From NCBI GenBank assembly GCA_036172665.1, contig CM069876.1:7936001-8000000 (forward strand): a DNA stretch of 64,000 bases. The letters are read 5' to 3'. Each line of letters starts with the position of its first letter. Position 1 is the first letter of the stretch. Below, in pieces: positions 1 through 64,000 of the stretch. Position numbers and translations under genes: made by a program. The stretch is from Prosopocoilus inquinatus (lineage: Eukaryota; Arthropoda; Insecta; Coleoptera; Lucanidae). The notes below the pieces were generated by a model, which saw nothing but the letters and a program-made list of their open reading frames with translations, was not told where the DNA came from and did no database searches.

Positions 1-912
1 GTTCAATATTTTTATTGATTTGAGGTGAATCTTTCGCTATAATTTGGTCAGCGTGACGTTTCCACTTAAGTTCAGAATTTGGTAGCGTTACCTCGTATAC
101 TTGCCTACCCCAGGTTTTTGAAATAATACCACCTGTCCAGCAGGGTTTTGAATATCTGTAGTCCTTAACTAATACATGCTGGCCTGGAGAAAATCTGGAT
201 TTTATTTTTCCACGGTAATATTTTTTGTTCTTCTTCTGACTGTTTTCTAAATTTTTCTTTATATTGTGTCTTGTTTTATTTTCTCTCCTACGCGTGGATG
301 GATTTATTAAATCTAATCTCGTTCTGAGAGGTCTGCAGAACATAATTCGAGCCGGAGTTTCTCCAGTGCTACAGTGTTCAGTGTTACGATACATTAATAA
401 AAAATTAGATATTTCACGTTGAAAATTTATAGTTTTACATGTATTTAATTGTTTTAGTAAAAAACTTTTTAAAGTTTTAACAAAATTCTCCGCCAAACCA
501 TTTGAAGAAGGGTGGTAAGGTGGTGAAGTTACGTGCTTAATATTATTTGACGCTAGAAACTCAGAAAATTCATAAGATTTGAATTGGGGTCCATTGTCAG
601 AGACCAAAGTTCTCGGAAGTCCAAATCTAGCAAAACAATCCCTTAATTCATTTAAAGTACTTGCTGTTGTAATATTGCTCATTACGTAAACTTCGGGCCA
701 TTTTGAAAAAGAATCTATTAAGACCAAAAAACTTTTATTTTGTAAAGGACCTAGAAAATCTACGTGAACTCTTTCCCATGGTTCTGCAGCAACGGGCCAA
801 TGTTTTAAAACATCTTTCGGTGGATTATTTTGGATCTTGGAGCAAACTAAACAGTCCTTGAAAATTTTTTCGATGTCCTTGTTTAGGCTAGGCCACCATA
901 CATGATGAAAAA
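1..912 (-). CDS. Ty3/gypsy-type integrase, partial (open at window edge)
   Basis: The minus strand reads as one open frame from about 912 to base 1 with no stop. It begins in the H2C2 zinc-finger end (HHVWWP, then CLVC). The catalytic core follows: first Asp in VHVDFLGPL, second in VSDNGPQF, and Glu in HPSSNGLAEN. A basic C-terminal region (KSRFSPGQHVLVKD) follows. Integrase inserts element cDNA into the chromosome. A TAA closes the frame just upstream of HHVWWP (about 920), so RT, RNase H and the 5' part are missing; the 3' end lies off the window. All three catalytic residues remain. It is a different family from the gypsy element at 19237-26009 (DNGPQF here, DNGTQF there). Confidence 0.85.
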
Positions 913-1560
913 ATTAAACCAATAGTACAGTTGCTTAAGTCATAGACTTGTCAAGGCTTTAGAAGCGGGAGTATTGTGTGTGTGTAAAGTGTTCCATGGC
1001 TTTGTTACTTTGTTACAGAAGCAGTGTCGAATTTTATCTCCAACACTGAAGGGATTGACCATTTCCGAGAATTGACTTAACTCCAAGTTTTCATGGTAAA
1101 TGCTCCTTATGTGCGGCCTCTAAGTCGGATTAAATTCCATTTTCTACTTTAAATAAGATTTAGTGCATACATGCGCTTAAAATAAACTTATTTGTTAAAA
1201 CTCTAGAATACCAATTAAAAAATATAGAAGATTACAGTTGTTAATTTAGATTATCAGTATCTTATTTATCTGTTGATGCTATTTCCTCTTTCTTCACGTA
1301 CCGAATGTTCATCATCTAATTCCTCACTCGTACCCTCAACTAGATTTACAATCATCCGATTTAATGTTATGTATACTTAAAGTCGAAAAATGTGTAGTAA
1401 TAAGAATAAGTATATTTGGAGAGACTGTATTAAAGTTTTTGGCATTTTTTTAGGTCTGGTTCTCATACTTGTAATAAATGCACCAGAACCTAACAAAAAT
1501 CTATTAGTTACATCCATCTTGCAATGCCTTCTTAAAAACTTTCTAGCAAATTCATCATCA
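913..1560. other. Unassigned stretch
   Basis: AT-rich DNA between the truncated integrase and the first LINE. Short frames here (for example 1390-1572) have no recognisable motif and overlap on both strands. I see no gene. Confidence 0.5.
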
Positions 1561-3330
1561 TTAATCAATTAGATCAATTAGATGTAACGTTCTTGAAACT
1601 ATGTTGCCCGTTCTTAATTCCTTACATTGTCCATATAATGAACTTCTGTATATCAGAAGGGGCCTTCCATCATGTTGGAAACAAGCGGTGGTAATTCCAC
1701 TCCCTAAAAGTAATAAACCGCATAATTTGAACGATCTTAGACCTATCAGCCTATTGCCCATTCTCTCAAAATTATTAGAAAAAATTATAGATAGGCAACT
1801 GAGAGATCATTTAGAGCAAAATAATATTTTACCTAGGTTTCAGTCCGGCTTCCGTAAAGGTTTTAACTGTGCTACCGCCTTGGCGCATATTACAGATGAC
1901 ATTTTACACGGAGTTGATGAAGGATAAATCACTGTTTTGATTTTATTAGACTATTCTAAAGCGTTTGATTCGATTAATCACGCGATGATGCTAGCTTTAC
2001 TTCACTTTATTGGACTTGAAACCAAAGCTATAAAATTATTCTCTGAATATTTGTCAAATAGGTCTCAATATGTGCGTTTAGACGAATCGATTTCTACTCC
2101 TTTGTCGCTTACTCGTGGCGTACCCCAAGGTTCAATTTTAGGCCCTCTACTGTACTCAATTTATACCAGTCACCTAATTGAAGTTTTAAAAACTTGCAAA
2201 TACCATATGTACGCAGACGACACGTAACTTTACCATACTTTTAATGCAATAAATGCTGAGCTCAACTGTAACTTAATAAATAACGATCTAAATGCTTTAA
2301 TTAGAATTTCCGAATAACACTGTTTATCTGTCATTCCGGAAAAATGTAAAATCATGGTCTTTGGTCCACGTAAACAACGCGATTCCATTCAAAATACTCT
2401 TAATATACATACAAATAATTTTACTTTACCTGTCGTTTCCTTAGCTAAAAACCTGGGTTTGACTCTTGACTGTGATCTAAGATTCACTTCGCATGTATCT
2501 TGTCTGATTAATCGAGCTTACGGCATCCTTAAAATCTTATACAGCAGCAGAAATTTACTTTCCTGCAATACTCGCAAAACTCTTTGTGATACGCTGGTTC
2601 TCTCGTTGTTCAATTTCTGTGACAACGTTTACGGCCCCTGTTTAGCTGGCAGGGACGTAAAAAGAATTCAAGTTATCCAAAATTCCTGCCTTAGATTTAT
2701 CTTTGGGATTAGAAAGGGTCAACATATATCCCACACTCTGAACTGGCTTGGTTGGCTCAATATGTCTAACCGCAGAAAATTTCATTCTATCTGTTTGTAT
2801 TTTAAAATTTTGCATAAAAAAGCTCCGGAGTATCTTTACAATAAGATTTCATTTCGGACCGATGTGCACAATATTAACGTGCGCAGCAAAGGCTTACTGA
2901 CTCCTCCATTTCACAGAACCACAACTTTCGAGCGCTCTTTTACTTTTACAATAGCAAAATACTTAAATTCACTCGGCTTAAATTTTACTCTTACTCCGAT
3001 CTCTTATTCCAATTTCAGAACGGCAGTTAGGGAACTGTTGAGGTCGCAGCAATGATAAAAATAAAATAGCAATGGTTTGCGACTGTGCAAATGAAGAGCG
3101 AGGCACACGTATTTGTCACACTTTAATAACGGGCGTTTTCAATTTCCTTTTGAGTGTCATCTTTCCATTCTTCGCCATTACTTATTACATACACTTATTT
3201 CTTTAACTGTTTTTTTTTGTTTTTTTAGTTAGTACATTTATATTTAGTTTAAGGCTTTAGCTTAGGAAGGGGTAGGTGGCAGAATAGTTGTTATATGCTT
3301 ATATCAACTGAACCTACTGCCTTTTGATCC
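1561..3330 (+). mobile_element. Non-LTR retrotransposon (LINE, Jockey/CR1-like), 5'-truncated, copy 1
   Basis: The reverse transcriptase relic at 1601-3055 defines it. It is the same family as the copy at 22266-24291: both contain the blocks CWKxAxVxPxPK, LRPISLLP, SGxRKGxxCATAL and VPQGSIxGP. No endonuclease domain is present. The 3' boundary is uncertain because no tail could be placed; 3330 is an estimate. Confidence 0.75.
1601..3055 (+). pseudogene. LINE reverse transcriptase, inactivated by in-frame stops
   Basis: One reading frame carries the fingers, palm and thumb of a non-LTR reverse transcriptase. RT motifs in order: LRPISLLPILSKLLEKII, FQSGFRKGFNC, LLDYSKAFDSINH (catalytic Asp), GVPQGSILGPLLY and YADD (catalytic Asp pair). 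The conserved LINE C-terminal region follows (FNFCDNVYGPC, IQVIQNSCLRFIFGIRK). Three TAA stops interrupt this same frame at 1925-1927, 2225-2227 (just after YADDT) and 2315-2317. No frameshift was seen, so it decays by point mutation. The better-preserved relative at 22301 shows Leu, Gln and Gln at these three places. Confidence 0.85.
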
Positions 3331-4329
3331 GCAAATTAAGAAATTTCCTTTAGTTATACAGCCTGTAATCAAATAAGTTTCACATATTAAAACTGTAAGT
3401 TCTTTATCACTTAAGAAAGTGATTTCTGCAAATATGAATTTTATTGGTGAAAAATTAAAGAAATTAAAACCCCCCCAGAGCCCGGAAACTTTTTGTTTGA
3501 AAAACCTCTGACTGGCCGTGTATCAGTTTCTACAGGCGCATCATAAAACGTCGTAAAACAATAAAGCGTCATCGAACCGAAGGGCACTGGGTTAAAATCA
3601 TCGCTTATGTAATTCCATAACGGAATAGAATTATAAATATCCATCGCGTTGCTTATTAAATTAATCAATTTTCTTAATTTTCACGTAATTGTTAATAGTT
3701 TTCTGCTTACAAAACTGTAAAAATAAATAAAAATTAGAAATTCCGTTTTCTAAAATTATTTTACTAATTCATACGTATTCATCGTGTACTTTATTTGCTA
3801 GTCGTCAATAAACTGCATTGTTATTTCTTTATTGCGCAAAATGTTTAAGAATGTCCTTTCTTTCTGCATTTCGGAAAATCATTATGGAATGCAGTCATCG
3901 CTTTTATTATTTTGTGGAGCCAAAACAATAAAGCGTCATCGCACTCGAACTACGAAGAAACGTATTCGTTAGTGGAAATAATTAACAAAGCGACAATCAA
4001 TCAGAGCGACTAATAATTTTTTTTAATTACTTTAATACGCGAAATTAACACTGTAAATCATGTGTACTCTTGGTTTACAAAGACCAGGATGTCAATATCT
4101 AATTATTGTCGATTATCTAATGAAACAGATTTAATTCTGATCAATGCAAGCAGATTTAAATTGTTCTGCTTTGATTATAATGCACACACGGGGCACGACC
4201 GAGAGGTTGTCAATTTGAACTGTCGTCTTTAATGGATCGGTGATTCTATTTTATTGTGTTCCCATAAAGCTTTTAAAATGCGATCAAGCAATTGACCTTG
4301 AATTTTGCTGGAATTTTGTTTTATAACGT
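3331..4329. other. Unassigned AT-rich stretch
   Basis: No gene recognised. The short minus frame at 3441-3668 has no family motif. The phrase aataaagcgtcatcg occurs twice (around 3560 and 3930), hinting at a degraded repeat. Confidence 0.4.
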
Positions 4330-4595
4330 TGTGTTTGTCCACGGCCGACCAAAAGTTCTCAAACAAAAGAGTCAATACTTACAAAATTTTTTTTTTTTTG
4401 AGCTAGACTTTTGGTAGTTGCAGCATTAATTCTCTTACATGATGAGGAACTTACGGTATTAATATGTGAAACTAATTTGATTACACCCTGTATATTGTAC
4501 ACATGAATTATGTTACATTTAAATTTTTCTTTTTTTTTGTATATTTGTACTCTCTTTTGTCGGATCAATAAAACTAATTATTATTATTATTATAA
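4330..4595 (+). mobile_element. LINE 3' UTR and (TTA)n tail, heavily 5'-truncated
   Basis: The sequence ends in ggatcaataaaactaatta followed by a short (TTA)n run (about 4575-4592), the same 3' architecture as the LINE ending near 24291 (aataaagtcatttatta). Only the untranslated tail remains. The left boundary is approximate. Confidence 0.55.
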
Positions 4596-5810
4596 ATATT
4601 ATAAATTGAATCGGTACGAATGAAAACGTTTGTTTCGTGATTCTGATACTTTTTCAGATAATTGGCCTAATGGCAATAAGATCTGTTTAACAACGACAGG
4701 TCCGTGGGTTAAAAGTTTATGTAGAGCGTCCTGTAATCATAGAACGCCATCCATTCAAATTGATACAGGTACAGTTTTGCAAATGTTCAAAGTAATATGT
4801 CGTCAATTTTTCAGTATTGATTTGGAAACCACTCGATTCAAGATATAAAATTATTCTAACGCCCCAACTTTCCACGTCCTTATAAATTTATCGTATCGAC
4901 CGTTTCCAAAGATATTATTTGACAGATAAATTTATAAGGAAGTGGAGTGATCAGGTCTATTTAGACCGTTAACGTTACAAACCTTATAAAACTGCTGTCC
5001 GCAAAGTTTCTTTTTTTTCATATAGTAAAATAAAATCTTTATATATGTTGTAGTCATGTAGGTAACATCATCCAATTACATCCAAAACGAAACAGTATGA
5101 CTCGAGGTATATTTACGTAATATCGAAGGAATGTTTTTTTTTTATAATTTGTTACAAAACAATGTTACTTTTAAAAGCAAATTAATTTAAAAATGCATAC
5201 CTATTTTTAAATGATTCATAGTTAATAATTCGACAATATTCACAACAAAAAATTGAAAAGACTGTGTATAAATTACTCACAAAAAGAAGTTCACAGAAAA
5301 AATCATTTAAGTGTTCTTGGCAATCGTCGCTTTTCGACTCTTTTTGTCGCACGTTTTGCGTCTCCAATAGAGAAAACAGGTATTTTCTAAAATTCGTCAT
5401 TTATTTGGCTCCTGCAAGAAACAAAAATATCTTGTATAAGTGCAACTTTTAAAAATTATTATGACTTATGGCCGAGTTTTTATAATAAATACTTCTATGT
5501 GCGTCGCCCGGTTCCAGTTGTAAATTGACGCTAAAAGTGTTGGTTGTTGGGTTGTTGCGGATTTGATTCATAGACTAAATCTTTCATATGGCTCCAAAAA
5601 TAGGAGTGGGCAAAAGTTAAGTCCGGAAAACGTGCGGGTCATCTTACCGAATCATTTCTCCCGATCTAACGATTTAATAATTTTCGATTTAAAAAAGTTT
5701 GTACAATTCGACTAAAATGCGAAGGTGTACCGTCATGTAAAAACTTTTAATAAAATCTTATCCACAATCACAATCCACATTCAGTTTCACCTGTTACTCT
5801 CTAGGTTAAA
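4596..5810. other. Unassigned stretch
   Basis: AT-rich, no recognised gene. It contains the small palindrome at 4872-4945, listed separately. Frames at 4630-4848 and 5182-5452 have no family motif. Confidence 0.4.
4872..4945. repeat. Small palindromic repeat, diverged relative of the CCCGAT foldback MITE
   Basis: The arms ttataaatttatc and gataaatttataa are inverted around a short spacer. The right side (gatattatttgacagataaatttat) resembles the right half of the foldbacks at 11275-11408 and 43412-43546. The outer termini are lost. Confidence 0.5.
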
Positions 5811-6251
5811 AAGGTTCCTCTAATAGCCCTCAAACGGAACGGTAACGAGAACAGAACCCAAGCAACACGCTTTGGTTTAAGTTTCGTGTATTCAACCATA
5901 TTTTGGTTTTGGTTGGACATTTTTACATGTATTAAACTGTTACGGTCAACGTACATGTTTTAAGCCGTCTAATAAACGTATACATTATACCACTTTGATA
6001 CAGAAACATCGTAACTAACAAACGTATATGTGTGTTGCTTGGGAACGTGAACAACCCAATATTAATTAGCATTACCGAATTAACCAGGGCGTTGTGGACG
6101 CTCATATGATTATGCAATGGTTTAACTTTGTTAACGTTCTGGTTCCCGTTCCCGGAAAATTGTAGAGGACACCTAATGCTAATTTATACTAGGCCGTTCA
6201 TGTTGCGTTCTCGTTACCGTTCCTTTTCCGGGCCACAGTAGAGGAGCCTTA
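5811..6251. mobile_element. Non-autonomous terminal-inverted-repeat element (about 440 bp)
   Basis: Left terminus aaggttcctctaatagccc and the following cggaacggtaacgagaac match, inverted, the right terminus gttctcgttaccgttcc...gtagaggagcctt. A second, partial copy of the right terminus lies inside at about 6136-6170 (ggttcccgttcccgg, tagagga). No transposase. No target duplication was certain. Confidence 0.6.
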
Positions 6252-6430
6252 TCTGTGTACCGGTAAGGGGCCGTAAATAATAGCCGTTTTTTGTTGTTTC
6301 ATTATTTAGGACTGGTTAGAACCTTTGGTTAAAACCATATCCAAAGATAACTTCATGAACTCATTCGCCAAGAAAATGAAAGAATTTAAATCACTTTGGT
6401 TCAAATGTTGAAAATAATGTCTATTTATCA

Positions 6431-6572
6431 GCTCCGACGTACGGCATCCGGCATTCGGAATCCTCTTCGCGATTGGTTAATTTAAAATCTCTAAATGTTT
6501 CAATTTTCAGAAATTTTAAATCAACCAATCACGAAGAAGTTTCCGAATGTAGGATGCCCAGTGCCGGAGGTG
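6431..6572. mobile_element. Palindromic MITE (about 140 bp)
   Basis: A near-complete hairpin. The arm ggcattcggaatcctcttcg followed by gattggttaatttaaaa is repeated inverted as ttttaaatcaaccaatc and cgaagaagtttccgaatg. Arms are about 60 bp with a very short loop. Confidence 0.65.
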
Positions 6573-7402
6573 TGGACCAAAGTTAGTATATGCCTGAAGC
6601 TCCATTTAAAATCATCAGAATAGTTGCGTTGTTAGGGTAACGACACCGACTGTGCATGCGCCGTGGATCACGACCATTCAAAGTCCCCACAGTCTAGTCT
6701 GACGTCACGAGAGACCGCACGGACATTTCCACCAGCGCAACCAGGCATTCGGGTCATTCACGAAACATGACTTGCAAGTCGTTACTGACGCTGCAAATTG
6801 CAAATCAATTGCAATGCAGTTACGTTGTCATGGTAACTACACGGTCAAAACAGTGTTTGGGCGGTTTTTGCAAATCAGACTGAAGGGGAAGAGCTAAATT
6901 TAATGGATTATAGATATTAATAGCTTTCGAAAGTCTTGTTCTTCTTGTCACATTGTTTTAAATCAAACCTTTTACTATAAAATCGTAATTCTGTTCAGTT
7001 TTCTTTAAAAAATATTTTTGTATGTATAAAAATTTTCACGCAAATTAACACTTACCAGATTTACTAGTATTAATTATTATATAAAAACACTTTTTAAATA
7101 AAATTAAATAGAATATGGCCTATTTCTATATCATACAAAAGTCGTTGCAGGACGTCAAATCAGTTGCAATTTACAAACCGATAACGACACTTTGCAAATC
7201 TTTTTGAAGAATTACCTTATCAGATAAAATAGCGACATCTTACTATCGCTTTTTGACCTGACATTGCAGTAGGGTAGACAAATTGAAGCGGGATTTGCTC
7301 CTAATAAGTTCCCCATGCAAGGCGGCCATGCTTGCTGTCAAAGCATAATGAAAGATTTTAGAAAAATTTTGTGCAAATCGTTTTTGATTGCAGCGAGAAC
7401 CT

Positions 7403-7465
7403 CGAGCAGCCTCTGGACAGCTGTTTCAGCCCTGCTTGGGGCTTCTTCAGCAGAGACGTAGCTCG
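7403..7465 (-). ncRNA. Type I hammerhead ribozyme motif
   Basis: Read on the minus strand. Stem I is CGAGC/GCTCG plus TCTCTG/CAGAGG with an internal loop. Core CTGAAGA is followed by stem II AGCCC/GGGCT with loop CAAGCA, then GAAA. Stem III is the self-complementary ACAGCTGT, then C. Predicted cleavage lies between 7416 and 7415. The usual G-C pair closing stem II is A-U here. Stem III is too short to be stable alone, as in known dimeric metazoan hammerheads. Confidence 0.75.
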
Positions 7466-7713
7466 ACATTCCCGCTGCAAACAAAAACGACTTGCCCAAT
7501 TTATTCGCATTTGCGATGTAAGAGTGATGAACAGATAAAATAGCGACATCTTACTATCGCTTTTTGACCTGACATTGCAGTAGGGTAGACAAATTGAAGC
7601 GGGATTTGCTCCTAATAAGTTCCCCATGCAAGGCGGCCATGCTTGCTGTCAAAGCATAATGAAAGATTTTAGAAAAATTTTGTGCAAATCGTTTTTGATT
7701 GCAGCGAGAACCT

Positions 7714-7776
7714 CGAGCAGCCTCTGGACAGCTGTTTCAGCCCTGCTTGGGGCTTCTTCAGCAGAGACGTAGCTCG
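7714..7776 (-). ncRNA. Type I hammerhead ribozyme motif, second tandem copy
   Basis: Identical in sequence to the motif 311 bp to its left, with the same core (CTGAAGA, GAAA), stem II and palindromic stem III. Predicted cleavage is between 7727 and 7726. Two copies in direct tandem define the 311-nt monomer. Confidence 0.75.
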
Positions 7777-7794
7777 ACATTCCCGCTGCAAACA

Positions 7795-7839
7795 AAGAAG
7801 CCCCAAGCAGGGCTGAAACAGCTGTCCAGAGGCTGCTCG
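7795..7839 (+). ncRNA. 5'-truncated hammerhead motif at the inversion junction
   Basis: Starts inside the core (AAGA), then has complete stem II, GAAA, ACAGCTGTC and the 3' strand of stem I. The 5' strand of stem I and CTG are lost where the left arm joins (gcaaacaa/agaagcccc). It should not cleave by itself. Confidence 0.6.
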
Positions 7840-8087
7840 AGGTTCTCGCTGCAATCAAAAACGATTTGCACAAAATTTTTCTAAAATCTTTCATTATGCT
7901 TTGACAGCAAGCATGGCCGCCTTGCATGGGGAACTTATTAGGAGCAAATCCCGCTTCAATTTGTCTACCCTACTGCAATGTCAGGTCAAAAAGCGATAGT
8001 AAGATGTCGCTATTTTATCTGTTCATCACTCTTACATCGCAAATGCGAATAAATTGGGCAAGTCGTTTTTGTTTGCAGCGGGAATGT

Positions 8088-8150
8088 CGAGCTACGTCTC
8101 TGCTGAAGAAGCCCCAAGCAGGGCTGAAACAGCTGTCCAGAGGCTGCTCG
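8088..8150 (+). ncRNA. Type I hammerhead ribozyme motif
   Basis: Complete motif on the plus strand: CGAGC-TACG-TCTCTG, CTGAAGA, AGCCC/GGGCT stem II, GAAA, ACAGCTGT, C, CAGAGG-CT-GCTCG. Predicted cleavage is after 8137, exactly 311 nt from the site at 7826. It lies about 50 nt from the element's right end. Confidence 0.75.
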
Positions 8151-8468
8151 AGGTTCTCGCTGCAATCAAAAACGATTTGCACAAAATTTTTCTAAAATAA
8201 TTACCTTATCGGTGTTTACTTGTTTCCATAGTTACACTAATAATGTTCTCATTTGGCTTAGAGTTTAATGAATTAAGTTACCTGAATTTGCAAATTGCAA
8301 ACGGTTGTAGACGCTTATCGTGTTTCGTGAATGACCCCCTCATATATTAACTTTGGGTGTGTACACCCAGCGTGACTTACCGCGAATGTCAAGACTAAAT
8401 CATAAAATTTCGATTTTGAGAGATATTTTATGTTGGGTAAACGACTTCTACGGATATTTTACGTTATT

Positions 8469-8469
<1 letters not shown>

Positions 8470-8513
<44 letters not shown>
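8470..8513. repeat. (AAT)n microsatellite forming the LINE tail
   Basis: An uninterrupted run of about 14 aat units. Read on the minus strand it is the (TTA)n 3' tail directly after a gggcaataaagacg sequence. Confidence 0.85.
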
Positions 8514-8515
<2 letters not shown>

Positions 8516-8646
8516 GTCTTTATTGCCCAACAGGTAACCCCAATTACAGGACAATCTTACAATATTAATAAAGTGCTTAAACAAAGAAATATAAGACAGG
8601 TTTAATAAAAAAAGAGGAAAAAAAATTAAATGTGCATAAATAAATA

Positions 8647-10240
8647 TTAGTCTGTCAAATCCAGGAGTTGATTGGCATTGCGACACATGACCGTGACTGG
8701 AGCACGCAATAGAGCATTGGTACGTGCAACCGGAAGATGGAACATCGCAGCGTGCCTAGATGCAGCCCTTGGAACGTGAAATGGGATTCTAGAGAGTAGG
8801 TATGGAGAGTCAATTTTATTAGTTAATAGCTTGCGCAAGAATTTAACGCTCCCCGTATCTCGTCGATAGGAAAGAGAGTCCATATTGTGACGTTCAAGAA
8901 GTAGTGTTTGACTAACTCCTCTTTCCGGGTAGATTCCATCCTCCCGGAATGAGAGGTATTTTAAAAACCGTCTTAGTATGCGATCTAAAGGTACGTGTTG
9001 ACAGATATAATATGGAAACCAAACCAGAACCGCATATTCCAAGCAGGGTAGAACGTAGGCAAAAAATAGTGCTTTAATGGTTTCAGTATTAGAAAAGTGT
9101 CTAGATTCCCTTATAATGAAGCTCAGTGTTCCAGCTGCCTTGGTGGTGAAGGTTTCTAAGTGCAGAGAGAAGCTCAGGGAGCTGTCAAAAATCACACCCA
9201 AATCCTTGATGGAGTCGTTAACTTCCAGTATTTTCCCATTGATCACATAGGTAGGTTGTTCATATGTACATTGCCTTGTGAAAGAAACAACACAACATTT
9301 GTCGACATTCAGTTTCAGCTTATTAAGCTCGCACCATACCGCAACATGACTTGCGTCGCTCTGTAACTTTTCAATATCATCCAGCGAAGTAATAGTTGAA
9401 TACATTTTGAGATCATCGGCGTAGGCTAAGGCTGGGCAAGAGAGAGATAATAGCAGATCGTTGACGAATAGAACAAAAAGTAATGGCCCGAGATTAGAGC
9501 CTTGAGGGACTCCAGAAGTTGGTACAAACTCAAAAGAACCATTATAGTATACGTACTGACTCCTTTGCACCAGATATGATTTCAAAAGACTTAACAAAGA
9601 TGGTGCTACTCCGAAGCAGTCTAACTTATGCAATAACAGGCTGTGATGGACTGTATCAAATGCACGAGAAAAGTCTGTGTATACTACATCCACTCTACAT
9701 ATGTGTAGCAAAAATAAAACGACAATCTTTAATAAGAAAGCCAGGTATCATAACCTCTCCAGCAGTAAATCCATCTCGAAGTGATTTCATAATATCAATC
9801 AAATATTCTTCAGTAACAGGTTGAAGTACGAACGAGGAATAAAGACACGAAGTATCAGAAGTCACTACCTCTGAATCGGGTATATAAGCGTCCGAAAAAA
9901 TCTTGGCGAATGCATTGACAACATCCTGTGGATCATCTATTTCAACTTCACCATCTCTAAGAATGCCTGGAATGCGTGTAGTGCCTTTCTTAAGTCGGAT
10001 AAAATTCCAAAGCTGTGATGGGTCGCGTTTAATGTCACACTCCACTGATTCAATATAAGAGGAATATGCTGTTCTAAGTTCTAATTTGACTTGATTACGT
10101 AACCTCTTAAATTCATTAAAAAAATAAATATTGTTCGTGGAAATCCATTTACGTCGATAATAATTCTTCATTTTTAGGTTAGCTTTGAGTGATTTAGTAA
10201 ACCATGGTGGACAAGTTAAACTTCCTGATGTGAACCTAGG
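8647..10240 (-). pseudogene. LINE polyprotein: RT linker plus C-terminal half of reverse transcriptase
   Basis: Two frames cover it. The upstream one (about 10240-9695) has the linker CPPWFTKSLKANLK, an arginine-rich helix, SQLWNFIRLKKG, and the start of the fingers (DIMKSLRDGFTAGEVMIPGFLIKDCRFIF). The downstream one (9711-8647) starts at VDVVYTDFSRAFDTVHHSLL (catalytic Asp). It continues through SGVPQGSNLGPLLF, ALAYADDLKMYST (catalytic pair) and KDLGVIFDSSLSF. A deletion with frameshift near 9700 removes the region between FIF and VDVVYTDF, where such LINEs normally have the PIFKSG/NYRPIS and QHGF blocks. The enzyme is dead, although the palm motifs survive. Confidence 0.85.
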
Positions 10241-10246
10241 AATACT

Positions 10247-11274
10247 TTAGTTTCATAAGACTAGTTTTTGTGTATTTTTTCACAAATATTTGTGACAATC
10301 AAGTAACATAAGCATTGGTAAATTAAATCCCCCCGTACAATGGCGAATAAAATCGTTTACCCTTCTTTGCACCCAGATGATACTTCGTAAAACTTCAAAT
10401 AGAATAGATAAGTTGGTAGAAGCACGCCACTGACTAGGGAACACATTCGGCAACATGCGTGGCAACATTCCCAAAAGCCAAGACGTGAGCCTGAGCTTAT
10501 ACTTCTATGTGTAGCATCCCATACATTAGGAAACATGTTGACGGACGTGTTGCTGAGCTTGTTGCAATGACGTTTCGTGAGTAACCCGTATTCACCAGAA
10601 ATGTTACATAACTTCTTTTTACGTAAACAGAACAAATGATAATATAAAGAGATTGTATACTTACGTCAACGCAGAATGCAAAGTTTTTTTAAGGGAGTGC
10701 AAACGTTAAGTTTTACATTAAATCTAATCAAAAATAATCAAATGACTAATGCCTGTTATCTGTAAACGTCTTGGCTATAATCAATGACGCCTTTAAAGTT
10801 GGCCAGGAATTTGATCTTGACTAATACAACGGCAGTGATTTTGTTTGCAATTATACCCGACATCTTTATTTTTTCCCGTACTTTAATAAATACATTTACT
10901 TTTTTTGTTTTCAAACTAGACCTTTCTAAAGAAAAATTTATTTGTTATTATTGCTATTTTCAATAGCTTTTCTGCAGTTTTTTTTTATATAGGGTGATTC
11001 ATAATAAATCCTCAAAATACAACCTGTAAAATGATTAAAAAGTGTATTTAACAGATTAGATGTATCAAAAATTGCTATTAAAACATATAACATTGCGAAA
11101 TACAACATGGCGTTTTATAAATGCAGAAGTAAAACTGTACTATGAATATTTATGATTATTATAAGTTATTGTTGATTTCTTTACGAAGTCCATTACAGTA
11201 ATTATTAAATCAATCACAATTTGAAAATCTGTAGGTATACATAAATATACACAAAAAAGATATCTTAAAGCGAC
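10247..11274. other. Unassigned stretch
   Basis: No gene recognised. Overlapping short frames on the minus strand at 10280-10635 have no family motif. Confidence 0.4.
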
Positions 11275-11408
11275 TAATACCCGATATCTTCATCTCCTGA
11301 TAAATTTATCTGTCAGGTATTATCCTTGGAAACCATTGTATCGATAATAGCTTCCGAGGATATTACCTGGCAGATAAATTTATCAAGAGGTGAAGAAATC
11401 GGGCATTA
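11275..11408. mobile_element. Palindromic MITE, CCCGAT foldback family, copy A
   Basis: The left arm (taatacccgatatcttcatc, then tgataaatttatctg) is repeated inverted on the right (cagataaatttatca, gaagaaatcgggcatta). Centre cttggaaaccattg. It is the same family as 43412-43546, whose centre cttggaaaccattgtaac is nearly identical. Confidence 0.75.
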
Positions 11409-11698
11409 TTCAAAGCAAACTGTCCGTTTTTTATATCAATCTGAAATTGACCGCTCTCTCGGTGTTATACCTCTCTCAGAACCTAATGAAATCTGTTCTC
11501 TTACTTATTTCACTGCGTTTAATAAGAATCACTTCATATACACAGGCTGTCCGGAATACAGTGAAACTACAGGGATCTCGCTTATGATTAGAGTTACAAT
11601 GTTAGTTAAAAGGGGGGAAAAGTTCCGTCCATTAAACTTTGTTAAAGATATGTTCACCATATTTAATATATTCCTTATAGTTTCTGCACAATTTCGGA
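11409..11698. other. Unassigned stretch
   Basis: Single-copy-looking AT-rich DNA. A 126-residue frame (11326-11706) begins inside the MITE and has no recognised domain; I do not call it. Confidence 0.35.
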
Positions 11699-14258
11699 AA
11701 AATTGAAAACAGTCAAATTTTTATTTGTTTAATGTCTCCTTTATTTGTTATCACAATTTACATTTCTCTATCACACAAATCGATTTGTACATTGAAAATC
11801 AATTGCGAGAAACGCCATTCAACTGTTTTGTTTTAAATGGCAGCCATATTGAATTTTTTCAGGTTATATAAGAAAACGGACGGACGGGGGTTGGAAACTC
11901 ACTTTTCATTCCCTTTTAAACAATGCATACAAAGTTGAATCTCGATTTTCTTTGTTGGTAACGCTTCTGGTTTGGTAAAAAAGCCAAATATCGCTTTTCC
12001 AATTTGTTTTCCACCGTTACTCGAATAGTGTTTACATGTGTTTTCAGAATTGTCGAAAATGCTTCGCCCTTTACTCTCTTTTTGGTTTTTACTCTCCCTG
12101 GACTTCAAATAGAATGAAAATTTCAAATTTTTATATATAACAATGTATTAAATGAAACGTAAAATTTTGTTTACAATACAATTTAGAAAAAAAATTAAAT
12201 ACAAAAATATACTAAACAGAAAAGTGAAATTCAGTTTACAATTTCAGAAAATTTTAATATATGAATATATTAACAAAACTTGAAATTTAGTTCACAATAC
12301 AACTGCAAAAAATATAGTTATTTATAAACTGAGTGCGGCAATACATTTTTCCGCGCTCACGCGGGATAGTGATTCCTGCAAGAGTTAATTATGTACTTTC
12401 ATGTAATTTAATGTCATGGCAAACCAAAAATGTAAAATTAAGCAAGCCCTATTCCAGTGTTGATGTTGCGTCAAATGACAATTTTTGACGATTTCTCCAT
12501 TTTCTGGGCCTGTTAATGAATGAAAGTTGTTGTAAAATGGTATTTTATAAACTAGATTTTATTATTATCAACAATGATTTATTGCTCCAAAAGGCCAGTG
12601 TTTCTGACGTTGTTTCCTGGTCTACTCGACAACTGTTTCCCGGTTGATTATTTCATACGTAAAACGTTAACTAGAGGGCGACGAGATCAAAAAATACTTT
12701 TAATATGAACGATTTTCTTTTTAATTAACACCAAATGAAATTTTCAAACATTAACTAAAAATCTTAGAAATAATCACAAATTTAAAATTACAAAAATAAA
12801 TAAACACAACTGAAAATATAGGGTAAAATGGAAAGAAAAGTTTGGAGAGGAAAGCAAATATTCAGCACAAAATAAAAAAAAAACCTCTATTAGAAAATAG
12901 CATTTCTTTATACGTAAAATGAATTATTCTTTCAACTCACCAACGCTGACATTCTCGAAACACAGAATTTACATGAGATTAATATAATAGAAAATATACG
13001 GTTACGATTAAATTGATTACAAAACAAACACAACGTGAGGTGTATATTCGCGATATTAATTTCAAACTGAGGAAACTGACTGATTAAAAAAAATTAAAAT
13101 AAAGGAAGCAATCTTTCAACGAGGAACCCGACGCGTAATTATTAGGTCAAGATGCTTGGACATGTTTGCACTTTTCTCCTCCCTGATATGTATTCAGAAG
13201 GGGGTATCGGATGTCGCATGTGTTATGCATAAAAAATCCTTAAACGTGTGCATAATTAGGGGTAATATTGCGGATTCCGTACGCTCGATCTCAATAGGTA
13301 TATCGGTCGCCTGCAAAAATTCAAAGATCTACTTGACCCTGACCTTGTGCGCGTTATTATTTATTCCAATATTTTTAATCGCAACATTTAATTTTCTGTA
13401 AAAATTTGCATCTCTGCGTACTCAACGTTCTATTCTTTACAGTTACATATAGTTTGCTTATTAACTCTTTTAACCTGTTGCTTAAAATACATAGATCATT
13501 ACTCGCTCTAGTGTATCACGGAAAATAAAACAAATTTTCTACTGAAGCACTGTATTTTTAAAGAAAGCTTTGTTCAAAATTCAAAGGAATAAAAGCCTAA
13601 ACACCGCCCAATGCCGTTAATACTGCGTCTGTTCAGATTCATAAGAGTGAGCATAAACTATATTTTTTATGTACCCCTTTGAGAGTTACTATTACCAATT
13701 TAACTCCAAAATCTTCTATAATTTTCTTGGATCATTGCCCATAAACTGGAAGTATGTTCTGCATATTAGTTCACAGAACTGACCATGCATGTGGAGGATT
13801 GACACTGACTAGGCATTCTTTAGAGGACATACTCACAACGGACTCTTCTTCTTTCGTTATCATTGACAATACATGTTTTTTTTTTCTTTTGAATGAACGA
13901 ACTGATGATTTGGTAATATTGAAATTTCATCAGTTTAAAGCATTTTTTGCCACTAGTTGCTCATGATTCCTAATATCATCGAATTTTGTCTTTTTTCGAC
14001 ATGGGCTTCATTGCAATCAAACTTCTATTTTTATTATTAAATAAAGTTTTGTTTTCCATATCAAGCTAAACTGAGCAATAACTAATTGATTTTGAGTAAT
14101 AGATTAGAAGAAATATAGTGCAAATCAAGTTTTTGAAAAGCTCTTTCGAAACCGTAACATAACCTAAAAAGATAAATATGGCTGCCATTTAAAATATAAC
14201 AGTTCAAGGCCACTTAAAGAAGTTAATAAACAAATAAAAATTTGCCTGTTTTCAGTTT
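11699..14258. mobile_element. Possible 2.5-kb element with long inverted termini
   Basis: The left block (aattgaaaacagtcaaattt at 11701, then tttatttgttta and atggcagccatat) is repeated inverted at 14160-14258 (atggctgccat, taaacaaataaaaatttgcc, tgttttcag). The inverted arms are about 100-170 bp and diverged. The interior has no convincing protein; the frames at 13156-13401 and 13754-13966 have no recognised motif. Confidence 0.45.
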
Positions 14259-15755
14259 TATTTTAAACCTGGTGATGTAGTGGTAGCTTAGGAAGTCCTT
14301 TTAAAAAGTTTGAAAAAGAAGTTATTTCAATTTGTTCAGTAAAGGCCAATACAAATAAAAGAGTTCAAAAACTTCTGAAAAGCATTGGATCGCAACATGC
14401 GATATGTAAGAATGTTTGTTTATGCACCTCTTTGTAATAGACAGTAACAATTATGTTAAAAACGAGTACCTAATCTTCGTTAGATTTTTGCTGAAGTAAT
14501 TAAACATCTTCGTGTTCTAGTTTTGTAACTGCGTTGAAAATGCGTGAAATTATTTTTTAATTATCGCACTAATAGCTGTAGAATAAGTATTGCAAGAGCA
14601 GAAACTATTCCTATTGTAAAAACGGAAAGCAAGAATTAGAGTACGATACGATGAAAAATTTAAATAAATTAGATTGCCTGTACTCACAATAATCTATGGG
14701 TTCAAAATAAGTGATTGAATAACTTCGCTGGCTCTCAATGGAACTATTTTATTAATTGTGTACATTCCAACACGAAACACATGTTTTACAAGGATAATAT
14801 TGAACCTGAATTTCTGCGTCGACTTAAACCGTAAAGACATAAAAGCTCTCGCCTAGTGCAGAAGTTTATTTCGTCTTTTCCTCGTGGTATTAATGAAGAA
14901 ACAAATTTATTTTTGCTGTACACATACAATAATTTTGGTAATCAGCATTGTAAATTGGTAATTTACAAATTAATATGATGTCAGAATTTTCTCTTTTGCG
15001 ATCGCCTTTAGATTGATTTTTTTAAATTTAACTGTTAAAGTACGGATTAACACAAAACTAATCATCATTGAATGCAACACGAACAGAATATTTTAAACTA
15101 TCAAGAACTTACCTAGTTACAAAATTTATCTGCTTTTAAAATTAACAAAAAACACGATACTTGACTTGCCTTAAGTACAATATCTGTGCAAATGGTCATG
15201 GTCTGCGTTTTTATGACTTTTTATCGCCTCGGACGTCGGAGAAAAGTTGAAAACCAAGCTCCGCCGGAACATTTAAGCTGCATTCAGCGACCCTCAAACA
15301 ATTTCTATGAAAAAGTAAAATAATTTCTATCGGTGTTATTATTGCTATCTGACCAACAGTTGTATAACAAATTTTGCTTCTTTTCTTGACCACTATTTGC
15401 GGTTTCAATTAAAGACATAGGTTTAGAGACACGCTTAATTATTTTCAATTCATCTTTCTTATTTTGAAAGGAACATTTATTTGCATCTTTAAATTCTGTA
15501 AAATTCTAAAGATTTTTTTCCAACATAATATACACAAATGACAACTTGACAAAAATTTTGTTGTGTTTAGATAATTACAATGGAAGACACATAGACAAAT
15601 ACATATTATAACTGAACAGTTTGTAATAAGTCATCGATTTATTTCATAGTTTTGGTCCCAAATTGTTAAATATTTGATTGTATTTCTAATCCTTGTTTGA
15701 TTCCTTGGCTGTAAATGTGAGTATCTTTTTTTTAATGTATGACAAATGCCAAGGA
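14259..15755. other. Unassigned stretch
   Basis: AT-rich, with no gene, repeat terminus or RNA gene that I can support. Confidence 0.4.
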
Positions 15756-15757
15756 TA

Positions 15758-17049
15758 CGTGGCCTGATGGAAAAGTTTCTGGAAACGGTATGAAAAAACG
15801 CATATGAAATTTGGTAAACAGTATCATTGTTTTTCGAAGTATTCGCCTTTGACGTTAATACACTTTTGCATACGCTCGAACCAATTTCTAAAGCACGTTT
15901 TCCACTCTAAAGATGGTACCTCAGAAACCAGTGTCCGGAATGTTTCAACTGCTGCTTCAGCCGACGAAAATAGCTCACCACGCATTTTATTTTTGATATT
16001 TGGGAACAAAAAGAAATCATAAGGTGATAAATCAGGTGAATATGGACAATGAGTCATTAATTCAACATTTCTGTTAGACAAAAAATCAACTGTTTGACGG
16101 GCTGAGTGAGAGCTGTCGTTGTCATGATGGAGAATAATTCGTCGATTTCGATTGTTTCTTCTTATTTGATCGATGACTTCCGGCAAACAACTTGTAGTAT
16201 ACCAATCAGCATTCACGGTTTTTCGATCCTCTAAAGCCACGGTTGCTACATGTCCAGTTAAATCAAAGAAACAAGAAATCATTTGCTTCGCAGCACTGCG
16301 TGAACGGACAACTTTTGTTGGTTTTGGTTCCTTTTGAAATACCCAAACGGTAGATTGTTGTTTACTTTCTGGTTCGTACGAATAGATCCACGTTTCGTCA
16401 CCAGTAACGATCTTATAAACTAAATTTGAACGACCTCCATTGAATTTCTTGAGCATTTCTTCGCACCATTTGACACGACCCTGCTTTTGCGCTTCTGTTA
16501 AATTGTGTGGGATCCAAAGACTGCAAAGCTTTCGTACGTTCAAATGATCATGCAAAATCTGGTGTATTGCTTTCATGTCATTGCGTAAGGATGCTTGAAT
16601 CTCACGGTATGTCACATGTCGATCTCGCTCAAGCATTTCACGCACAGCATCTATATTAATGGGAAGAACAGATGTTGATGGGCGACCTTCATGAAATTCG
16701 TCACCGAGAGAGGTACGTCTTTGCTGGAATTCGGCAAACCAATTGTAAACACTGCTCTTTGATGGTGCTTCATCTCCAAAAGCCAAATGAAGCCGATCGA
16801 GGCATTGTTTCAGCGTTAGACCACATTTGAAATCGTAAAAAATCATGACACGAAAATTTTCACGCGAGATTTCCATGTTTACACAAAATTACTTTTTCTC
16901 AAATGCTGTACAGACAAAACTAGTTCACTTGGATAGGAATTGTCAATAGAAGTATGGACGAAAAACGTCAAATTTTTCAAATATGACAGTTGATAAACGC
17001 TAACAATTCTAGACCTACTAGATTCCAGAAAATTTTCCAGCAGCCCGCG
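15758..17049 (-). mobile_element. Mariner transposon, apparently complete, copy 1
   Basis: The left end (cgtggcctgatggaaaagtt, then tctggaa) is matched inverted at the right end (ttccagaaaattttccagca, then gcccgcg). TA dinucleotides flank both ends (15756-15757, 17050-17051), the target duplication of mariners. It encodes an uninterrupted transposase on the minus strand. Two related copies lie at 20094-21380 and 48009-49319. Confidence 0.93.
15824..16876 (-). CDS. Mariner transposase (DD34D), intact, 350 aa
   Basis: Cuts and pastes its own element at TA sites in the nucleus. Residues 1-110 form the paired helix-turn-helix DNA-binding region (SSVYNWFAEFQ at about 41-51; HVTYREIQASL at about 88-98). 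WIPHNL at 121-126 corresponds to the mariner WVPHEL motif. The catalytic triad is D160 (TGDETWIY), D252 (LHHDND) and D287 (YSPDLSPYD), with 34 residues between the last two. The C-terminus has the usual FERMQKCINVKGEYF. Length is normal for mariner (about 345-350 aa). No stop or frameshift is present. One oddity is HDND, where the other copies and most mariners have HDNA. The start chosen gives MEISRENFR, shared by copy 3. Confidence 0.93.
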   Translation of the reverse strand: MEISRENFRVMIFYDFKCGLTLKQCLDRLHLAFGDEAPSKSSVYNWFAEFQQRRTSLGDEFHEGRPSTSVLPINIDAVREMLERDRHVTYREIQASLRNDMKAIHQILHDHLNVRKLCSLWIPHNLTEAQKQGRVKWCEEMLKKFNGGRSNLVYKIVTGDETWIYSYEPESKQQSTVWVFQKEPKPTKVVRSRSAAKQMISCFFDLTGHVATVALEDRKTVNADWYTTSCLPEVIDQIRRNNRNRRIILHHDNDSSHSARQTVDFLSNRNVELMTHCPYSPDLSPYDFFLFPNIKNKMRGELFSSAEAAVETFRTLVSEVPSLEWKTCFRNWFERMQKCINVKGEYFEKQ

Positions 17050-17051
17050 TA

Positions 17052-18208
17052 ATTCAGCCACATGTGACATGTGTAAATGAAAAATACGCTAGTAGAAAAA
17101 AGTATTCAAATATCATTCTTGAATTTTGAAAGTGCTTATTGTTTGCTTGAAATTCGATTCACAAATTAACAAAGTTATTTTAATGTAGACATGGCGCACT
17201 ATTCAGAATTCTTACCGAAGAGTGAAAAAAAATTATTACAGCGCTAAACCATAGTGAAGTGAATGAATGATATAAGTGTTAGGTATAGGAAATACTAAAA
17301 CAGAACGAAAAAAACATTTAATCCTGAATCACACGATAGAAAAATATACTGTTTATTGAAATAAAAAATACTTTGGACAGTTGAAATTAATCCGAAATTG
17401 GAGCTACTACTTGCCAACGACTCGGTAAATAATTAAGTGCAAAAATAAACATACTCTGGAAACCTATAGAGTTCCGAGATTAATTCAAAAACGCATATAA
17501 CCGGGAATGTTTCGTTCATAAAGAGAACTTGGTAGTAAATGTTATATTTAAATAGATCACTGTTAGTAATTTATAACTGCAAAATATAAAAAAAGCTTCT
17601 AAACTTTTGAATGGATTACTTGAATCGCCCTGTATAAGTACCTAACTGTCTTCTTTCCCGTTTCTATTTTTCTGACTTCACGAATTCGAATTTACCATTG
17701 GTGTATTATTTTAATGTATGTATATATACTGTATTTAAACAACAAGTAGTGCAGAGGCTAATATTTCTACGCAATAAAAAATTAAGTTACATTTGACTCA
17801 CCCTGAAACAGGTGACACTAAAGCTTATTATTTATTGTAATTTCGCTGTAGTTCAGATAATACGACGTTTTGTTTGCGATATTTAATAATCACGTTACAT
17901 TTTACGAACGCAATGTATTGGTAACTGTGCGGTCAAGTGAGGTTACGGCTTCTGATCCTGAAAATAGTCCTGAAACGCACGCGCACTTTGAACTCTTCTT
18001 ATTGGAAGAACACTAACAAGATCTATTTAGGAAAATTGTGACATTTAGGACGCGCATTTATTATTCAGAACTATTTTCTGGAAATCGTTTGTAAATTTCA
18101 AGCGAAGAGAAATATCAATAAAGGTTTGATCCTCAAGCTTCGTCGTTCAATTCATCAATTAATCACATAATCAATAAGTAATAAATGAAATTGGCGTCCA
18201 GTTTATTA
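17052..18208. other. Unassigned stretch
   Basis: AT-rich flank of the mariner, with no recognised gene or terminus. Confidence 0.4.
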
Positions 18209-18262
18209 AATTTTGAAAAACGTGGTAGTTGATCGAGTTTTTAAGACAAAAAAGGATTCTAA

Positions 18263-18322
18263 ATCATTCAGCTGACCAGTTTCGGTTTTATTTTAAAACC
18301 TTCCTCAGAGCCTCTGATTAAC
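18263..18322 (-). ncRNA. Hammerhead-like motif, left arm
   Basis: Minus strand: core CTGAGGA (18308-18302), stem II GGTTTTA/TAAAACC, GAAA, a short stem III (ACTGGT), then C (18274). It is the mirror of the right-arm motif. One extra A sits between CTGAGGA and stem II. Confidence 0.5.
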
Positions 18323-18338
18323 ACAAAACGATAAACTA

Positions 18339-18667
18339 TAGTCGGGCCGCCGAAGAAACGGAGTAATAAAACTGCGTGATATACACGTGATTGCTGTTTC
18401 TGTGAGCTAAGTACCGACAGATCTACACTAGCCTACAATGTTGGTCACTCTGCAGAGTAACAACGTGGTCATATTTCCAGTAGTTCGTATTTTTCCTATT
18501 TTTAACAAATTGGCGTTATCATTAATCAGTCTTTCTTAAGACTTAATTTAATATTTGAATAAAATAGTGGTAAGTGGTAATTTCTGGTGTTTGATGTAAA
18601 TACGGCTTTCCGTGTCGATGTCACAAGAGCAGCGCGTGATCACTCCGTTTCTTCGGCGGCCCGACTA
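18339..18667. mobile_element. TA-flanked MITE inserted in the foldback
   Basis: Termini tagtcgggccgccgaagaaa and inverted tttcttcggcggcccgacta are perfect. TA is duplicated (18337-18338, 18668-18669). The uninterrupted sequence (aaactacaaacc) is preserved in the other arm of the foldback, proving a clean insertion. Confidence 0.85.
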
Positions 18668-18954
18668 TACAAACCATCATACGATTTGGGGTGAAATTTA
18701 CGCGTTAAAAGTCGGGTTCCATTAAAACATGTTTAAAGCAAAGTTCATCAATATGACAAATGACAAACTGTCATTTGGCGTACGTTTTCTAACGTTACTT
18801 TTAATTTTGTTTTATCCTTAATCATTTATTGTTAATTGTTTAAAAAACATCCCATATTGATGAACTTTGCTTTAAACATGTTTTAATGGAACCCGACTTT
18901 TAATGCGTAAATTTCACCCCAAATCGTACGATGGTTTGTAGTTTATCGTTTTGT

Positions 18955-19014
18955 GTTAATCAGAGGCTCTGAGGAAGGTTTTAAAATAAAACCGAAACTG
19001 GTCAGCTGATTGAT
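18955..19014 (+). ncRNA. Hammerhead-like motif, right arm
   Basis: Core CTGAGGA at 18969-18975, one extra A, stem II GGTTTTA/TAAAACC with loop AAA, then GAAA at 18994-18997. Stem III is AC(TG)GT, C17 is at 19003, and stem I is GCT/AGC plus an 8-bp outer helix (GTTAATCA with TGATTGAT) across a GAG bulge. The outer helix is good support; the extra A and weak stem III lower confidence. Confidence 0.5.
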
Positions 19015-19236
19015 TTAGAATCTTTTTTTGTCCTAAAAACCCGATCAACTACCACGTTTTTCGAAATAATCAATAAGAATAAAATTCTATGAAGCCAAAC
19101 GCTAATTAGTATTATAACAATACAGAAAAACAACCAGACTTTTTTTTATAAATCAAAAAATCAAAATCAATAATTTAATTCGTTGTGTACAGGGTAGATC
19201 AGTTTCGATGTCTTTATGAGCATCTCTGTGCATAAC

Positions 19237-19400
19237 TGTTGGGTTCGTTAGTGCAGGAAGACGAAGACAAATGAGAGTCTTTTATTTATTACAGAAATGT
19301 AGTAAGTATCTAAAAAATGTGATAAGTCAGTTTTTTTTTTCATTATAAAGAAAACCGCGCACTTCATTTGTTTTTTTTTTTTACTGTGCTGGACCTAACA
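19237..19400 (-). repeat. 3' LTR of the gypsy element
   Basis: 164 bp. On the minus strand it starts TGTTAGGTCCAGCACAG and ends CGAACCCAACA, with the TG...CA ends usual for LTRs. It is nearly identical to 25851-26009 apart from small indels. Confidence 0.9.
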
Positions 19401-19411
19401 TTTCCCCCTTT
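19401..19411 (-). other. Polypurine tract
   Basis: On the minus strand AAAGGGGGAAA abuts the 3' LTR directly, the expected plus-strand primer site. Confidence 0.8.
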
Positions 19412-19630
19412 GCCGAGGTTCTTTTGTTGCGGTAATAAGAGTGAATGGTAGTTGGTATTTGTCACGCTCTGACGACTAGGTCTATCTCGCTGAGGTGTTG
19501 AAACTAGAAGAGATTTCTTTTGGTCGTCCTCACTAGTTGAAACGTGATTGTTAACAACAGCTGGAAGTTCAGTAGGTGAGTGTTCCGCAGCAGCGGCGGC
19601 GATGTCGTGACTTTGGTTAAAAGTTGTCTC

Positions 19631-20091
19631 TCATTCTTCATCATCTAGATTTATATTAGGAAGATGGGCTATCTCATAATGGCGTTTATAGATTTGGTTT
19701 AAATGACGATTAATGGCTTTGTTTCCTACTTTAACTTGAGCCATAGCGTTGCCAATTAGTTTAACGACGATGCCATTAACACGGGAACCATTGCATAACT
19801 TAACCATAACTTCCTCCCCTTCTTCGAAGTTGCGTTGACGAGCACCATGATAACTATCAACTTGAGATTTCATTTCGACCTGTGCTGGACTCAATTCGGA
19901 AACTGAAACTGGACTAGGCTTAAAAATGCCAAGTGGTGTTCGGGTTTTACATCCAAAGAAAACTTGTGCAGAAGTGCGATCATTCAGTTTATGATGTGGT
20001 GTGTAGTTGTATGTGGCTACTGCTACATCTAGGCTGTTCACAACGCAGTCTAAAGATTTTTTTAAAGTTTGCACCATCCGTTCAGCTAGGC
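19631..20091 (-). pseudogene. Gypsy integrase, C-terminal part (after the mariner insertion)
   Basis: Starts at LAERMVQTLKKSLD, containing the catalytic Glu of the integrase core (AER). It continues through ATYNYTPHHKLNDRTSAQVFFG, the conserved block after the core, and a basic C-terminal domain (EGEEVMVKLCNGSRVNG), and ends LPNINLDDEE before a stop. It is uninterrupted within this segment. Its N-terminal half is at 21383-22262. Confidence 0.88.
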
Positions 20092-20093
20092 TA

Positions 20094-21380
20094 CGTGGGC
20101 TGTTGGAAAAGCTTCTGGAAACGGTATGAAAAAACGCATATGAAATTTGGTAAACGGTATCATTGCTTTTCGAAGTATTCGCCTTTGACGTCAACACACT
20201 TTTGCATACGCTCGAACCAATTTCTAAAGCACGTTTTCCACTCTAAAGATGGTACCTCAGAAACCAGTGTCCGGAATGTTTCAACTGCTGCTTCAGCCGA
20301 CGAAAATCGCTCACCATGCATTTTATTTTTGATATTTGGGAACAAAAAGAAATCATAAGGTGATAAATCAGGTGAATATGGACAATAAGTCATTAATTTA
20401 ACATTTTTGTTGGACAAAAAATCAACTGTTTGACGGGGTGGGTAAGAGCTGGCGTTGTCATGATGAAGAACAATTCGTCGATTTCGATTGTTTCTTCTTA
20501 TTTGATCGATGACTTCCGGCAAACAAATTGTAGTATACCAATCAGCATTCTCGGTTTTTCGATCCTCTAAAGCCACGGTTGCTACATGTCCAGTTAAATC
20601 AAAGAAACAAGAAATCATTTGCTTCGCAGCACTGCGTGAACGGACAACTTTTGTTGGTTTTGGTTCCTTTTGAAATACCCAAACGGTAGATTGTTGTTTA
20701 CTTTCTGGTTCGTACGAATAAATCCACGTTTCGTCACCAGTAACGATCTTATAAACTAAATTTGAACGACCTCCATTGAATTTCTGGAGCATTTCTTCGC
20801 ACCATTTGACACGACCCTGCTTTTGCGCTTCTGTTGTGTGGGATCCAAAGACTGCAAAGCTTTCGTACGTTCAAATGATCATGCAAAATCTGGTGTATTG
20901 CTTTCATGTCAATGCGTAAGGATGCTTGAATCTCACGGTATGTCACATGTCGATCTCGCTCAAGCATTTCACGCACAGCATCTACATTAATGGCAACAAC
21001 AGATGTTGATGGACGACCTTCACGAAATTCATCACTGAGAGAGGTACGTCCACGCTGGAATTCAGCAAACCAATTATAAACACTGCTCTTTGATGGTGCT
21101 TCATCTCCAAAAGCCAAATGAAGCCGATAGAGGCATTGTTTCGGCGTTAGACCACATTTGAAATCTTAAAAAATCACGGCACGAAAATTTTCACGCGGGA
21201 TTTCCATATTCACACAAAATTACTTTTTCTCAAATGCTGTACAAACAAAACTAGTTCACTTGGATAGGAACTCTCAATAGAATTATAGGCGAAAAACGTC
21301 AAATTTTTCAAATATGACAGTTGATAAACGCTAACAATTCTAGACCTACTAGATTCCAGAAAATTTTCCAGCAGCTCACG
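20094..21380 (-). mobile_element. Mariner transposon, copy 2, inserted in gypsy integrase
   Basis: Termini cgtgggctgttggaaaagct and the inverted right end match copy 1. TA is duplicated at 20092-20093 and 21381-21382. It is nearly the same length (1287 bp) as copy 1 and very similar in sequence. Confidence 0.93.
20160..21207 (-). pseudogene. Mariner transposase (DD34D), inactivated
   Basis: Begins MEIPRENFR at 21207, then a stop (TAA in place of the Tyr of IFYDF in copy 1) near residue 14. The helix-turn-helix part is open (to about 20840). A small deletion next to WIPHN (lost bases before ACAGAAGCGC) shifts the frame. The catalytic half is open to 20160 with TGDETWIY, HHDNASS and YSPDLSPYD. 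All three catalytic Asp codons survive, so only two lesions kill it. Confidence 0.9.
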
Positions 21381-21382
21381 TA

Positions 21383-22262
21383 TTTGATTGAGGCTGGCGT
21401 GGTGGATACCTAAGCTGAACAATGTCAAATTCTGAACGGAGTTGCGCAAACTCTGTCGCTGTCTGAACTGAGTCCCGTTGTCTGAAACAATTGTGCTTGG
21501 TGCACCAAAATGTCGGAAAAGAATACGTAGGTACTTGACTGTAGCTGAAGCTGTTGTTGGGGTAATCCAAGCTGCATCAATATAGCGAGAAAAACTATCG
21601 GCCACTACGAGAAAACATTTTCCTTGTATTGGCTCGCCAAAATCCATAGGGATACGATCTCAAGGCTTCTTTGTATCAGGCCAGGGATGTAGAGGTTCCT
21701 TAACAGGGTTGGCTGCGGTGAGAGCACACTGGAAGCAGGATTTTACCATCTCTTCAATCTCGATGGACATTCTGGGCCAATAGGAGTGATGGCGAGCCAA
21801 ATTTTTCATGCATCGGATTCGTGGATGACCACGATGTAAGTGTTTCAGGACAAAATTGCGAAGCTTGTTTGGAATTATGACACGATCACCATCAATTAAT
21901 ATGATACTGTTGGTGATACCATCAGATTTTTTATTTTAGGGAGCGAGTTCTGGATCAGATTTGTCGTCATTCGGCCAACCATTTTTAACTCGATCTATTA
22001 CCGTGTTCAGGGTTCGATCCTGCTGGGTGGCAATGACATTTTCAGTTTCTTCCTCCTGGGCTTCTTGACGAGTTTGTTGAATGAGTCGAGAGAGAGCATC
22101 GGCACGTCCAAAATTCTCTGTTCGGATGTATTCAATGCTGAAATTGTAGCCAATTAAACGAAGTGCCCAACGTCGCAGGCGTGCAGCAGTACGCTTGCTC
22201 AATCCTTTGGTGTTGGAAGTCTTGAACAGTGCAAGTAGTGGGCGATGGTCAGTTTGGAGAAT
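21383..22262 (-). pseudogene. Gypsy RNase H end, zinc finger and N-terminal integrase
   Basis: On the minus strand it begins with the RNase H end LQTDHRPLLALF at the LINE junction. LSKRTAARLRRWALRLIGYNFSIEY and RADALSR follow. The H2C2 zinc finger (LKHLHRGHPRIRCMKNLARHHSYWP, CFQC) comes next, then the integrase core (PMDFGEPIQG, first Asp; VSDNGTQF, second Asp). Lesions include a stop near 21940 (ELAP then TAG... region) and a TGA in place of the Trp before DRIPMDFG at about 21660. It is interrupted at 21381 by the mariner. Confidence 0.85.
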
Positions 22263-22265
22263 GAA

Positions 22266-24291
22266 ATAATTTACTTACTTCGAATAATAATTCCCAACAA
22301 TTGCAATTAACGTACAATAACGAAAAAATATTTGAACATGATTTTGCTTTTAAAACCGTTAATGTGGACAAAATCATTTCTCTCTTACGTCGTTTTAAAT
22401 CTACAGCAACCGGAATAGATGGAATTAATACTATCATGATAAAAATGTGTTGCCCATTAATACTCCCTTATCTTACTCATATAATTAATTCTTGCATTGT
22501 GGATAATGTCGTCCCCGATTGCTGGAAGCATGCCTTAGTCCGTCCTATGCCAAAAATAAAAGATCCAAGTAACATAACAGATCTACGACCAATTAGTTTA
22601 TTACCGTTTTTATCCAAACTCTTCGAGAGTGTTATCACAGAACAACTTACAGATTACCTTAATTTTGCTGGTATTATGCCAGATACTCAATCCGGTTGTC
22701 GTAAAGGCCACAGCTGTGCGACTGCTTTGCTGAAAGTACCTGATGATATATTTCAAGCGACTGACAAAGGACTTATCACGGTACTTACCTTATTAGATTT
22801 CAGCAGGGCATTCGATACAGTACAGCATGACATACTACATTCAATTTTATTGCATGTTGGCTTAACTGATAATGCAGCTAATTTAATCAAGTCATATCTC
22901 TTTGAACGGAAACAAACTGTTATTATTGGTAACCAACGTTCCTCTCCTTTAGCGGTTTTACAAGGAGTACCACAAGGCTCTATTATTGGACCTATCTTAT
23001 TTTGTTGTTATACATTTAAATTTCTGTCTGCACTGAAACATTGCACTGCTCATGTCTGCGCGGACGACACTCAGCTGTACTACTCCTTTGAACCTGCTGA
23101 CTGGAAGGCTGCCACTCTGACAATCAACACAGATCTTGGGGCTTTGTTTTCGATTACTCAGGATCATTCTCTGAAACTTAATCCAAATAAATCTAAAGTC
23201 ATCCTTTTTGGTAAAAAGAAATCCTGTGATAATCTCTCAAATATCATTCAGATTTGTATTAATGGCGTTAAGATTCGGTTTGTAACAAAAGTCAAGAAGC
23301 TGGGTTTAATAATGGACAATAGTTTCCGGTACCACAGTCAGATCGCTAAATACATTAGTAATGCTTATCTTTTTTTAAAGAAAATTTTTCCTTTTAGATC
23401 TGTCTTAAACAGGGATATAAAAAGACGCTTATGTGAAGCATTTGTCCTTTCCCAATTTACTTATTGCACTCCAGTATATCATACAGCCTTGGATTCCGTA
23501 ACTACCTACCGTATTCAGAAAATACAAAATTCCTGTTTAAGGTTAATTTATGGAATCAGAAAATATGATCATATTTCTCATAAACTCAAGGAAATAAACT
23601 GGCTGAACATGAAAAACCGGAGAGAACTTCAAACTTTAAATCTACTTCATAAAATTATATTGTACAAAAGTCCGCCATATTTGTACAATAAAATACGTTT
23701 TCGATCTGATGTTCATAATATAACCACCAGGTTCCGGAGCCTTATATCACCACCACCACATAGGACATCACTTTATGAAAGATCATTTACATATGCCATT
23801 TTCTCCAAGTACAATGACTTACCTCATGAATTTAAACTTTTAAATCCAGCCGCTTTCAAATTACTTTAAAACATTTGCTATTCGTGTCGCAGTAAAATTA
23901 ATTGATACAGATTGCTACTTAAAATAATAATTTTTCTTACTGGCTGTTCTTCTCTTCCCTTCGTAATTTCGCTGTTTGTACACAAATGTCAATACTACTA
24001 TTTTTTTTATAGTTTTTTTAGCTTTAATAAGCTTAATTTAAATTAAATTTAAGTTTTCCTAATTTAGGCATTTTCATATATAGTATTTATCTTTATTACT
24101 CAAGGTTAAATTTAAAAGCAGAGAAGCTTGCGCTGAATCTGAATTTCACCTTGCGGTTGTGTATATTATTTGTTTCTTTATAGCTGTTTTCTGATGTAAT
24201 TAATTTCTATAGGGAGTACCATACAGTATTTATTTGTATGATTTTATGATTTGCACAATAAAGTCATTTATTATTATTATTAAGTGTCGTC
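22266..24291 (+). mobile_element. LINE (Jockey/CR1-like), copy 2, inserted in gypsy RNase H
   Basis: The gypsy RNase H reads RFHKFVWGRHF up to the right junction and LQTDHRPL from the left junction, so about 2 kb is inserted between. The LINE is 5'-truncated (starts in the linker before the RT) and ends gcacaataaagtcattta plus (ATT)n (about 24270-24290). No clear target duplication. Confidence 0.88.
22301..23869 (+). CDS. LINE reverse transcriptase, near-intact, 522 aa
   Basis: Copies element RNA at the target site. Domains in order: fingers (TATGIDGINTIMIKMCCP at about 37-54), CWKHALVRPMPK, LRPISLLPFLSKLFESVI, SGCRKGHSCATALL, TLLDFSRAFDTVQHD (catalytic Asp), GVPQGSIIGPILF, CADDTQLYY (catalytic pair), LNPNKSKV, then the thumb and C-terminal cysteine/histidine region (SQFTYCTPVY, IQNSCLRLIYGIRK). 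The aromatic residue usual before ADD is Cys here. The upstream endonuclease is missing. Near the stop (FKLL) a second frame continues with family-like residues, suggesting a late frameshift. ATG 22301 is simply the first Met in an open frame, not a proven start. Confidence 0.85.
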   Translation: MQLTYNNEKIFEHDFAFKTVNVDKIISLLRRFKSTATGIDGINTIMIKMCCPLILPYLTHIINSCIVDNVVPDCWKHALVRPMPKIKDPSNITDLRPISLLPFLSKLFESVITEQLTDYLNFAGIMPDTQSGCRKGHSCATALLKVPDDIFQATDKGLITVLTLLDFSRAFDTVQHDILHSILLHVGLTDNAANLIKSYLFERKQTVIIGNQRSSPLAVLQGVPQGSIIGPILFCCYTFKFLSALKHCTAHVCADDTQLYYSFEPADWKAATLTINTDLGALFSITQDHSLKLNPNKSKVILFGKKKSCDNLSNIIQICINGVKIRFVTKVKKLGLIMDNSFRYHSQIAKYISNAYLFLKKIFPFRSVLNRDIKRRLCEAFVLSQFTYCTPVYHTALDSVTTYRIQKIQNSCLRLIYGIRKYDHISHKLKEINWLNMKNRRELQTLNLLHKIILYKSPPYLYNKIRFRSDVHNITTRFRSLISPPPHRTSLYERSFTYAIFSKYNDLPHEFKLLNPAAFKLL

Positions 24292-25338
24292 CCCATACAA
24301 ACTTGTGAAACCGTTCGACAGCGGTGACCAAGGCGAGAGCTTCTTTCTCGATTTGACTATAGTTTTGCTGCGACTTGGTCAATACCTTGCTCATATGGAA
24401 CACTGCTTTTCCGTTGCCATCGGCATTCCGTTGGAGTAAAACACCAGCTATGCCGGTTTGACAGGCAGCCGCTGAAATAATGAGTGTTTGACGTTGATCA
24501 TATGATCATAGTACCCAAGTAGAAGAGGCTCTTGCAGAGTGCGTTTAATTGCAATGAAAGCTTCCTGTTGTCGATGAGTCCATTCGAATGGAGTATTCTT
24601 TCGTAGTAGTTCTTCCAAAGGTGCTTTGAGTCGATGGATATGATGGACGAATTTTCAATAGTAAATAATCATTCCGAGAAGTGATCGTACGTCTTTCTGA
24701 TTGGATGGTTGTACAGCTTGTATTCGAGCCGGATCTAGAGACAAACCTTTGTCTGTGATGACGAAACCAAGGTATTTGACTGAAGGCATGTAAAATTTGC
24801 ACTTATCTGGCTGTAAGCGAAATCCCCAGTCTTGAAGACGTTGCAACACTTGATACAAACAATCATGTGTCACCTGATTAGATGCCATGATGAGGATGTC
24901 GTCCAAGTATATAATTACTCCATCGATTCCTGAGAGACAAGATTCTATCGTATGCTAAAAAATGGCCGGAGCAGGCTTTAGTCCAAAAAAAAAAACAATT
25001 GTACTGGAACAATCCCCGATGAGTTATGATTGTAGTAAGTGGTCTGCTAGAATCATCTAGATGCAACTGATGATATGCATTTGAGAAATCAAGTTAACTG
25101 AAACCTCTGCATCCACTAAATTTGGACATAATTTCTTCAATGTTGGAATAGGGTAATCGTCCGAAAGTAAGGCGTCATTGAGCCCTGTTGAGGAATCAGC
25201 ACAAAGTCGGGTCTTGCCGTTAGCCTGACGGGCAGCCACAATCAGAGCCAGTGGTAGAAATAAAAGCACCAGTGTCTGCTTGCATTCTACCATTGATTCC
25301 ATCTTAACGAAAGTATTTCGTTTCCGTGCTCCCTTCAA
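24292..25338 (-). pseudogene. Gypsy reverse transcriptase and N-terminal RNase H
   Basis: Minus strand from 25338: KQTLVLLFLPLALIVAARQANGKTRLCADSSTGLN, then DDYPIPTL, and a frameshifted stretch with the AYHQLHLDDSS region. GVIIYLDDILIMAS has the YxDD polymerase Asp pair. LGFVITDKGLSLDP and the RNase H start (RLKAPLEELLRKNTPFEWT) follow, up to RFHKFVWGRHF at the LINE junction. Several frameshifts and stops (for example around 25090, 24960, 24660, 24470) make it dead. The YLDD catalytic site remains. Confidence 0.85.
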
Positions 25339-25379
25339 CGTCTCATCTTCACGTATTCCTTCTTTCTCGTCCTTCTTCT

Positions 25380-25510
25380 TTCTTCAGCAAACTTTAGACA
25401 AACGGCCAACAATTTCGCAATAATTACATGTAGCATTTTTGTGTTGACAATCGATGCGTCGGTGTGATGTTAATCCACATCCTTGACAAATGCTGAAGTA
25501 TGAATCTTAT
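25380..25510 (-). pseudogene. Gypsy gag nucleocapsid zinc knuckle
   Basis: The minus strand reads CQGCGLTSHRRIDC, a Cx2Cx4Hx4C retroviral-type zinc knuckle. A second knuckle, CNYCEIVGRLSKVC, follows with Arg in place of the His. Nothing else of gag is recognisable before the 5' LTR. Confidence 0.75.
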
Positions 25511-25829
25511 TCATCGTCATAATAGGATTCAGACTTTTTTATCTGGCTGGATGTCGGTTTAGTTTTATAGTTGACAGCGTTGATTTCCACAACATTATTC
25601 CCTACTCTGCATTCAACATTTATGTCAATGACTCGGTTATAATAAGAACGACATTTGTCCATGATCTCAGAAAACGACGAGAAATCGAGCTGCCAAGTTA
25701 TCCACTGTTGGTTTATTTGAAATAGAAAACTTCTGCTGATCTTTTAGAAGCCGCAATTCTTCTTGTTAAGCTTGCAAAAGCGTGACCATACTTTGCAGAA
25801 TACTTTCCATTTTTGATTCCATTTCTGAG

Positions 25830-25850
25830 TATTCTGTTCGCAGCGCCTAT
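25830..25850 (-). other. Probable tRNA primer-binding site
   Basis: Directly inside the 5' LTR the minus strand reads GGCGCTGCGAACAG, similar to a tRNA-Lys-type primer-binding site (GGCGCCCGAACAG) with one extra base. It is preceded by AT next to the LTR end. Confidence 0.45.
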
Positions 25851-26009
25851 TGTTAGGTTCGTTAGTGCAGGAAGACGAATACAAATGAGAAAGTCTTTTA
25901 TTTATTACAGAAATGTAAGTATTTAAAAAATGTGATAACTCAGCTGTTTTTCATTATAAATAAACCGCGCACTTCCATTTGTTTTTTTTTTACTGTGCTG
26001 GACCCAACC
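25851..26009 (-). repeat. 5' LTR of the gypsy element
   Basis: Matches the LTR at 19237-19400 along its length. The right terminus is changed (gacccaacc instead of gacctaaca), so its outer TG end is mutated. Confidence 0.88.
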
Positions 26010-26422
26010 CTAATACAAGAGATAGAAAAAAAACTAGTGTCCAAATCTCCGGTCTCTTTTTAGAAAAAAATGTTTTCGAGTTATAAGTAAAAATTTCCAT
26101 TTTCGACTTTTTGTCAGTCCTACATATTTAGAGATATTATTAAAAAGTACTTTAACATTAATAGGACACTTTTTTTCAATACAGTACAATGTTGTAGTTT
26201 TTTTTTATATTAATTGATAGTTTTAACATAGAGTCTGTTGTGACCGCGTATATGAGCCTAACGCTCTTTCTTTTTTTTTGAGTTTTCTGTCAGTTCCATT
26301 CTTTTTCTACACTCTGTATCATTTCCTTTGCGCTTTTTTGCTCTTAATTAATAAATTAAGGAAACAGAAGACAAAATGTAAAAGGTTATCGCCAGGAGAA
26401 ACATACAGCAAAAGGAGTTATT
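26010..26422. other. Unassigned stretch
   Basis: AT-rich with poly-T runs. No gene or terminus recognised. Confidence 0.4.
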
Positions 26423-26449
26423 AACGGAATAACTGGCAAGGAAAAGTAA

Positions 26450-26490
26450 CTGTCAACGTACGTTTCGGTATTATTAGACCTCATCATATA
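26450..26490 (-). ncRNA. Degenerate hammerhead-like motif, left arm
   Basis: Minus strand: ATGATGA (C3 replaced by A), GGTCT/ATACC stem II with one mismatch, GAAA, perfect 8-nt palindrome ACGTACGT, then T and GACA. Stem I does not pair. Probably inactive. Confidence 0.35.
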
Positions 26491-26631
26491 TTAGTATAAC
26501 CGACGTGTAAGGTGTTGACAAGTTGGAATAAACAATTCAAGGGCAACCACTCAGCATAGCAACGGAGGCAAACGAAATCTGCCAAAAGCGTTACTTCTGA
26601 AAAAGTCAAGTTGTCAACACCTTAGTTATAA

Positions 26632-26672
26632 TGTCGTGACGAGGTCTAATAAGACCGAAACGTACGGTGACA
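26632..26672 (+). ncRNA. Degenerate hammerhead-like motif, right arm
   Basis: GTGACGA (C3 replaced by G), then a perfect stem II GGTCT/AGACC with the canonical G-C closing pair and loop AATA. GAAA, ACGTACGG and T follow. Stem I pairs TGTC with GACA (4 bp). The C3 change should abolish cleavage. Confidence 0.4.
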
Positions 26673-26756
26673 GTTACTTTTCCTTCTCAGTTATGCCGGA
26701 TATAGAAGACTTCAATGTTTTGATTCCAATTATTTCAATGTTTCAAAATCACTAAT

Positions 26757-26992
26757 GGCCCTTTGCACCATGTCTAGTTAAAAATTAAACCAGGTTTAAC
26801 GGTAAACCTAGTTTGCACCACGGCTTAAACCGTAGTTAAAAACTCGCTAAACAACTCAACGTTAAACCATCACGGAAGGCGGATTAAATTGAGTTGGTTT
26901 AGCGAGTTTTTAACTACGGTTTAAGCCGCGGTGCAAACTGGGTTTACTGTTAAACATGGTTTAATTTTTAACTAGACATGGTGCAAACGGCT
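26757..26992. mobile_element. Palindromic MITE (about 236 bp)
   Basis: Long hairpin: ggccctttgcaccatgtcta, gttaaaaattaaacc, gtttgcacc and cggtttaagcc recur inverted to the right end (ggtgcaaacggct). Arms are over 100 bp with a very short loop. Confidence 0.75.
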
Positions 26993-27834
26993 ATAAATTT
27001 CTTTTACATAAATTGCTCAAAATTTAGAATCATGTAAATACAAAACTATAATAAATGCTCAAAATGTCCTTCCGCTTTTCCTTTTCCACTCGAACGAAAA
27101 GGTTTAGTTGATTTACAATTTCTAATTCTAACAATTTTTTTTCTTAAAATTGCATGATGAGCTTTCATATGGCAAAGCTTGTCGGTGAGCTAATAAATCA
27201 CCCTGTAAAAGATTTAATTTCCTATTAATTCAGTGCGCGTTTAACTTATTCACATTGAACGAAAATAATGATGAATGGGTTAGCTACCTAGACTTATTTT
27301 TTCGTTAATGAAAGTAACCAATTTGAAGATTAATTTCTATGTGTTTTGAATTTGATTTTAAGTATAGGAGTGCATGCCGTTAATTTTTTATAAAGTCGAT
27401 AAGACATTTATTTTTAAATGAAATACATCTTTAACTCATTCACATTAAACGAAGAGAATCTGTACTAACATGAAATAGTATTTACTTTTGATTGAAATGA
27501 TTTTGTATATATGGTCTTTATTCATTCTTATAAGTAGGGTTGTGAATCCTGAAAAGGTAATTTACGGGACACAAGTCAAAAAAGCAGGACCCAAAGAAAT
27601 TTAGTCTATTTTATTTGGCGATGATAAATTAGAGAATCAAATTTAAGCGAAATTTTAAGCGTTCCTTCTTTTAACAAGATTTGAAATTTTTGTCCATTTA
27701 CACCGACGTTGAATTCAGTTAATCTCGAATTAAAGCGTAGAAAATCCTATGTTTAATGTTTAATCAAGGATTAGTTAACAACGACCTCGGTGCAATTTAG
27801 CCTTAATCAAAATAAAATTACATAAGAAGAATCG
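26993..27834. other. Unassigned stretch
   Basis: AT-rich. The phrase aactcattcacattaaacgaa (about 27430) echoes a phrase near 27245 (aacttattcacattgaacga), a small degenerate direct repeat. No gene. Confidence 0.4.
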
Positions 27835-28150
27835 TACCCACTAAGCAAAAAAATGTTATGTAAACATTTTGTGAACGTTATTTAGTCAGACGTAATGTTT
27901 CCGGTTAAACGTGTTTAGTGTAGAAAGTAACGTTATGTCGATAGTTCTATGTCCTAGTAAGCGATGTTGCAGAATAACGTTATAATAAAAATGTTGATCC
28001 GACGTTTCTTTATTAACGCTGTATAAACATAAATTGCAATGTTTTATTAATATTTAACCGTAATATTATCATTATGTTTCCTATACTTGTTTCATGAACG
28101 TTCCTTTAGGAATGTGTCATTGACGTTCCTTTAGAAACATTGCACTACTA

Positions 28151-28494
28151 TTACAAGATAACACACTGTATTTCACTTCTCATCTACACACATCTGTACT
28201 TTTTTTAAATTTATTAACGGATCGATTTTAAAATTTCGCCTTGTTTAATCATGAAAAGTTATTTAAAAAAGTTGTTTAAAATTAGGAAATAACCCCAATT
28301 CCCAAATTTCTTTATAACTTTTCGTGATTAAACAAAGTCTAATATGTTAATTTTTTGCAATTTGTTGTTGACTGCGGCTTTATAATCAGAAAATGTTGGT
28401 TTTAAACCACAATTGACAAAAATTTAGAATCGATCCGTAAATAAATTTAAAAAGTTAGGGGTTTGTAGCTGAGAAGTGAAACACAATATGTAAC
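28151..28494. mobile_element. Palindromic MITE inside the 3.7-kb element
   Basis: The left block (gtatttcacttctcatctac, then aaatttattaacggatcga) is inverted on the right (tcgatccgtaaataaattt, gtagctgagaagtgaaacac). Arms are about 110 bp and diverged. Confidence 0.65.
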
Positions 28495-28705
28495 TTTGAA
28501 GTAAAACGCACATTAGCATCGCATCATTTTGCAAACTAAAAATCTGCAGCAATCACTACTTAACATATTTTTTGTATGTTACTTCATTCTGTACTTATTG
28601 GGGCAAATTTTTAGTTTAGCAATATGAAGCAATGCAACACATGCTAACGTCCAATTCAATAAAGCTTGTAAACACTTGTAAACTTTAAAATGTTTGATTA
28701 CTTCG

Positions 28706-28760
28706 CGATCCCTCTGCTGAGGAGCCCCCAAACAGGGTCGAAACAGCTCTCCAAAGGGTG
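28706..28760 (+). ncRNA. Diverged hammerhead motif
   Basis: CCTCTG, CTGAGGA (28717-28723), GCCCC...GGGTC stem II with one mismatch but canonical G-C closing pair. GAAA (28740-28743), CAGCTCTC (stem III palindrome broken at one base) and CAAAGG follow. Clearly related to the 311-nt family motif. No tandem or inverted partner was seen nearby. Confidence 0.5.
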
Positions 28761-29309
28761 CCATTGTAATGAACTGTATTCAAAATAAGTATTTACAAAG
28801 GAGATCTTTCTTATTTTGTGAGACAGAGATAGATTTAATAAATTCCAAATGCAAAGATGAAGTATATCGAGTATTAAAGTATCTACATAGATTATATTTT
28901 TTAATTGTAACACAGAAGGAATCTTACTATGCAAAGTGTTTATTAATACAATTAATGAAACAACGTCGGTGGACATCAATATATGTATTTACAATCAAAA
29001 TAATACATTGAAACACCAAATATAAAAATACAAGCCGTGGAGATCATAATAATTATTAAATCTAATCCGCTTATTAAATACTGAACGAGCGAAATAGGCG
29101 TTCTTGCAGGCGGGGGACAATAGAACGTAATCAGCTGTGTCTATTTGGTAAGTTGAGTTTAGTCCAAAACTTCTATGTAATCGCTGTTAATCATACATTT
29201 GTTTCAAAAAATTGTATGGCTTCACCATTATTTTCTCGTGCTAAAAATTTTGTTCTCGGTGAGGTTACAAAATTCTGTAAATATAAATGAAGAAAATGAT
29301 ATATAAATA

Positions 29310-29697
29310 ATGAACATATAAAATAGCGACATCTTACTATCGCTTTTTGACCTAACATTGCAGTAGGATAGACAAATTGAAGCGGGATTTGCTCCTAATG
29401 AGTCCCCCATGCAAGGCGGCCATGCATGGGGGACTCATTAGGAGCAAATCCCGCTTCAATTTGTCTATCCTACTGCAATGTTAGGTCAAAAAGCGATAGT
29501 AAGATGTCGCTATTTTATATGTTCATCATTCTTACATCGCAATTGCGAATAAATTGGGCAAGTCGTTTTTGGTCTGCAGTGGGAATGTCGAGCTACGTTT
29601 CTGCTGAAGAAGCCCCAAGCAGGGCTGAAACAGCTGTCCAGAGGCTGTTCGAGGTTCTCACTGCAATCAAAAACGATTTGCACAATTTTTTTTTTAA
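29310..29697. mobile_element. Retrozyme-like hammerhead element, copy 2 (inverted, 388 bp)
   Basis: Flanked by a perfect 12-bp duplication GATATATAAATA (29298-29309, 29698-29709). A left minus-sense arm of about 100 bp (atagcgacatcttactatcg ... cccatgcaaggcggcc) is mirrored directly by a right plus-sense arm. The right arm continues through an intact hammerhead to the usual end gatttgcaca plus T/A-rich bases. Confidence 0.82.
29589..29651 (+). ncRNA. Type I hammerhead ribozyme motif
   Basis: CGAGC-TACG-TTTCTG, CTGAAGA, AGCCC/GGGCT stem II, GAAA, ACAGCTGT, C, CAGAGG-CT-GTTCG. Differences from copy 1 (C to T in each stem I strand) change pairs to G-U wobbles and keep stem I paired. Predicted cleavage is after 29638. 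Confidence 0.75.
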
Positions 29698-30275
29698 GAT
29701 ATATAAATACATTATAATGTCAAAACAATAAAAAAAATCGTATTACTTACCCTTCATCAGTTTTTCAACAATTTTTCCTTATTAATATAAAAACATTTTA
29801 GATGATGTGACTGAAAATCTGAAATGTATCTCTTTTAAAAATAGGTAAAATAAATAAAACATTTTACCTCTATATTTTTCACGTGTGTTCTTTGCATTCT
29901 GTATTCTAACTTTAAAATGTAGCATCACTTTCGAGGATTTATCGCAAAGCGATAGTGCAGCCTAACTGCAGCGGTTTTTTCCCTTTTCCTAAAGCAATGT
30001 CACTTTTTAATTAGGAGTAATTTTTAAGTGTGTACTTCTAATAACGAGCCTTCAATAATATAACCACCTCGAGTAGCCTTGGAAACAAAAGTACGTACCG
30101 TAGATTGAACAGTACAGGTTCTGTGATATTCGCAATAACTGTCAAATTAAATATAGTATAGTAAAATAGTACTTTAAATTTCTTCTGGCACTGACCACTT
30201 TCACCAACAAATATGCAAATTTGCAGATATTTAAAAAAAAGTTGAATCTTAATATCCACATTTTAAAATTAACTC

Positions 30276-30410
30276 ATAGCGTTTTCTACTGACATGCACT
30301 AATGTACTGAGTGCGCACTCAGTGTATCTCCCACCTTCTTCTAACCTCATGTAATAAAATGAGTTGGAGATACAATCAGTGCATGAGTGAACGTTAGTAG
30401 AAAACACTAT
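30276..30410. mobile_element. Palindromic MITE (ACTCAGTGTATCTCC family)
   Basis: The left arm (atagcgttttctactgacat, cactcagtgtatctcc) is inverted on the right (ggagatacaatcagtgcatg, gtagaaaacactat). Related to the MITE at 56693-57103 (shared cctcatgta centre and ggagatac arm). Confidence 0.65.
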
Positions 30411-31538
30411 CAGTTTTTGTCACGTATAAGAAGTCGAGATATACCGGATGTTTAAATTGCCAGTACAAAATAAATTGGTTATTGGGGATGGTGAGTTGAT
30501 GTTCGGCAAAAAAAAATCCAATAAAAGTCCTTTAGTTTTCGAAATAAAAATTACTAAAAATTTGGTTAAAATTGTTGTTACGCCACTGAGTTAAGATGAT
30601 AAGCTGTCACAATAGTCACAGCTTGCTACATTGTTATTACTGAAATGAATGCCGCTTACGTGAATAATGAGGTGACGGAAATGGCGTTATTTTATGGAAA
30701 ATAAAAATAATAAAAGAAATTTTTTTTAATGTTTTTTTTTTGGATTTCTTAGGACTTCCAGATGCCACAGTTTTTTTTGTACTAGCAATTTTCAAACACC
30801 CTGTATTTTTTCGATTGTCAGATATTTTATTTTTCTTTAGGAAGCTATGATTTAACGTTCCTACTCCTTTTCATTTTACGTTTTTAACAATAAACATTTG
30901 AAAGAGGTAGGAGGTAGTACAAACTCAATCTGCTACATACTGCGCGTATGTTAATACAAGATATTTTCCAAATATATGTATAATATATATTATATACATA
31001 TGTATAGTATACTTAAGGTGTCACATTCAGTTTTATACGTAAAGTAGAAGTATTAAATTAGTCCATAAACTGTTTACCTGTTCATTAAATAGATGATGTT
31101 TCATGTCCCCAAATTAAGAACAGCAACGATAATCAGCACTATCAGTAGCAATCGGAAAATACCTAAGTCTAGTAAATTGTCGAAACTAGTAAAGAGCAGC
31201 AAAAGTTGCGACGCCATATTATTACGCACAGGCGCATTAAATAATTGAGAAATATCGTTGAATTTGGGTTGTTATTATAACATTTAAATAAAACTTTACT
31301 TATCATAAAAGTATCATGTTTCAACAATATTATGTAATGTTTCATGCAGTGCTTTAAAGTTATTTCGATATTTTCAATAAATGTTATTATTCTGTTATGT
31401 AGTAACATTACATTGGTGTTTCATAACATTCCACATACCATTTGTAATATTCTATCAACATTTTGTTCAAAATGTTGCTGTGTTGTTGTGTTGAAAATGT
31501 TTCAGAAATGCTACGTAACATTCTATGCTTAGTGGGTA

Positions 31539-33167
31539 GCGTCTGAATTTTGAAATTAATTTTAATTGGTTTTAACAGGGGTGTTACTATAGGGGATGCG
31601 CGGATTGCAAAGCAACCCTGAACCCAGCGCAGATTTTCTTAATCTCTGAAAATATTCACAAACGAGGAAAAGCGAAAGCTCGCTTATAAATAACACCTCA
31701 AAAGACTTCCAAAAAATATATATTTTTAAATACAGAATACAGTCTGAAATAAGTAAGAAAAATAGAAAGAAAAACTAAGAGGATTTTAATTTATTTTAAT
31801 ATTAATATCGTTGCCGGAAAACAATTTCAATACAACTGGTAAACGCTAAGAAAACAAGTTTTAAGTATCAATTTCGAATGAACGACGTTTGTAGCGCCAT
31901 CTGTTGATTCGTGCTGTACATTTGAATTTGCCCAGAGATTCCAAAACACCTGAAAAACGGTCAGGAACGTTTAAAAACAATATCCCTAATACCGTTCAAA
32001 AACAATTTAATACCTAAATATTTAAAACGAAAAATTTACAAACACTTATACTGCTATTTGTTACCCTGAACCATAACGTGGTACTATTTATTTACCGGAA
32101 AACAACTGAAAAATCTAATAGGAACAATATCTGAAACCAACTTTGAATTAAAAAAAAAAAAACATGTGGCGCCATCTGTTACCATGAGTTATAATTCTGT
32201 CCTCTTTATTTGTGAGGAAGCAATTTCCAAGGCAAAAGAAAAATATAATCAGATAATTTAGAAATAATATTACAAAATACAATTTTAAATAAATGTAAAG
32301 TTGAACAGAAATTGTTAGAAAGAAGTTTCAAACGTAGAGACCCTTTAATTAGAGTCGGGACAATACCTCCATGTTATATCACAACAAATTGTCTATGATT
32401 GGGAGGGAAGGAAAGTAGGCGTTACCTTCTCGTCTGTTACGTTTGACAGCGGTCAAGTTTCAGACATGACGGCGGCAATCATAGACTAATTACTTTATAG
32501 ACTGGAATCGGGAAGGCTCAGAAATTCAGACAAGTTTCTGCGCTCTCTTGTGATTGGAATAAAAACTAACCTTGTTGAGCGGGTTGCCTACTACACATAT
32601 GATTTAATATTATTTGCTTTCAATCTGAGGTATCCATGAATAACTTAGCAAGCCAAAATGACACTTTTGACTTACCTGGTTATTTATGAAATGTCTTTCC
32701 ATGTAAAAAACTATAAAAATATAAAGGGTTCACAAATTTATATATTAGGTGTTTTTCTTTTACATAAAAAAGTAGTTTCAAAATATTCAGGGGCTTTAAT
32801 CTCCATGTTCCTATTTATAAGACATTACACACCAAACATTCCATTGAATAAGTAGCTCTGAAATGCTTCAATTTTTGTACTTCGAAATTGTTGTCTTCTG
32901 AATGTTTTCTGACTAAAAAGTTGATGATCTTCTTTCTTCTGACATTCGGTATTGCGTCAGTCAAAAATAATTCTTCCGCCTACAGATACCAGAACTCAAT
33001 ATCAACAAAATTCTTTGCGATGGACTAAACTTTGTCAGTTGTGAAATTTATGTTGGCTCTTCCTCGATTTCTACCCAAAACCGGGACTAGTCTTCTTCAG
33101 AAACGTACAAAAAGATTTAATTTCGATTCACTACTACCACATGGGTACCGTTTATCGTTAAGTACAG
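31539..33167. other. Unassigned stretch with small repeats
   Basis: Contains gcgccatctgttg at 31891 and 32164, a phrase also in the tandem repeat at 40979-43030. A small inverted pair gtctatgattggg / caatcatagac lies at about 32388-32487. No supported gene; the frame at 32658-32855 has no motif. Confidence 0.4.
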
Positions 33168-33977
33168 GGTGGCCCAACGATGCGTATTTCTTCTGTGAGG
33201 CCTATAGGAAAAAAATTAGGAAAAAAATCGATAAAGAATTTGATACTAGACAATACGCGGCATATAGTAATTATTTTGAAGTATACAGAGTGATCAGAAA
33301 AATGGTGGTTCGTGGAAATTCATTTTTTTTTAATGGAACACTGTACATTTTTAGATATTTGGATGCGGAGCAATGAGCAGATTACAACGGTATAAAGATA
33401 TATTGATTTCGTAACTATTTTCGTAAAATAAATTTTGTTCTTGAAGAATTTTGCAAAAATTCAGTCATTTTGAATATGAATTTCTGATTAATGAGATAAC
33501 ACAGACGAACGAAAATCTAACACGATATTTTTAGGACTTTGGCCTTTATGAAAATGTGAACAAAATGAAGATTTTTTTGCATTATACCGAGCGATCGATA
33601 CTTACGAAACATTCGGCATCTTATTTTTTTTTTAATGGAACGGCCAACTTTTTATTTCAGAAATGGATAGCATTTAAATGTAGCTTTCTGCCGATATAAG
33701 GTTATATGTATTTATTATTAATAATTTCGTCAAAATTTTCCTTTTACAAGTATTTCAATGGTCTGTTTTTAATTATTTTTGGTAAAATAAATCCTATCGC
33801 GGGAGTATTCAAATTAGAAATCTTTGAAAGTAGAATCAAGTGATCGAAAAATGACTTCGAATGATTGAATTTAGGTAAAAAAGTAGCAATACTGGGTGTA
33901 TATTTTAAAACGCCGACCATTGAAATACTTATAAAAAGAAAATTTCTAGTGATTAAATTATTAAAAATAAGGGTATA

Positions 33978-35733
33978 CCCGGTGGCCAGAAAAATGCGGA
34001 CAAACGCCACGCAGGCCAAATCTTTGTTTAATTCTGAGTTGACAATCTTAATTGAAAAAAGTAGTACAGTGCTTTCTTAAGTCACACGAGCAGCTTAAAA
34101 GAATTGTAAATTTGGCAACACCTAATCAGACAAGTACTGTGGTAGTAATCATTTTATTATTTACTATAAATCAGGTAAATACGCAAATTAGCAAGAATTT
34201 TATGTTAACATGGATACCAATTGTATTCAAATTTAAAGATAATATGAAAAAATTATAAGAACTGTTCAAATTGGTAGCCATCAGTTTCCAGACATAATTC
34301 CAATCTTCGAGGAAGCGAATTCAAAACGCGCTCCAACATATCCGGGGTGATTAATCGAACTGCCGCCGTAATTTTATTAATTACATCCTCTTCGTTCACT
34401 GGAGGCGTTGCATAGACCTTTTCCTTTAAAAACCCCCAAACGAAAAAGTCCAGAGGATTAATATCGGGAGATCTTGCCGGCCATGCTATTGGACCGTTAC
34501 GCCCTATCCACCGATTCGGAAAGTGTTCGTTTAACCAATCCCTAGAAATTCTGGCATTGTGAGCAGGGGCTCCGTCATGCATGTACAACATGTTGGGTCT
34601 CAAATTCAGTGGAATATTATCCAGTACTTCTTCTAAAACGTTAACGTACTCAATTCCATTTAGACGATTTGGAAGAAATATTGGTCCAACAACTCGGAGA
34701 TTTAAAATCCCCAGCCAAACATTTACCGAAAATCTTCTCTGATGTCCAATTTCCCTTACTGCCTTGGGATTTTCGTCCGCCCAAAAATGAAAATTATGGC
34801 TATTAAAGACGCCATCTCTCGTAAACAAGCATTCGTCGCTCCAGAGAATATGCAATAAAAAGTTCGGCTTTTCTTGAATCCTTTGTAAAATATTGTTACA
34901 AAACATTCTTCTGTGCACATTATCGTTCACATACAAAGGCTGCACTTTCCTTGCATGAAACGGATGCAACAAATTTTGAGATAGTACTGAGTGCACTGTT
35001 GTTTTGCTAGGAATATTTAGTTCCCGAGCTATTTGTCTTGTGCTGGACGTCGGATCTTCGTAAACAGCATCCAATATTTGCTCTTCTAATTGAACTGTTC
35101 GACGCCCTCTAGGTCTACCGCTGTTACGATAATTCGGTATAAAGGAGCCAGTTTCTCTAAGTCGCTGATCCATTCTACGGAACGTGTTGGTGGATGGATG
35201 TCGCCGTTGAGGATACCGTATTTGATATTCTTCTTTTGCCAAGTTTGCATTTCCATTGGAAAATCCGAATACCATATACATGTCGGCGTATTCTCCAAAG
35301 GTAAACATTGTTCGGTACTAAGAACAGCACAAAATGTTTATCTTATTTCAAGAGCCAAATGTCACATGAGAAACGTCAAAAATTGACAACTACTTACTAC
35401 TTTTAAACAAGCAGCCTTACAGTACCACGTTGCCATATGTACTTTAATTTCAAAAAAGCCAATGAAGAAATGTTAAAAATGTAAACCATTGGTATTAATC
35501 GATTAGTTACATCAATGCATTTGAGATAATTCCATTTCTAAATTTCACCACAATGATTTTACATAGATAAATTTGACGAATTTTGCTAAATTTTAGCCGT
35601 ACATCTTAAGGTTTGATGGTCTCGTGCGCCTTAAGGAAGGACCGCATAACTTTTTTGGATTAAGATTATCGCCTCAGAATTGAACAAAGAATCGTTCTAC
35701 CTGGCGTTTGTCCGCATTTTTCTGGCCACCGTG
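33978..35733 (-). mobile_element. DD41D mariner-type transposon, apparently complete
   Basis: Left end cccggtggccagaaaaatgc (then ggacaaacgcca) and inverted right end tggcgtttgtccgcattttt (then ctggccaccgtg) match over about 30 bp with one mismatch. TATA/TA flanks both sides. It encodes an uninterrupted 351-aa transposase. Confidence 0.88.
34253..35308 (-). CDS. DD41D (rosa-like) mariner-superfamily transposase, intact, 351 aa
   Basis: Excises and reinserts its element. The N-terminal helix-turn-helix spans about 1-55. A GRPRGRR AT-hook-like motif sits at 64-70. The second helix-turn-helix is at about 85-115 (STRQIARELNIPSKTTVHSVL). Catalytic residues are D158 (LWSDECLF), D245 (MHDGAPAHN) and D287 (RSPDINPLDFFVWG), with 41 residues between the last two, the spacing that defines DD41D elements. 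GPIAWPARSPDINP is typical of the Tc/mariner end block. No stops or frameshifts. Start MFTFGEYADM is the first Met with matching helix content; a few upstream bases fall between it and the terminus. Confidence 0.9.
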   Translation of the reverse strand: MFTFGEYADMYMVFGFSNGNANLAKEEYQIRYPQRRHPSTNTFRRMDQRLRETGSFIPNYRNSGRPRGRRTVQLEEQILDAVYEDPTSSTRQIARELNIPSKTTVHSVLSQNLLHPFHARKVQPLYVNDNVHRRMFCNNILQRIQEKPNFLLHILWSDECLFTRDGVFNSHNFHFWADENPKAVREIGHQRRFSVNVWLGILNLRVVGPIFLPNRLNGIEYVNVLEEVLDNIPLNLRPNMLYMHDGAPAHNARISRDWLNEHFPNRWIGRNGPIAWPARSPDINPLDFFVWGFLKEKVYATPPVNEEDVINKITAAVRLITPDMLERVLNSLPRRLELCLETDGYQFEQFL

Positions 35734-36258
35734 TATAACCTTATATCAGCAGAAAGCTACATTTAAGTGCTATCCATTTCTAAAATAAAAAGTAGGCCGT
35801 TCCATTTAAAAAAAATGAGATACCGAATGTTTCGTAAGTATCGATCGCTCGGTATAATGCAAAAAGGTATCTTAATTTTGTTCACATTTTCATAAAGGCC
35901 AAAGTCCTAAAAATATCGCATCAGATTTTCGTTCGTCTGTGTTACCTCATTAATCAGAATTGTGATATTCAACCTGACTGAATTTTTGCACAATTCTTCA
36001 AGAAAAGAAAATTATTTTACGAAAGTTATTCAATGAAATCAATATATCTTTATACTGTTGTAATCACCTCACTCTGGCGCATCCAAATACCTAAAAATAT
36101 ACAGGGTGTTCCATTTAAGAAAAATAAGTTTCTACGAACCACCATTTTTCTGATCACTGTATAGTTCAAAATAATTTTACAATATGTCGCGTATTGTCTA
36201 GTATAAAATTCTTTATAGATTTTTTTCCCATAAGCCTCACAGAAGAAATACGTATCAA

Positions 36259-37325
36259 TGGATCATATCACTTTTAATAGAATTGAGCTTCTAATCTGTG
36301 ACAGATGCCAAGTCATACAAAAATAAAATTTATAGTTGGCGGTAGAATTACATATTTTTCGGCATTCCAGTCAGTAGAATTCTGTATTAACTATTTTTGG
36401 CCCTCTGTTGATTGGAATACGAACTAAAATTCTGGCTGAAGGTTGGCTATATGACTTATAAGGGCCTGGCGCCAATCGACGAATTGTCCAGACTCTTGTT
36501 ATAGGGTTTTTATTTCAAACGTATGCAACGCCGCCTCTGTTAATCTTTAACCGCTATTGATGTTGTTCTCTATAAATTCCGGAAGACAAAATAGCTCTGC
36601 AAACAAATTTCTTCGAGGAATAATTTTAGAAACAATTTACTGTATTCCGCTTAGCGCTACTTTTCGGAAGCTTCCCTAACCTTAAATTTTGGCAGCTGTT
36701 GTTACTTTTGAAAATAGAATAATACAAAAGCAATTAAGAAGTTTCGATTTATTTAACATTGAAAGGACGCAGCTAAAGAAATGAAATTTTTAAGAATTTC
36801 TAATTTTTAAATTTTGTTCTCTAGACTTTTAATAAAATAATTAAATGATTTTTTTACCAGCTACTAAAACTAAATTAAATATTGTAATAATTAAAGGCGC
36901 TGGTAAAGATTTTGCAACCCGGCGACTTGACTTCTAGTTAGACGCTACTGCTGCAAACGTCATTCAATTTCCGCCTGATTTGCCGCGTAAGTGACAAACC
37001 ACCGGCACAAACTAACGTAGCCGTCGAGTTGTTTTAAAACAGAAAGAGAAAATAGATAAATGTTTGCAGAGATTGTAAATTTTTAAGTGAGAACTACAAA
37101 TATGTTTCTGTCACTTACACGGAGTGTAAAAATTAGAAACTGTTTTTTTTTCGTAAGTACTTCAAGACCAATTTTTATTATTTCAATATTTATTATAAAA
37201 AAAAACATTACGTATCTTAATAACTGAAGGTAAATAGAGAAAATAAAAACTTGACATTACCGTGGAGTATTCAGAAAGTATTAATATTAACAGAGAAAGA
37301 GAATGTACAACAGTGACAGAGATAG
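36259..37325. other. Unassigned stretch
   Basis: AT-rich with a GC-richer patch near 36900-37020. No gene, splice signal or terminus I can support. Confidence 0.4.
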
Positions 37326-37333
37326 GTTACCAT

Positions 37334-37504
37334 CAGGGCCGTAGTCAGGCTAAATATTCAGGGAATCGTAGCTCTATACGTTTTTATTCCAATGCTTTTA
37401 CGAATTTTTAAAATATTTTTATCAGGTTGGGCCATCGTAGGGTAGGCTTAAAATTTTCCAGGGCAGACTCAGCTTCCCTTGGCGCCCCCCTAGCTACGGC
37501 CCTG
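37334..37504. mobile_element. hAT-type MITE with perfect 8-bp target duplication
   Basis: Ends cagggccgtagtcagg and inverted cctagctacggccctg, 171 bp. GTTACCAT is duplicated exactly (37326-37333, 37505-37512), the size typical of hAT elements. Confidence 0.92.
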
Positions 37505-37595
37505 GTTACCATCGTGAATGTTTATTGGTTAATTCGACACTCTGTCAGTTTTTCGCAAATTTAATACAAGAAATATCACCATGTCATGTGGGCGT

Positions 37596-37756
37596 TAGGA
37601 ATAACTTTAACACGGCAATATATTTGCTGTAATTTTCTCTTTTTTTTCGAACCACTATAATTTTTGTACCTTTAAACGGCGAGCAGTAATCTTCAGAAAC
37701 GTAGTTTTCAATGCAAGTTTACTACGTTCTGGCTTGAAACTTTCCACCAGATATAC
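37596..37756. repeat. Solitary terminus of the TATACCGGGTGG element family
   Basis: Read on the minus strand (from 37756): ctggtggaaagtttcaagc, gaaaactacg, acaaaaattatag, ttaaagttattcc. It matches both ends of the element at 62281-63997. No partner end is nearby. Confidence 0.6.
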
Positions 37757-38964
37757 TTTAAGCTAAATAAAACAAATAAATACACATTTATAAGTTTTAT
37801 TAATATTATTTAATGAAAAAGTAACATTATTGACATAAAAATAGAAAGTTAAATAAATGACTTACATATTTCACTTAGGTTTTATAAGCTAGGCAACTTT
37901 ATATTGCAAAAAGACGAAACATGTTCTTTTAATTTTTTTTTTCAATAAAAGTCAAAGTAATAAAAAAAGGTAATCATTTCTAATAGTAACAAATTTAAAA
38001 ATGCAATCGTGTGCTGTACACATAACGGCTGGTAATTACAAAACAAATGCTATAGGGAATGGTTGTTTCTGTTTCTAATCAAATCCTGTTCTTCACTCTG
38101 CTTATAATAATAAATAGTATTACAGTTCTTTAAAACGTACAAATATAGGTTTAATTTCTTTGAATAAACTAATTTTTCTATTAAATTACACGTAGTGAAT
38201 AGAGGGAATAGTTTAATTAGCGTCGAGTTAAAAAATTACTAAGTAACAGTAGGAGCTGTTTGCTAGCTATTTTCGAAGGCCAGTTAGCTGCGTCTACGTC
38301 TTATAAATGCATAACAAAGCAGAAGTGCAGAAATTTCTAAATTTCGCAGAATAAGTTATTGATTTCTTATTTATCCGTTTCTAACTGAAGCAAAGCATTT
38401 TTTTTTTATTAAAGGTCAATAGAGTCAACTATTAATTAAATTTACACTACTAATATAAAACTACATTTATTGTGCTAAACTTGGCGTCAAACAATTAAAA
38501 AAATTAAAAGAACAAAAGTATTGAAATGTATTTTCTGTTGTACTTTTTAGTCAAGTGTTTAAATCAGAGACTTACAAGTAAAATAAGGCCAAACTTGGTG
38601 CAAACTGAAACATATTTGAAGATTTTTTTTCACCTTTGCACCAACTAAATCAAGAACATTGAAGACTCAAACACGTTGATCACACAACAAAAAAAATCAT
38701 TTCTCTAATACATAAGATTCAATATCAAATTTACGCTGTTTTTTTTTCTTCTGGAACTGAAAGGTACAGAAAGAACTAATGAATACACGAGATAGAGATT
38801 AATATAAATATAAGTTTGTAACTTCAGTCATTATAATTCTGTTAAAAACTATATAAAATTACGCTATTGTACAAAGTTTACAGGCGTTAGAATAAAATGT
38901 CACAATAAATTTATCATCACCGAATCACTAGAGCTGTAGTAATGGGCCAATAAATAATTTAGGC
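37757..38964 (-). other. 3' flank / probable 3' UTR of the RhoGAP gene
   Basis: Downstream of the stop codon on the minus strand. Several AATAAA-type signals occur (plus-strand tttatt at about 37795, 38408 and 38467), but which one is used cannot be told. No other gene. Confidence 0.4.
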
Positions 38965-40784
38965 TTATAAATCAGTACTATCATCTGATTTAGGTTTGTT
39001 AATGATCGGAGGTGGCGGAGGAGGCTGCGTGGGCTTGTTCAAGCTCTTAGGAGAAGGAGGAGTTGTTAGTAAATTTACCGGTGCAGTGGAAACAAGGTTG
39101 TTGGTATCAATGATGTTCCCATCAGAACGTGTACGTATATGACTAGGTTTAGCATTGCCATTACACCGCTCTGGTAATTCACTGTTCAACATTTCGTTAG
39201 ACTTCATATGCGGTGGTTTAGACGGAACTTCAGGCTTACTATTAATGTTACCACCTCCTCTCAAAGAATCACAATTAAAGTTAATGTCATTAAACTTATT
39301 TTCTAATGACGACCTCGGTGCAGGAACTCTATCAGGTTGGTGACCCAGAAACTTTTCCTTTTCGGCCATTTGGTTGTCATGACCGGCTTGGAATTTCTCA
39401 CGGTTGGGTATGTTGACAATACTTGGTTGCTGTTTGTGCGCTACGCTATATACAGAACACTGCGTCTTTTGCAATGTCGGGTCTACACTAGTGTCTGTTC
39501 GGGTTGTACCTCGCAATGAAGCTGGCCTGACGGGTATAGCGGGTTTGCTAGGTTTATCAGCTCCATCATCACGGTTTTGACCACGTATCTGAACTACTTC
39601 ACCATCGATTTCAACTGAGTTTAATGACTTACTCATAGTGTGTTCCGGTTTGAAATTTAAATTATGGTTCGTGCCTTTTTCACCGTCCGACACAACCATT
39701 CTTGGAGCTGCTACCGGTTTGCTAGTGGAAGTAGAAGGCGAGGTATTACTCTGCGTAAACTTATGATGTACATTATTTGCTACCATTGGAAGTTCTGTGT
39801 TTGTTATTTGTGCGGTGACTTGTTGTACAGGCCTGGCTGTCGATAGTTGAATATTTGCGTTCGACTGTGAAATAACATACTTATGATCAACTGTTTTCGT
39901 ATCATCAAAATTGACTAGGGGTATAGTAGACACCTCTGAATATTTACTATGAATACTGCTATTATCATCATCAAGAACCAGGCTCCTTCTTTTCGGTGTT
40001 GCTTGGACTCCTTCATAGTCCGTGATCGCAGTGGTTGATTGCGATAAAGAATTCTCTGTGCACTTGACTTTATGTGATCGACTCAATGTCGAACTACCTG
40101 AAGGATACGAAGCAGTCAAAGCATTGCGATCACTCGCATAATCCAAATCTGTCTTTGCAGGAGGAATGGGAGCAACTGGTTTCTTTCGTCTATGTTGTGG
40201 CTTAGGGCTTGCAGTGTCTAAGGGGACATTATCGTTTTCATTAACTTGTTTTAGAATCGGTAAGTATGGCCTTTGGAATTCGTATTCTTCTGGCAATAAA
40301 TCACTTGCACTAATAGTTAGGTTTTGACTAAAATCATCAGTAAACAGCTCATCTACTTTGTTAATAAAAAACTCCACGATCATATTCAACAATGCACAAT
40401 TAGTCATATTTGCGTCCATCTCCTTGTCAAGCCACAAAAGATTCGGCGCAATCACAATAGCAATGTTAGAGGCGTTCATTTTAGTTTCGGGGTGCTTGGA
40501 AAGTGCCGCCAGGAACTGCATCAGATATGATAAATTGTACCTGTTGCATTCAGGTAATTTTTTAAGAATTTTCTGCACTGCACTTAGCCTCTGTTCTTCT
40601 GGATATTTCATGGATTCTATCCAGTCGTTATATAATGTAGCAGTCAGGATTGGTTCCGGTAATTCACGCAGATACATTTTTAATGTGCTCGCGATTACAT
40701 GAACGTCTCTGTATTCTGGTAGGAGTGGGCAAGAAAACGAGCCAGAGTCTATTGACAATTTTAACCTCTTCACTCGTGTTAAAC
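38965..40784 (-). CDS. RhoGAP92B: RhoGAP gene, last coding exon (rest of RhoGAP domain and C-terminal tail)
   Basis: Acceptor tttcatag at 40785-40792; the first two bases complete a Gly codon from the previous exon. It encodes LTRVKRLKLSIDSG, then TLKMYLRELPEPIL and TKMNASNIAIVIAPNLLW, the second and third conserved RhoGAP blocks, including the Asn that contacts the GTPase. From about residue 170 of the exon the sequence is low-complexity (Ser, Thr, Pro, Asn), with PxxP-type stretches (KKPVAPIPPAK; PTQPPPPPPI) that could bind SH3 or profilin-like partners. Ends SDDSTDL and a stop at 38965-38967. Confidence 0.92.
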
Positions 40785-43700
40785 CTATGAAAATTAATAA
40801 CTATTAAGTTTAATCTACTAGTACAAAGTATTATATAATAATATAAATAATATATATATATTATATAAAATATAAAAAATATAATATATATAAATATTAT
40901 AATATAATATAAAATATGAACACCATCTCTTAATTCAAAATTAAATTGAAAATATGTAGAATCGAAGCGCTGAGGAATCATTTAGAGCGCCATCTGTTGA
41001 CCGAAAAGGAAAACATTATTAACTGAATTTTAAAACATCTCATCGCTGACGTTATCACCTCATCTTTTAATTTTAGCAAAAAAATATTGCTATATTTTTT
41101 TCTGATTAGGAATTTATTTTTAAGGAAAACTGAAAACATTCTCTTGGCTAGAAGGGAAGCGATTTTAGTAGAATTTACCGCTATCTTTTGGTCAAAAAGG
41201 AAAACTATTTTAGTCGAATTTAAAAATGTATCATCGATGATATTCTCATCTCATCTGTTGATTTTAGCTTAAAAAATTTAATTGTTTTGAGTGACTTAGG
41301 ACAAGTTTCGTAATGGCGTTAAAGTAGGACTTTTAAATTTAAAATCATTTTCAGACGTCGTAACAAAATAAAACGCATTAATTTATAAGTCAGACTGTAA
41401 CTTTAATTTTATAAAACCTACTTTAGTTCATTTAGGCTGAATTTCATAATCGAACTAAAAATAACTTTAAACAAGAAAGCCACTGTCAGATGTCAAATAA
41501 ACGTGAAAAGACATTTAATTGACACATCAGAATGAGATTTTAGTTTCATGTCTCGTTTAATTTGATTATGAAACCGGCCCTAATTACTTTCAAGGGAGTC
41601 TACGATTCATTCATCCCCAAATGACCCCTAGATGTTCGTTAACCCCCAACCGCCCCCTACATGTTCATCGACCCTTTTTTACTTTTTTTATAGAACTCCC
41701 TTGGGAACCCCGGCTATATACGGTGCCGTATGCTTTAAAAATTGAAAATAGGCAGCATTCTACTCTCGTGCTTTTAGTGATTTTCTGTTGTGATTGATGT
41801 GTTGCCAAATTAAATTGGCAAAAAGAATTTCGTACGATACCTCTAAACTTAAAGTCACTCTCAGATGTCAAAACAAACGTGAAAAGACATTTAATTGACA
41901 CATCAGAAAGTCACTTTCAGTTTAATGTCTCGTTTAATTTGATTATGAAACCGGCCCTAATCATTTTCAAGAAAAACTAAACGAGATTTCAAGGAGTCAT
42001 CATCATCATCATCATCATCATCGTTTAGAGCGCCATCTCTTTCCTAAAAGGAAACACTATCTTAGTCGAATTAAAAAAGAATGTTTTATGGCTGACGCTC
42101 TAGTGTCATATTTTTTTAAAATTTTGTTAATAAAATACAATGAATTTTAAAGGGGATCTCTCTATAATACGTAAAGTAATGAAAGATAATGATAGAAGAT
42201 AAATATTTGTATTGGACTCGAGTCGACGATTCTTACAACCCCAAATGACCCCTAGATGTTCGTTAACCCCCAACCGCCCCCTACATGTTCATCGACGCTT
42301 TTTACTTTTTTATGGAACTCCCTTGGGAACCCCGGCTGTATACGGTGCCGTAATAAATAAAAAATTGAAAATAGGCAACATTCTACACTCCTGCTTTTAG
42401 TGATTTTCTGTTGTGATTGATGTGTTGCCAATTTAAATTGTCAGAAAGAATTTCGTACGAGACCTTTAAGCTTACAGTCACTCTCAGATGTCAAAACAAA
42501 CGTGAAAAGAAATTTAATGTCTCGTTTATTTTGATTATGAAACAGGCCCTAATCATTTTGAAGAAAAACTAAACGAGATGTCAAGGAGTCTTCATCATCA
42601 TCGTTTAGAGCGCCATCTCTTTACTAAAAGGAAAAACTATTTTAGTCGAATTAAAAAAGAATGTTTTATGGCTGACGCTCAAGTATCATATTTTCTCAAT
42701 TTCAATTTTTTTAATAAAATAATAAAATGAGTTTTAAAGGGGGTACTCTGTAATGCGTAAAGTAATGAAAGAGAATGATAGAAGATAAATATTTTTATTG
42801 GACTCGGCACTTGGCAGTCAACGATTCCTTCATCCCCCAACAGGTCCATCGACCCATTTTCCTTTTTTTTGTAGAGACCGTTAGGAACCCCGGCTAGACA
42901 CGGTGCCTGCCCGTGCTTAAAAAATTGAAAATATGCAACCCATTCTACACTCGTGCTTTTAGTGGATTATGAAAACGGAAAATTATTTCTAATGTGATTG
43001 ATGTGTTGCCTATTTCAAAATTTTCAGGGGTGACGAATTAAATTAGCATTTCGTTAGGTACTTTTAAGAAAGTTGTTCTGTTTCTGTAAAGCAGAAATTA
43101 TTTTCGTTTTTTTGATGGGACTACAAAGAATTTGTCATTTATTAATTATTTTCAAGGAAAGCTTTTACTTTCTTATCAAGTAGTTCAAATGTTTCAAAGT
43201 AGATAGCGACACTCTGTGAACACTTAAACATACCTATTACAGCCGTGACGCGCAAACAGGTCTATTTTTAGCATCAAACACGCCACCTTGCGCGTCACAG
43301 AACATGACTGAAGCTACGCGATCATTCCAGAAATTTCGAGGGCTCTGCAATATAAGCCGTACGATCCATGAGTTTAGTTATTAAGTTGGCAAGCGAAGGG
43401 TTGTAATCTCTATTACGCCCGATTTCTTCACCTCCTCATAAATTAATCTGCCAGGTATTATCCTTGGAAACCATTGTAACAATACAAGTTTCCGAGGATA
43501 TTACCTGACAGATAAATCTATCAAGAGGTGAAGAAATCGGGCATTAGTGTTGTAAAGCCGATACATTGCAAGTAAAATATTTCACATAAATTTCATTTCA
43601 ATGAAATATTTCGTAGCATTCAGAAATTTCAAGAAACTTATTTTAAATTTGCCGCGCAGAAAGTGTCTATGCGCATTTGCACATGATTTGAATTTGAAAT

Positions 43701-46700
43701 ATGGTAACCTAAACATGATGCGTTTACGATGAACATAAAACTGCCCAATACACGTATTTACAGCTGAATTAAAAAAATTGGGAAATATCACGAAAAATAT
43801 ACATGATTTTCTTAGTCTTTTCCTAATGTGAAAATGATTTATTAGTAGAGATCGGAATCGCATATTTTGACGTCATCGTTGGGCGGCGCTTGTCATGCGG
43901 TTAGCTCTGCGGCAATCAATATTGCCCTGATTATGATTATTTTAGTAGTTCGTACTGTTTATGTACGATTTAATTTTCAGAATCGTGTGTGTATTTTGGA
44001 TTTTTACAACGAAGATGAAATTTCTCTTCCTTTTACGTTTAAAACTCAAAAAGTGGCGTTTTAAAAATTCTCAAGCTGGAAATTGATGGCAAACATTTAA
44101 AATGAAATTGATGGATCAAGAAAAGGAAAAAGGAAACAAGAGACAATCCAAACACTTTGCGAGAAAAAAGATACAAGAAAAGAAAAAGGTACGCAATCAG
44201 AAACAAGAAAAAACTGGAAAACTTTTTGATAATCGAGAAATCACAATCAAAACGAGAAAAAATAAAATTTCAAAATAAACTATAATTATTTAATTTATGA
44301 AAAATGGTAAACAATTGAAAATTAAAAAAAAAACATGAAAGACTTTTTAATGGTCGAGAAAAATTAAATAAAAATTCCTGACGACTAAAACAAAAGATAT
44401 TATACATTCAAGACATAACACTTATTCGAAATTTACAAAAAAAAAGAGCACCAAAATAAAGACAAATCACAATCGCAATACAAAAGCAGCAAAAACAAAA
44501 GACGACTGCAGCGATTTGCAGACTGTAGTAATTATAATAATTATTCAGTTTGAAAATACAGGGTGTAACAAAAATACAGACCGCTACTTCAGGGACGTAT
44601 TCTACTGATAAAATAAAGAAAAAAGTTCATATAAACATGTATCAGAACGTTCACGGGAAGCTGCAACAACAGTTAACACTCTTATTTCAATTTTTACAAA
44701 GGATATCTAATTCAATATGCCTCGAAAAATGTTCTTTCTAGCTACGATACGGTTTCAAGCGAACAGCCTGTATACTCGTTTTCTTCTTTATTTTAATCTA
44801 TAGGATTCATCACTAAAGTAGCTGCTACGTCTGAGACATTCTGTTGACTAAAATGAAGAATAAGTTCAAACAAATGTATATTCCAAAAAATCAGCTGTTT
44901 TTATGTTATTGTTACGCCGTGAGCTCGGGTGGTCAGACAGCATGCCTCTGTCCGATTAATCTTAGGAGAGGCCTAGAATTCACTGGCAGGTACCCGAATA
45001 ATGCTGGAAGTTTCGATGCGTTTTCTGGAGTATGTAGGCTTGCCTATATAATAGGAGGATTGTCGAGCGAGGGGCAGTTCTTATCTAGTAAGCGAAGAAG
45101 ACGAGGTATCACGAAGCCATAAGTGGCGACGTAATAGAAGTGCGATTTGTTATTTATTTATTTATAACTTAGTGTTATAGAGTATTTTTAGTGTATTCTG
45201 TTTATTAAAAAGGTTGCGTTTTAATAAAGTGCTTAAGAATAGTCGACGAGTATTATTTGGGAACCCCGAAGTCGTAACATTATAATAAATTATTAAAATT
45301 ATGAAATTGAAAATTAAATATTTAATTTCAATTAAAATGTTAAAGTAAATGCAGAAAAAAATTATTTAAATATTTATGCTGGGTGTTCGCGGGAAACCGT
45401 ATCGATACCTAGAAAATATTTTTTAGAAAAGAATTTAATTAGACACCCTGAACGGGATGCAGTGCTAAAAAGTTGATATTCCGTAAGAAAATACAAGAAC
45501 AGTTGAAAATCTCGAAAACCAAAGAGTCATTTGTTTTCCATGTGCCATAAAATCTAGCGGAAAAGGTCCTAAAACTTAACCTACTATTTTAAGTTACCTC
45601 CTAAAATTTTAAAAGAATTTTCCTTGATCGTCAAGATTTACTTCCCAAATAATAAAAAATCCTAAACTTTGGAAGAAAATATTTTTTATTATTTATTATA
45701 ATTAAGATGATATTCTGAACGCGATGCGATGCGATGCGATGATAAAAAAATATGTTTTATTGAAAAAAAGTTAAACACAATAGAAAATTTCAAAAACCTG
45801 ACAGTCATTTGTTTCTCCGATATTGCCATAAAATTGCGCAGGATAGGTCCTGAAACTTCTCCAATATGAGTTAATTCGTAAAAATTCAAATAAGAGAGTT
45901 AACTGCTATTGCAGCTTCCCGTGAACACCCCGTATATATGTTTATATGAACTTTTTTATTTATTTTGATCTGTAGAATACGTCCGTGAGTAACGGCCTGT
46001 ATTTTTGTTACACCCTGTACACGATAAATAAAATAAAAACAGAAAGAACATTTTCGTCTGTTGGAAAAATGTAACCGGAATGGAAATTAAAAAAAAAAAA
46101 ATGGATAACTCCAATGAGAAAAAAAGAGAAAGAAAAACAAATGACGATCGTACATTTTACGACAAAATGCGATTGTAATAAGTATGTATGTATTTAAAAG
46201 AAAAGAAGCAATTTCAGAAAATATAGAAATAAAAAATAAATAAATTGAAAAAAAAACCGTTACTTCCTTTTTTAATAATCTGACTGCTTTTAATCACGCT
46301 TTTTTCACAAGTCTTTAGTTGGTTGAGTTTAATTTATTATTATTAGGATAATACGATTTTTAACGCCAAAATGTAAATTTTCCTGTAAAAAAAATCGAAT
46401 TTGAAACTTGGTGAGTTGGCAGTACTGTGCCGCCGCATTATGACGAATTGCCGCAAGCCAATCCTAGGACGCCTCCCCCCCCCTCCCTCATCGGATTCTT
46501 CCAAAAAGGATTACGCAATAAAAACGCATTAAAAATAATTTTCTATGCAAACCCAAACTCTTTTTGATGACAATCAAAATATGTGATTCCGATCTCTCTA
46601 TTTATTAGAAACGGGCGGAAATAGGTTAGAATTATTTGACGATTTTTGTGAGTTTATAAGTAAGTAGACGATAGAAAAAATTTGATAGGTAGACAAACAG

Positions 46701-49700
46701 ACAATTGACATTGATACTTGGAAAAATTTGGTTTTCCCTTTTTTTTGGATTCGAAGAGTTGATGATTGCTCCTCAATTTTTTCTCACTCTGGCATACACT
46801 AAAATACGTTAGTTCTTGCTCACATTTCTGTTCTTCTCACAGTCCACGGAGCATGAAAGTTGAAACGTCAATTTTGAAATTTCAAAAATTACATGACAAA
46901 ATAATGAGATTACCTTTTCGATCGCGAAAACTCGATTACTATATTTCCATTTAAGGTGAAACATGTCATGAAAAAATATGTTTCATAAAATTTTTAAATC
47001 ACTAATAATACCTGGGCGATTCAAAATAAGTATCTGACCCGTTAACCGCATGTAGTACACGAAAAAAAAAACAAAAAAATCTATAATATGCATAAGGTGT
47101 TCAGTATGCATAATTTCTAAGATAAATTGTATTGAATATTCAAATATGAATTGGTTGATGACTTACCTCCACCCATTCTAAATAATCCCTCTTCAGACAA
47201 GCCTAACTCTGTCAATGCACATATGCATATTTCTAAAGGATAAGCAATTTTTCTTTTGGTAACTCTCAGATGCTCTTCTAATGATGTTCCAAACACAGGC
47301 TTAATGCAACTGTTTCCTAAAACAAAATACATACAGCTTACAATTTTTATGTTCGGTTAAAGTCATCATAAGAATACCTATTTTAGATTCTACATCAGGA
47401 ATATAGTCATCCAAAGTTTTTAAGGCACTTTCATGATAGGCTCTCTGCAATTTAAGTATCTGCAATATATACTGTGATAGTTCATTTTCTTTTCGCAAGA
47501 CACTGAACATTTCAGCGGCCAGCGCATCTCTGGTCTGTTCGACTTTCATATCGGCTTCTTCCATTTCCAACTTAATGTTCTCTGTTTTCTGTCCATGTTT
47601 GGCAGCCTGTAAATGTTATCATTTAATTATGTTCGTTTTAATTTGAACTTTCCAACGACTTACGTTGTATCTATTCTTTGCCGAGTCCTTGTCCAAAATG
47701 TACTTGTTCAAGTTCCGTTTTAGCTTGATGATGTTGGGTATTTCCTTCTCTAGAACTTCCAAGAGAGGTTTACTTACTAAACTCTCGATTTTTATTTCGT
47801 GTTCTAGTTGTTCGTTTGCAAGATTGTGCTCTGCTTCTCCGCATGATTTCAATATGTACCTGAATAGCTCGCACGCATCTTCAGATTTGCCATTGTGCTC
47901 GTGGCCCTCTATGAACTTTTTTGAGGCTTGATCAAGTAGGGCAATACCCAGCTGATGTTCGGGATATTTTTTCTGTAAAAATTGCAAAATAATTTCTTTT
48001 ATTTAATACGTGCGCTGCTGGAAAATTTTCTGGAATCTAGTAGGTCTAAAATTGTTAGCGTTTATCAACTCTCATATTCGAAAAATTTGACGTTTTTCGC
48101 CTATAATTCTATTGACAGTTTCTATCCAAGTTAACTAATTTTAGTTACCACAGCATTTGAGAAAAAGAAATTTTGTGTAAACATGGAAATCTCGCGTGAA
48201 AATTTTCGTACCATAATTTTTTACGATTTCGAATGTGGTCTAACGCCGAAAGAACGCCTCGATCGGCTTCATTTGGCTTTTGGAGATGAAGCACCATCAA
48301 AGAGCAGTGTTTATAATTGGTTTGCCGAATTCCAGCCTGGACGTACCTCTCTCAGTGACGAATTTCGTGAAGGTCGTCCATCAACATCTGTTGTTGTCAC
48401 TAATGTAGATGCTGTGCGTGAAATGCTTGAGCGAGATCGAAATGTGACATACCGTGAGATTCAAGCATCCTTACGCATTGACACGAAAGCAATACACCAG
48501 ATTTTGCATGTTCATTTGAACGTACGAAAGCTTTGCAGTCGTTGGATCCCACGCAATTTAACAGAAGCACAAAAGCAGAGTCGTGTCAAATGGTGCGAAG
48601 AAATGCTCAAGAAATTCAATGGAGGTCGTTCAAATTTAGCATTTTTTTTTATTTATTTTTTATTTAACATCGTTACTGGTGACGAAACATGGATCTATTC
48701 GTACGAGCTAGAAAGTAAACAACAATCCACCATTTGGGTATTTCAAAATGAACCAAAACCAACAAAAGTTGTCCGTTCACGCAGTGCTGCGAAGCAAATG
48801 ATTGCTTGTTTCTTTGGTTTAACTGGACATGTAGCAACCGTGGCTTTAGAGGATCGAAAAACCGTGAATGCTGATTGGTATACTAGAATATATTTGCCGG
48901 AATTAATCGATCAAATAAGAAGAAACAATCGAAATCGACGAATTATTCTCCATCACGACAACGCCAGCTCTCAGCCCGTCAAACAGTTGATTTTTTGTCC
49001 AACAAAAATGTTGAATGAATGACTCATTGTCCATATTCACCTGATTTTATCAGCTAAGGATTTCTTCTTGTTCTCAAATATCAAAAATAAAATGCGTGGT
49101 GAGCGATTTTCGTCGGCTGAAGCAGCGGTTGAAACATTCCGGACACTGGTTTCTGAGGTACCATCTTTAGAGTGGAAAACGTGCTTTAGAAATTGGTTCG
49201 AGCGTATGCAAAAGTATATTGACGTCAAAGGCGAATACTTCGAAAAACAATGATACCGTATACCAAATTTCATATGCGGTTTTTCATACCGTTTCCAGAA
49301 ACTTTTCCAGCAGCCCACGTACATATACTGCGAAAAGTAAATTTATTGAATGAATTTTTGTGTACCAAAGAGTTTTTTATATTTTAAACATTTGACTCAA
49401 AGAAATTTACTTAACCGATAAACACATACACAAGTTAGTAACTTTGTTTACTGCCGTTAAGATTAGATTACTAGTTTTATCACACACGTTCTTTGGTCAC
49501 TTTAAATCTACCTCTGAAAATGTTATCAATTGAAAAATTACTGAAAATTATTATATTCTGAAAAATTATTCAACTCTTGCAAGTGTAATAACAATTATTA
49601 GTTACATAAGCTAAATTAAAAAAAAAAACACATACATCATTAAGCTCGTTAAATACCGGTCTAATTAAAACTTTCATCCAATTACTCGACGTAACTTAGA

Positions 49701-49857
49701 GTTTCCTCTTACCAAACGTTTTTCACTGGTCTCATTTTGACTTGTCCCATCAGAGGGTATCTTCTTACAGATTGTGGTAAGCGCCCCCTTGAGGTACTCG
49801 ATCTTCCTGTCTGCGGATTGTAATTCTTCATAATTTAAATCTTCACTTTTATCGGCC
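38965..49857 (-). CDS. RhoGAP92B: BAR-domain RhoGAP (RhoGAP92B / ARHGAP17-44, RICH/nadrin family), gene span of five visible coding exons
   Basis: Family members bind and bend membranes through an N-terminal BAR domain and switch off Rho-type GTPases (Cdc42/Rac) through the RhoGAP domain. Joined on the minus strand: 49857-49713, 47972-47664, 47606-47378, 47316-47167, 40784-38965. All junctions have GT/AG ends and the phases add up without a stop, giving about 885 residues. Order: BAR (first three exons), RhoGAP (fourth exon and start of last), then a long low-complexity tail rich in Ser/Pro ending in a polyproline run. Residue pattern and exon order match human ARHGAP17 (ADKSEDL...KKIP, EIPNI, GTSLEEHL, EEGLFR, YLRELPEP, APNLLW). 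The initiator exon was not found, so the protein is N-terminally incomplete here. The intron between the last two exons is 6.4 kb and full of mobile DNA. Confidence 0.92.
40828..40920. repeat. (TA)-rich low-complexity tract
   Basis: About 90 bases of almost pure A/T made of tata, ataat and taaat units close to the splice acceptor of the last exon. Confidence 0.8.
40979..43030. repeat. Degenerate tandem repeat array, period about 600-624 bp
   Basis: ccccaaatgacccctagatg occurs at 41615 and 42239 (624 apart), with a shorter third start (tcatcccccaacaggtccat) near 42830. gtttagagcgccatctcttt recurs at 42024 and 42602. An earlier diverged unit starts tagagcgccatctgttgacc at 40982. tgattatgaaaccggcccta appears at 41562 and 41940, with a variant near 42532. 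The units are similar enough to suggest recent tandem duplication. Confidence 0.8.
41997..42022. repeat. (CAT)n microsatellite
   Basis: About eight cat units inside the tandem repeat. The next unit has only three to four at the same place (42589-42600), so the tract varies between units. Confidence 0.85.
43412..43546. mobile_element. Palindromic MITE, CCCGAT foldback family, copy B
   Basis: gcccgatttcttcacctcct at the left and inverted tcaagaggtgaagaaatcgg at the right. Inner arms aggtattatccttggaaac / gtttccgaggatattacct. Same family as 11275-11408. Confidence 0.8.
44910..45279. repeat. Solo LTR with perfect 4-bp target duplication
   Basis: 370 bp, beginning tgttacgccgtgagctcggg and ending cccgaagtcgtaaca, with inverted TGTTACG/CGTAACA ends. 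TTAT flanks both sides (44906-44909, 45280-45283). An internal tataTAAtagg box and aataaag (about 45220) suggest plus-strand orientation. It is left by recombination between two LTRs. The 92-residue frame over it is not a gene. Confidence 0.9.
45718..45741. repeat. (GCGAT)n minisatellite
   Basis: Four to five head-to-tail gcgat units in otherwise AT-rich DNA. Confidence 0.8.
47167..47316 (-). CDS. RhoGAP92B: RhoGAP gene exon: start of RhoGAP domain with arginine finger
   Basis: Acceptor tttgttttag before 47316 and donor GGTAAG after 47167. 150 bases, phase 1 in and phase 1 out. Encodes NSCIKPVFGTSLEEHL, RKIAYPLEICICALTELGL and SEEGLFRMGG. The Arg in GLFR is the finger that stabilises GTP hydrolysis on the partner GTPase. 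Confidence 0.93.
47378..47606 (-). CDS. RhoGAP92B: RhoGAP gene exon: last BAR-domain helix region
   Basis: Acceptor catttacag before 47606 and donor GTATTC after 47378 (a weaker donor). 229 bases, phase 0 in and 1 out. Encodes AAKHGQKTENIKLEMEEADM, KVEQTRDALAAEMF and LQRAYHESALKTLDDYIPDV, the long charged helix typical of BAR domains. Confidence 0.92.
47664..47972 (-). CDS. RhoGAP92B: RhoGAP gene exon: central BAR domain
   Basis: Acceptor tttttacag before 47972 and consensus donor GTAAGT after 47664. 309 bases, phase 0 at both ends. Encodes KKYPEHQLGIALLDQASKKF, then LKSCGEAEHNLANEQLEHEI, EKEIPNIIKLKRNLNKY and SAKNRYN. Pattern and spacing follow the BAR domain of ARHGAP17-type proteins. Confidence 0.93.
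48009..49319 (+). mobile_element. Mariner transposon, copy 3, in a RhoGAP intron
   Basis: Left cgtgcgctgctggaaaattt and inverted right aaacttttccagcagcccac (cg) match copies 1 and 2. TA at 48007-48008 and 49320-49321. 1311 bp, longer than copy 1 because of an internal AT-rich insertion. Confidence 0.92.
48183..49253 (+). pseudogene. Mariner transposase (DD34D), inactivated
   Basis: Starts MEISRENFRTIIFYDFECGL like copy 1. An extra AT-rich segment of about 27 bp (48641-48669) adds residues AFFFIYFLFN before IVTGDETWIY but keeps the frame. Just after HHDNASS a short deletion shifts the frame and a stop follows at 49020-49022. The C-terminal part is open again at 49068-49253 (FSNIKNKMRG...FERMQKYIDVKGEYF). 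The third catalytic Asp region is disrupted (cctgattttatcag). Not functional. Confidence 0.9.
49713..49857 (-). CDS. RhoGAP92B: RhoGAP gene exon: N-terminal BAR domain (first exon found)
   Basis: This 145-base exon is too short to stand out by length and was found by matching the family. Acceptor cttcgtttag before 49857 and donor GTAAGA after 49713. The first base completes a codon, then ADKSEDLNYEELQSADRKIE and YLKGALTTICKKIPSDGTSQ are encoded, ending in phase 0, which fits the next exon exactly. ARHGAP17 has RAEKTEVLSEDL...KRL at the same place. The residue before A should be Arg, split across the missing upstream exon. Confidence 0.88.
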
Positions 49858-50644
49858 CTAAACGAAGAAGGTCCATTACAGTCGGTCCTTTATAAAGCAT
49901 GTTTTCGGTGAATTACAGGACGATCTTATCAAATAATAAACTTGCGTTTATTTGAGTAACGTTTATTGAATAAGTTAATCATATCAGCAAACGTTTATCG
50001 AACGTAGGTGATACCGGAATGATATGATTACTTTTCAATAGATACAGAATAGATACAAAAAGGCTTTTTGGGCCTCTGCGTGTACTTTCTCGATCTTAAA
50101 ACAATTATTCGGTTAAATTTACGTGCCTGTACTTGATCATTCAATTAATTAAATTAGTTAATTCAGAATTTGTAATAAAATTTGGGAACAGTAATAGTCA
50201 TTTACGTGTCAAGCTTTGTAAACGAATTTTTACGGGCGAGCTGATTTTTAATTAATTTAATTTTTCTATGAAAAATTGAAGGCATTATTTCTGGCTAGAC
50301 GTAGTCATGATGATGTAAACAGACAAGCCTGTAAAATTTTACAGGTCTTTTATACCAGTCCGTAAAATATTACAGGTCTGTTCCCGTAATTTATCGTTAA
50401 CTTGCTTACCATAAACAACAAAATTAACCTATAAATTGTCCTTTACTAAGAATGTGAATATAAATAAAATTATGAGTGCAGGAATTTAAGAAAAACCGAA
50501 AACAGTAAATATCGAAACTTGTACTGTAGTACTAGTTAGGTATGTCCAAAATTGTACATTTTATTGATTCTATTCTAAGAAATTTGAAATGTTCACAAAT
50601 CTTTCTAAGCGATCAATATATATCAATATATATAAGAATGTTAA
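49858..50644. other. Unassigned stretch, probably RhoGAP first intron
   Basis: AT-rich. A short direct repeat (gtaaaattttacaggtct / gtaaaatattacaggtctg) lies at about 50330-50392. No first coding exon (MKKQF-like) recognised. Confidence 0.4.
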
Positions 50645-50684
50645 ATAATTGAAATTAACCTCCGCCCAGAATAATTTTTATATC

Positions 50685-50727
50685 CGTAGATACGTATTTC
50701 GGCAGCTAAGCTGCCATCTTCAGAACG
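50685..50727 (-). ncRNA. Hammerhead-like motif, left arm
   Basis: Minus strand: CTGAAGA, one extra T, perfect stem II GGCAGC/GCTGCC with loop TTA, GAAA, 8-nt palindrome ATACGTAT, C, TACG. Stem I pairs CGT with ACG next to a mismatch. Predicted cleavage is between 50689 and 50688. Confidence 0.5.
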
Positions 50728-51307
50728 CTACCAACTTAAAAGCAGTAAAAAATGTCTAAAAACAACCTAATCACACTGACTAAATCATAAAAATGTTAAC
50801 CCTACCAACAATCTAATCATCCTAAAAGATATATATGTACAAATGTAAGTAAATATAAATTAATATGTGAAAATTTAAAATAAACTATATTTGTTATGTA
50901 TAAATCGGAAAAAAAAAATTATGTGAACACCTAAAATTAACTGTCAGAAAACCTTACAAATAAGAGCTAACCAAACAACACGGAAATGCGGAAATAAATA
51001 GTCCAAAGACCCCGAAAAAACTTCTTATTCTAACGTATAAATAAGTATATAATTCCCTGTTATTTGATACTCTTATTTGTAAGGTTTTCTGACATTTAAT
51101 TTTAGGTCTTCACATATTTTTTTTTTCCGGTTTATACATAACATATATAGTTTATTTAAGATTTTTACATATTAATTTATATTTTCTTACATTTAGACGT
51201 ATATATCTTTTAGGATGATTAGATTGTTGTTAGGTTTAACATTTTTATGATTTTGTCAGTGTGATTAGGTTGTTTTTAGACATTTTTTAGTGCTTTTAAG
51301 TTGCTAG

Positions 51308-51350
51308 CGTACTGAAGATGACAGCTTAGCTGCCGAAATACGTATCTACG
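51308..51350 (+). ncRNA. Hammerhead-like motif, right arm
   Basis: CGTA (5' stem I), CTGAAGA (51312-51318), extra T, stem II GACAGC/GCTGCC (one mismatch), GAAA, palindrome ATACGTAT, C at 51346, TACG (3' stem I, 4 bp). Stem I is complete here and stem II is better in the left arm. Confidence 0.5.
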
Positions 51351-51390
51351 GATATAAAAATTATTGTGAGCGGAGGTTAATTTCAATTAT

Positions 51391-52487
51391 CTCTTAAACC
51401 ACAGTCTCCTTTACTATTTTAAGAAGGTTAAAATTCAGTTTTCAACAGAATATAATACAGTGCTGCTAAAAAGTCCGCACGACATGGGAATGGGGAAATA
51501 CTATTTAAAAAAAAACTATTTGCGTTATTACTTTGTGACCGAAAATTGCCAAAACTTCATGCAGTTTTTATTTTAATCCGTTTAATATCTGTATTTATTT
51601 CTTTTGACAGAAATACTTCATGGCTACCATAAGAAACGTCAATTTTATGAGTACGCATTTTAAACGAAATTCTTTAATTTTTAGAATGGATTTCTGTGGT
51701 AGGGAAATATAGATGTTTCTTATTTCCACGAATTCCTACAACAAATAAAGGAGATATTCAACAAATAAACTTTGTTTTGTAAGTGTGAATTTCCCTTTGT
51801 AAATGTGTTAAGAGTTATGCAAAGAATTCTGATTCATGCGGCATGTGTAAATAAAAGTACTGCAGCTGATTAATCAGTATTTAAATATTGTTCTTCGGTT
51901 TTTAAAAAGTGAAATTGAAATTAGGGACACAGATTAATTGAAAAATCTATAAAATTTAAGATGCATATCTTAATAAGTGCTAACTTAACTTATGCATAAA
52001 TGTATAAGCAAGAAATGTACATGGTATAGAAAAATACATTAGCAAATAATTTATATTTTCCTTTACTCCTAAATTTCTCAGTTTAAAACATAAATGAGTA
52101 ATGAACGACTGTAATGAATAAGCTTGCGCCAGACGTCTAGTGCCTTGATTATAATTAAGCACTCAATTAACTCAAGCCACATCTATAAATTGAGTGTTTA
52201 TTAGTTTCATTTTTAAATTTTAATATCTCTTGGTATTTTTTCAAGAAATAGGAAACTTCTTTATCACTTACATAAAGAAAAATATAAGAACCACATCAAC
52301 TGATACAAAAAAACACTGATTTTTAAAATAATCGAATATCACATTAACATTAATTCTGGGATCATTTTGTGTTTTAAACATGTTCTTGTAAGTTCTTTTT
52401 AAGTCAACAAAAAAAGATAAAATTAAAAAATAAATCAAATAAAGGAGGAGGAGGTAAATCAGATATTTCACTCGCAGGTTTTCGTTG
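51391..52487. other. Unassigned stretch
   Basis: AT-rich, no gene recognised. The frame at 52268-52471 (minus) is a hydrophobic low-complexity stretch without a family motif. Confidence 0.4.
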
Positions 52488-53505
52488 TTAAGGTTTCATT
52501 CGCACGAACGTTTTCTAAAAGGGTATAGGACAATTCGTCGTCGTCGATTAGCTATCGTTAATTCATCGTCGTCGATTCGCCGTAGGTACGATTCGCCGTC
52601 GGTAAATTCGCCGTCAGCGATTAAAGTTTTAAATCCAGATAGATTCCAACTAATAATATACGATAATTATACGTAAATAAAATAAAAAAGCTAGCATATT
52701 TAATGGAAAATAAAATAATTTCTCATTAATTAAATGTGATACATTGATAAAGAAACAGATAAAAATTTCTGTTCTTGCAGAAAGTATTTTTTATTCTGCA
52801 GCGTGTTCGTAAAATCCCTCCAATTTTTCCTTTTTATATTTCTGAGTTTGCTCAAAATCATATTAATTTTCATATAAATCAAAATCACTATACCCACATC
52901 AAAAGTTAACTGTTTTCGAAATATTGATTCACGAAAGCTCGTCGTTTAAAATTATAAATAAAAAAAATGGGAGTTCCAATAAAAAAAAAAATTATAATTA
53001 TGATTATGTGTACCAAAGCACAGTTGTTCGTAATTTTGTGTCTTAGCATGGTTGTACTGTAATTAGGAATTTATTTGAAATGGAAAAGTAATACTGAAGT
53101 CTATTTTAATTTACTTGGAACGTACTGAAATTAGTTATTTTCATTCAATTCGTAGGTATAACTTGGATGTTATCTAAAATTGTCAGAAAGTGTTTTAAAG
53201 CTCATCAAGCTAAATAAAGCAGTAACATGCGACGGCGAATTGGGCGGAAAGTAAATTGGGTTGACGGCGAATTGGTTCTATGACGAATTGGCAACGGTGA
53301 ATCGTCCCATCCCCTTTCTGAAACATTCAATCACTCGATTTTTTTCGTGAATAGATTTAATATTTGTGTTCATATTGTAGCGGTCGTTAAAAAAGCGCTT
53401 CAATGAACGCAGTTATTTAAACTCGTAAATTCTAGTTACGACGCACCGTTAGAAAAAGCGAGTGCTTTAACTTTTTAGAAAACGTTCGTGCGAACGAGGC
53501 CTTAA
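52488..53505. mobile_element. Terminal-inverted-repeat element flanked by TTAA
   Basis: Left ttaaggtttcattcgcacga (acgttttctaaaa) and inverted right ttttagaaaacgttcgtgcg (aacgaggccttaa). TTAA at both edges (52488-52491, 53502-53505) hints at a piggyBac-type target. The interior has repeated attcgccgtc / gacggcgaatt words near each end (52550-52620, 53225-53300). No transposase. Another left-type end (aaggtttcgttcgcacgag) starts at about 53515. Confidence 0.6.
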
Positions 53506-53889
53506 ACTCCGCCTAAGGTTTCGTTCGCACGAGTTTTTTAAAACGCTTAAGCGCTCTCTTTTTCTAACGTGATGAATAGAACTCATCCGTTTTAACAGAT
53601 GCGTTGAACGACTGCTGCCAACGCAGAGAAAAACAAATGAATAATGGTCTTAAGAAAATAAAATAAACATAACATATCTACTGTAAAAGTACAGGTAAAC
53701 ATCGAAGTCATTTTCAATATTGTATAAAAGTACACTTTTTAGTATTTTTTTTTTGGATAAAATTCAAGAAAAACTATAAGAAAATAGTGATTATCACCAT
53801 AGTATTCGTTAAAATAAATGAATAAATAAATAATTAATTAACTAGAGTAGGTAATTGTAGTATAAGAAGACAACAATCACAGTTAGATA

Positions 53890-54769
53890 CGAGGGTCACT
53901 CTGAAAGTTTTGCAATACTAGAAGAGTAAGGAAGATAATTAATACTGGTTATTTTTTACAGAAAGCTTAATATACTGAAAGTTCGTAACCAGAAGTTCAA
54001 GCGATAGGTTCAAAGTTATGTTGTTTGGTTGCTGGAAGTGTTAGTAGACCTGTTTTTTCGTTACGATTGGTGTTGGATCATTTTTGTGGATCCAAACACG
54101 CCTTTTCTGGGGAGTTGGACAATCGAAATTTTTTTTTTGTGGGTTTCGTCGACTGTTATTATTTTAGATATGATTTAGTGCCCTCCTCTGTTCAACACTT
54201 GCAGTGTTTCACGGCTAATTCTGACTCGCTCCCGCTTTTGTTGGTCGGTCAATGTGTGGGGTACCCAACGTGAAACAACTTTTTTCATTTGAAGTCCATT
54301 ATGTAAAATGTTATAAACTGCGGAGGCTCAGATGCCAAGGGTCTCCTCTATCTCACTGTAAGTGCACTGGTTGTCTGCTTCAATCATGGCCTTCACAGTA
54401 GTCACGTTTTCGTTCCTCACGAGGTTCATCGTGAAGAGATGTGCGTCCACGCTGAAATTTCTTGTACCTTCTGAAAACACACGTGTATGATGGGGCTACA
54501 CCTCTAAAGTCTAAACACAATTTTTCATGGCAGTCCTTGTTAGATAAACCAACTCGAAAATCGTAGTAAATCATCGATCGAAATGCTTCTCTGGACTGTT
54601 CCGAAAGCTCTACTAACACTTTCAGCAGCCAAACAACTTAACTTTGAGCCTAACGCTTGAACTTCTTGCAACGCGCTTTAAGTACATTAAGCTTTCTGAA
54701 AAAAATAACCAGTGTTAATTATCTCCCTTACTCTTCTCGTATTGCACAACTTTCAGAGTGGCCCTCGTG
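53890..54769 (-). mobile_element. Mariner-like element with long inverted termini, internally deleted
   Basis: Left cgagggtcactctgaaagtt and inverted right aactttcagagtggccctcg continue as inverted arms for over 150 bp (to gttgtttggttgctg). TA lies at 53888-53889 and 54770-54771. Only a transposase remnant remains. Confidence 0.75.
54380..54619 (-). pseudogene. Mariner transposase N-terminal remnant
   Basis: Encodes LSEQSREAFRSMIYYDFRVG, LSNKDCHEKLCLDF and APSYTCVFRRYKKFQRGRTS LHDEPRE-like residues. This corresponds to the first helix-turn-helix of mariner transposases (compare APSKSSVYNWFAEFQRGRTS in copy 2). The frame is lost after about 75 residues and no catalytic motif can be read. It is a different mariner lineage from the three copies above. 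Confidence 0.75.
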
Positions 54770-54771
54770 TA

Positions 54772-56692
54772 GTGAAGTGTGATTCAAGTAAAGAAGATAG
54801 TTAGTCCGATCAAACTGTTCGGTTCAATTTATTCAGCAAAGAGAACAATTCAGAAACTGAAAGACTACGATCAAACTACTGATTTTTACATTTGTATTTT
54901 TTACAATACGGCTGACTTTTTGTCAGTATACTTTTGTTGATAGTAAGACACTATTTTTAGAGGCAGGTCTCAACACAAAAAGAGACCGTTTATTTCCGCA
55001 AATTGTTCAAATGGTGGTGTTTCAGCACCACATTTGAAGTTAAATAATTTTGATTATTAATTTTGATAGATATAAGAAAGAATAAAGAAATACCCTAGTT
55101 TTTATTTTTTATTTTATTATATATTACTACATTAATAATATTTAATAAGATTATAATAATATTCACTTTTTAAAATTTTTAATTGGAGTAAAACACAACT
55201 TTTATAAATTAACAGTTAAAATAAGCTTTTAATGAATGAAACAGGCTTGAATTAATTCAATTTGAATTACCAAACAAACTGATGATTTAAATCAATGTTT
55301 CAGTTGTCTTATCAGAATTGCCAACAACCTTTATCAAAATCATGGCTTACTAAAACTAAATATTTTTAAAACGATCTGTTATAAATAAAAAAGATGTGTC
55401 ATATTAATCCTCAATCATTTTACTGCGTGCTCTGTACAACTGTGCAAAATTCAAATAAATCCTGTGCATTTGCTTTTTTTTAAAATTTGTTTTCGTATTC
55501 CAAAAATAAATAATTCCATAATAAGACAAGTTTGATGTGAATTAAATTCATGTGAATTCATGTCATCTTCATTTTAATCATTAGTCACAGTCACATGCCA
55601 GTCATTTCCTTCTGTGGCTGATGCTTCAATTCTAAATGTTAGTTCAGGATTTGATATACCATTTGGACTTATTGTATCGAATTCATTAATAGGCTGTTAT
55701 TATTAAACGGGTAAGGTAAACGGCTAGTATATTCAAATAACTTACTTTATGATGCTTACGATTGAGCTTAGAATTGCACCATAAATCCGTATGTAAATTT
55801 AATTTTTAAGCCATTAAAAATTAACAAAATTCAAGAGATTATTAAAAGCAATAAATAAATTTCATTTTAATTCTTAATCATTTAGGATTTCAAACATGAA
55901 AGGGGTCGACGGACCCGTAGGGATTGGCAATGGAGATCTGTCTAAATAATTTATTAAAAAAATAGAGGATTAGAGTAAAGTCTGCATACATGGATTTTTA
56001 ATATAATTTTATCACAACCAAAAATTTAATCTGTAAATACTAAAGACGAAAGACGATCAGTTAATAATAATTAAAAAATCAAATCAAATCAAATAGAACA
56101 AAAGACAAAACTGGCGATCAATTGTACAGATTAAAAAGTAAAATAAATCAAACTCAAGTCGAGTAAAAAAGAGAGAAAAAATACAAAAGACGATTAATTG
56201 CTAATAGGAAATGAAATCAAATAAAATCAAACAAATGAAAAACCAACGATAAAAATCCGTTAGTTAACAATAAAAACAGATCAAATTAAGTCGAATAAAA
56301 GAAAAAAAACAAAGACCTATCAATTGATTATATTAAAACTTGAATTAAAAGAAGTCGAATTAGGAATAAAAAAATAAATAAAAGATGATTGGTGATGAAG
56401 ACAAAAGTAAATATTCATTCTATAGCACTTACGAACATTGATAAATGTTTAACTTAGAGTTTAAACAAAAGAAGAAAACGAAAAAAAAATTAAACTGATA
56501 ATAGAGAGATTTTAAATTAAAGTCAAACTGAATTAAGCTTATAATTTTAAAAAGGGAATAAAGTTAAAGAGGATTGTTACATTTTTAGAAATGTTAAGAA
56601 AATTTGAAAGGAGATCGATGGAAATTTTTATTTTCTTGTCGATGTTTAAAAAAGGTTGGGAACCCCTCCTCTACATTGTCTAATAACGTTTT
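54772..56692. other. Unassigned AT-rich stretch
   Basis: Very A-rich between 56000 and 56600 (many aaatcaaa, ataaaa words). ggttgggaacccctcc at 56655 resembles a hAT terminus but no partner was found. No gene. Confidence 0.4.
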
Positions 56693-57103
56693 TGACTGAT
56701 GACGCTTTGGAGCACTCTCAGAGTATTTCCATTTCGCTTTAACCTCATGTAAAAACAGAGGACGGAGATACTCTCAGAGTGGTTAAGAGCAAGGCTTCTC
56801 AAAGTGTGGGGGTCGCGGAAATTTTAACAAAACTAAAACATTTCTGAACGGGCAATTCAAACAAAATTTAAGTTTTTATGTAAAAGTAAAATTTGGCTTT
56901 GTCTTTAATACATGGTAAAATCACCAAAGAATTGTTTTCGAATCAATTTTCTTTATGATTTATTATCAGTAGATGTTAATTCGAATTTCTACTTTAGTAA
57001 CCTTATAGCCGGGGTCGCGGAAATATTTGTTCGGGTAAAGTGGGTCGCCAAGCTGAAAAGTTTGAGAAGCCCTGGTCTAGAGCAATCAGTCGAAAAAGTT
57101 ACA
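56693..57103. mobile_element. Palindromic MITE split by a hAT-type MITE
   Basis: The left arm aataacgtttttgactgat, cactctcagagtatttcc is inverted on the right (ggagatactctcagagtg before 56789 and aatcagtcgaaaaagtta after 57083). Removing 56790-57074 and one duplicated flank closes the hairpin. Related to 30276-30410. Confidence 0.7.
56790..57074. mobile_element. hAT-type MITE (CAAGGCTTCTCAAA termini)
   Basis: Left caaggcttctcaaagtgtgg and inverted right aaaagtttgagaagccctg. Flanks gttaagag / gtctagag agree at 6 of 8 bases, an aged 8-bp duplication. Contains ggggtcgcggaaat near both sides. Confidence 0.75.
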
Positions 57104-57763
57104 AGGCTTTTAATGATTTGCAAATCATTTGAAACGTGACAATCATTAGTCAAGAGTAAAATTATTGGATGGAATTTTGTTTCAATAGAACAACATCCCT
57201 TAGTGTAATTACATTCAGTATTGTTCGGATTGTCTGGAATTTTGAAGAACAGTTTAGCTTCGAAAATGCATTTGTCCAGTGTTTATCAATAAAATCATTC
57301 CTCAATATTCATTGTGTTTTTACCGTCCAGGCATTCAAGGTTAAGTAAAAAACGTTTCACTATAGTCCAGCTATAATAACATCAGACCAACTCTCAGACT
57401 AAGGCAATAGCTAATGCTTATTATCGTTATAAAAAAAATGTTATTTAAAATGCCAAAAAGACAACAAGTCAAAAATGTAGTTAAAGTAAAACTTCAGACG
57501 TTATAGTTGGTGTTAATTAATGATGATTTCACACGTCTGACAAAATAAGATACTGTAGAAGTTATATGAATTTCATGCCATAAGCAGTATCTCTTATGTA
57601 ATTCTTTGCTAAAATTAAGAGTGGTCTTTGTTTTAAGATTACTAAATAAAAACATTTGCAGTTTTTTTTCATTCTTAACAAAATCATGTTTAAAAGTTTT
57701 TTTCCAATTTTAGCATTTTACATTTTTTTGGTAGAAGTTAAATTCTAGTAACTCTTATCTTAT
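57104..57763. other. Unassigned stretch
   Basis: AT-rich, no gene or terminus recognised. Confidence 0.4.
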
Positions 57764-57771
57764 CTTCTAAT

Positions 57772-59237
57772 CAGGGTTGGAAAAAAACTGTTTTTTTTTT
57801 TTTAAAAGAACGAAACTTCTGTTTTTTTTGTTTTAAATAGTTTTTTTTTTGTTTAAAACACGTTTAAAATTCACCCTAAATTAAACATGTTTTAAACAAA
57901 AAAAAAACAGCTGTTTAAAACAACTTTTAAATGTTTAAATTGCCCTTACAGCTTACATAAAAATATATATATTATTATTATTTGATATTTGTGTAAAAAG
58001 AAGAATTTATTAAAATTCGATCTCTAATTAAAAGAAAGATGAAAAGTTTGTAATGTTAGATTATGTATCCTTTTAAAAATAATGTATGTACTTTGATAAT
58101 AATTTAAATAATTTAAGGCAGAACTTGATTTATTTAGGATCTACGGTCGCGGTGTTTTAAATGATTTTCAAAGAAAGTAGTAGATATCAACATACTGAGA
58201 AAAACATTCCCTATAAAAACTAAAATCAAATACAATCCAAAGAAATATTTTTTTTTAATTACTTGTTCGCATTAGAACTAAAATACACGACTCGTGGCTT
58301 TCAGTACCGGAAAACAAATATTTCAAATATGTAAAAACATGTAGGATGTTCCATTTAAAATAACAAAGTTGATATTACTTCCGGTGAAACCAAAAGTCCA
58401 GTAGGTATATGTCTGAAAATTCAAATTAAATTTTTGTTTAATTTATTGTTTTCGAATTTTAAACAAACCTTAAAATTTTAGAAGGGCAAATATACGGCCT
58501 TGGGACACACGGTAGAAATCCAATGAAGACAAATGAAACGATAACGTTACAAATAGTTTAAATAGCGACATCCTACGATCACTTTTTGACATAACATTGC
58601 ATTATCATTGACAAATTTAAGCCAGTTTGCTACATAATAACTCATCCCGTAGCCCGTAGTATGAACAGGGAAGTGGAGGACCCAGTATGTTTCAAAACTT
58701 AATGTAATGTGTAATGTAATAATAATAATAAAAGGTTAAATATTGAAAAGGTATTTTAAAATTTTACAATATAAGTATTATTCTAGTGATCAGTAATAAT
58801 TAATGAATTGATTATAATCAATTTAATGCAATTTAAATTGTCCACATTGTCTACAATTATTAAAACAATTGATATGAGAACAAAGTAAAGTTTAAAGTTA
58901 AACTGTCAGTAAAATACAGACCAACAATTAACTTCTGGTTACATAGATAAAAAATTACGTTGCAAAAATAAAACACATATATCAAAAGTGATCTTTTTAG
59001 CTTAAAACTAAAAAAAAAATGAAAATGAAATGAATTTAAAACATTAACAAAAAAACGTGTTAAAACTTAAAATAAAGCACTTATATCAAGAGTTCCTTTT
59101 TAGCTTAAACAAAAAATAAATTTAAAACATTATCAAAAAAAACATGTTTAAAACATTTTGTTTAAAACAGATGGTATGTTTTTAATTCGGTGTTTTGAAC
59201 ATGTTTTAAAAAGTTTGTTTTAAACTTTCCAACCCTG
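57772..59237. mobile_element. Non-autonomous hAT-type element with perfect 8-bp target duplication
   Basis: Ends cagggttggaaa and inverted tttccaaccctg. CTTCTAAT is duplicated exactly (57764-57771, 59238-59245). 1466 bp with no transposase. Both subterminal regions are packed with gtttaaaac/ttttaaaca words. Confidence 0.88.
58556..58650. repeat. Diverged fragment of the 311-nt retrozyme unit (no hammerhead)
   Basis: aatagcgacatcctacgatc, actttttgacataacattgc and tagtttgctacataataact follow the same order as the non-ribozyme part of the retrozyme-like elements. The hammerhead portion is absent. Confidence 0.6.
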
Positions 59238-59329
59238 CTTCTAATACGGTTTGCGTCCAGCTTTAGTTATGCCTTAAGAGTAATTCAGAGTCAGACAATT
59301 ATTTTAAACTGACCATACACATCTAAATA

Positions 59330-60835
59330 AACTCCTGTTCAAAATTAACGCACCGCTACAAAAATCGTCGATAGGTTTGTATTTTTGCAACCATTATTGA
59401 ATAAAAGTTTATCTTAACATAATGTACTTACACCAAAAATCTTTAATATTCATGAATTAAACTTTCAGAGATAAAAATTAAAACAAAAGAAACACAACAT
59501 AAACAAAGAAAAACTGAATACCATAAAGAATTAATAATGTGTAGTACCACTTCTAGCTCTGATGATTGCCTGAATTCGTCTTGGTAAGCTGCTTATCAAA
59601 TTCTGGACAGTTTTTTCTTGTGACCTCATTCTGCAAGAGCAAGATGTTCTAGTTCATGTAGACTTCTGGGAGTGGGTACATAATATCTCAATGCTTTTTT
59701 TAGAACATCCCATAAGTGCTCAATGGGGTTTAAGTCTGGATCGCGAGATGACCAATTCAGTACTTGAATATTGATTTCACTTAAGTAACTCAACAGATCT
59801 CTTGCAACATGCGGTTGAGAATTATTCTGCATAAATGTGAAGTTATTACCTATAAATGGCGCAAAGGGCGAGGTATAGTCCAAAACAAAGTTCTCTAGGT
59901 AATAAAACTGAGCGTTTATTGATCTTTGTTCAATGGGAACTAAGTCTCTACAGGCGTCGAAACAGATACCAGAACATTCTTGGCCCTCCACCAAATGGTT
60001 CCCTTGCAGAAATATTGCAAGCAGCAAATCTTTTTCCAGGACTGTGCCACCATACTCATTGCCGACCATCTGATGATTTTAATCTCACTTTTGTTTCATC
60101 AATAAGCAAGACTCGCTTCTTATCGTCTGTGGACCAATGTTTGTGCTCTCTTGCAAATCTTAATCTGGCCATTTCGTGTCTTATGCTGAGTATGGTTGCA
60201 ACTGCAGGTCTTCTACTGGCTAGCCCTGATTCTCGTAGCATTATCCTAACAGCTTCAGCTGATGTCCTAACATTTCTGACTGTTACAAGCTCATTACTAA
60301 GCTCTGAACTTGTACATCTCTTGTTTCTTAAAACTTGTTGATGAAAAAAATGCCTAACCCTTAAACTTGTAGCCAACTTTCTACCCTGTCAATGTCTTCT
60401 TGCATATGACCCAGTTTCTCTGTATCTTCTAATCATCCGACTAACTGACGAATGGTCAACACCTAGCAAATTAGCTACATATCGCATATTTCGGCCCTCG
60501 TTTAACAAAGTTGATGCTCTTTCGCAACCCTCAATAGTTAAATATCGTGGTCGATTCATGTTTTCTCGATGCAGGAATATAAACTGATATTCTGTTTAAC
60601 ACTCACTTGTTTTCAAAACTTATTACGTGAAGGAAGCAAGAATTAATTATGTTAAAATTTAAACTTAATCTTAATGAAATAACTTCATCTAACGATCAGC
60701 TGATGGATTAACAAGACGTAATAATTGTCAAAATTTATTTATTTTGAAGTAAGTCGCCTATGATTTAGTATAAAACATCAGTATCTACAACAATTAAAAA
60801 AAATGAAATACAAATAGTGCGGTGGAGACACCAGT
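59330..60835 (-). mobile_element. Tc1-like (DD34E) transposon, inactive
   Basis: Defined by the broken transposase at 59626-60559. The left edge contains acgcaccgctac and the right edge gtgcggtgga (inverted caccgc core), but the termini are diverged, so the borders are approximate. Confidence 0.7.
59626..60559 (-). pseudogene. Tc1-like transposase, inactivated
   Basis: Starts MNRPRYLTIEGCERASTLLN at 60559. The helix-turn-helix reads MRYVANLLGVDHSSVSRMIR, followed by RRYRETGSYARR. A TGA interrupts just after RRH (about 60390). The frame resumes with RPAVATILSIRHEMARLRFA and LLIDETKVRL (first acidic residue). A frameshift near 60060 follows. The end block has QNNSQPH, where the second catalytic Asp is Asn, and DPDLNPIEHLWD (catalytic Glu). 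Spacing between the last two positions is 34, as in Tc1. Three independent lesions (stop, frameshift, D-to-N) make it dead. Confidence 0.88.
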
Positions 60836-60839
60836 TTTA

Positions 60840-61313
60840 GCCAGTTTTTATATTTTGGCCCATTATGTCTCATACCCTAAACTCTTTTAGGCTACAAAGT
60901 TTACAGAACTGTGACTATGTTGGATTTTTGTATGGTTACGCTTAAGGAGAAAAGAGATAGAAATGTATGTATATTAAAAAAACAAAAAAATTCTCTCCTC
61001 AAATACCAAAATCACTAAATTTAGCCATAAATTCCCCAGTTTTAACCAACGTGAACTCCATTTATAGTCACTTCAAGAAGATGAAAAAAAAAAAAACATT
61101 TTAAATATTCGCAAATGATTGCAGAGCCGAATTTATAAATTTTTATTAGCATTCATCAGCCTTATTTGCACTAGTCTAGACTAACTTAGAATAATTTGAG
61201 CTTAAATTTTAGCGGAAAGTGGTGCAAATAGCTCTATGTACTTAAAATGAAAGGTTTCTATACTTACACATGTTGAAAGTATAAAGGCCAATAAAATAAT
61301 ATAAAGGAGAAAA
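60840..61313. other. Unassigned stretch
   Basis: AT-rich. No gene recognised. Confidence 0.4.
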
Positions 61314-61491
61314 CGCTAAGGCTACCTTTCCTGCTTTGGAGATTTGGAGAATTGGGTATTTGAAGATTGCTATCATTGGCTTTCGTAGTTCACTTGACGA
61401 GTTATTGGTAATCAATGACCGCGTGATCAGTGAAAATCAATAACAGCAATCCCCAAATACCCAATCTCCCGAACAGGAAGAGCAGCGTAAC
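61314..61491. mobile_element. Palindromic MITE
   Basis: The left arm (cgctaaggctacctttcctg, ggagaattgggtatttgaag, attgct) is inverted on the right (agcaatccccaaatacccaa, tctcccgaacaggaag, agcagcg). Arms are about 60 bp and the spacer about 60 bp. Confidence 0.65.
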
Positions 61492-62280
61492 AAAAAAACA
61501 GAAAAAATCTATCACTTTTGGATTTGAACCCGAACCTCTCGATATTGCGCAGAACGATCTAACTGCTAACATAAGTTAGAATTAGATGGAAATAAATTAT
61601 ATGTGCCAATGCGGCTGTGTTTCTGTTTTTGTTTTTTCTTGTGTTTCCTCCTTTATACTAATTTATTAATTCAGTATTAATTCCAACTTACGTTAGATAA
61701 TAATGATATAGCACAGTAATATCATGGAGGTTAACTACTGGAGGAGTAAATAGCGAGCAGAAACGAGCCGATTTTCGGACAAGCACTCCTTTCTCTTGTA
61801 TACCAAAAATAAGGAGCACCGGAGAACACAACATGTTTGTGACAAAGTGCGTGGTACTCCACACTCCGTTCGTTTTGCCATACAAAAGGCCCGCAACCGG
61901 ACCGGTTTTCAGTAATTCACGTTATATGAGATGGCGCCCCCCAGGAGTATAACTCGATGAGTAATATTGATCGTCATATTACAAAATTGCGATATCATTT
62001 ACTGTTAGACCTTGAAAGTTTGTTTATTACCTTTTTTTCTGATTCTTGTCTGATTTGGCAGTTTTGTCTTCTGTTTTCTAAAGTGGTTAAATTTGGAAAT
62101 ATAGTTTCTAGTTCTAGCCATAATGTGTCTAAAATTAGTAAAATTACTGATTTGAAAAACCGGTTTAGGCCATTTAATTTTACTTATTAAATGGTGTTAT
62201 AACCTATGAATAATTTCAGTTTTGTCTTAATACAAGTATTTATACGAAACTTGTACATATTCTATTTTTCTAATGCAAGA
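61492..62280. other. Unassigned stretch
   Basis: No gene recognised. The minus frame at 61688-61885 and the plus frame at 61957-62190 have no family motif. A weak tRNA-like B-box (ggttcgggttcaaatcc, minus strand) lies at about 61518-61534. Confidence 0.4.
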
Positions 62281-62914
62281 TATACCGGGTGGAAAGTTTC
62301 AAACCCGAACACAGCAAAGTTCCATTGAGAACTATGTTTCTATAGATTACTGCTCGTCATTTAAAGATACAAAAATGGTAATGGTATTAAATGAAAGATA
62401 AAATTAAGGCCAATGTTATCGTGTTAAATTTATTCCTATTATGTAAATACTTTTGAAATAGAAATTAAATTTTTAAATTTCAAATGAAAAGTGTAGTCGC
62501 CTTAGTATGTCAGATTTGAAGTTTGCAATTCAATAACCAGAATTTTGTACAATATGCTTCTTATTCATAATAAAATTCCATTCATCTGTGTAGCATACTG
62601 ACGATGAAAAACTGTCAGGATTTATTTCTTTGCTCCTGTATTGCTTCACAAAATACTTTCCTACTATTTTTGTTAATTTCAATACAATGTTGATGGCAAC
62701 TGGATTTATGGAATTGATATTTTTTTTTTAATTCTTTACAGTTGTGTGTTACTTATTTTTGAACAGTGTGAAACTTATTTAATTCTTAGTACAATTGAAT
62801 TTAAAACTGATTTAGTATCGACATGTGTCGGTATTGATTGCCCGTGGCATCATTTCAAGGTTATTGATATTAGAAAAATTTTGTGCAAATCGTTTTTGAT
62901 TGCAGCGAAAACCT

Positions 62915-62977
62915 CGAGCAGCCTCTGTACAGCTGCTTCAGCCCTGCTTGGGGCTTCTTCAGCAGAGACGTAGCTCG
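62915..62977 (-). ncRNA. Hammerhead ribozyme motif, mutated core
   Basis: Stem I, CTGAAGA and stem II are as in copy 1, but GAAA is GAAG and the base before the cleavage point is A (CTGTA). The GAAG change should weaken or abolish cleavage. Predicted site is between 62928 and 62927. Confidence 0.65.
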
Positions 62978-63225
62978 ACATTCCCACTGCAAACAAAAAC
63001 GACTTGCCCAATTTATTCGCAATGGCGATGTAAGAGTGATGAACAGATAAAATAGCGACATCTTACGATCGCTTTTTGACCTGACATTGCAGTAGGATAG
63101 ACAAATTGAAGCGAGATTTGCTCCTAATAAGTCCCCCATGCAAGGCGGCCATGCTTGCTGTTAAAGCATAATGAAAGATTTAGAAAAATTTTGTGCAAAT
63201 TGTCTTTGAATTGCAGCGAAAACCT

Positions 63226-63288
63226 CGAGCATCCTCTGTACAGCTGTTTCAGCCCTACTTGGGGCTTCTTCAGCAGAGACGTAGCTCG
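63226..63288 (-). ncRNA. Type I hammerhead ribozyme motif with GUA cleavage triplet
   Basis: CGAGC-TACG-TCTCTG, CTGAAGA, AGCCC/GGGCT with loop CAAGTA, GAAA, ACAGCTGT, A, CAGAGG-AT-GCTCG. The NUH rule allows A. The core is intact. Predicted cleavage is between 63239 and 63238, 311 nt from the neighbouring site. Confidence 0.7.
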
Positions 63289-64000
63289 ACATTCCCACTG
63301 CAAACAAAAACGACTTGCCCAATTTATTCGCAATTGCGATGTAAGAGTGATGAACAGATAAAATAGCGACATCTTACGATCGCTTTTTAACCTGACATTG
63401 CAGTAGGATAGACAAATTGAAGCGAGATTTGCACAAAATTTTTCTAAATCTTTCATTATGCTTTGACAGCAAGCATGGCCGCCTTGCATAGGGGACTTAT
63501 TAGGAGCAAATCCCGCTTCAATTTGTTTATCCTACTGCAATGTCAAGTCAAAAAGCGATCGTAAGATGTCGCTATTTTATCTGTTATTGATATTATCAGA
63601 AACAACAGTATTTTTCTCTGCAATGGCGTAGAATACAATTATCATTCTAATAAAGAAAGAATTGTTGTAACTTAAACGACAAGAGTACCTACCTATTATT
63701 TGCTCTGTACAATAATTCATAATGCTTTTTGACTGACGTATAAATTATTTTCCATTAATTGATACAACTGAAAGTTGCAAACATGACATAGGCGATTAAA
63801 TTTTTCGTATAAAATTTGAAAATTTTATTTATGTTCCGAAAGTATTAATATTTAGGAATAATTTTAACACCATAATATTGTCCTTAATTTTCTCTTTTCT
63901 TTAATACCATGACATTTTTGTATCTTCAAATGAAACAGAAACATAGTTTTCAATACAAGTTTGCTATGTTTAGGTTTGAAACTTTCCACCCGGTATAAAT

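Follow-up and report, generated by a model that had tools for sequence, protein, structure and literature searches.

In the window (the whole 64,000-nucleotide stretch of Prosopocoilus inquinatus DNA analyzed here), positions 7222-8198 are occupied by an insertion, designated A, in which 1.84 minus-strand monomers are followed by 1.30 plus-strand monomers, at 311 nt per unit and with identical units. The original prediction of 311-nt monomers in tandem and inverted order at 7222-8199 was borne out by repeat comparison: two direct repeats were spaced by 311 nt (265 nt at 100% identity, 7221-7485 and 7532-7796; 93 nt, 7795-7887 and 8106-8198), and an inverted repeat extended over 404 nt at 100% identity (7355-7758 and 7795-8198). 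The minus arm (7222-7796) and the plus arm (7795-8198) meet head to head at 7795-7796, where they overlap by 2 nt, and one 12-bp target-site duplication, AATTACCTTATC, encloses both of them (7210-7221 on the left and 8199-8210 on the right), matching the flanking direct repeat that had been predicted. The left edge of the insertion is a start at monomer position ~195-197 and the right edge a start at ~61, belonging respectively to the end sites E2 and E1 defined below.

All four hammerhead cores were found where they had been placed: i) two complete ones on the minus strand, at 7409-7457 and 7720-7768, with stem limits read off the sequence; ii) a complete one on the plus strand at 8096-8144; iii) a 5'-truncated one on the plus strand at 7795-7833, without the core start and the 5' strand of stem I. 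A descriptor (CTGANGA, stem II, GAA, A-U at 15.1/16.1 and a stem I of at least 5 bp) matched the three complete cores and missed the truncated one, which was recognized from its sequence. The predicted cleavage positions after 7416 and 7727 (minus) and after 8137 (plus) were upheld by a C3-to-C17 offset of 34 nt, while the fourth proposed site, 7826 (plus), retains the cleavage triplet only and should not cleave in cis because its core is cut off at 7795. Descriptor matches in the window (given by C3) lay at 7450(-), 7761(-) and 8103(+), at 29604(+) in insertion B and at 63273(-) in insertion C, and none arose in 60 dinucleotide shuffles of the window. The core consists of CUGAAGA, stem II (AGCCC/GGGCU), GAAA and stem III, ACAGCUGU, with cleavage predicted after C8137; stem III in the core at 8096-8144 is a palindrome, as had been read earlier, and within one molecule forms 2 bp plus an AGCU tetraloop.

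Stem I is extended into a rod of ~45 nt on each side, so that the hammerhead sits in a rod-like stem (8054-8184, plus; -77.6 kcal/mol, z -9.18), and the monomer folded as a circle reached -117.4 kcal/mol (z -8.1). Rod pair 22-253 was GC in 36, AT in 20 and GT in one when counted by insertion, and this two-sided change may be a single event common to a subfamily. The covariance search that had been proposed as a check came out against the prediction: Rfam models returned nothing above gathering score in the whole window, hammerheads included, and at E-values up to 10 in 7100-8300 the sole hammerhead match came from HH9, which scored 16.3 bits versus 52 on one complete core out of three. Because the descriptor finds the motif, we took this sub-threshold score as a limit of the Rfam models; the other low-threshold matches, mostly miRNA models lying on the palindrome, were rejected as chance.

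Two more insertions, which the original prediction did not list, lie in the window at 29310-29697 (B) and 62870-63585 (C), both with minus arm before plus arm and each with its own 12-13-bp duplication. Insertion B is flanked by GATATATAAATA (29298-29309 on the left, 29698-29709 on the right); its minus arm (29310-29428) starts at E2 and its plus arm (29408-29697, right edge taken from the duplication) at E1, the latter bearing one hammerhead (C3 at 29604), and the joint is a 21-nt overlap of the two arms. Insertion C is flanked by GTTATTGATATTA (62860-62872 and 63583-63595); here the minus arm (62870-63432; 1.8 monomers, one descriptor hammerhead with C3 at 63273) starts at E1 and the plus arm (63426-63585) at E2, with an overlap of 7 nt. 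Moreover, an old fragment (79% identity; 58552-58643, minus) comprises the E1-E2 half of the monomer with one edge at E2, and a degraded relative of the hammerhead core (82%) was found at 28712-28761 (plus).

The window also holds further self-inverted stretches (11272-11411, 18668-18940, 26755-26994, 43417-43546 and 53447-53569), possibly two-armed insertions as well. At 50645-51390 there is a 746-bp imperfect palindrome (87%) with hammerhead motifs of the type of Penelope-like elements (PLEs) on both strands (TACTGAAGATGACAGCTTAGCTGCCGAAATACGTATCTA at 51310); this is probably a PLE of a different family, inserted as pLTR only. In addition, three mariner-like copies (family assigned by eye) with long transposase-like frames, 92-95% alike, are located at 15752-17054, 20088-21385 and 48005-49321.

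The genome-wide search for further copies that had been suggested found them in abundance: in the genome (650 Mb, 173 contigs) the 44-nt core occurs 10,228 times in exact form (5068 + 5160), and arms reach up to ~7 turns, while the reversed pattern of the 44-nt core, used as control, had no copy in the genome. Among 100 places listed of the 10,228, taken in genome order, neighboring cores within 1.5 kb were minus-plus in 23 cases and plus-minus in none. Insertions were then scored in two samples. The first comprised 36 loci around places from a separate listing (40 scored of 586 candidates) together with A, B and C, and favors young copies; arms below 85% identity, shorter than ~46 nt or more than 60 nt from the cluster of the largest arm were dropped, and copies set aside, mostly older, occurred at L013, L015, L019, L028, L041 and L043 (at L041 the older arms abut the scored insertion). 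The second comprised the first 20 core clusters in genome order on contig C1, with arms below 80% identity or ~36 nt dropped (~46 nt in the final count). By hand, we added the short arms of L035, L072 and L077, which exact matches revealed although they fell under the aligner's cut-off; at L087, a plus fragment of 46 nt situated 22 nt to the left of the insertion, the only plus-then-minus neighbor among the scored loci, was treated as a separate, older copy and likewise excluded by hand. One locus, L014 (G000:C6:43467500-43471200), with E1 on both sides, was left out of all counts, because the host sequence on one side mirrors that on the other over 1536 of 1536 bases; it must be an assembly fold-back or artefact, or an inverted duplication.

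In the resulting set of 58 insertions, 49 had a minus arm and then a plus arm, so that the RNA 3' sides face outward, and nine had one scored arm (L013, L018, L022, L030, L031, L034, L074, L083 and L084, of which L083 shows ~13 nt of a second arm). The outer ends of the 49 two-armed insertions fell at two monomer sites, numbered from the cleavage site: E1 (range 49-71, median 60.5) and E2 (range 191-211, median 198.5). E1 stood on one side and E2 on the other in 48 of the 49 (p ~1e-13 under independent even choice), with E1 left and E2 right in 34, the reverse in 14, and E2 on both sides in one (L090), which is without a clear duplication. The excess of E1 on the left (34 of 48) had a nominal p of 0.006, although contig orientation should be arbitrary. 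The exact flank repeat was 12 bp, its mode, in 26 of the 49 and at least 9 bp in 44, a length reached by 2.3% of mismatched flanks used as control. Neither end coincides with the hammerhead cleavage site; therefore reverse transcription was not begun at the 3' end of a cleaved monomer. In the predicted circle, a single loop contained unpaired bases of both the E1 and the E2 window in 33 of 36 full units, which represent 21 distinct sequences, most of them very alike; a rotation control on copy A, under a stricter rule (half of each window unpaired), gave the same-loop condition at 22 of 311 positions.

Joints were scored in the 46 two-armed insertions for which the aligner found both arms. The arms overlapped by 2-5 nt in 23 of them, by 0, 1 or 7-22 nt in 12, and by more than 100 nt, inside the rod, in six (L011, L017, L028, L038, L044 and L085), the rod being a stretch over which the two antisense cDNAs could pair at length; the remaining five had 1-220 unmatched bases between the arms (220 in L073, ~20 in L080 and L091). 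An empty site was also found: a paralogous stretch at L080 matches the flanks of the L081 insertion in 181 of 220 columns, with several gaps, and has a single copy of the duplicated ATGYATTTTTTTAG.

The arms of one insertion resemble each other as turns of one arm do. At 13 common polymorphic sites, agreement was 97.2% (1159/1192) between the two arms of an insertion, 97.9% (1271/1298) between turns of one arm and 70.7% between different insertions, the arm counts including arms that overlap in the rod. For example, all nine units of L037 (seven minus, two plus) carry C at position 140, an allele present in 10 of 55 insertions. These shared template variants suggest that one RNA, or sister RNAs, probably served as template for the two arms. 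Where both arms cover a position, 108 rare alleles were counted after omission of 14 loci (one arm, rod overlap or great age): seven were in both arms, one of them (copy B, position 84) adjoining the joint, and 101, which look like later mutations, were in one; the argument for one RNA therefore rests on few sites. The longest arms ran to ~7 turns (2096 nt in L013, with one difference in 2097 columns, and 2202 nt in L037), which calls for a circle or a long multimer as template; a linear RNA of many units would do equally well. In L037, the long minus arm contains, ~1500 nt in, a stretch of ~45 nt that is scrambled relative to the monomer and where short plus-strand matches are listed, possibly a small flip of the rod tip.

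The same genome carries a PLE with an open RT/GIY-YIG frame of 788 aa. A whole insertion of it (L092), flanked by GGTAACATTAACA, consists of a short minus arm and then a plus copy with a hammerhead-bearing pLTR, the 788-aa open frame (matching RVT_1 and GIY-YIG in the part from the ATG), the 3' pLTR and a tail. Among 150 scored GIY-YIG matches of 2232 candidates, neighbors within 5 kb were minus-plus in 46 cases and plus-minus in none. We scored the outer ends of 16 two-sided PLE insertions, comprising L045, L054, L057, L092 and 12 compact pairs selected among the 47 that lie within 10 kb: all 16 started at different sites on the two sides, one tail-less and the other tailed, the two arrangements by side numbering 10 and six. 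As the PLE query stops at the end of the tail, any end located past that point would be scored as tailed. Loci with one side only (L048, L051, L052, L053, L058 and L059) were uncounted, as were the inner inverted copies of L056, which both read beyond the tail and are not outer ends. Flank repeats were 10-16 bp (mode 13), the start sites were 46 and 85 nt downstream of the cleavage site in the PLE's hammerhead, and the two arms cover the same 3' stretch, which was thus copied twice. Outside the 58, a retrozyme insertion with minus then plus arm (L046; 95-96% identity) was seen ~400 bp from a GIY-YIG fragment.

We found little to link the two elements by sequence: pairwise alignment of the PLE and the 311-nt unit gave little beyond the hammerhead core, and homology of the start sites was at most suggestive, PLE site 1 ranking E1 and E2 high at some window sizes only and site 2 not doing so. 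The fold of the PLE start region was no better than shuffles (z 0.51). The two starts are ~137 nt apart in the 311-nt unit (~174 nt the other way round the circle) versus 39 nt in the PLE.

The anole PLE protein, predicted to be a dimer, is described as cleaving and extending both strands and using two internal start sites, the stretch between which makes up the tail (PMC11167929). Its main start lies 111-118 nt into the ORF and the hammerhead cut 26 nt in, i.e., 85-92 nt before the start. In that system, hammerhead mutants were without effect on insertion in vitro, and no reads were found that stop at the cleavage site; therefore the hammerhead may serve RNA processing only. The start site in vitro was alike on both strands (PMC11167929), which does not contradict a rule that acts per insertion with interchangeable sides.

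Several features support the original assignment of the element to the metazoan retrozymes: the type I hammerhead, the tandem 311-nt units, a GC content of 44.4%, duplications longer than 4 bp and the presence of PLEs. In PMC7229834, metazoan (non-LTR) retrozymes are described by the same traits (type I hammerhead, 170-400 nt, tandem copies, low GC, duplications >4 bp, coexisting PLEs), and PLEs are named there as a strong candidate for their mover. That account differs in presenting tandem arrays (the words "inverted" and "head-to-head" are absent from its main text), whereas in our sample two arms with two fixed ends are the rule. Plant LTR retrozymes are likewise non-autonomous hammerhead retroelements; they are reported to have hammerheads within LTRs, a primer binding site, a polypurine tract and 4-bp duplications (PMC4918200), the hammerheads being of type III (PMC7229834), in contrast to the type I hammerheads and ~12-bp duplications found here, with no LTR-like order among the arms scored. 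Insertions A and B have no stop-to-stop frame of at least 110 aa, and a frame of 135 aa runs across insertion C (63124-63531); the 311-nt unit and the lack of such a frame in A or B ruled out the element being a PLE itself. Its likeness to PLEs with tail and inverted pLTR consists in head-to-head arms, short duplications, the tail on one of the inverted pLTRs (noted in PMC3846280), a hammerhead upstream of the starts, two internal starts and the extension of both DNA strands (PMC3846280; PMC11167929). Unlike PLEs, the retrozyme encodes no RT or endonuclease, and the start sites share little sequence. The portions consulted of PMC7229834, PMC11167929, PMC3846280, PMC7761336 and PMC4918200 contain no statement of a one-site-per-side rule or of inverted retrozyme insertions; our literature searches on dimeric PLE enzymes, on twin priming by PLEs and on tailed inverted pLTRs listed no further paper on this point, although one may exist.

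The original prediction offered no reason for the inverted order and mentioned PLE mobilization as background. Since inverted order is the rule in our sample and the PLE shows the same pattern, we tie this order to PLE integration. Moreover, topology, duplication length and the rule of one site per side are common to the retrozyme and the PLE, for which a shared integration machinery is the simplest explanation. We are therefore fairly confident in assigning the element to the metazoan retrozymes as a non-autonomous member, and in ascribing the integration of its RNA to PLE-type machinery that primes on both target strands from two RNA sites; the resident PLE is likely the element's helper, judging from the shared scar. 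In the proposed course of events, multimeric transcripts would self-cleave and circularize; one RNA would be bound by a PLE protein with RT and GIY-YIG, probably dimeric, which would cut the target with a stagger and leave 12-nt 3' overhangs; and the two DNA 3' ends would be extended, one from E1 and one from E2, sites predicted to lie in AU-rich, single-stranded linkers that belong to one junction. From there, each RT would go round the RNA for anything from a fraction of a turn to ~7 turns, the two antisense cDNAs would be joined where they anneal via short or rod-derived self-complementarity, and repair would fill in the second strands.

The strongest alternative, which we consider unlikely, assigns a separate RNA molecule to each enzyme subunit, each with a built-in choice of site. 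It agrees with the double copying of the 3' stretch in the PLE arms and with the report that axolotl hammerheads with a weak stem III act as dimers (PMC7229834). Two free RNAs lacking such a choice would allow E1/E1 and E2/E2 insertions, of which one was seen in 49; the template variants and seven rare alleles shared by the arms also speak against separate molecules, though RNAs from one source locus would share them too.

L1 elements produce twin-primed inversions of the same minus/plus topology, and a LINE of this genome could have served as helper in such a manner; the open RT frames in the window do look LINE-like by eye. In L1, however, inversions are a minority and the second start is not known to be fixed, whereas here both starts are fixed and 49 of the 58 scored insertions are two-armed, and it is the resident PLE that shows the pattern of two fixed starts. 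LINE-driven twin priming thus appears improbable to us.

Less likely still in our estimation is self-priming, in which a single cDNA begun at one DNA end would turn back and serve as its own template, the palindrome being a hairpin copy. This was the explanation offered for rotifer PLEs, in which head-to-head palindromes are common and were ascribed to self-priming on an antisense template (PMC3846280), and it would suit the arms that meet or overlap in the self-complementary rod (six of 39 loci of the first sample, and L085 of the second). It predicts like outer ends, however, and the ends differed in 48 of 49 retrozyme and 16 of 16 PLE insertions; arm lengths within one insertion were, moreover, often very unequal. 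Finally, assembly fold-backs or later rearrangement of separate insertions, exemplified by L014 with its mirrored host flanks (1536/1536 bases), can be set aside almost entirely, as the test for mirrored flanks was negative in all 58 insertions retained, both arms lie within a single flank repeat of 9 bp or more in 44 of 49, and the one empty paralogue (L080) has a single copy of the duplication.

Integration by PLE-type machinery from two RNA sites may be framed more strictly as obligate dual target priming: one RNA, a circle in the case of retrozymes, would offer two fixed starts in one junction to a dimeric enzyme that extends both DNA 3' ends simultaneously, so that two RTs chase each other round the same circle, and retrozymes would be parasites that rebuilt the platform with little shared sequence. 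We hold the chances of this stricter version to be about even. Because the element shares a quantitative scar with an autonomous PLE of this genome, the question of which enzyme moves animal retrozymes can be tested directly. Furthermore, a rule of one start per strand would account for the inverted repeats and the one-sided tail of PLEs, and suggests that PLEs may close their insertions without conventional second-strand priming.
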